IMG/VR virus record: IMGVR_UViG_3300010299_000039
Span: 1 to 31,084 of that record
Direction: 5' to 3' (one strand)
From: a virus
Length of the DNA stretch: 31,084 nt
The first letter of the stretch is position 1, and every line of letters begins with the position of its first letter. Made by a program: the position numbers and the translations under genes. A model generated the notes under the pieces. The model saw nothing but the letters and a program-made list of their open reading frames with translations. It searched no databases and had not been told where the DNA came from. Shown piece after piece: positions 1 to 31,084 of the stretch.

Positions 1-4
1 AATC

Positions 5-133
5 ATGTCTAAGTCTGTGATGCTTTCCCTTCTGGGTCGTGCTAACACTGGTGACGAACTTCTGCAGATCCTTGATACTCTTGTCAGTGATGAAAGTATC
101 AACGAACCCACTGCAGATCCGATTGAGTTCTGA
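5..133 (+). CDS. Small conserved cyanophage-type protein (42 aa, possibly C-terminal fragment)
   Basis: The reading frame from ATG at 5 to TGA at 131-133 encodes 42 residues beginning MSKSVMLSLLGRANTGDELL and ending in an acidic tail. The hydrophobic heptad-like first half suggests one short helix with no clear membrane segment. I associate such short 'LSLL.R.NTG.ELL..LD' peptides with T4-like cyanophage genomes, but I assign no function. The frame is still open at base 2, upstream of the ATG, so the window may instead hold the C-terminus of a longer protein. The ribosome binding site would lie outside the window. A hairpin resembling a terminator follows the stop by about 10 bases, consistent with this being the end of a transcription unit. 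Confidence 0.55.
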   Translation: MSKSVMLSLLGRANTGDELLQILDTLVSDESINEPTADPIEF

Positions 134-142
134 TAACATAGT

Positions 143-175
143 GGGGGCACGGTGGTTGACACTTTGCCCCCTTAT
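143..175 (+). terminator. Terminator-like GC-rich hairpin
   Basis: A perfect 7-bp stem (GGGGGCA at 143-149 with TGCCCCC at 165-171) encloses a 15-nt loop and is followed by a T-rich but interrupted run (TTATGTGTT). It lies just after the stop codon at 133. The long loop and imperfect T tract make it a weak intrinsic terminator. The loop also carries the TTGACA of a possible promoter, so the structure may have two roles. Confidence 0.45.
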
Positions 176-185
176 GTGTTAAAAT
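156..185 (+). promoter_or_regulatory. Candidate sigma70-type promoter for the leader of the 66-aa gene
   Basis: A perfect -35 box TTGACA (156-161) is separated by 18 nt from TAAAAT (180-185), a 5/6 match to TATAAT. Initiation near 192 would give a roughly 160-nt untranslated leader before the gene at 352, and that leader contains the dyad at 215-256. Cyanophage early genes are known to use host-like sigma70 promoters. Activity here is inferred from consensus match alone. Confidence 0.45.
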
Positions 186-214
186 TCAATATACCGTGAA
201 GACAGCGTTTTGCG

Positions 215-256
215 GCGTTGGTTTATATCGGCGCGGCGGCGTGATATAAAAAACGC
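215..256 (+). promoter_or_regulatory. Long imperfect dyad in the untranslated leader
   Basis: TTTATATC (222-229) is the exact reverse complement of GATATAAA (243-250). The arms extend outward with GCGTT (215-219) and AACGC (252-256) after a small internal loop (GG against A), giving about 13 bp in total. The 13-nt loop is pure G/C apart from its last base, in an otherwise AT-rich region. No T tract follows, so it does not look like a terminator. A protein-binding operator, a leader RNA structure or a processing site are all possible. Its location in a 218-bp gap upstream of a strong ribosome binding site suggests a regulatory role. Confidence 0.4.
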
Positions 257-351
257 TAACTACCCTAACCTACAGAGGTGACAATTCGCGTTCGATATAT
301 AATACTAAAAAAAATTTTCCGCAGTACAAAAAAATTTCCGGAGGAAAAAAA

Positions 352-552
352 ATGCCCCCAAAGGAAAAATTATTCCATATCTATGCAAAGGATAGATGTC
401 TTTTTCATAATGTTAAAGAAGAAGAGTTTAATGTAACATGGAACACCCTCAAAGGAATGATTGGTCTTATGAAGACTGATTATACCGTTGAGGATTTATC
501 GTATGAGGTGGTAGAGAAACCCCTACTGAATACGGAAGAAGTTTCATATTGA
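352..552 (+). CDS. Conserved hypothetical protein (66 aa)
   Basis: This 66-residue protein starts at an ATG with a textbook ribosome binding site (GGAGG at 340-344, 7 nt upstream). The sequence is mixed and soluble, with a central NVTWNTLKGMIGLMKTDYTV segment and no signal peptide or membrane helix. I recognise the general pattern (LFHIYAKDRCL then LMKTDYTVEDLSYE) as a short protein carried by T4-like cyanophages, but I know no function. It lies alone behind the 218-bp leader region with candidate promoter and dyad, and its stop codon overlaps the -35 box of another candidate promoter. The codon use and Shine-Dalgarno strength make the gene call fairly secure. Confidence 0.75.
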   Translation: MPPKEKLFHIYAKDRCLFHNVKEEEFNVTWNTLKGMIGLMKTDYTVEDLSYEVVEKPLLNTEEVSY

Positions 553-577
553 CACTGACTACATACTACGATAGAAT
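549..577 (+). promoter_or_regulatory. Candidate sigma70-type promoter for the glycosyltransferase gene
   Basis: A perfect TTGACA (549-554) overlaps the TGA stop of the upstream gene. A 17-nt spacer then leads to TAGAAT (572-577), a 5/6 match to the -10 consensus. Initiation near 584 would leave about 18 nt of leader, including the AAGG ribosome binding site at 586-589, before the ATG at 602. This is one of the two best sigma70-like matches I noticed in the window. Confidence 0.5.
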
Positions 578-598
578 TGAACTTGAAGGTAATTCAAT
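576..598 (+). promoter_or_regulatory. Small hairpin presenting the ribosome binding site
   Basis: ATTGAA (576-581) pairs with TTCAAT (593-598) around an 11-nt loop that contains the GAAGG ribosome binding sequence for the gene at 602. Six AT-rich pairs are only weakly stable. It may be chance, or a device to keep the site single-stranded. Confidence 0.25.
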
Positions 599-601
599 CT
601 T

Positions 602-1372
602 ATGGCTAAAGGATTTACAGTAAAAACCGCATCACCCAAGAAAACAAATCAAGCTGAATGGGATATTGATGCTATTAAAGAAAGGATGCGAGGAAAGAGC
701 ATTGTTTTCTGTCTTCCAGGACGGGGGTGTTCTTACACGTTTCTGAAGAACTTTGTACAACTGTGCTTTGATATGGTACAGAATGGTATGAGTATTCAGA
801 TTTCCCAAGACTATTCTTCAATGGTGAACTTTGCACGTTGTAAGTGTCTTGGTGCAAATGTACTTCGTGGTCCGAATCAAATTCCCTGGGATGGGAAGTT
901 GACTTATGATTATCAATTGTGGATTGATAATGATATTGTTTTTGACACTACCAAGTTCTGGCAACTTTGTGATCTAGCTCTGTCTGCTGATGGTGAAGAG
1001 CGTGAGATTACTGCTGGGTGGTATGCTACAGAGGATGGACACACAACTTCTGTCGCACACTGGTTGGAAGAAGATGATTTCCGCAAGAATGGTGGAGTGA
1101 TGAATCACGAAACCACTGAAACCATGTCAAAGCGTAAGAAACCATTTACGGTAGACTATACAGGTTTTGGATGGGTGCTGATTAAGAAAGGTGTCTTTGA
1201 GAACCTTGAGTATCCTTGGTTTGCTCCTAAGATGCAAGTCTTTGAATCTGGCAATGTGCAGGATATGTGTGGTGAGGATGTCTCATTCTGCTTAGATGCA
1301 AAGGATGCTGGATTTGAGATCTGGTGTGATCCTCGTATTCGTGTTGGACATGAAAAAACTCGAATCATCTAA
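602..1372 (+). CDS. GT-A-fold glycosyltransferase-like protein (256 aa)
   Basis: This is likely a nucleotide-sugar-dependent glycosyltransferase. After about 30 leading residues comes a Rossmann-like strand (SIVFCLPGRGCSY). A DxD motif in WIDNDIVF (D109, D111) would bind the metal and sugar-nucleotide phosphates. A GEDVSFC segment (E225, D226) sits where GT-A enzymes carry the catalytic or acceptor-site acid, and H250 in the final GHEK is a typical third metal ligand. The length, 256 residues, is that of a bare catalytic domain with no membrane anchor. It lies just ahead of the virion gene cluster, so it could decorate a virion protein, phage DNA or a host glycan. The target cannot be told from sequence. 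The family-level call is good, but the substrate is unknown. Confidence 0.75.
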   Translation: MAKGFTVKTASPKKTNQAEWDIDAIKERMRGKSIVFCLPGRGCSYTFLKNFVQLCFDMVQNGMSIQISQDYSSMVNFARCKCLGANVLRGPNQIPWDGKLTYDYQLWIDNDIVFDTTKFWQLCDLALSADGEEREITAGWYATEDGHTTSVAHWLEEDDFRKNGGVMNHETTETMSKRKKPFTVDYTGFGWVLIKKGVFENLEYPWFAPKMQVFESGNVQDMCGEDVSFCLDAKDAGFEIWCDPRIRVGHEKTRII

Positions 1373-1532
1373 GAGATTTAATGTTCTTTATGCGGGGAGG
1401 AAGATATACTCTTCCCTCTCGCACGAAGAATGTTTAGAGGTTTTACAAGATCTTGCAGATCAGTACTATGAAAGTCCTTCAGAAGGTAAGGACAGTTTTG
1501 ATGCTAATTTAATTGAAATGGAGGAAATCTAA
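1350..1532 (+). CDS. Small conserved hypothetical protein (60 aa)
   Basis: This 60-residue protein starts at an ATG that lies inside the last codons of the glycosyltransferase gene (23-bp overlap), so it is probably translationally coupled. I prefer this ATG to in-frame starts further upstream, which would run antisense to nothing useful and lengthen the overlap to over 70 bp. The protein contains KRFNVLYAGRKIYSSLSHEE, then an acidic helix (ECLEVLQDLADQYYE) and an acidic tail. The first part looks like two beta strands followed by a helix. I believe similar 'VLY.GRKIY..LSHEECLEVL' proteins occur in other cyanomyoviruses, but no function is known to me. Its stop overlaps the next start (TAATG). 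Confidence 0.65.
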   Translation: MKKLESSKRFNVLYAGRKIYSSLSHEECLEVLQDLADQYYESPSEGKDSFDANLIEMEEI

Positions 1533-1672
1533 TGGCTAAAAGTGGTGGAAATAAGACTGAGTTTCAATCGGGTCCTCCTAAAAAAACTCGTCAAGGACGC
1601 TCGGCTCGAACTCTTCTCTCAGCAACTTCTCGCAATGGTAAGAAAAAGAAATATCGGGGTCAGGGTAAATAA
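1532..1672 (+). CDS. Tiny basic conserved protein (46 aa)
   Basis: This short frame runs from an ATG that shares its A with the preceding stop (TAATG at 1530-1534) to TAA at 1670-1672. It is preceded by GGAGG (1520-1524), well placed at 7 nt, inside the end of the upstream gene. The 46-residue product begins MAKSGGNKTEFQSGPPKKTR and ends with KKKKYRGQGK. It is strongly basic with almost no hydrophobic residues, so it is probably disordered and nucleic-acid or acidic-protein binding. The strong ribosome binding site, the stop/start overlap and my recollection of similar very small proteins in T4-like cyanophages support it as a real gene. The function is unknown. Confidence 0.7.
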   Translation: MAKSGGNKTEFQSGPPKKTRQGRSARTLLSATSRNGKKKKYRGQGK

Positions 1673-1698
1673 TAAAATAGAATAGAATAATTTAAAAA
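1673..1698 (+). promoter_or_regulatory. AT-only spacer with doubled ATAGAAT motif
   Basis: This 26-bp gap contains ATAGAAT twice (1677-1683 and 1682-1688, sharing AT). The same heptamer occurs at 571-577, as the -10 region of a candidate promoter, and twice at 2689-2703 upstream of gp25. No -35 box is evident here and no Shine-Dalgarno precedes the ATG at 1699. It may be a -10-like element or only AT-rich spacer. Confidence 0.25.
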
Positions 1699-2472
1699 AT
1701 GAGTTGTTTAATTACAAATTTACCTGCACGAAAAGTATGGGTACGCAAAGAATACCTACGCGATCTAAAAGATGGTCATGGTGAATTTGTAGAAGGCGTC
1801 TGGGTGTCGGCAAAGTCGATGCCTGGACGTGCTTTTTATTTTGAGACATACTTACCCGAGTATGCTGCGATGTTTGATAAGTTACCGATTAGTGCCTTCT
1901 TGTCTCGTCCACAAACACCTGATCCAGACTTAGATTTACCTAATCTTCAGTTTTGGAATTGTATGGATTATGGGGTTACAGCGATTCATAAACAGTTTAT
2001 TGGTTCAATGGACTGGGAAGTACGTACAAGGCATTTTGGGACCCTTAGAGGGACGTATGAGTGCACCTTGGACAACTATCATGAGGGTACTGATACCATT
2101 GATTATTCTACAAGTGAGATCCCTGAAGAACATAAATCATTTAACCTGATTGAACTTGAAAATGGACAGTTTGCACTGTATCCAAATAACAGATGTCGCA
2201 TCTATGACAATAGTTTGACCCCCGAAACTCCAAAAATCCCAGACTTCAAAGTCTCTACGGAGTATTATCAGGTTGAAAATGGCACAGATTGGGGTCGATT
2301 GGGCGATACTGATGAATATTTTTGGGAAACACTTACTGAAAAAGCACAAAAACTAGAACAACCACCATTTTCTGCAGGTGGTGGACACTTTTCTCATGGT
2401 TATAGTCCATATTTGGGCGAATCACGGGATAGCAACCCCGAAAAAAGTTCTGATTTAACCGATCAGGAGTAA
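1699..2472 (+). CDS. Conserved hypothetical cyanophage protein (257 aa)
   Basis: This 257-residue soluble protein has no signal peptide or membrane segment. The first two thirds (about residues 1-170) appear folded and rich in aromatic residues, for example GRAFYFETYLPEYAAMFDKL (about 43-62) and FWNCMDYGVTAIHKQFIGSM (about 85-104). The last 60 residues are polar, Gly/Ser/Pro-rich and acidic, probably disordered. I believe homologues lie next to gp25 in other T4-like cyanophages, but I know no function and see no catalytic motif. The ATG has no Shine-Dalgarno, only A/T upstream, yet coding quality is clear. A downstream gene starts 2 nt after its stop with AGGAG inside the end of this frame, so the pair is probably co-translated. 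Confidence 0.7.
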   Translation: MSCLITNLPARKVWVRKEYLRDLKDGHGEFVEGVWVSAKSMPGRAFYFETYLPEYAAMFDKLPISAFLSRPQTPDPDLDLPNLQFWNCMDYGVTAIHKQFIGSMDWEVRTRHFGTLRGTYECTLDNYHEGTDTIDYSTSEIPEEHKSFNLIELENGQFALYPNNRCRIYDNSLTPETPKIPDFKVSTEYYQVENGTDWGRLGDTDEYFWETLTEKAQKLEQPPFSAGGGHFSHGYSPYLGESRDSNPEKSSDLTDQE

Positions 2473-2474
2473 AA

Positions 2475-2666
2475 ATGAACGACTTTTTGGACAATCTAGC
2501 AAATCACCAACACCAAAAGATGTTACGTGAAATCGCAAATGATGACCTTACACCCAAAAAACACGATTTTCATGTTCAAAACGACCTTCATGAAAAAATT
2601 CGTAATGATGATGACTATGATGACTGGGAATATGGCACAGAACCAATTCCTTTGAACGAATTTTAG
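2475..2666 (+). CDS. Small acidic hypothetical protein (63 aa)
   Basis: This 63-residue protein is rich in Asp, Asn and His (NLANHQHQKM near the start, then RNDDDYDDWEYGTEPIPLNE near the end). It is predicted soluble and probably partly disordered. A good ribosome binding site (AGGAG at 2465-2469) lies within the end of the upstream frame, and the gap between genes is 2 nt, which suggests co-translation with the 257-aa protein. I recognise no domain. It is the last gene before the late promoter of the baseplate block. Confidence 0.65.
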   Translation: MNDFLDNLANHQHQKMLREIANDDLTPKKHDFHVQNDLHEKIRNDDDYDDWEYGTEPIPLNEF

Positions 2667-2678
2667 TCAAAAATACCC

Positions 2679-2703
2679 CATAAATAAGATAGAATTATAG
2701 AAT
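2679..2703 (+). promoter_or_regulatory. Late promoter upstream of gp25 (CATAAATA)
   Basis: CATAAATA at 2679-2686 matches the T4 late promoter box (TATAAATA) and the NATAAATA form reported for cyanomyoviruses. It sits 29 bp before the gp25 start, in a 49-bp gap after the accessory genes. Two ATAGAAT heptamers (2689-2695 and 2697-2703) follow directly. Transcription would begin near 2694 and cover the baseplate wedge genes. Confidence 0.6.
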
Positions 2704-2715
2704 TTACGGTTATCC

Positions 2716-3117
2716 ATGCCTTTAGAGCGAGTTAGTCGCAGTTTCAAAGATGTCAGCATGTCGTTTCAAAGTAATCCTTTGAATGATGATCTTGTTGCAC
2801 TAAAAAATGAAACTGCTATTGCTCGCTCTATTCGTAATATTGTTCTTACATCACCTGGAGAAAAATTTTTCCAACCAAATTTCGGATCAAGGATATCAGA
2901 ATCTCTTTTTGAAAACCTGGATGATATATCTGCACTGACAATACAGGATGAAATAAGAGATTCTATCCGAAAATTTGAACCTAGGGTGTTATTATTAGAT
3001 GTAACTGTAAATCCTAATTTTGATGCTAATCAGTTTGACGTTATCATTGTATATGAAATTATTGGTTCGGACATACAAGCACAACAACTAGAATTCGTTT
3101 TGCAACCAACAAGATAA
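2716..3117 (+). CDS. 25: Baseplate wedge protein gp25
   Basis: This is the gp25 baseplate wedge subunit, which joins the wedge to the start of the contractile sheath. The 133 residues match the family's usual length (T4 gp25 is about 132). The GPW/gp25 signature is visible: TSPGEKFFQPNFGSRI at residues 45-60 and the conserved EPRV at 88-91, followed by the strand pairs that close the fold. A late promoter lies upstream. The stop codon abuts the gp6 start with no gap, so the two wedge genes are probably coupled. In T4 itself gene 25 lies away from gene 6; adjacency to gp6 is usual in cyanophages. No clear Shine-Dalgarno precedes the ATG. Confidence 0.93.
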   Translation: MPLERVSRSFKDVSMSFQSNPLNDDLVALKNETAIARSIRNIVLTSPGEKFFQPNFGSRISESLFENLDDISALTIQDEIRDSIRKFEPRVLLLDVTVNPNFDANQFDVIIVYEIIGSDIQAQQLEFVLQPTR

Positions 3118-5052
3118 ATGCCTCTTTTAAATTTCACTAGTCTGGACTTTGACCAGATTAAAACCACCTTAAGAGAAGTTCTAAAAAAGAACAATAATTT
3201 CACAGATTATGACTTTGAGGGGTCAAATCTGTCAACGATTATTGACTTGTTGGCATATAACACATATATCTCCTCATATAATGCAAATATGATCTCAAAT
3301 GAGGTCTTTATTGATAGTGCAACTCTGAGAGAAAATGTAGTTGCACTTGCTAGAAATATTGGATATCTTCCAAGATCAAGAAGAGGATCCACATGTAATG
3401 TTAATTTTTTCGTAGACCTTTCTACATCAAATATAAATCCATCTTCAGTTACATTAAAAGCAGGTCCTGTCGTAGCGACAGCAAATCAATTTGGAAATCA
3501 ATCATACGTTTTTAATATCCTTGAAGATCTGACTGTTCCTGTTGTTGATGGAATAGCAGATTTTAATACTTTAGAAGTAATTGAAGGAATACGTATACAA
3601 CAGTCCTTTACATATTCCTCAAGGAATCCAAATCAACGCTTTATTTTGGAAAATTCTGGGATTGATATCAGTACGTTAGTTGTAAGCGTAAAACCAACTG
3701 ATACTTCTACAGTAAGAGTAAATTATACTCAAAACACGAGTTTATTTGATCAAAACACGGATAATGTTGTAACTGGTTCTTCCACAATATATTTTGTCCA
3801 AGAAGTAGAAGATGAGCAATATGAATTAATTTTTGGTGATGGAATATTTGGCAAAGCACTTGAAGATGGAAATGTTATAGACATTTCTTATTTGGTTTGT
3901 TCTGGTGAAGATGCAAATAGAATCAGCAACTTTACATTTAGTGGAAGACTTGTTTATTTAAGTAATTCAGTAGAAGTTAACATTACAAGTGGAATATCTC
4001 TTGTAACAGCAGATCTACCATCAAGTGGCGGTGAAGCAATTGAAAGTGTATCTTCGATTAAAAAATATGCACCTCAAGTTTATGGAACTCAAGATCGTGC
4101 AATAACTGCAAACGATTATGAGGTATTAATTCCAAATAAAATCTACACGGAAGCAGAGTCCATTTCTGTTTTTGGTGGAGAGGAGTTAGTTCCACCGCAA
4201 TACGGAAAAGTTTTTATTAGTATTAAACCAAGAAACGGAGATTTTGTTTCTCAAGCGATTAAAGAAAATATCAAAAGAGATTTAAGAAAATACTCAGTAA
4301 CCGGAATAGTCCCAGAGATATTGGATTTGAAATACTTATATGTTATTACTAGCAGTAAAGTATATTATAATACAAAATTAACCACTGATGTTGCTGGGGT
4401 TTCATCAACAATTCAATCCAATATCAATAATTACGCAGATTCTGCTGAATTAAATAAGTATGGGACTAGATTTAAATATAGTAAGTTTTTGAGTTTGATT
4501 GACAATAGTCACCCAGCAATAACTTCAAATATTACATCAGTTCAAATGAGAAGGGATTTGAGGTTGGCAACTAATACATTTGCAGAATATGCAATTGATT
4601 TTGGCAATCATCTTCATGTCCAATCGTTAAGTGGATACAACATAAAATCCAGTGCTTTTAGGGTGATAGATATAACAGATGATGTTTATCTTTTTGACGA
4701 ACCTATCGATAGAAAAACCGGAACAATATCACTTTACTCTTTACAAGCATCAGGTTCTACAACACCAGTTGTTAGAAGAAGAAATGTAGGAGCGATTGAT
4801 TATGTTAAAGGGAGAATTACACTAAACCCAATTAACATTGTATCAGGTAAATCTAAAGATAGGCAACAGATTATGGAGATATTCGCCGTTCCACATTCAA
4901 ATGACGTTATTGGATTGCAAGATTTGTACCTGCAATTAGATAACAGTTCAGTTGAAATGATTGTAGATGAAATATCTTCTGGGGCAGATCCATCAGGGTC
5001 TACATACAAAGCAACAGCAAGTTATTATGATGTTAACAACAACCCATATTAA
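3118..5052 (+). CDS. 6: Baseplate wedge protein gp6
   Basis: This is the gp6 baseplate wedge subunit (baseplate J-like family), which with gp7 and gp53 forms the wedge core and the inner baseplate ring. The 644 residues compare well with T4 gp6 (660). The N-terminal region has the characteristic GSNLSTIIDLLAYNTYISSY stretch followed by NEVFIDSATLRENVVALARN and the GYLPRSRRG turn (about residues 35-95). The middle has the typical QDRAITANDYEVLIP segment, and the C-terminal third is beta-rich. It starts directly after the gp25 stop (TAAATG) and ends 22 nt before the gp7 homologue. The order gp25-gp6-gp7-gp8 supports the assignment. I see no insertion of the modules found in its neighbours, which makes it the most conservative wedge gene here. 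Confidence 0.92.
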   Translation: MPLLNFTSLDFDQIKTTLREVLKKNNNFTDYDFEGSNLSTIIDLLAYNTYISSYNANMISNEVFIDSATLRENVVALARNIGYLPRSRRGSTCNVNFFVDLSTSNINPSSVTLKAGPVVATANQFGNQSYVFNILEDLTVPVVDGIADFNTLEVIEGIRIQQSFTYSSRNPNQRFILENSGIDISTLVVSVKPTDTSTVRVNYTQNTSLFDQNTDNVVTGSSTIYFVQEVEDEQYELIFGDGIFGKALEDGNVIDISYLVCSGEDANRISNFTFSGRLVYLSNSVEVNITSGISLVTADLPSSGGEAIESVSSIKKYAPQVYGTQDRAITANDYEVLIPNKIYTEAESISVFGGEELVPPQYGKVFISIKPRNGDFVSQAIKENIKRDLRKYSVTGIVPEILDLKYLYVITSSKVYYNTKLTTDVAGVSSTIQSNINNYADSAELNKYGTRFKYSKFLSLIDNSHPAITSNITSVQMRRDLRLATNTFAEYAIDFGNHLHVQSLSGYNIKSSAFRVIDITDDVYLFDEPIDRKTGTISLYSLQASGSTTPVVRRRNVGAIDYVKGRITLNPINIVSGKSKDRQQIMEIFAVPHSNDVIGLQDLYLQLDNSSVEMIVDEISSGADPSGSTYKATASYYDVNNNPY

Positions 5053-5074
5053 TAAAATATTGTAAGAAAAAGAA

Positions 5075-8000
5075 ATGGCGAAAAAAAGAGTTCAGATCAA
5101 ACATCTTTTAGAAAATCAGTTACCATCTTATGTTAGAGATGAGTTTCCACTGATTGCACAGTTTTTAAGAACTTATTATACTGGATTGGAGTTTCAGGGA
5201 GGTCCTTTAGACCTTATTGAAAACATTGATTCGTATATTAAACTGAACTCAAACGCAAATAATATAAAAGAAACAACTCTGACTTTTGATGCAGATGAAA
5301 GTCAGGGATACTTAGATGTAAGTAATACGCAAGGATTCCCAGATAACGCTGGCATTTTGCAAATTGATGATGAAATTATCATCTACCAAGCAAAAATTGG
5401 AACTAGATTTTTAGGGTGCACTAGAGGATTTGTTGGGATAACGTCATTTGAAAATCCAAATAACCCAGAAGAAGCAGTATTTTCATCATCAGATGCAGAT
5501 TCTCACTCTGCAGGGGCAACTGTAAAGAATTTAAGCGTACTATTTTTAGAAGAATTTTTAAAAAAAGTAAAAACTCAGTTTTTACCAGGACTTCAGTCGC
5601 AACAGTTAGATGATCAATTAAATCAAGCACAATTTATAAGACAGTCAAAAGACTTTTATTCCAGAAGAGGAACCGAAGATTCTTTTAAAATTTTATTCAA
5701 AGCACTTTATAATGATGAAATTGATATTATTAGACCGCAAGACTATTTAATTACTCCATCAAATGCTTCTTATCAATTAACCAGGGACTTGATTGTAGAG
5801 TCCGTTGAAGGTGATCCGTACAATCTTGTCAATAAAACTCTCTTCCAAGACGAATTTGAAAATATCACTACCGCATATGCTCCAGTTTCATATGTTGAGA
5901 GAGTAGTAGTTGGTGTTTTAACAGATGTTTATTATAAGGTAAGTATTGATTCCTCTTATAATCAATCGGATGGTTCTTCAGAACTTTTGTATGGAGATTT
6001 TTCAATTCATGCAAAAACGACAGTTATTGATGAAGTTGGCGTTGGACAAACTTATTTGGATGTCGATTCTACTATTGGGTTCCCACAGTCAGGTACGCTT
6101 TCTGTCACATTTTTAGATGGCACAGTTGGAGTAGTTACATATTCCGACAAATCATCCACACAATTCTTAGGAATCACTACAAGCAGTATAACAGGAACTA
6201 TTAGTGATAAGACAGTTATAGATCAAAATACTTTTGCATATGGATTTGATGATGAGACTGGAGAAAATGACGGAATTAAAATAAAAATTAGATCAGTTCT
6301 AAACGAATTACAAAAACCAACATCGGCATATTATCAATTACCAAATTCAAAGATTAAAATTAAATCTTTGGGTAAAGTATCTTCTGATACTAAAGCAAAT
6401 CATTGGTTCTTTAATACAGCACAATTCTATGATGTAAATAGTCTTACTTTAGAGGATTCATCAAATAATACATACAAACTAACTACTAAAGATGACAATA
6501 TTCTTAGAATTGGAGATCCTTTAGAACTGACCGATAGATTTACAGTCAAAGTATCTACGGATTTGTTTGTTGTTGATGTCTTTGACTCTAAAACTTGCTT
6601 AATAAGAGGATCTGGAGTAGGAGATCCTGCAAGTATTGTTAAAGTATCAAAAAGAATTTCTAAAGTCGATTCAAATTTTTACACAAATCTAACAAATTAC
6701 CCAGCAAATGTACAAAATACTTATGTTGATGGTGATAAAGTCTTAGTTGCAACAAACTCATTACCTTTCTTCTCAGATACTAAATTAAATCCAAAGAATC
6801 AAAAAATAACTCTTTCTGGCACATTTTCTCTTGGACAAGAAACTTTACAGATAACATCTGGTATTGATCACAATTACTACACTGGAGATATTGTATACTA
6901 TACGCCAGAAAAAAATACTATAGTATATACTGATGCTACTGGAAATGAAATAACAGAGTCCACAATAATTAGTTACCTTTTTGATGAAGGGAACTATGTT
7001 GTAAAAAGGATAGACTCTAATAATATTAAGTTGGCAAAAAGTGCATCAAACCTTTATGCCGAAAAGTTTGTAAGTATTGTTCCTCCTGGTGGAGCAGATA
7101 CTGTAGTTGTTGTTGGAAATACGTTAGAAAAAAGTGAATTTAGAGAAAAATCAATTAAACCCCAGAAAAAATACAGAGAAATATCTTCTCCGCTAGATGA
7201 AGTATATGATAAAAAAACTCGTTTTGATTATAATGGAATATTAATTAATGGCGTAGAAATTTTAAACTACAAATCAAAAGATTTTGTACATTATGGAAAA
7301 TTAGATTCTATTGAAATTTCTTCCGGTGGAAGTGGATATGATGTAATTAATCCACCAGTATTAAACATTAGTGACCCTGTAGGAACTGGCGCAACAGGAA
7401 CCTTTGCGGTAAAGGGAGAATTTAAAGAAATTCGTGTTTTAGATTCTGGTTTCGATTACATTGAAGTTCCCAAAGTAAAGATAACTGGTGGAAATGGGAC
7501 TGGAGCGACTGCAGATGTAAATCTGGTAACTATTCCCCATCAAGTTTCATTTAACCCAACAGGCGTATCTACCGATATTTCTGGTATAGGAACAGTTGGA
7601 TTTGGATCAGATGCGTCTACAATTGGATTTACGACTTATCATAAATTTAGAAATGGTGAAAGAATTGTATATAAAACTTTTGGCGAAAGATCTATTCTTG
7701 GTCTATCAACCGATGCAATATATCATGTTTCTGTTCAAAGTCCATACATTGTAAAATTACATAAAACTTTAGATGATTCTATTTTAGGTATTAACACCGT
7801 AGTTCTAACAAGTCCTGGTTCTGGAGTTCACCAACTCAAATCTTTGAATGGAAAATCTATAGTTGGATCTGTAAAACTAACGAATCCAGGATCTGGTTAT
7901 GAAAATAAAGAGAGAATTTGTTCACCAACAGGTATCAGTACAGCATTAAATACTGTAACCATCAGTAATCATGGATATAAAACTGGAGAAATTGTAAAAT

Positions 8001-11000
8001 ATTCTTTTGATGGAACTTCCATATCTGGTTTATCAACTACATCAGAATATTATGTAACTTCAATTGATGAAAATACCTTTAAATTATCTTTGGTTGGAGT
8101 AGGAACAACTTCCAAAGATTTTTATATTAAAACTAATCAATATGAAACTTTCTCAACAACTGGAGTAGGAACACATCGATTTAATTACCCACCAATATCA
8201 GTTGAAGTTGTAGGAAAAGTTGGGATCGCTTCTACTGGAAGCAGCAATTTCAAATCCATTCTCCAACCAATAGTAAGAGGAGAAATAACTTCAGTTCAAT
8301 TAACAGAATCTGGTGTTGGATATGGATCATCAGAAATTATTAATTTTAAAAGAGAACCAGAAGTAACAGCAAGAAGTGGTTATGGTGCTCAATTAGAAGC
8401 GATTGTTTCTGAAAGTGGAAGAATTATTGATGTAATTGTCAATAGGGGTGGGCAAGAGTATAATTCTCCACCAGAATTGATAGTATCTGGAATTGGTAGT
8501 GGGGCAAATTTAGTTCCCAAAATATCCAATGGATCTATAACTGGTGTTGAAATTAACAAATCTGGTGTTGGATATGGTGTTTCTACAACAACTATTGAAG
8601 TAAAAGAATCTGGTTCTAATGCTAGGTTTATTTCAAATGTTCAAAGATGGACTATTAACAATTTTGGAAAAAACTTACAAAACATCAATAATGACGATGT
8701 TTTCATATCTAAGGCTCCATCAGATGATTTGGAGTTACAATGTTCTTATGTTTATGCTCCAAGATCATTAAGAAAAATTATCTATTCGATAGATCAAGAT
8801 GGAAATCCACTTTATGGACAAAAAGATTTAAAAATTGTCAGTGGACAAGAAACAAACAATACAACTCACTCATCTATAATTGGATGGTCATATGATGGAT
8901 ATCCAATTTATGGACCTTACGCATATTCCACAAAATCTGGTGGAAGTATAACTCAAATGAAATCTGGTTATTCGTTGAGTTTAAAGACGAATAGACCACC
9001 AACAAATATTTTCCCAGAAGAATTTTTCGTTGAAGATTTTGAATGGAATGAATCTACTGATGAATCTGTTTTAGATGAGCACAATGGTAGATTCTGCGTA
9101 ACGCCAGACTATCCAAACGGAACTTATGCATATTTTGCAACATTTGATTTATCACCTGCATCAGATGGAATATTTAAAAATTACAAAAGACCAAGTTTTC
9201 CATATTTGATTGGAGATTATTTTAAGTCAAAACCAAATGAACTGAATTATGCTTCTAATTTTAACCAAGATCAATATGATTTAAATTCAACAAATTGGAG
9301 AAGAAACACTTACCCATATGCACTAACAAAGACTAATAGTGGATATGATTATTTGCAAAAGTCATATGACTTTGTAGATCAAGATTCTATAATCAAAACA
9401 ACAGAAAAAGGATATGTCGATTCTGTTGGAATTGTCACTGGCGGATCAAATTATAAAGTAAATGATAGAATTGTTTTTGAAAAAGAAAACAATTCCGAAT
9501 TTTTCTCAGCATCTAGGGTTTCTAAAATCTTAGGATCAAGTCCAACCACAATAAGTGTGGCAAGAACCGAAATATCAAATGTTGAGTTTTACCCTGCTAA
9601 TGGAAATGGACAATTCTTGGCAATTGGAACTGCTATTCATGGATTCAAAGGAAATGATCTGGTAACAATTTCTGGTCTTTCCACAACATCATCATTTGTT
9701 GAAGGATCGTATAATGTAGGTATCAATACAAACTACCTTACAGTATCTAAAGGAATCAATACTGATGGTGCCACTGGAATTGTTACTTATATTTCGGTTT
9801 CAGGTAATTTAACTTTCCCAAGAATTCAAGAGAATGATATTTTAGGTATAGGAACTGGATCTGAATTAGAATATGTCAAAGTTCTCAATATTGATAGATT
9901 TTCATCAAGGTTAAGAGTTATAAGGGCTCAAAATGGTGTAGTCGGAGTAAGTCACTCACTTTCTACCGCTATACAGGAATTCCCAAAAAGATTTACTGTA
10001 AATGTTGGATATAAAACAACATTTAATGATAAAGTAAATCGAGAGTATTACTTTAATCCCATAGAGTCTCTTGGAATTAGTGCCGTATCTGGTGTTGGAA
10101 TAGGAACTACAATATCTTTCTCAAATCCAGGGGCAGGAATTAGTGAAATATTTGTTCCAGCACAATCCATGTACTTGCCAAATCACAGATTGGTAACTGG
10201 GGATGAGGTTACGTATAGAATTAACTCTGGAGATCCTATTGGCGTATCCACAGTTAGTGCTGGATCATCATTCAATCTTGCAAATAACTCCACTTTATTT
10301 GTCACAAAACTAAGTGAAGATCTTATTGGATTATCAACAGTAAAAGTTGGACTTGGGACTACAGGAACATATGTTGGGGCTGCAAGCACAACTTCTGGTC
10401 AAGGTCTATTGTATTTTATTGGAGTTGGAACTGGTGTCTATCATAGTTTAGTAACAAATTATGATAAAATTGTAAAGGGAACTGTTGACAGAAACTTAGT
10501 TACAGTCTCAACCGCATCAACACATGGATTACTTAGAAATGATACTGTTTTTGTTGAAGTAGGTCCATCAATTTCTACATCAGTGACCGTAAAGTATAAC
10601 GGACACAATAGAAAAATGGTTATTGATAGTTTGGATTTTGTTTCTGGTGGAATCACAACTTCTGCAAACACAATAACATTAAATGAGCATGGATTAGTTA
10701 CTGGACAGAAAGTAATTCATACATCATCTTCTCCAGCGACTGGATTATCAAACAATGAAGAATATTATGTCTATGTTGTAGATAAGAATACGATTAAAGT
10801 TTGTGATACTAAGTATGAAACCACTAAACTTTATCCAAATTTTGTAAATATTGAGTCTCAATCTTCTGGCAGTATTTTACCGATCAATCCACCGTTAAAA
10901 TTCTACAGAAATTCTACAGTTACATTTGATGTAAGTGATTCTTCTTTATCATACATTCAAAATACAACCAATTATCCAGCATTTTCACTCAGATTCTATT

Positions 11001-14000
11001 CTGATTTAGAATTTAAAAATGAGTACTTTACAAATGGAACTTCTAATAGTTTTGAAGTAACAAAGTCGGGTATTGTAGGAACCTCTGGTGCGACAATAAC
11101 ATTAAGTATAAACTCAGATTCTCCAAATACTCTTTATTATAGATTAGAAGCAATAAATCTTCCAGGAAATCCAAAAGAAAATTTGGATATTGTTGTTGAC
11201 GATGAAGTAGAATCTTCAAATCAAATTGCTATTGTTAATAGCCTATACAATGGAACTCACACTGTAGCTGGAATAACTACAAATAGTTTTGATTACACAT
11301 TAAAAGAATATCCAGAATCAAATTCTTATTCATACACAACATCCACAATATCATACACAACCAACTCCAAGAATGCATATGGTCCAATTGCTGAAATTGA
11401 ATTTTCTGACAGAACTCTTGGATATTCAAGGTTGCCAGGAATAAGTACAATTTCTACTCTCTCTGGAACTGGAGCAGTTTTAGATCCATCAAGTAAAACT
11501 ATTGGAAGAGTTACAAAAACAAAATTGAATAACATTGGATTTAATTATCCATCAGATTTTACATTATCACCAGAAGCAAAACTTCCACAAATTTTAGAAC
11601 TATCAACTTTCTATAAATTTAAGAGTATTGGCATAACCTCTTTTGGTAGAGGATATACAACAGCACCATCTCTAGTTGTCCTTGATGGAGACACTAAGGA
11701 AAAGATTAATGATATTGAGTTGCAATATATAATCGGATCCTCTGAAGTTAAAATTAGGAAGAATACGCAAAGTTTGAGCGATAGTTCTCCCATAATCCTT
11801 CCAGTAGGAAATCCAAATGGAATTAGAGTTTCTAATTTGGAATATGATTCCTTTACCGAAACGGTAAAGGCAACAATGAAAGAGTCATATAGTGAGAATT
11901 TCCCAATTTCTGTTGGAGACAGAATTCTAGTAGAAAATTCAAGTGTTGGTGTGGGATCTACCACAAAAGGATTCAACTCCGATGAATATAATTATGCATT
12001 ATTTACCGTAACAGCAACTCACCCAAATCTTGGTGGAAATATTGGAGTTGTTACATATAGTTTTGCAAATTACCTTGAAGATAATGAGTATCTTGGAACT
12101 TTTAATTCTGTTAATTCTTCAGCAATCTTAGTTCCTGAGAAATATTTCCCACAATTTACATACGAGTTGGAATCAAATTCGTTCCAAAAAGGAAATTTAA
12201 TTACTTCTAATGGATCTGAAGGAACAATTTTTGATTGGGATGAAAATAATCAAGCATTAACAGTTGAGAGTTCTGATGATTTTGTTGTTGGAAACTTAGT
12301 TGAAGAATTGGTAACTGGATCAATAGCGAGAATTAACAAAATATATTCCACAAACTCCGAATATGTCCTAGATTATTTCTCAATATTTGATAATGGTTGG
12401 AGATATGATAGTGGATTCTTAAATGATCTCAATCAAAAAATCCAAGATAATGACTACTACCAAAACTTCTCATATTCAATTAGATCAAGAATTCCATTCG
12501 AAGACTGGAATGATGTTGTCAGTTCTCTTTTACACACCGCAGGACTTAAGAAATTCGGTGACTTGCAAGTAGAGTCTAAACTCCTTCCAGTAGATGAAGA
12601 GTCATTAACGATTAAACCAACAGATGCAACAACAGTTCAGGTTGACTATGTTAGTGAGTATGACTTAAATTGCGTTCCAAATTATGATCTTGTATCTGAA
12701 AATTATTTAAAAGCAACTCAAACTATAGATTTTTCAGATGAAATTACATTCAATACTAGACTTATAACCGATTATTCAGAATCAATTGGTAATAGAGTCT
12801 TAACGATTGATGACGTAAGTTCTACATTTAACAGCAATCCAGGAACTTTTGCTTATAGCAACATTTATAGACAACCTTTGGGTGATGGCGTTGCTACCAA
12901 GTTTATAGTTTATTCAAAGGATAGACTTTATACAGGAGAGAGACAACTTGCTTTAGTTACTGTTTTAAATGATGTTGCTAATGGAAGATCAGTTTTAAAC
13001 CAATATGCATTTGTTGATACTGTACTTGATTTGGGATCTTTTGATTATACGATTGAAGGATCTGAAGGTGTTCTACAGTATTATCCAAATAAGTTCACTC
13101 TTAATAACTATAACCTTACAGTTTTAGCATATAACTTAGATAGACTTGGATTAAATGATGAAACTGTAGGAGTCGGTTCCACTACCATTGGAGTTTCTAC
13201 AAATACTTCCTTCCCAGGAGCTCTTGTAAGCGTAGCAACTACTAATGTAGTAATTTCTGGTGTCACTACAACAGAAGTAATGACGATAGCAGGAATAGGA
13301 ACCTCAACTTCTGGCGTTAGATCCGCAAAAATTCTTGTAAGTGTAGAAGCAGACGATCAAGAAGAGTATGATGAAATTAGCATCATACATGATGGATCTG
13401 ATGTAAGGGTATCTGAGTATGGTCAGTTAACAACCCATTCCCTTGATGAATTCTCATCTTCTGGTTTGGGTACATATGGATTTACCATGTCAAATTCTGA
13501 CGTGGTATTTAAATATACACCAGAAGCTGGATTTACAACTACAAGAGTAAACGTTATTTCTGTAGGACTCTCTTCAGAGGGATATCAGGGTAGTGGAACA
13601 TATGACTTTAAGCATTCACGTCTTATAGCACAGACTGTTGGGATTGGATCAACCAATGCTCCTGTTGCGGTTGGTGTTGGCAGCTACGGTGACGACTATG
13701 ATGGTGCTTATGGAATAATCCAAGTTTCTGATTTAACAAATAACATTCACCAGTTCTCAGAATTCGTTATGGTTGATAGTGATTCAACTGTGTATTTGAG
13801 TGAATTTGGCACATTTGATACAATCGGATCAATCGCAGGATTAGGAACTTTAGGTGCTCAAAGAACAAGTAATAGGTCTGAATTGGTATTTACTCCAAAT
13901 TCTGACATTGAAGTTCATGTTAAGACCTTTATCAATGCATTAGGCATTGAAGACAATGCAAGTGGACTGTTCGAAAAAGATTTTGGAAATGCATCCATTA

Positions 14001-17000
14001 AAGATAGTTTTGCAACCTATACAGGAACTCTTGCTTTAATTAAGAGAGATTTCCCATTGACCCATGAGAATTATCAAATTTTTGAAAGAAATTTTGATGG
14101 ATCAGATTCAACTATCGTTAATTTGACAGATAATACAATTTCAATTCAAAATCACTTCTTTGTCAGTGGACAAGAATTAACATATTCTACAAGACTGGGA
14201 CTTGGAACTGACTACATTGGAATTGCATCTACTACTTTTGCTGGAATAGGATCAACTGATAGATTACCTGCTGGAGTTTTCTGTATCAAGGTGGACTCTA
14301 ACAAGATTAGACTCGCAACTTCTGCAGAAAATGCATTGAAGAAAAATCCAGTTTCAATTGGATTTACTTCTGTCGGCATTGGAAATTCCCATACATTCAC
14401 CGCAAAGGATGCAAATCAAAAAGTACTGGTTTCTATTGATAATGCAATTCAATCTCCAATTGCAGGAACATCAGTAACAACTTCTTTGGCAAGAGCAGCA
14501 ACAGTTGCTGATGATATTATCTACCTTGTAGGAATTACATCATTCTTTGGTGGCGAATATATTCAAATGGGCGATGAGGTTGTAAAAATATTATCAGTTG
14601 GCGTTGGATCCACTAATGCAATCAAGGTCAGTCGTGCTTGGTTAGGAACTACTCTTGCTGGGCATAGCACAGGTGCTCAAGTAACAAAAATTAGAGGAAA
14701 TTACAACATTATTGGAAATACGATCAACTTCATTGAAGCGCCATATGGAAATACTCCAATTGGTTCAATAACAGATCCACCATCGTTTAGAGACTGGATT
14801 GGCATTACATCATCATCATCTTTCAATGGTAGAGTTTTCTTACGCAATGGTATAGTTGGAACTTCAAGTGAAACATATACTAAAAATTATCTGTACGATG
14901 ACATAACTGAACTATTTGATGGACAAACAAAACAGTTCCCATTAACTGCAAATGACCAAGATGTTGTTGGAATTACAACAAACTTCCCACTTGTTTTAAT
15001 CAATGGTATTTTACAGGGTCCAGGTGCAAATTATAACTATACCTTATCTGAAGTTGCAGGAATCACTTCTATTACATTTACTGGAACAGCAAGTTCTGTA
15101 TCCTATGATGTTAATAATGCAAATGTTCCAACTGGTGGCGTTATTGTTTCTGTCGCATCTAGTGCTGGATTTGGACTTCAACCATTAGTTGCTGCTGGAG
15201 GAACAGCAATTGTTTCTGCTTCTGGTACAATTCAGTCAATTAGTATTGGAAATAGTGGATCTGGTTATAGAAGTGGTATTCAAACTACTGTTAACGTAGG
15301 TGTTGGAACTTCCTCAACAGGAAGACCAAATATTGAGTTTATTGGAACCGCTGCTATAAGTGGTGGACACATTGTTAGTGTCGCAATCACAAATCCTGGA
15401 GCAGGGTACACTTCATCCAATCCACCATATGTTGTATTTGATTCTCCACTTTCTTATACTAATTTACCACTTCATTATAGTGCAAGTTCTCCAGGTGTTG
15501 GAGGAACACAAGCTAAAGTCGATGTAGTTGTTGGACAAGGATCGAGTGTTATTGAGTTTAGTATATCAAACACTGGATATGGATATGGAGTTGGACAAGT
15601 TTTAACAATTGGAGTTGGTGGAACAGTTGGAATACCAACAGATCCAACAAAAACATTTGAAGAATTCAAAATCACAATTGATAGAGTAGATGCTGATGTG
15701 TTTACTGCATGGTCAGTTGGACAAATTGATGTACTTGATGATTTTTCAGTTCTTTTTGATGGCGGAAGAACAACTTTCCCAATCACACAGAACGGAAACG
15801 CATTATCAATTGTTGCTAAACCGGGATCAAACATATCAATCCAAGATACTCTTTTAATATTCATCAATGATATATTGCAAGTTCCTGGTGATGCGTATAC
15901 ATTCTCTGGCGGAAGTTCCATATCATTTGTAGAGGCTCCAAAAGCTGGAGACAGTCTCAAATTCTTATTCTACAAAGGAACTGGTGGTGTTGATGTTTTA
16001 GATATTGATGTTGTTGAAACAATTAAAGTTGGTGACGATTTAACCATAGAAAGCAGTGTTAACTCTTTAGACCAAGATACAAGAACAGTTTCTGAAATTG
16101 TTTCTGCTGGAACTGTTAACACCAATGTATACTATGGACCTGGTTTGAGTGGAGACACTACTTTATTGAGACCTGTTAAATGGTGTAGACAAACTGAAGA
16201 TAGACTTATTAATGGTAAAGTTGTTGATAAGTCCCGTATACTTTATGAACCAAATATTTTCCCAACAGCATATCTAACAAAGTCGGTTGGTATTGGTTCT
16301 ACTGAAATTTATGTTGACAACTTAAGACCATTCTTTAACCAATTAAATGAAAATGTTGTTTCTGTTGAATTCCAAAAAGATATATTAATATATGATTACA
16401 GTAATGAAAGAGTTTCAGCGGCAGCGACTGCTGTTGTATCTGTTGCTGGAACAATATCATCTGTTGTCATATCATCTGGTGGTATTGGTTATACTGCGGC
16501 ACCACAAGTTACAATAGCAAATCCAGTTGGAGTTGGAACATCACAAAGAGCAACTGCAACGGCTTCAGTATCTGCTGCTGCAACTGTCTCAAGTATATCA
16601 GTTTCATCCCCAGGAACTGGATACACATCATCAAATCCACCATTAGTTTTGATTGGACCTCCACCATCAATGTCAAAAGAAAGCAACACGATTGTTTCTT
16701 ACAGTGGTGATTTTGGTGTTATCACTGGCATTGGATCAACCTCAGTTGGAGTGGCTTCCACTGGAATAGTATTTGATTTGGTTATTGAAGCGACTTCCCC
16801 ATTGAGAAACAATACATCAATTACCCCACAAACCACCATTAGTGGATTGTCAACTGGTGACTATTTCATTGTTTATAATTCAAACGTTGGTAATGGGGTT
16901 ACTTCCTTGGATGAAAATCAAAATGTGATTGGTATTGGAACAACATGCTTGGATAACATTTATAGAGTTGCATCAGTTTCAACTGCTAATACATCTGCTA

Positions 17001-17242
17001 TTGGATTTGCATCAACAGACGTTGCTAGAGTTGTTGTTAGTGTTTCTGATTATAATGGATTTAGTGCTGCTGGATTGGCAATAAGCAGTTTCTACGGAAG
17101 ATTTAGTTGGGGCAAGATTATAATGAGTGAAAGAGTTGGAACCAGTACTTATTCTGCAATAACCACAAATGGTGTTGTTGGAATTCAAACTGGACCATAC
17201 GTGATAAGAGATAAATCATTAAAGTCTCAAGGCTATGCCTAA
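5075..17242 (+). CDS. 7: Giant baseplate wedge protein gp7 homologue (4055 aa) with YHYH domain
   Basis: This protein occupies the gp7 position between gp6 and gp8 but is about four times the length of T4 gp7 (1032 aa). Two segments resemble the C-terminal part of T4 gp7 as I remember it: residues about 12-55 plus 155-305, including DFYSRRGTEDSFKILFKALY near 193-212, and residues about 2445-2510, including NDYYQNFSYSIRSRIPFEDW from 2459. Between and after them lie many small Gly/Ser/Thr-rich, presumably beta modules: SGYT repeats, HGL-TG...YYV modules, DDE...RG modules, an SGA module, a tandem pair near 2750-2955, and paired FDG...FP.T modules near 3270 and 3550. A YHYH domain covers about residues 1235-1360. 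No transmembrane or signal sequence is seen. It is probably the vertex-spanning wedge protein, extended into an external fibre or armour. The frame is unbroken. The start has only a weak purine-rich ribosome site (AAGAAAAAG). Confidence 0.85.
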   Translation: MAKKRVQIKHLLENQLPSYVRDEFPLIAQFLRTYYTGLEFQGGPLDLIENIDSYIKLNSNANNIKETTLTFDADESQGYLDVSNTQGFPDNAGILQIDDEIIIYQAKIGTRFLGCTRGFVGITSFENPNNPEEAVFSSSDADSHSAGATVKNLSVLFLEEFLKKVKTQFLPGLQSQQLDDQLNQAQFIRQSKDFYSRRGTEDSFKILFKALYNDEIDIIRPQDYLITPSNASYQLTRDLIVESVEGDPYNLVNKTLFQDEFENITTAYAPVSYVERVVVGVLTDVYYKVSIDSSYNQSDGSSELLYGDFSIHAKTTVIDEVGVGQTYLDVDSTIGFPQSGTLSVTFLDGTVGVVTYSDKSSTQFLGITTSSITGTISDKTVIDQNTFAYGFDDETGENDGIKIKIRSVLNELQKPTSAYYQLPNSKIKIKSLGKVSSDTKANHWFFNTAQFYDVNSLTLEDSSNNTYKLTTKDDNILRIGDPLELTDRFTVKVSTDLFVVDVFDSKTCLIRGSGVGDPASIVKVSKRISKVDSNFYTNLTNYPANVQNTYVDGDKVLVATNSLPFFSDTKLNPKNQKITLSGTFSLGQETLQITSGIDHNYYTGDIVYYTPEKNTIVYTDATGNEITESTIISYLFDEGNYVVKRIDSNNIKLAKSASNLYAEKFVSIVPPGGADTVVVVGNTLEKSEFREKSIKPQKKYREISSPLDEVYDKKTRFDYNGILINGVEILNYKSKDFVHYGKLDSIEISSGGSGYDVINPPVLNISDPVGTGATGTFAVKGEFKEIRVLDSGFDYIEVPKVKITGGNGTGATADVNLVTIPHQVSFNPTGVSTDISGIGTVGFGSDASTIGFTTYHKFRNGERIVYKTFGERSILGLSTDAIYHVSVQSPYIVKLHKTLDDSILGINTVVLTSPGSGVHQLKSLNGKSIVGSVKLTNPGSGYENKERICSPTGISTALNTVTISNHGYKTGEIVKYSFDGTSISGLSTTSEYYVTSIDENTFKLSLVGVGTTSKDFYIKTNQYETFSTTGVGTHRFNYPPISVEVVGKVGIASTGSSNFKSILQPIVRGEITSVQLTESGVGYGSSEIINFKREPEVTARSGYGAQLEAIVSESGRIIDVIVNRGGQEYNSPPELIVSGIGSGANLVPKISNGSITGVEINKSGVGYGVSTTTIEVKESGSNARFISNVQRWTINNFGKNLQNINNDDVFISKAPSDDLELQCSYVYAPRSLRKIIYSIDQDGNPLYGQKDLKIVSGQETNNTTHSSIIGWSYDGYPIYGPYAYSTKSGGSITQMKSGYSLSLKTNRPPTNIFPEEFFVEDFEWNESTDESVLDEHNGRFCVTPDYPNGTYAYFATFDLSPASDGIFKNYKRPSFPYLIGDYFKSKPNELNYASNFNQDQYDLNSTNWRRNTYPYALTKTNSGYDYLQKSYDFVDQDSIIKTTEKGYVDSVGIVTGGSNYKVNDRIVFEKENNSEFFSASRVSKILGSSPTTISVARTEISNVEFYPANGNGQFLAIGTAIHGFKGNDLVTISGLSTTSSFVEGSYNVGINTNYLTVSKGINTDGATGIVTYISVSGNLTFPRIQENDILGIGTGSELEYVKVLNIDRFSSRLRVIRAQNGVVGVSHSLSTAIQEFPKRFTVNVGYKTTFNDKVNREYYFNPIESLGISAVSGVGIGTTISFSNPGAGISEIFVPAQSMYLPNHRLVTGDEVTYRINSGDPIGVSTVSAGSSFNLANNSTLFVTKLSEDLIGLSTVKVGLGTTGTYVGAASTTSGQGLLYFIGVGTGVYHSLVTNYDKIVKGTVDRNLVTVSTASTHGLLRNDTVFVEVGPSISTSVTVKYNGHNRKMVIDSLDFVSGGITTSANTITLNEHGLVTGQKVIHTSSSPATGLSNNEEYYVYVVDKNTIKVCDTKYETTKLYPNFVNIESQSSGSILPINPPLKFYRNSTVTFDVSDSSLSYIQNTTNYPAFSLRFYSDLEFKNEYFTNGTSNSFEVTKSGIVGTSGATITLSINSDSPNTLYYRLEAINLPGNPKENLDIVVDDEVESSNQIAIVNSLYNGTHTVAGITTNSFDYTLKEYPESNSYSYTTSTISYTTNSKNAYGPIAEIEFSDRTLGYSRLPGISTISTLSGTGAVLDPSSKTIGRVTKTKLNNIGFNYPSDFTLSPEAKLPQILELSTFYKFKSIGITSFGRGYTTAPSLVVLDGDTKEKINDIELQYIIGSSEVKIRKNTQSLSDSSPIILPVGNPNGIRVSNLEYDSFTETVKATMKESYSENFPISVGDRILVENSSVGVGSTTKGFNSDEYNYALFTVTATHPNLGGNIGVVTYSFANYLEDNEYLGTFNSVNSSAILVPEKYFPQFTYELESNSFQKGNLITSNGSEGTIFDWDENNQALTVESSDDFVVGNLVEELVTGSIARINKIYSTNSEYVLDYFSIFDNGWRYDSGFLNDLNQKIQDNDYYQNFSYSIRSRIPFEDWNDVVSSLLHTAGLKKFGDLQVESKLLPVDEESLTIKPTDATTVQVDYVSEYDLNCVPNYDLVSENYLKATQTIDFSDEITFNTRLITDYSESIGNRVLTIDDVSSTFNSNPGTFAYSNIYRQPLGDGVATKFIVYSKDRLYTGERQLALVTVLNDVANGRSVLNQYAFVDTVLDLGSFDYTIEGSEGVLQYYPNKFTLNNYNLTVLAYNLDRLGLNDETVGVGSTTIGVSTNTSFPGALVSVATTNVVISGVTTTEVMTIAGIGTSTSGVRSAKILVSVEADDQEEYDEISIIHDGSDVRVSEYGQLTTHSLDEFSSSGLGTYGFTMSNSDVVFKYTPEAGFTTTRVNVISVGLSSEGYQGSGTYDFKHSRLIAQTVGIGSTNAPVAVGVGSYGDDYDGAYGIIQVSDLTNNIHQFSEFVMVDSDSTVYLSEFGTFDTIGSIAGLGTLGAQRTSNRSELVFTPNSDIEVHVKTFINALGIEDNASGLFEKDFGNASIKDSFATYTGTLALIKRDFPLTHENYQIFERNFDGSDSTIVNLTDNTISIQNHFFVSGQELTYSTRLGLGTDYIGIASTTFAGIGSTDRLPAGVFCIKVDSNKIRLATSAENALKKNPVSIGFTSVGIGNSHTFTAKDANQKVLVSIDNAIQSPIAGTSVTTSLARAATVADDIIYLVGITSFFGGEYIQMGDEVVKILSVGVGSTNAIKVSRAWLGTTLAGHSTGAQVTKIRGNYNIIGNTINFIEAPYGNTPIGSITDPPSFRDWIGITSSSSFNGRVFLRNGIVGTSSETYTKNYLYDDITELFDGQTKQFPLTANDQDVVGITTNFPLVLINGILQGPGANYNYTLSEVAGITSITFTGTASSVSYDVNNANVPTGGVIVSVASSAGFGLQPLVAAGGTAIVSASGTIQSISIGNSGSGYRSGIQTTVNVGVGTSSTGRPNIEFIGTAAISGGHIVSVAITNPGAGYTSSNPPYVVFDSPLSYTNLPLHYSASSPGVGGTQAKVDVVVGQGSSVIEFSISNTGYGYGVGQVLTIGVGGTVGIPTDPTKTFEEFKITIDRVDADVFTAWSVGQIDVLDDFSVLFDGGRTTFPITQNGNALSIVAKPGSNISIQDTLLIFINDILQVPGDAYTFSGGSSISFVEAPKAGDSLKFLFYKGTGGVDVLDIDVVETIKVGDDLTIESSVNSLDQDTRTVSEIVSAGTVNTNVYYGPGLSGDTTLLRPVKWCRQTEDRLINGKVVDKSRILYEPNIFPTAYLTKSVGIGSTEIYVDNLRPFFNQLNENVVSVEFQKDILIYDYSNERVSAAATAVVSVAGTISSVVISSGGIGYTAAPQVTIANPVGVGTSQRATATASVSAAATVSSISVSSPGTGYTSSNPPLVLIGPPPSMSKESNTIVSYSGDFGVITGIGSTSVGVASTGIVFDLVIEATSPLRNNTSITPQTTISGLSTGDYFIVYNSNVGNGVTSLDENQNVIGIGTTCLDNIYRVASVSTANTSAIGFASTDVARVVVSVSDYNGFSAAGLAISSFYGRFSWGKIIMSERVGTSTYSAITTNGVVGIQTGPYVIRDKSLKSQGYA
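5276..5535 (+). repeat. DDE...RG...H-GA-V module in gp7 (one of about six in the window)
   Basis: Residues about 68-154 of the gp7 homologue read as a compact module: short strands (GYLDVSNTQGF), an IDDEIIIYQ strand, then LGCTRGF and a final HSAGATV. It interrupts the conserved gp7 N-terminal helical region. Related modules are visible within this gene at about 6014-6240, 9826-9990 and 14470-14705, in the DUF4815 protein at about 25206-25430, and in gp15 at about 30283-30492. Confidence 0.6.
6848..8180 (+). repeat. Cluster of HGL-TG...YYV modules in gp7
   Basis: Three copies of a 55-75-residue module are visible at about 6848-7060, 7618-7845 and 7955-8180. Each has a leading strand ending in H-x-(Y/F), a (T/N)GE.V.Y turn, a 'GLST' loop, then Y.V..ID.N..KL. 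The clearest copy (7955) contains ISNHGYKTGEIVKYSF and EYYVTSIDENTFKL. Further copies occur at about 9630-9760, 10165-10400, 10660-10815 and 14135-14395. The copies are diverged at both DNA and protein level, so the duplications are old. Confidence 0.6.
7300..7535 (+). repeat. SGYT-type glycine-rich repeats, first group in gp7
   Basis: Two repeats follow the pattern 'I.V...G.GY...P.V.I..P.G.GA.A..': SSGGSGYDVINPPVLNI, then DSGFDYIEVPKVKITGGNG. Further groups in the same gene lie at about 7867-7935, 8284-8625, 11620-11690, 15207-15600 and 16420-16660. The same repeat also appears in gp8, the DUF4815 protein and gp14. The regular strand-turn spacing suggests small beta hairpins or a short solenoid. 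Confidence 0.6.
8768..9170 (+). other. YHYH-type domain inside gp7
   Basis: Residues about 1235-1365 of the gp7 homologue contain HSSIIGWSYDGYPIYGPYAY (1265-1284), followed after about 50 residues by LDEHNGRFCVTPDYPNGTYA (from about 1333). This pairing is the signature of the YHYH domain family, known from bacterial and phage proteins of unsettled function. Here the name-giving YHYH is read as YAYF, so one histidine is missing. The conserved His and Asp residues hint at metal or ligand binding, but that is inference. Confidence 0.7.
13319..13948 (+). repeat. Tandem domain duplication in gp7
   Basis: Two roughly 80-residue domains in tandem share a layout: an I.VS strand, a Q..E segment, D....(V/Y).(L/V)SE.G, then GLGT.G, a short S...V..F.P element and a V..... 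strand. The first runs from about 13319 to 13565 (contains DVRVSEYGQLTTHSLDEF) and the second from about 13706 to 13948 (contains TVYLSEFGTFDTIGSIAG). They are clearly paralogous at protein level but diverged in DNA, so the duplication is old. Confidence 0.6.
14888..15970 (+). repeat. Paired FDG...FP.T...INGILQ modules in gp7 C-terminal region
   Basis: One module at about 14897-15120 contains ELFDGQTKQFPLTANDQDV and LVLINGILQGPGANY. The second at about 15737-15975 contains VLFDGGRTTFPITQNGN and LLIFINDILQVPGDAY with a following ISFVEAPKAGDSL. They are separated by three SGYT-type repeats. The module resembles a domain often seen in marine phage fibre and baseplate proteins, where it is presumed to be a beta-sandwich. 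Confidence 0.6.
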
Positions 17243-17252
17243 TAAATAAATA
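17241..17252 (+). promoter_or_regulatory. Late promoter candidate upstream of gp8 (AATAAATA, doubled)
   Basis: AATAAATA occurs at 17241-17248 and again, overlapping, at 17245-17252, in the 24-bp gap after the gp7 stop. The first box overlaps that stop codon. It fits the NATAAATA late motif, but the tract is simple AT repeat, so chance is possible. No Shine-Dalgarno precedes gp8. Confidence 0.45.
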
Positions 17253-17266
17253 AAAAATCACAAAAA

Positions 17267-18817
17267 ATGTCTGCTATTATAACTGACCAGATTAGAATAT
17301 TAAATGCGAAGAATTTTGTGGCTGGATTTAACACCACTGCAAATTCTTACTACAGTTTTGTTGGTCTGCCAAATCCTACAGCAATTGACAGTGATTGGGA
17401 TAATGCTCCACCAGCACCCACAGATAATTTTGATAGCGAGAATAAAACATGGGAAACCATAATCGCTCTTAAAAAAATTACTTCTAGTGATGCCAAACAA
17501 GTAGTAAGAAAAAATGTTTGGAGTTCTGGTACTACCTATGATTATTACAGACATGATTATAGTATTACCAACACACCCAAAAATGCCAGTGGAACCTCTT
17601 TATACTCAGCAAATTATTTTGTAATTAATAGTGACTATCGAGTTTACATATGTCTTCAAAATGGAACTAACCCAGAAAATGTTAATGGTCAACCATCATT
17701 AGATGAACCAACATTTACTGATTTAGAACCAAGATCAGCAGGTACAAGTGGAGATGGATACATTTGGAAATACTTGTACACGATCAAACCATCAGATATT
17801 GTTAAGTTTGATACTACAGAATATTTGCCCGTGCCATCTGACTGGGCAACTAGTACAGAAAATGCTTCTGTTAGGGATAATGCTGTTGATGGCAGCATTA
17901 AAGTGGTTGTTATAAAAAATAGAGGTGTTGGCGTAGGAACTGCAAACAGAACTTACACAAAAGTTCCCATTAAAGGTGATGGTTCTGGTGCTGAGTGTAC
18001 AGTAACAATTAATAATGATGCAAAGGTCGGCAGTGTTGTAATTTCAAATCAAGGTTCTGGTTATACTTTTGGAAATGTCGATTTAATTGCTGGAGGAATT
18101 CCTTCACCAACAACATATCCAACTCTTGACGTCATTATTTCACCAAAAGGTGGCCATGGAGCAGATATTTACAGAGAATTGGGTGCTACAAACGTATTAC
18201 TCTATTCTAGGATAGAAAATGATACTGAAAACCCAGATTTTATAACTGGAAATGAAATTGCAAGAATTGGTGTTGTTGAAAATCCTCTTGCATATGGAAG
18301 TTCACAAATTTTATCTTTAGATAAAGCAAGTGGTGTTTATGCTTTGAAATTAACGGGAGCTGGATACAGTTCTGCTACATTTACATCAGACTCTGTTATT
18401 CAGCAAGTTATTGGAACTGGTCAAACTGCAATGGGAAAAGTTGTTAGTTATGATCAAACTACAGGTGTTTTGAAATATTGGCAAGAGAGAACTTTTGCTG
18501 GATTCTCAACAGTTGGAACAGCACAAACAAACCCAACATTTGGGTACACTTTAAACAGATTTACGGCTTCTCCAACTACTGGTGGAAGTTTCACAATCAC
18601 GGGTGGAAGTGTCAATTTGGGTATCGACACATCATTTACGGGTCTCTCAACCTCCATAAATAATAGGACATATTATCTTGGTCAAACGTTTACTAGCGGT
18701 GTATCGACTCCAGAAGTTCAACCATTCTCTGGCAACATTATCTACACTGATAATAGACCATCAATAACCAGATCTTCAAATCAAAAAGAAGACATTAAAA
18801 TTATATTGCAGTTCTAA
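17267..18817 (+). CDS. 8: Baseplate wedge protein gp8
   Basis: This is the gp8 wedge subunit, which sits as a dimer on the gp7/gp10 side of the T4 wedge. The recognisable elements are the central GDGYIWKYLYTIKPSD and the following TTEYLPVPSDW (about residues 163-190), a later IARIGVVENPLA, and the C-terminal IIYTDNRPSITR...KEDIKIILQF, all of which have counterparts in T4 gp8. At 516 residues it is about 180 longer than T4 gp8 (334). The extra length includes an SGYT-type repeat near residue 263 (SNQGSGYTFGNVDLIAGG) and an SGA-type module at about 373-420, the same modules that fill gp7. Its position directly after gp7 supports the call. Confidence 0.88.
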   Translation: MSAIITDQIRILNAKNFVAGFNTTANSYYSFVGLPNPTAIDSDWDNAPPAPTDNFDSENKTWETIIALKKITSSDAKQVVRKNVWSSGTTYDYYRHDYSITNTPKNASGTSLYSANYFVINSDYRVYICLQNGTNPENVNGQPSLDEPTFTDLEPRSAGTSGDGYIWKYLYTIKPSDIVKFDTTEYLPVPSDWATSTENASVRDNAVDGSIKVVVIKNRGVGVGTANRTYTKVPIKGDGSGAECTVTINNDAKVGSVVISNQGSGYTFGNVDLIAGGIPSPTTYPTLDVIISPKGGHGADIYRELGATNVLLYSRIENDTENPDFITGNEIARIGVVENPLAYGSSQILSLDKASGVYALKLTGAGYSSATFTSDSVIQQVIGTGQTAMGKVVSYDQTTGVLKYWQERTFAGFSTVGTAQTNPTFGYTLNRFTASPTTGGSFTITGGSVNLGIDTSFTGLSTSINNRTYYLGQTFTSGVSTPEVQPFSGNIIYTDNRPSITRSSNQKEDIKIILQF

Positions 18818-18823
18818 AAAACT

Positions 18824-21800
18824 ATGGCTCAACAAACCAACCTCAATGTCTCACCATATTTTGATGATTTTGATCCGAATAACAACTACCATAAAGTCCT
18901 CTTTAAACCTGGATATCCAGTTCAAGCAAGGGAACTAACTGGACTGCAATCTATTCTTCAGAATCAAATTGAAAGGTTTGGTCAACACTTCTTTAAAGAA
19001 GGTGCTAAGGTTATTCCTGGTAACACTGCATATACAAGGATATACAACGCAATAGAACTTAATAACACTCATTTGGGTGTTCCTGTAGATTACTACATTG
19101 ATCAACTTTTAAAAAGAAAAATTATCGGATTAACTTCAGGTGTAACTGCAATTATTGACAAAGTTTTAAAATCTGAAGATTCTGATAGGGGTAATTTAAC
19201 ACTTTATATTTCATACACATCATCTGGTGTACAGGATTCGGAGATCACCACATTTTTAGATGGAGAACTCTTATCTGCAGATATTGACATTGTATCTGGT
19301 CCATTAAATAATCCATTTATACCAACTGGAGAATCATTTGCGTCTGCAATTGCAGTAAATGCATCTTCGGTTGGATCGGCATTTTCAATATCAAACGGAG
19401 TATATTTTATTCGTGGAAATTTTGTAAATGTTTCTGATGAAACTATTATTTTATCACAATATAGTAATACTCCAACTGGTAGAATCGGTCTTAGAGTTTC
19501 CGAAGAAGTAGTAAATTCGGATCAGGACGAATCTTTAACAGACAATTCTAAAGGATATAACAACTACGCTGCTCCAGGAGCAGATCGTTTAAAAATTAGT
19601 TGTTCTCTTACAATTAAAGCAATTGATGACTTTAATGACTCAAATTTTGTTGAACTCGCCACTGTTAGAAATGGAGTTTTAGAGTCTCAGAAGAAAAACA
19701 CCCAGTACAACATAATTGCGGATGAATTAGCACGTAGAACATATGCTGAATCTGGCGATTATACAGTAATGCCATTTGATGTCTCTGTTAGAGAATCATT
19801 GAATGATGGTATTGGCAACAATGGAATATATGAAGAGGGTCAGTTTACCTCTGGTGGATCTTTAGCAAGTGATGATCTTGCATTATATGAGATTTCTCCA
19901 GGCAAAGCATTTGTAAAAGGATATGAAGTAGAAACAATCAATACTACATATCTCGATATTCAAAAACCAAGAACAACAAAAACTTTAGAAAATCAGGGAA
20001 TCATATACAATACTGGTTCCACTGTAAAGGTAAATAACGTTTTTGGTGCACCAACAACAGGAATAGGAAATACTTATATTGTAAGTTTAAGAGATCAAAG
20101 AGTAGGATCTAGTTCACTTAGTGCTCCTGGAAAGGAAATTGGTCTTGCAAGAGTATATGATTTTGCATTGGAAAGTGGGTCATATAGTGCGACAAATGCA
20201 GATACAAATCAATGGGATCTTCAGTTATATGATGTACAGACATTTTCTCATATTACACTGAATGAACCAGTAACACTATCAATTCCAACACACATTAAAG
20301 GAAAATATAGTGGAGCAACTGCTTTCCTTAGACATGCAGTTTCTGCGGGAACTTCAATAACTGTTTATGAAAAGAGTGGTGAATTTGTAAATAACGAACC
20401 ATTTATCTTCAATGGTATTGAAAATACAAGAGTTGCCATTGCAATAACTTCTTCTGGTATTACTGATGTGAAGTCTGTTTATGGCGGACCTTCTTTGGGT
20501 AATGTTGGTTCTGCATCAACGTTTACTGCAGACACAATTTTAGATACTTTAGTAAACATTGGAATTGCAACAGTAACACCGAATAGTTCAGGTGTAAGTA
20601 CAATTACAGCGTCTGCAGGATCTGCATTCTTATCTAAAGTAAAAGTAAACAGCGTTTTACAATATTCCGACAGTTCTGTTACTTTCACTGATCCTGTAGC
20701 AGTAAGAGTAACTAGTATTGGTTCAACATCGGTAACAGTTGTTGGAGTTCAAACTGTTACTGGAGTTGTAGATGGTGCTCTACCAACATCTACAAACTTG
20801 TCAGTAACTGACTTAAAAATTGTTGGAACTAAATTATCGGACTCAACAGGAGACCTTGATTCTGGGGCATTATACACCAGAATGCCAAAACAATTGATAT
20901 CAAATGTTGATTTAACCAACGCTCAATTGTCAATAAGAAAAACATTTACTGTTAATATATCGGGTAACCAACTTTCAAGTCCAGTCAGTGCTGGAGATAA
21001 TGAGACATTCTTAGCATTTGATGAAGAAAGATATTCTTTAATTAGATCCGATGGATCAACTGAGGAACTTTCTTCAGATAGATTTAGTTTCTCCGATGGA
21101 TCTACGGTTTTACAAATAAACAATTTGGGAAGTGATGATACTGGGGCAACTCTTTATGCATCTTTGAGAAAAACAAAACTAAAGGCAAAGGTTAAGAGAA
21201 AGAACAGAGTAAACACCCTCATTGTTAATAAGAGTAAACTTGAAGGATCTGGCATAGGATCAACAACACTCAACAATGGACTCACATATGGAACTTATGC
21301 ATATGGAACTAGAGTTGAAGATGAAAGAATATCTTTAAACAAAGCAGATGCAATTAGAGTTCTTGGAGTTTATGAGTCAACATCAACTTCAGCACCATCT
21401 GCTCCAAAAGTAACTTTAGCATCCTTATCTGGTGCAACCGGTAAAACTACGGACTTGATTATTGGAGAATTTGCGGTTGGTCAAACTTCTGGTGCAAGAG
21501 TAGTGTATGCTGAGAGACTTTCTGATAGTCAAATCACATACATTCCAAGAAATGACATTAATTTTGTTGAAGGAGAAACCGTTGTTTTCTCAGAATCAAA
21601 TGTAAGAGGAGTAGTTTCTACTTTAGAAACACCAAGTAAAGCAATAACTGGAAACTTTAAATTTAATAATGGACAAAAATCTTCAATATATGGTCACAGT
21701 TATATTACAAGAAGAAGTGATGCACAAGAACCAACAAGACAACTAAAAATTTATTTCTCAAATGCTTATTATGAATCAACAGATGATGGTGATATTACAA

Positions 21801-24800
21801 CCAAAAACTCATACAATACTTTAGATTATGAGTTTGACGTTCAACACGTAAATGGTGAGAGAAATACAGATCTTATTGACATTAGACCTAGAGTTTCTGA
21901 TTACACAATTTCCGAAGGATCAAGATCTCCATTAGAATTCTTGGGAAGATCTTTTGATGGTAGTGGAAATTCTGCTGCGAATATTTTGGTATCGGATGAG
22001 TCAATAAATGTTGATTTCTCATTCTATCTTGGAAGAGTTGATAGAATTTTCTTAACAAAAGATGGAAGATTCCAAGTTCAACAAGGAACTCCTTCAGAAA
22101 ACTTTGAAAAACCAGTTCCCATTGATGATGCTTTAGAGATTGGAAGTGTAAAATTACCCGCATATTTGTTTGATACAAGGAATGCATCTATATCATTCTT
22201 AGATCATAAGAGATATCGCATGTCCGATATCAAACAACTTGAAGATAGAATTAAAAATTTAGAATACTATACAACCCTCTCTTTACTTGAAACAAATACA
22301 GAAAGTTTGTTTGTTGCAGATTCTGAGGGTCTGAATAGATTTAAGTCTGGTTTCTTCGTTGATGATTTCACTAATTTGCTTCCACAAGAAACCGATTTAG
22401 CAATCAAAAACTCTATTGACATCCAAAATAGAGAATTACGTGCTAGACACTTCACAAATTCTATTGATCTTGTTACGGGTCCTGTAGAAGGAGTAACGAC
22501 CACAACTGATCTTGCGTTTACAACACCAGAGGGTACAAATGTAAGACGTTCTAGTGATGTTGTTACACTAGACTATACTGAAGTTGAGTGGTTAAAACAA
22601 AGTTTTGCCACTAGAACTGAAAGCATTACGCCTTTCTTGGTAAGTTTCTGGCAAGCATCTGTCGATTTAACTCCATCATCGGATACTTGGGTTGATACTG
22701 CTAGAATTGAGGCAAAAATTATTGAGACTGAGGGTAATTATGCCCAAGAAATGGCAAACGCCACAAGACAATTTGGAGAACCAGATCCTCAAAACGGATT
22801 CTTCCCCATAATGTGGAATTCCTGGGAAACAACTTGGACTGGAAGAGAATCTACAACTAGATCTCTTGGAACAAGATCTGTAACTAGACCTGGTGGTGGA
22901 GGACAAACAGTAGTTTCTGGTGGTACAAGACACCAACAAGGACCTGGTGGAAGAAATTTAGTAAGATCTTGGACAGAATCTCGCACAACTAGTATTTTAG
23001 AAGATTTTGTAACTGATAACTTTAGAACTGGTACTGACAACAGAACTGGATCGAGAACAATCATTACGGAAAGATTTGATAGAACTTCTGTTGGTGACAG
23101 AGTTGTAAGCAGAGATGTTATTAACATCATGCGTTCAAGGAACATTCAGTTTGTTGCCAAGAAAGTAAAACCATTAACTAGAGTTTATTCATTCTTTGAT
23201 GGTAAAGATGTAACAAGATATTGTGTTCCAAAACTTTTAGAAATTGCAATGGTTTCTGGTACTTTCCAAGTAGGAGAAACTGTAGTTGGAAAAATGAGAG
23301 CAACTGGACTCTCTAGTCAAAATGGTGAAGTAGCATCTCCAGAGATTAAATTTAGAGTTGCACAAGCAAATCACAAAGAGGGCCCTTTTAACGCCCCAAC
23401 CAGTACATTTGTAAACAACCCATATCTGTCTCAGGTATCACCTACGAATACCGAAACATTCTTAGGTACTCCTGGTCAAGTTCAAGTACCTGGTCAAGGT
23501 AATGTGTTGCCAGAAACATATTCATCAACTTCAACTATTTTGAATGTTGATACATATGCACTATCGTTGCAAGCACAAGGTGATTATTATGGTTATGTTG
23601 CTAGAGACATGATTCTTGTTGGACAAACCAGTGGTGCTCAAGCCACAATTTCAAATCTAAGACTTGTTTCAGATCTTGGTTCAACTCTTATCGGTAGTTT
23701 TTATATTCCAAACCCCAATTTTGGTAGCAATCCAAAATTTGAAACAGGAACTAAAACTTTCACTCTGATTGATGAACCAGATAATGATCAGAATGCAGCA
23801 TCTACAATTGGAGAAAAACAATACTCTGCATCAGGAACACTTGAAACGGTACAGGAGAACATTATCTCGGTCAGAAATGCTGAGATTCAGGTTAGACAAG
23901 AGTCTGAAAGTAGAGCAGCGAGAGAATTAATTAATTCCAGCAGATCTACTAATGTAATATCTTCAGTTACTGCTAATACAACAGTTGTTGAGTGGTATGA
24001 TCCTCTTGCACAATCCTTCCAAGTCTTAGACGAAACTGGAGTCTTCCTCACCAGTTGTGATGTCTTCTTCCAAACGAAGGATGACATGGACATTCCAATG
24101 ACATTCCAAATTCGCACTATGCAAAATGGAGTGCCAACTCAGAAGATCTTACCTTTCTCAGAAATTGTTTTAGATCCAGATCAAATTAACACTTCTGTTG
24201 ATGGAACTGTTCCAACAACATTTACCTTTAAGGCACCAGTTTACCTTGAAGGTGGTGGAGAATATGCAATCTGTTTAGCATCTTGGTCAACCAAGTATAG
24301 AGTGTTTATCTCTAGAGTTGGAGAATCTGATCTTGTTACAGATGAATTTATCTCAAATCAACCATACTTGGGATCTCTGTTTAAATCACAAAACGCATCA
24401 ACATGGGATGCAAGTCAATGGGAAGATTTGAAATTTACTCTACGTAGAGCAGAATTTGCGACCAATGGATCTTTTGAAATTTACAATCCAATTCTGGGAG
24501 AGGGTAACGGACAAATTCCAGTTCTAAAACCAAATCCAGTTAATCTTAAATCTAAGAAAATTAGAGTTGGAATTGGATCAACGTTACAGGACACATTAGT
24601 AATTGGAAATACTTTCTCACAAGAAGGATCAAATGCAACAGGAAATTATGTAGGAAATGCTGGTGTTGCTACTGGCAACATGACTATTATTAATGCGGGT
24701 ATTGGATACACTCCATCTTCTGGTAATTTGACTTATACTGGCGTTACTTTAACAAATATTACAGGAACTGGTCAGAATCTAACAGCGGATATTACCATTT

Positions 24801-26422
24801 CGAATGGAGTTGCAGTTGCTGCTACTGTCAATAATTCAGGTTCTGGTTATCTGGTTGGTGATGTTCTTGGTATTACTACTTTGGGTAATACTACTGCTGG
24901 AAGAAATGCAAGATTCTCTATTGTTTCTATTGCAAGCACTAATGAATTGGTCTTTGATAATGTTCAGGGCGACTTTGAAGTTGGTGCAGGAAAAACCCTC
25001 AAGTTTACAAATAGTTCTGGGATAACTACAACATTGAATGCATCTGTCGGTGGAAATGTAGTTCCTACAACCATTAGAACAGTAGGTGTTAATGACGGTT
25101 TACATATTTCTATAAACCATAAGAATCATGGTATGTACCATGAAAATAATAGAGTTACAATATCAAATGTATCAAGTGATATCATACCAACAAAACTGAC
25201 TTCTCCATATAATTCAGACTCTACTAACGATATTCTTGTATCAGATAGTTCTAATTTTGGAACTTTTGAAAACGTTGGTGTCGGAACAACAACTGCTGGT
25301 TACTTATTGATTGGTGATGAGATCATCGAATATACCTCAACATCTTCGGGTGTAATTGGCGGTATTACTAGAGGATCTAATCCCAAAAATTATCTCGCAG
25401 GAACCTCAGTCTATAAGTATGAACTTGGTGGAGTATCACTTAAGAGAATTAATAAAACTCACCTTTTAAGTGACGTTACGCTTTCAAATCCAATTTCTTT
25501 TGATTCGTATAATGTTAGAATTGACATGAGTTCTGATGGTGTTGATAGAAGTGTTGGAACAAGCTTCCCCAAACTTTATGTAAATGAAACAAAATCTGAT
25601 GGCGGATTTAAGTGTAAGGCATCTCAAAATATGCCATTCGAAGCAATTGTTCCATCTGTACAAAATGTAACTGTTCCTGGAACAAGTGTAAGTGCAAGAA
25701 TCAGAACAACCTCTGGTACAAGCCTTGACAATGGATCTGGTCAAACTACACAAACTCCTTTCAATAACGAAGGTTTTGAAGATATTACTATCAATGCAAC
25801 AAACTACTTGACCTCACCAAGAATTATTGCATCTAGGGTAAATGAACTAAACAATGCAACATTGGACGAATTTGCTGGCGATCGTTCCTTTAATATGTCA
25901 ATTTCCTTGCAGTCTAACGATCCTCGTTTAAGTCCAATTATTGACACTCAAAGAATGAGTGCAATTCTGATTTCTAACAGAGTTGACAGAGCAGTTACAG
26001 ATTATATTGAAGATAATAGAGTCAATTCTATTGATGCTGACCCATCAGCATTCCAGTATGTGACTAAAGAAAATATCCTTGAAACTCCTGGAACTAGTAT
26101 CAAGTTGATTGTTTCTGCACATATCAACCAATATAATGACATTAGAGCTTTTTATGCAATTGGTAATTCTCAAAACTTTGAACCAATTTTTGAAGCATTC
26201 CCTGGATATTCTTCCCTGAACGATGGAACTTCTGATAAGTTAGTTCCTGTTTCAGATGCTTCTGAAGGGTTCTTGTCGGACGATTTGACTTTCAAAGAAT
26301 ATGTATTTACTGTTGACGAACTTCCATCATTTAAATCGTATAGAATTAAATTGGTAGCAACTTCCACAAATCAAGCATATGTTCCTAGAATTAAACAATT
26401 GAGAACCATTGCACTTGCATAA
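18824..26422 (+). CDS. Giant DUF4815-type virion structural protein (2532 aa)
   Basis: This is a likely baseplate-attached fibre or pin component. The N-terminus (PYFDDFDPNNNYHKVLFKPG, then QARELTGLQSILQNQIERFG) is the DUF4815 type known from phage tail proteins. A second conserved part follows at about residues 1000-1190, ending in a coiled-coil segment KQLEDRIKNLEYYTTLSLLE (about 1137-1156). Next come an Arg/Gly/Ser-rich stretch (about 1338-1433), a FFDGKDVTRYCVPKLLEI segment (about 1455), a domain starting EWYDPLAQSFQV (about 1722), several SGA-, SGYT- and DDE-type modules, and a C-terminal domain ending AYVPRIKQLRTIALA. It starts 6 nt after gp8 and occupies the place of T4 gp9-gp12/wac. 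I infer that it replaces some of those functions, although no similarity to them is evident by eye. No signal peptide is seen. Confidence 0.8.
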   Translation: MAQQTNLNVSPYFDDFDPNNNYHKVLFKPGYPVQARELTGLQSILQNQIERFGQHFFKEGAKVIPGNTAYTRIYNAIELNNTHLGVPVDYYIDQLLKRKIIGLTSGVTAIIDKVLKSEDSDRGNLTLYISYTSSGVQDSEITTFLDGELLSADIDIVSGPLNNPFIPTGESFASAIAVNASSVGSAFSISNGVYFIRGNFVNVSDETIILSQYSNTPTGRIGLRVSEEVVNSDQDESLTDNSKGYNNYAAPGADRLKISCSLTIKAIDDFNDSNFVELATVRNGVLESQKKNTQYNIIADELARRTYAESGDYTVMPFDVSVRESLNDGIGNNGIYEEGQFTSGGSLASDDLALYEISPGKAFVKGYEVETINTTYLDIQKPRTTKTLENQGIIYNTGSTVKVNNVFGAPTTGIGNTYIVSLRDQRVGSSSLSAPGKEIGLARVYDFALESGSYSATNADTNQWDLQLYDVQTFSHITLNEPVTLSIPTHIKGKYSGATAFLRHAVSAGTSITVYEKSGEFVNNEPFIFNGIENTRVAIAITSSGITDVKSVYGGPSLGNVGSASTFTADTILDTLVNIGIATVTPNSSGVSTITASAGSAFLSKVKVNSVLQYSDSSVTFTDPVAVRVTSIGSTSVTVVGVQTVTGVVDGALPTSTNLSVTDLKIVGTKLSDSTGDLDSGALYTRMPKQLISNVDLTNAQLSIRKTFTVNISGNQLSSPVSAGDNETFLAFDEERYSLIRSDGSTEELSSDRFSFSDGSTVLQINNLGSDDTGATLYASLRKTKLKAKVKRKNRVNTLIVNKSKLEGSGIGSTTLNNGLTYGTYAYGTRVEDERISLNKADAIRVLGVYESTSTSAPSAPKVTLASLSGATGKTTDLIIGEFAVGQTSGARVVYAERLSDSQITYIPRNDINFVEGETVVFSESNVRGVVSTLETPSKAITGNFKFNNGQKSSIYGHSYITRRSDAQEPTRQLKIYFSNAYYESTDDGDITTKNSYNTLDYEFDVQHVNGERNTDLIDIRPRVSDYTISEGSRSPLEFLGRSFDGSGNSAANILVSDESINVDFSFYLGRVDRIFLTKDGRFQVQQGTPSENFEKPVPIDDALEIGSVKLPAYLFDTRNASISFLDHKRYRMSDIKQLEDRIKNLEYYTTLSLLETNTESLFVADSEGLNRFKSGFFVDDFTNLLPQETDLAIKNSIDIQNRELRARHFTNSIDLVTGPVEGVTTTTDLAFTTPEGTNVRRSSDVVTLDYTEVEWLKQSFATRTESITPFLVSFWQASVDLTPSSDTWVDTARIEAKIIETEGNYAQEMANATRQFGEPDPQNGFFPIMWNSWETTWTGRESTTRSLGTRSVTRPGGGGQTVVSGGTRHQQGPGGRNLVRSWTESRTTSILEDFVTDNFRTGTDNRTGSRTIITERFDRTSVGDRVVSRDVINIMRSRNIQFVAKKVKPLTRVYSFFDGKDVTRYCVPKLLEIAMVSGTFQVGETVVGKMRATGLSSQNGEVASPEIKFRVAQANHKEGPFNAPTSTFVNNPYLSQVSPTNTETFLGTPGQVQVPGQGNVLPETYSSTSTILNVDTYALSLQAQGDYYGYVARDMILVGQTSGAQATISNLRLVSDLGSTLIGSFYIPNPNFGSNPKFETGTKTFTLIDEPDNDQNAASTIGEKQYSASGTLETVQENIISVRNAEIQVRQESESRAARELINSSRSTNVISSVTANTTVVEWYDPLAQSFQVLDETGVFLTSCDVFFQTKDDMDIPMTFQIRTMQNGVPTQKILPFSEIVLDPDQINTSVDGTVPTTFTFKAPVYLEGGGEYAICLASWSTKYRVFISRVGESDLVTDEFISNQPYLGSLFKSQNASTWDASQWEDLKFTLRRAEFATNGSFEIYNPILGEGNGQIPVLKPNPVNLKSKKIRVGIGSTLQDTLVIGNTFSQEGSNATGNYVGNAGVATGNMTIINAGIGYTPSSGNLTYTGVTLTNITGTGQNLTADITISNGVAVAATVNNSGSGYLVGDVLGITTLGNTTAGRNARFSIVSIASTNELVFDNVQGDFEVGAGKTLKFTNSSGITTTLNASVGGNVVPTTIRTVGVNDGLHISINHKNHGMYHENNRVTISNVSSDIIPTKLTSPYNSDSTNDILVSDSSNFGTFENVGVGTTTAGYLLIGDEIIEYTSTSSGVIGGITRGSNPKNYLAGTSVYKYELGGVSLKRINKTHLLSDVTLSNPISFDSYNVRIDMSSDGVDRSVGTSFPKLYVNETKSDGGFKCKASQNMPFEAIVPSVQNVTVPGTSVSARIRTTSGTSLDNGSGQTTQTPFNNEGFEDITINATNYLTSPRIIASRVNELNNATLDEFAGDRSFNMSISLQSNDPRLSPIIDTQRMSAILISNRVDRAVTDYIEDNRVNSIDADPSAFQYVTKENILETPGTSIKLIVSAHINQYNDIRAFYAIGNSQNFEPIFEAFPGYSSLNDGTSDKLVPVSDASEGFLSDDLTFKEYVFTVDELPSFKSYRIKLVATSTNQAYVPRIKQLRTIALA
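22835..23125 (+). other. Arg/Gly/Ser/Thr-rich low-complexity segment in the DUF4815 protein
   Basis: Residues about 1338-1433 contain runs such as GRESTTRSLGTRSVTRPGG and GPGGRNLVRSWTESRTT, with many Arg, Gly, Ser and Thr and few hydrophobic residues. This differs sharply from the acidic, beta-rich sequence on both sides. It looks like a flexible, positively charged linker or an interaction strip that folds on assembly. Confidence 0.5.
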
Positions 26423-26423
26423 C

Positions 26424-26642
26424 ATGGAAGAGATAAGAGTAAAGGGGAGATCGGATTTAGTCAGAGATCCTCTGACAAATGCCATTATTAATACAAACAC
26501 AAATGCCTATGAGGAGTATATTTCTCGTAGGCAACTAAAAAAGGAAGAAGTTCAGAAAATAAATGAACTTGAGTCTGAAGTTGCTAGCATAAAGGATGAT
26601 CTGAGTGAGATCAAATTGTTATTGAGGAAATTAGTAAAATGA
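26424..26642 (+). CDS. Small coiled-coil protein (72 aa)
   Basis: This 72-residue protein begins MEEIRVKGRSDLVRDP and ends with a long charged helix with heptad leucines and isoleucines (ELESEVASIKDDLSEIKLLL, about residues 47-66), which is probably an oligomeric coiled coil. I chose the ATG one base after the stop of the upstream gene over an in-frame TTG 15 bases earlier, because the 'RVKGRSDLVRDP' start is the part I associate with homologues in marine T4-like phages. The stop overlaps the next start (ATGA). The function is unknown; location among virion genes suggests a small structural or assembly factor. Confidence 0.72.
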   Translation: MEEIRVKGRSDLVRDPLTNAIINTNTNAYEEYISRRQLKKEEVQKINELESEVASIKDDLSEIKLLLRKLVK

Positions 26643-26821
26643 ACCCAGACAAAATTTCATTAGAAAATTTGACAAAAAGTTTTGAATATTTCAAAATTGC
26701 AACTGAAATAGATAATATATGTGATTTAGAATCTCTTAGAAATATCGCTAAATCTTATTGCAAACTTTATTATAAACAGCAGGAAACTTTAGCATTTATA
26801 GGAGTGCCAAATGGCGACTAA
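26639..26821 (+). CDS. Small hypothetical helical protein (60 aa)
   Basis: This 60-residue protein overlaps both neighbours: its ATG is inside the upstream stop (ATGA at 26639-26642), and its last 11 bases cover the start of the next gene. It is mostly helical by composition (SLENLTKSFEYFKIATEIDN, then LESLRNIAKSYCKLYYKQQE). No domain is recognised. Tight overlap at both ends indicates translational coupling in one message. The ribosome binding site of the next gene (AGGAG at 26800-26804) lies within this frame. Confidence 0.65.
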   Translation: MNPDKISLENLTKSFEYFKIATEIDNICDLESLRNIAKSYCKLYYKQQETLAFIGVPNGD

Positions 26822-27230
26822 AAAGTTTACTTTTGATCCAGACTCAGAATCTTCCTATTCTTCAAATCTAGTTATTAACACTGGAGCAGATTTTAATGCA
26901 AACTTTGAAGTAGTTAGTGTCGCAAATACTGCTTTTGATTTTTCTGGTGATAATGCAGTTGGAATTGCAACGACAACTGGGTGGACTGGTTCGTCACAGA
27001 TGGCAAAAAGTGTTTCTGTTGGATCTACATCATACGCAGTAGCAACCTTTTCTGTAGGATTTACAAGTGCTGCTGGAGGAAAGTTTAAGATCTCTCTCGG
27101 GTCAACTGATACCAGATCTTTAACAGAAGGTAGATATGTTTATGACGTTCTAGTAAGTTCTGGTGCAACAGTATACAGAATTTTAGATGGAAATATTTTA
27201 GTAAAACCAGGTATTTCATCAGCACCATAA
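26811..27230 (+). CDS. Virion structural protein with C-terminal beta-sandwich (139 aa)
   Basis: This is a likely small virion protein. The 139 residues are beta-rich: an N-terminal FTFDPDSESSYSSNL strand region, a Ser/Gly/Thr-rich middle, and a C-terminal STDTRSLTEGRYVYDVLVSS segment followed by YRILDGNILVKPG. The 'D.R.L..G.YVYDV.....G....(L/I).G.I.V.P' pattern is an Ig-like or BppU-like beta-sandwich common in phage fibre and head-decoration proteins. A good ribosome binding site (AGGAG) is 6 nt upstream. It precedes gp13, and a late promoter box overlaps its stop codon. Whether it belongs to the head, neck or tail cannot be told from sequence. Confidence 0.7.
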   Translation: MATKKFTFDPDSESSYSSNLVINTGADFNANFEVVSVANTAFDFSGDNAVGIATTTGWTGSSQMAKSVSVGSTSYAVATFSVGFTSAAGGKFKISLGSTDTRSLTEGRYVYDVLVSSGATVYRILDGNILVKPGISSAP

Positions 27231-27233
27231 ATA
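27226..27233 (+). promoter_or_regulatory. Late promoter upstream of gp13 (CATAAATA)
   Basis: CATAAATA overlaps the stop codon of the 139-aa gene (TAA at 27228-27230). It is the same octamer as the box before gp25 (2679-2686), and lies 20 bp ahead of the gp13 start. A good ribosome binding site (AAAGAGGT at 27237-27244) lies between box and ATG. Confidence 0.6.
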
Positions 27234-27253
27234 CTCAAAGAGGTACTGTATAA

Positions 27254-28099
27254 ATGGCGCAACCAACTACAAGAACAGAACTAATAAACTATTGCAAGAG
27301 GCAATTAGGAGCTCCTGTTCTAGAAATCAATGTTGCGGACGAGCAAGTAGAAGATCTTGTTGATGATGCTTTGCAATATTTCCATGAAAGACATTTTGAC
27401 GGAGTAACTCAGACGTTTTTAAAATACCAAGTCACTCAGGCAGATATTGATAGGGGAAGATCTCCTGGAGGCGGTACAGTTGCTGGTATTGTCACGACAA
27501 CTGCATCCGCAACTATAGATGGAGTATCTACTACATTTTCATATAAAGAAAATAGCAATTATTTACAAATTCCACCATCAGTAATTGGTATTAGTAAAAT
27601 CTATCATTTTGATGGTAGCAACACTACAACAAACAATATGTTTAGTGTTAAATATCAACTATTTTTAAATGATATCTACTACTGGGGATCTACTGAGATT
27701 TTAACTTATGCAATGACTAAATCATATCTTTCGGATATTGATTTCTTGTTGACAACAGAAAAGCAAATTAGATTTAACCAAAGACAAGATAGATTATATT
27801 TGGATATTGATTGGGGTAGCGTGAGCGTCAATGACTATTTGATCATAGATTGTTATAGACTTTTAGATCCAAATGATTACAGCAGAGTCTGGAATGACTC
27901 TTTCCTTAAAAAATATTTGACAATTTTGCTTAAAAAACAGTGGGGGCAAAATCTTATTAAGTTCCAAGGTGTTAAACTTCCTGGTGGAGTAGAACTTAAT
28001 GGAAGACAAATTTATGATGATGCACAAAAAGAGTTAGATACTCTTATGGAGAAAATGTCCAATACTTACGAACTTCCCCCATTAGACATGATTGGATAA
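27254..28099 (+). CDS. 13: Neck protein gp13
   Basis: This is gp13, which with gp14 forms the neck that closes the filled head and receives the tail. At 281 residues it is near T4 gp13 (309). The helical N-terminus is typical (TRTELINYCKRQLGAPVLEI at about 6-25, then QVEDLVDDALQYFHERHFDG). A mixed central region ending in an FDLLTTEKQ-like stretch follows, and the C-terminus is helical (KKYLTILLKKQWGQNLIKFQ, about 216-235). It lies immediately before gp14 as in T4, and a late promoter and strong ribosome site precede it. The gp14 ATG follows its stop by 4 nt, consistent with coupled, near-equimolar production of two proteins that assemble together. Confidence 0.9.
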   Translation: MAQPTTRTELINYCKRQLGAPVLEINVADEQVEDLVDDALQYFHERHFDGVTQTFLKYQVTQADIDRGRSPGGGTVAGIVTTTASATIDGVSTTFSYKENSNYLQIPPSVIGISKIYHFDGSNTTTNNMFSVKYQLFLNDIYYWGSTEILTYAMTKSYLSDIDFLLTTEKQIRFNQRQDRLYLDIDWGSVSVNDYLIIDCYRLLDPNDYSRVWNDSFLKKYLTILLKKQWGQNLIKFQGVKLPGGVELNGRQIYDDAQKELDTLMEKMSNTYELPPLDMIG

Positions 28100-28103
28100 A
28101 ACC

Positions 28104-29516
28104 ATGCTAAACCCATATTTTCTTCAAGGTTCATCCCAAGAACAGAATTTAGTTCAGAGTCTAATCAACGAACAGTTGAGGATGTATGGTGTCGATGTAC
28201 ATTATCTTCCAAGGAAGTATGTAAATGAAAAGACTATTATAAGAGAAGTTTCTCAGTCAAAATTTGACGATGCCTATCCAATTGAGGCATATGTTGATAG
28301 TTTTGATGGATATGGAGATAATCCAACTCTTTTATCAAAGTTTGGAATACAAGCAACAAATGAAATAACTTTGATAATTTCAAAAGAAAGATTTGAAAGT
28401 TATATTTCACCACTTATAAAAAATGAAACTAATATCAAATTATCTACAAGACCAAAAGAAGGTGATTTAATTTACTTCCCTCTTGGAGACAGATTATTTG
28501 AAATCAAATACGTAGAGCACGAAAAACCATTTTATCAACTACAAAAAAATTATGTTTATGAATTAAAATGCGAACTCTTTAGATATGAAGGAGAAGTCAT
28601 TGACACTGGAATTGATGAGATTGATGATACATTAGAACCGATAGATGGTGTAGATGGATCAACAATTCTGATAGGACCATCTTTAAGATTAAACCTTGCT
28701 GGGGAACCATCCAGGGCAACCGCAACGGTGTCTGTTGTTAATGGCGGCATTCAGTTCTTTACAATAAGCAATAGAGGATCTGGATATACCTATGCACCAA
28801 AAATTGGAATTGGATCAGCACCATCTGGAGGGGTAACTGGAATTGCAACGGCAACTTTAATTGGTGGCATCGTTGTATGCACAAACAGTGCAAATCCAGG
28901 ATCAAAATCTGTACAGAATATCAACGTTGTTAACGCTGGATCTGGTTATACTGTTGCACCAACTATCAAAGTTTCTGGTGGCGGTGGTACTGGTGCAGCT
29001 GCTACTGCTGTTATAGAAAATGGTGTTATTGGAATAGTGACTGTAACAAGTGGTGGTTCTGGTTACACTACAACACCGACAATTACGTTCACAGGTGTTT
29101 CTACCGTCTCTGCAGCCGCAACAGCGATTCTAACCTCTTCTGGCACCATCTCAGCGATTCATTTAACAAATGCAGGTGCTGGATATACTCAAGCACCAAC
29201 GATAACAATCGCAGAACCAACGAGTTTGTCCACGGGTAATTTCCAGTTCAATGAAGTTATCACAGGATCAAGAAGTGGAGCAACTGCTAGAGTAAGATCG
29301 TGGAACGCTTCGGAAAATATTTTAGACGTATACGAAGTTACAGGAACATTTGTAACTAATGAAAATGTAGTTGGATCAACTTCATCTGCTTCCCATGCAA
29401 TCAGAAGTGTAAATGATTATCCAGTGGATGATGGTTATGTTGACAACCAAGAGTTTGAATTAGAAGCAGATGCAATATTGGATTTCAGTGAAATAAATCC
29501 ATTTGGTCAACCCTAA
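28104..29516 (+). CDS. 14: Neck protein gp14 with inserted repeat array
   Basis: This is gp14, partner of gp13 in the neck. The N-terminal 200 residues look like the conserved core (MLNPYFLQGSSQEQNLVQSL, then YGVDVHYLPRKYVNEKTIIR), and the end (ELEADAILDFSEINPFGQP) resembles a conserved gp14 tail. Between them, residues about 205-372 are four SGYT repeats of roughly 39-54 residues each, followed by an SGA module (about 373-437). The total of 470 residues against about 256 in T4 is explained by this insertion: the flanks alone come to roughly 237. I use the ATG at 28104 rather than an in-frame TTG at 28092, which would overlap the gp13 stop. No clear Shine-Dalgarno is seen, so coupling to gp13 is likely. 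Confidence 0.88.
   Translation: MLNPYFLQGSSQEQNLVQSLINEQLRMYGVDVHYLPRKYVNEKTIIREVSQSKFDDAYPIEAYVDSFDGYGDNPTLLSKFGIQATNEITLIISKERFESYISPLIKNETNIKLSTRPKEGDLIYFPLGDRLFEIKYVEHEKPFYQLQKNYVYELKCELFRYEGEVIDTGIDEIDDTLEPIDGVDGSTILIGPSLRLNLAGEPSRATATVSVVNGGIQFFTISNRGSGYTYAPKIGIGSAPSGGVTGIATATLIGGIVVCTNSANPGSKSVQNINVVNAGSGYTVAPTIKVSGGGGTGAAATAVIENGVIGIVTVTSGGSGYTTTPTITFTGVSTVSAAATAILTSSGTISAIHLTNAGAGYTQAPTITIAEPTSLSTGNFQFNEVITGSRSGATARVRSWNASENILDVYEVTGTFVTNENVVGSTSSASHAIRSVNDYPVDDGYVDNQEFELEADAILDFSEINPFGQP
28716..29220 (+). repeat. SGYT repeat array in gp14
   Basis: Four in-frame repeats carry the core G(S/A)GYT at 28776, 28938, 29055 and 29175, so the spacing is 162, 117 and 120 bp (54, 39 and 40 residues). 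Each unit reads roughly 'I..I.V.N.GSGYT.AP.I.I.GG.G.GA.ATA.I..G'. The DNA is similar but not identical between units (GGATCTGGTTATACT against GGTTCTGGTTACACT). It is the most regular copy of a repeat spread through the virion genes. Confidence 0.75.
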
Positions 29517-29519
29517 ATA
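29512..29519 (+). promoter_or_regulatory. Variant late promoter candidate upstream of gp15 (CCTAAATA)
   Basis: CCTAAATA overlaps the gp14 stop codon (TAA at 29514-29516) and differs from NATAAATA at one base (C in place of A at position 2). It lies 31 bp before the gp15 ATG. Its placement over a stop codon repeats what is seen before gp13, gp8 and gp17, which supports it modestly. Confidence 0.35.
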
Positions 29520-29550
29520 GTTTTTAATAGGGAACTAATGTCAAAGTAAA

Positions 29551-30555
29551 ATGTTTGAGTATTTTTATCACGAGATATTGAGGAAAGTTATCATATCATT
29601 TGGTACACTTTTCAATGGTGTAACTATTAAGCAAACAGATTCTTCCGATAATGTCGCAAACATTATCAAAGTTCCTCTTGCTTACGGACCAACTCAAAAG
29701 TTTTTGGCAAGACTAGAACAGTCCCCAGATTTAAACAAGTCAACTCAAATAACTCTTCCAAGAATGTCATTTGAGTTTACTGGACTGACGTATGATCCTT
29801 CACGTAAAGTAACGACGACTCAACAATTTACGGTAAAGGATGCTGATACAAACAGCATTACAAAAAAGGCATACATGCCAGTTCCATATAATATGCAATT
29901 TGAACTCAGCATATTATCAAAATTAAATGATGATGCTTTACAAATTATCGAACAAATACTTCCATATTTCCAACCAGCATACAATTTGACCATAAATTTA
30001 GTTGGTGAAGGTGTAAATGAGAAAAGAGATGTTCCCATTGTTTTAGAAAACATAACATTCCAAGATGATTATGAGGGTGATTATACCACTAGAAGAGTTT
30101 TAACATATACTTTAAGATTTACTGCTAAAACATACTTGTTTGGTCCAGTTACAACGTCTACTTCTGATATCATTCGCTCTGTCAAACTCAGTTACCTTGC
30201 TGGAACTGATACGACAAATACGCAGAGAGATCTTACATACTCTGTTGTACCAAGAGCGATTAAAAATTATACAGGATCAATCCTTACCAATTTGGCAAAA
30301 GATGTTACTTTAGATGATACCGTTATCGAAGTTGTTGACGGAACACTTGTCACAGCACAAACCTACATTGACATTGATGATGAAGAATTGTATGTAAAAT
30401 CAATCAGTGGCAACAAACTTACCGTTGAAAGAGGCAAAGACGGAACAACGGTTGAAACCCACGTTAATGGATCTGCAGTCAGACCTATTACCTCAAGCGA
30501 TAATGATCTCATCCCAATAGATGATGATTTTGGATTTAGTGGATCGATAAGTTAG
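29551..30555 (+). CDS. 15: Tail completion / sheath stabiliser protein gp15
   Basis: This is gp15, the hexameric cap at the head-proximal end of the tail that stabilises the contracted or extended sheath and joins tail to neck. The start MFEYFYHEILRKVIISFG is typical, and the conserved core continues through MPVPYNMQFELSILSKLNDD and IIEQILPYFQPAYNLTINL (about 110-150) to about residue 215. T4 gp15 is about 272 residues; this one has 334. The extra part is a C-terminal module at about 245-315 (VTLDDTVIEVVDG, IDIDDEELYVKSISGN, TVERGKDGTTVETHVNGSAV), the same DDE...RG module found in gp7 and the DUF4815 protein. The purine-rich AGGGA upstream (29529-29533) is 17 nt from the ATG and better placed for a 3-codon frame at 29538. 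Confidence 0.9.
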   Translation: MFEYFYHEILRKVIISFGTLFNGVTIKQTDSSDNVANIIKVPLAYGPTQKFLARLEQSPDLNKSTQITLPRMSFEFTGLTYDPSRKVTTTQQFTVKDADTNSITKKAYMPVPYNMQFELSILSKLNDDALQIIEQILPYFQPAYNLTINLVGEGVNEKRDVPIVLENITFQDDYEGDYTTRRVLTYTLRFTAKTYLFGPVTTSTSDIIRSVKLSYLAGTDTTNTQRDLTYSVVPRAIKNYTGSILTNLAKDVTLDDTVIEVVDGTLVTAQTYIDIDDEELYVKSISGNKLTVERGKDGTTVETHVNGSAVRPITSSDNDLIPIDDDFGFSGSIS

Positions 30556-30565
30556 AGAGATGAAA

Positions 30566-30979
30566 ATGTCTAAAAAATATGACGGGTTAGATGATGCATT
30601 TAATGTAGAATCTGATATTGTTTCGGCAGAAGTAGATGCGATAAAAGTATCTCCATCGAAAGGTGAGGATATTCGGAAAGACTATGAGTATACCAGAGGA
30701 AATCTATACTCTCTTATTGAAAAGGGACAAGAGGCAATTAATGGTATTTTGGAATTGGCACAAGAAAGTGAAATGCCAAGAGCATATGAAGTTGCAGGAC
30801 AACTGATTAAAAATGTTGCTGATGCTACTGATAAGTTGATGGAATTGCAAAAGAAACTTAAAGATGTAAATGAAGAGTCTGCAAAAGGACCAACCAACGT
30901 CACAAATGCACTGTTTGTTGGTTCTACAGCAGAATTGGCTAAACTCTTAAAGAGTGAACGCAAGGAGGATAATAAATAG
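30566..30979 (+). CDS. 16: Terminase small subunit gp16
   Basis: This is the small terminase subunit, which recognises or regulates DNA during head filling together with gp17. The 137 residues are mainly helical, with the central coiled-coil hairpin expected of the T4 family (EYTRGNLYSLIEKGQEAING, then AYEVAGQLIKNVADATDKLM and LQKKLKDVN) and a C-terminal NVTNALFVGSTAELAKLLK that has a counterpart in T4 gp16 (about 164 aa). I prefer the second of two close ATGs (30566) because AGAGAG at 30554-30559 is then 6 nt away; for the ATG at 30560 it would touch the start. It lies between gp15 and gp17 as in T4. Confidence 0.9.
   Translation: MSKKYDGLDDAFNVESDIVSAEVDAIKVSPSKGEDIRKDYEYTRGNLYSLIEKGQEAINGILELAQESEMPRAYEVAGQLIKNVADATDKLMELQKKLKDVNEESAKGPTNVTNALFVGSTAELAKLLKSERKEDNK
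30971..30978 (+). promoter_or_regulatory. Late promoter candidate upstream of gp17 (AATAAATA)
   Basis: AATAAATA overlaps the gp16 stop codon (TAG at 30977-30979) and lies 44 bp before the next ATG. A weak GGGA/TCCC dyad (30987-31000) follows. The box matches NATAAATA exactly. Confidence 0.45.
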
Positions 30980-31022
30980 AAGGAAAGGGAGAGAAATCCC
31001 AAAGTACATAGGTTACTAATAA

Positions 31023-31084
31023 ATGTCTAAGGAAGATTTGCCTTCTATTGAAGATTTTATTGATGAAAATTTACCCTCTGTTGA
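31023..31084 (+). CDS. 17: Start of terminase large subunit gp17 (partial)
   Basis: Only the first 20 codons are in the window (MSKEDLPSIEDFIDENLPSV), and the frame is open at the right edge. The call rests on position directly after gp16, as in T4 and known cyanophages, and on an acidic N-terminal start that is plausible for the family. None of the ATPase or nuclease motifs is visible. Upstream are an AATAAATA late box and a short AGG ribosome sequence at 31010-31012. Confidence 0.7.
   Translation, partial: MSKEDLPSIEDFIDENLPSV

Follow-up and report, generated by a model that had tools for sequence, protein, structure and literature searches.

The window analysed here, 31,084 nucleotides of DNA from a record that is itself a 31-kb virus fragment, encodes a baseplate wedge protein, gp7, of 4,055 residues, in which three short pieces of a conserved core lie in their proper order but are pushed apart by insertions, the larger of which exceeds 2,000 residues. 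That the core of this giant protein is split in this way seems to us close to certain. The fullest explanation we can offer goes further, holding that the protein belongs to a marine cyanophage, that its split wedge core gained length by the addition of modules, and that the added chain forms arms at the baseplate periphery; to this reading as a whole we assign a probability of roughly three in four.

A single frame between gp6 and gp8

The gp7 gene is a single open reading frame, running from ATG to stop across positions 5075-17242 on the plus strand. As the initial annotation had noted, it is unbroken and lies between the genes for its two wedge partners, gp6 upstream (3118-5052, plus strand; phrog_219, E = 1.7e-184; Pfam Gp6-like_1st, E = 2.6e-16) and gp8 downstream (17267-18817, plus strand; phrog_438, E = 3.6e-162; PF09215, E = 2.1e-14). 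With gp25 at 2716-3117, the gene order gp25-gp6-gp7-gp8 is that of the gp7 baseplate wedge family. Residues 2-3413 match phrog_2885 (PHROG 2885, baseplate wedge subunit) with E = 0. The Pfam family Baseplate_wedge (PF23786) scores 19.2 bits against the whole protein, below its curated cut-off of 27, and a search of NCBIfam gave no match; when PF23786 is compared with our alignment of compact gp7 homologues, all 28 of 28 members match at E<=1 (best E = 2.6e-17). The nearest isolate, the Synechococcus phage SynMITS9220M01, has a homologue of 4,067 residues at the same position, with 63.5% identity over the whole length, and because an isolate carries such a gene the giant frame can be accepted without invoking an assembly artefact. 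On the strength of these sequence matches, the frame is a marine cyanophage gp7, a protein that GenBank entries for such phages annotate as baseplate wedge subunit or initiator.

Two other frames in the window may be mentioned here. A second giant frame of 2,532 residues lies 3' of gp8 (18824-26422); it belongs to PHROG 358, a family of no known function, and is named VrlC-like in relatives. Upstream of gp25, a frame of 257 residues (1699-2472) matches a PHROG annotated as ferredoxin (E = 1.4e-109).

Three core pieces, far apart and in order

We built a compact-core profile from 30 compact gp7 homologues, leaving out the window, the cyanophage giants and T4, and scaled its E-values against the window as for a database of 20,000 sequences. 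Three pieces of gp7, together about 250 residues, match three consecutive parts of this one profile in order: the N-terminal helical piece A (residues 4-59, positions 5084-5251; profile 3-58, E = 6.8e-7), piece B (residues 158-281, positions 5546-5917; profile 60-182, E = 4e-20) and piece C (residues 2439-2499, positions 12389-12571; profile 307-366, E = 1.3e-14), all on the plus strand. Piece B holds a DFY..GT..SFK motif at residues 193-212 (5651-5710), where DFYSRRGTEDSF starts at residue 193. Piece C, in a region with the pattern YQ.FSY..RS...W..HPAG, holds the second motif, NDYYQNFSYSIRSRIPFEDW, at residues 2459-2478 (12449-12508). The starts of the two motifs are 2,266 residues apart, as against 119 for their T4 gp7 counterparts, DFYSTKGIEASY at 733 and IDYINRSRSYYVMKIKSNLPSSRW at 852, an excess of 2,147 residues. 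The initial annotation had described two such segments, some 2,260 residues apart here and 100-150 apart in T4, and was right to do so. Its further picture of a core split in two by about 2,150 inserted residues needs some revision: adjacent gp7 regions do lie far apart, but the core is in three pieces rather than two, owing to a first insertion at residues ~60-157, and the figure of 2,150, which agrees with the excess over T4, falls to nearer 2,000 when measured against compact relatives (94-178 residues between motifs).

In T4 gp7 the compact-core profile matches residues 643-842 (E = 7.4e-14) and 866-897 (E = 8.5e-5), and the two motifs therefore correspond to different, neighbouring regions of gp7. 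Both segments proposed to resemble gp7 do so, the second by way of compact homologues, and the possibility that they are two copies of one gp7 region is ruled out by the order of the profile matches. Compared at the level of profiles, piece B aligns with T4 gp7 727-758 (score 73.6, E = 2.6e-9) and the piece C block with 866-897 (E = 4.9e-6). With its columns shuffled, the T4 alignment does not reproduce these scores: for motif 1 against the T4 gp7 family none of 150 shuffles was comparable (at most 25.2 versus 73.6), and for motif 2 the compact-homologue profile gave 45.0 versus at most 22.3. With a cyanophage-only profile motif 2 scored 37.7 versus at most 23.6, one outlier per set excepted; each of the two shuffle sets for piece C contained one anomalously high score (130.1 and 134.4), and that of the second set, 134.4, comes from just 15 columns where the alignment ends, the next score being 23.6. 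When T4 gp7 is compared with the giant gp7s directly, piece B is found (E = 1.2e-8) and motif 2 is rightly placed (2466-2488) but without significance (E = 0.22), so that the assignment of piece C rests on the compact intermediates. An hmmsearch with the compact alignment against the PDB returned gp7 as its best matches (E = 9.9e-14 and 3.8e-10), followed by the gp18 sheath protein.

AlphaFold modelled a compact homologue with a mean pLDDT of 60.8 (about 90 in the beta region, about 50-70 in the helical core), and the top three Foldseek matches of this model are T4-type gp7s (1.5e-7, 3.3e-7 and 9.9e-6, the next being at 0.04); their TM-scores are 0.07-0.14, so the model shows local likeness to gp7 only. 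For a relative of the Melnitz type (alignment A1), which carries both insertions, the model had a mean pLDDT of 49 and was unusable.

A graded series of natural relatives

All three core blocks were located in 197 open reading frames (92 once redundancy was removed), and in 193 of them A, B and C are strictly colinear; in L120, one of the exceptions, the ends of two profile matches overlap by 2 residues. Note that these relatives were gathered by targeted searches and that their proportions are no census. The gap between A and B is 1-17 residues in compact gp7s, about 100-130 in those of pelagiphages, Methylophilales phages and cyanophages, and 628 in P-SSM4. The gap between B and C spans 94 to 2,723 residues: 94-178 in compact gp7s, 256-726 in intermediate ones, 1,507 in S-PM2, about 2,100-2,330 in most marine cyanophages (2,161 in the gp7 of the window) and 2,723 in P-SSM4. 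The split core is thus not unique to this phage and is, judging by these alignments, common to marine cyanophage gp7s. The most extreme split we saw is that of P-SSM4, whose gp7 (L074, 2495-24433) has 7,312 residues and is followed by a gp9-type protein.

At the compact end of the series, the gp7s of Yut3 (503 residues), pf16 (523), ACP17 (482) and BUCT-ZZ01 (607) all adjoin gp6, and there are many compact metagenomic relatives besides these phage proteins. Here A, B and C fall within about 370-450 residues, with piece C rightly ordered, and the linker between B and C is already about 100 residues long, including one glycine-rich beta module, which we call G.

How might such a linker have become an insertion of two thousand residues? 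Across gap classes of rising length the B-C gap holds on average 1.0, 1.9, 2.5 and 5.3 copies of G, and copy number correlates with gap length (Spearman 0.67 with an iterated profile that is partly trained on the giants, related sequences being treated as independent; 0.30 with the un-iterated profile). This suggests, as far as alignments can tell, that the gap grew by duplication of modules together with the acquisition of other domains. On a tree of the core blocks, unrooted and weak in its deep branches, the giant class requires 2 changes, compared with a mean of 13.8 after shuffling, so that giant gp7s may have had one origin. The proposal that the long chain grew out of a loop of the core fits this series, although the tree cannot fix the direction of change, and it is solely the comparison with T4 gp7 and the 242-residue gp17 of XM1 that argues for growth.

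Insertions and repeated modules

Insertion 1 (residues 60-157, positions 5252-5545, plus strand) makes the A-B gap 104 residues long, as against 1-17 in compact gp7s, from which the insertion is missing. Within it, profile self-comparison places one T-type module at residues 67-116; another lies at residues 315-368. Insertion 2 (residues 282-2438, positions 5918-12388, plus strand), delimited by the colinear split and marked by internal repeats, consists of modules repeated in series and a YHYH domain; on the left its boundary, around residue 280-300, is not sharp. Matches to a G-module profile, which started from the linker between B and C in compact homologues and was then iterated, lie at residues 740-817 (7292-7525; one or more copies, E = 2e-15), 1067-1170 (8273-8584; E = 3e-14, and 1.9e-5 with the un-iterated profile) and, weakly, 2102-2165 (11378-11569; E = 0.004, also a profile repeat), all on the plus strand. 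G, of which compact gp7s have a single copy between B and C, accounts for just part of insertion 2. Profile self-comparison reveals a second type, H, also on the plus strand, at residues 598-659 (6866-7051), 856-922 (7640-7840; E = 2.4e-8 to the next copy), 951-1037 (7925-8185; E = 5e-11 to the copy at 1857), 1694-1758 (10154-10348) and 1857-1933 (10643-10873). The YHYH domain occupies residues 1260-1359 (8852-9151, plus strand; PF14240, E = 4.9e-24, 85.8 bits versus a cut-off of 25). It is also present in the other seven marine cyanophage gp7s that we sampled.

No match to the core profile lies beyond residue 2499, in keeping with the initial description of some 1,550 further residues following the core. 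This C-terminal extension (residues 2500-4055, positions 12572-17239, plus strand) has module repeats of its own, with H at 3015-3108, G at 3384-3454 and 3790-3858, and two further repeat pairs (2753/2882 and 3275/3555). Long insertion and extension thus carry overlapping sets of small glycine-rich modules and, since both G and H recur after piece C, draw on one module stock.

The G region of compact gp7s resembles the T4 sheath protein gp18 (E = 5e-7 to 2e-6), and 12 of 28 compact gp7s match Gp18 domain I (PF22639; best E = 2.7e-7), a family that the window's own G copies do not match. Searched against the PDB by themselves, the window's G and H copies gave nothing convincing. G modules also occur in two other proteins of the window, the neck protein gp14 (28908-29219, residues 273-376; two copies, E ~1e-13) and gp8 (17885-18067, residues 207-267; one copy, 6e-5). 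Going by these profile matches and the likeness to gp18, several tail proteins, gp7 among them, seem to be decorated with one and the same module.

A possible role for the long chain

In T4, gp7 is joined with two chains of gp6. Pieces A, B and C would together be the conserved wedge core, which pairs with two gp6 chains in T4 and XM1. The chain would leave this core twice and come back each time, after an excursion of about 100 residues from A to B and one of about 2,150 from B to C, and beyond C would continue for about 1,550 more. Most likely the G module of the linker was duplicated, and H modules, YHYH and other domains were acquired. As for function, a structural one is most likely: the core would make up the wedge itself, while from its periphery two arms would reach outward and either carry the outer baseplate or form it. 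XM1 gp17, TssG and P2 gpI all have a gp7-type role in a 2:1 heterotrimer of the gp6-gp7 type (PMC10457771, PMC6300606), and in XM1 gp17, a gp7 orthologue of 242 residues, loop 80-106 and the C-terminus project from the protein, each holding six tail spikes (PMC10457771). By analogy, the simplest reading would be that outlets of the XM1 type have here been lengthened into arms. The comparisons above establish the identity of the protein, the colinear split into three, the graded series of relatives, the repetition of modules and purifying selection. That the three pieces make up one folded core, that growth was the direction of change, that the arms point outward and what they might bind are matters of inference.

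As to what the arms do, our first choice, held at slightly under even odds and by analogy with XM1, is that they may serve as a peripheral scaffold for the outer baseplate. The second choice, which we think rather unlikely, is that they are host-binding devices, a monomeric adhesin made of many carbohydrate-binding-like modules and mounted on the wedge, and no scaffold for other proteins. Such a role would suit the resemblance of H modules to the endosialidase beta-barrel family, which lies below the cut-off (End_beta_barrel, PF12195, versus residues 1857-1933: E = 7.4e-6, 26.3 bits, cut-off 35; second copy E = 0.001), but the H profile has no significant relative of known structure in the PDB (best E = 0.065; endosialidase E = 2.8). 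Conservation can likewise be read in two ways. In most comparisons with five relatives, pieces B and C show the highest conservation. Among close relatives the core blocks are better conserved than the insertion (against L012, for example, 0.72-0.76 versus 0.58-0.66 identity), as expected of a host-facing surface. However, core and insertions are both under purifying selection (dN/dS ~0.08-0.33 against five relatives, rough values with dS near or at saturation), and insertion length is kept within a genus-level group, unlike fast-changing receptor-binding tips. These phages also have separate fibre genes, as seen in the virion proteome of S-CREM2 (PMC10665884).

A quite improbable alternative, as we see it, is that the enlarged gp7 replaces gp10 and gp11, peripheral wedge proteins of T4 that are missing here. 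Across 15 records, Pfam GP11 was found in T4 only and the gp9/gp10 N-terminal family in T4, P-SSM4 and Melnitz only, although diverged forms of either protein may escape profile searches. However, phages with compact (Yut3, BUCT-ZZ01) and mid-sized (Cr30, DLP6, phiM7) gp7s are also without both, so that absence of these families does not go hand in hand with expansion of gp7, and P-SSM4, with the largest gp7 seen, retains a gp9/10-type protein. Replacement of gp10 and gp11 as the driver of gp7 growth is therefore unsupported.

We give very little credence to the idea that piece C is merely a recurrent short motif and the protein an N-terminal gp7 fragment fused to unrelated virion proteins. 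The direct link of piece C to T4 is indeed short (23-32 columns) and weak without intermediates, but piece C is the best-scoring and rightly ordered match in every full-length relative, compact ones included. In the 1,937-residue gp7 of S-CREM2, moreover, B spans 158-237 and C 1848-1921, with just 16 residues after C. Piece C thus ends the protein, so that there the insertion lies inside the core, and a gp7 can evidently be large without a C-terminal extension. An artefact of assembly or gene calling that merged several genes, for which we found nothing in favour, is ruled out by isolates with the same single frame (3,048-7,312 residues) and by the presence of the S-CREM2 product in virions, with 91 unique peptides (PMC10665884).

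Returning to the scaffold, one may imagine a more specific picture, possible though on balance improbable, in which the baseplate periphery of marine cyanophages has grown from the wedge protein itself. The T4 baseplate contains six gp7 monomers (PMC3004832). Six gp7 chains with two arms each would be of megadalton scale in sum; the arms, in which barrel-like modules and sheath-like ones of the gp18 domain I type are repeated, would exit at fixed points of an otherwise intact core. Built from monomers, they would form an outer shell or an adhesive rim such as no solved baseplate has.

Comparison with known wedge proteins

In a comparison from 2010, gp7 was counted with the non-cyanophage core and described as highly divergent (PMC3037559). 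A split core would explain the difficulty of identifying cyanophage gp7s, and we found no account of one in the full texts we searched, which came mostly from outside the subscription journals. Contractile injection machines have gp7 in their conserved centre, a place where one would expect long internal insertions to carry a high cost. Natural gp7s that range from compact to giant, while retaining their core and always inserting at the same points, reveal where the machine tolerates extra chain, and through them one can follow the growth of a structural protein by module duplication. The series suggests, too, that very abundant ocean phages construct the periphery of their baseplate in another way than T4 does, a compact machine part having been turned into the root of a very long arm.

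Among known proteins, the giant gp7s of SynMITS9220M01, S-SM2, P-SSM2 and P-SSM4 share with this gp7 the gene position, core pieces, insertion points and module types, and differ from it in length only (3,048-7,312 residues in the isolates sampled). Compact gp7s of 466-700 residues (Yut3, BUCT-ZZ01 and related metagenomic phages) share the A-B-C order, with one G module between B and C, whereas they are without insertion 1 and have a B-C gap of 94-178 residues versus 2,161 here. The 1,032-residue gp7 of T4 (PDB 5IV5) likewise lies between gp6 and gp8, with A-B at 643-842 and C at 866-897, but has a linker of about 30 residues where this gp7 has over 2,000. T4 gp7 also has about 640 N-terminal residues of its own without counterpart here, and so does not represent the ancestral length; residues 1-640 were considered as a source of the insertion and ruled out, there being no similarity. 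Smallest are P2 gpI and XM1 gp17, with 176-242 residues versus 4,055; P2 gpI was not detected as a sequence relative of gp7 (E = 0.26), and in XM1 gp17 it is an internal loop and the C-terminus that project.
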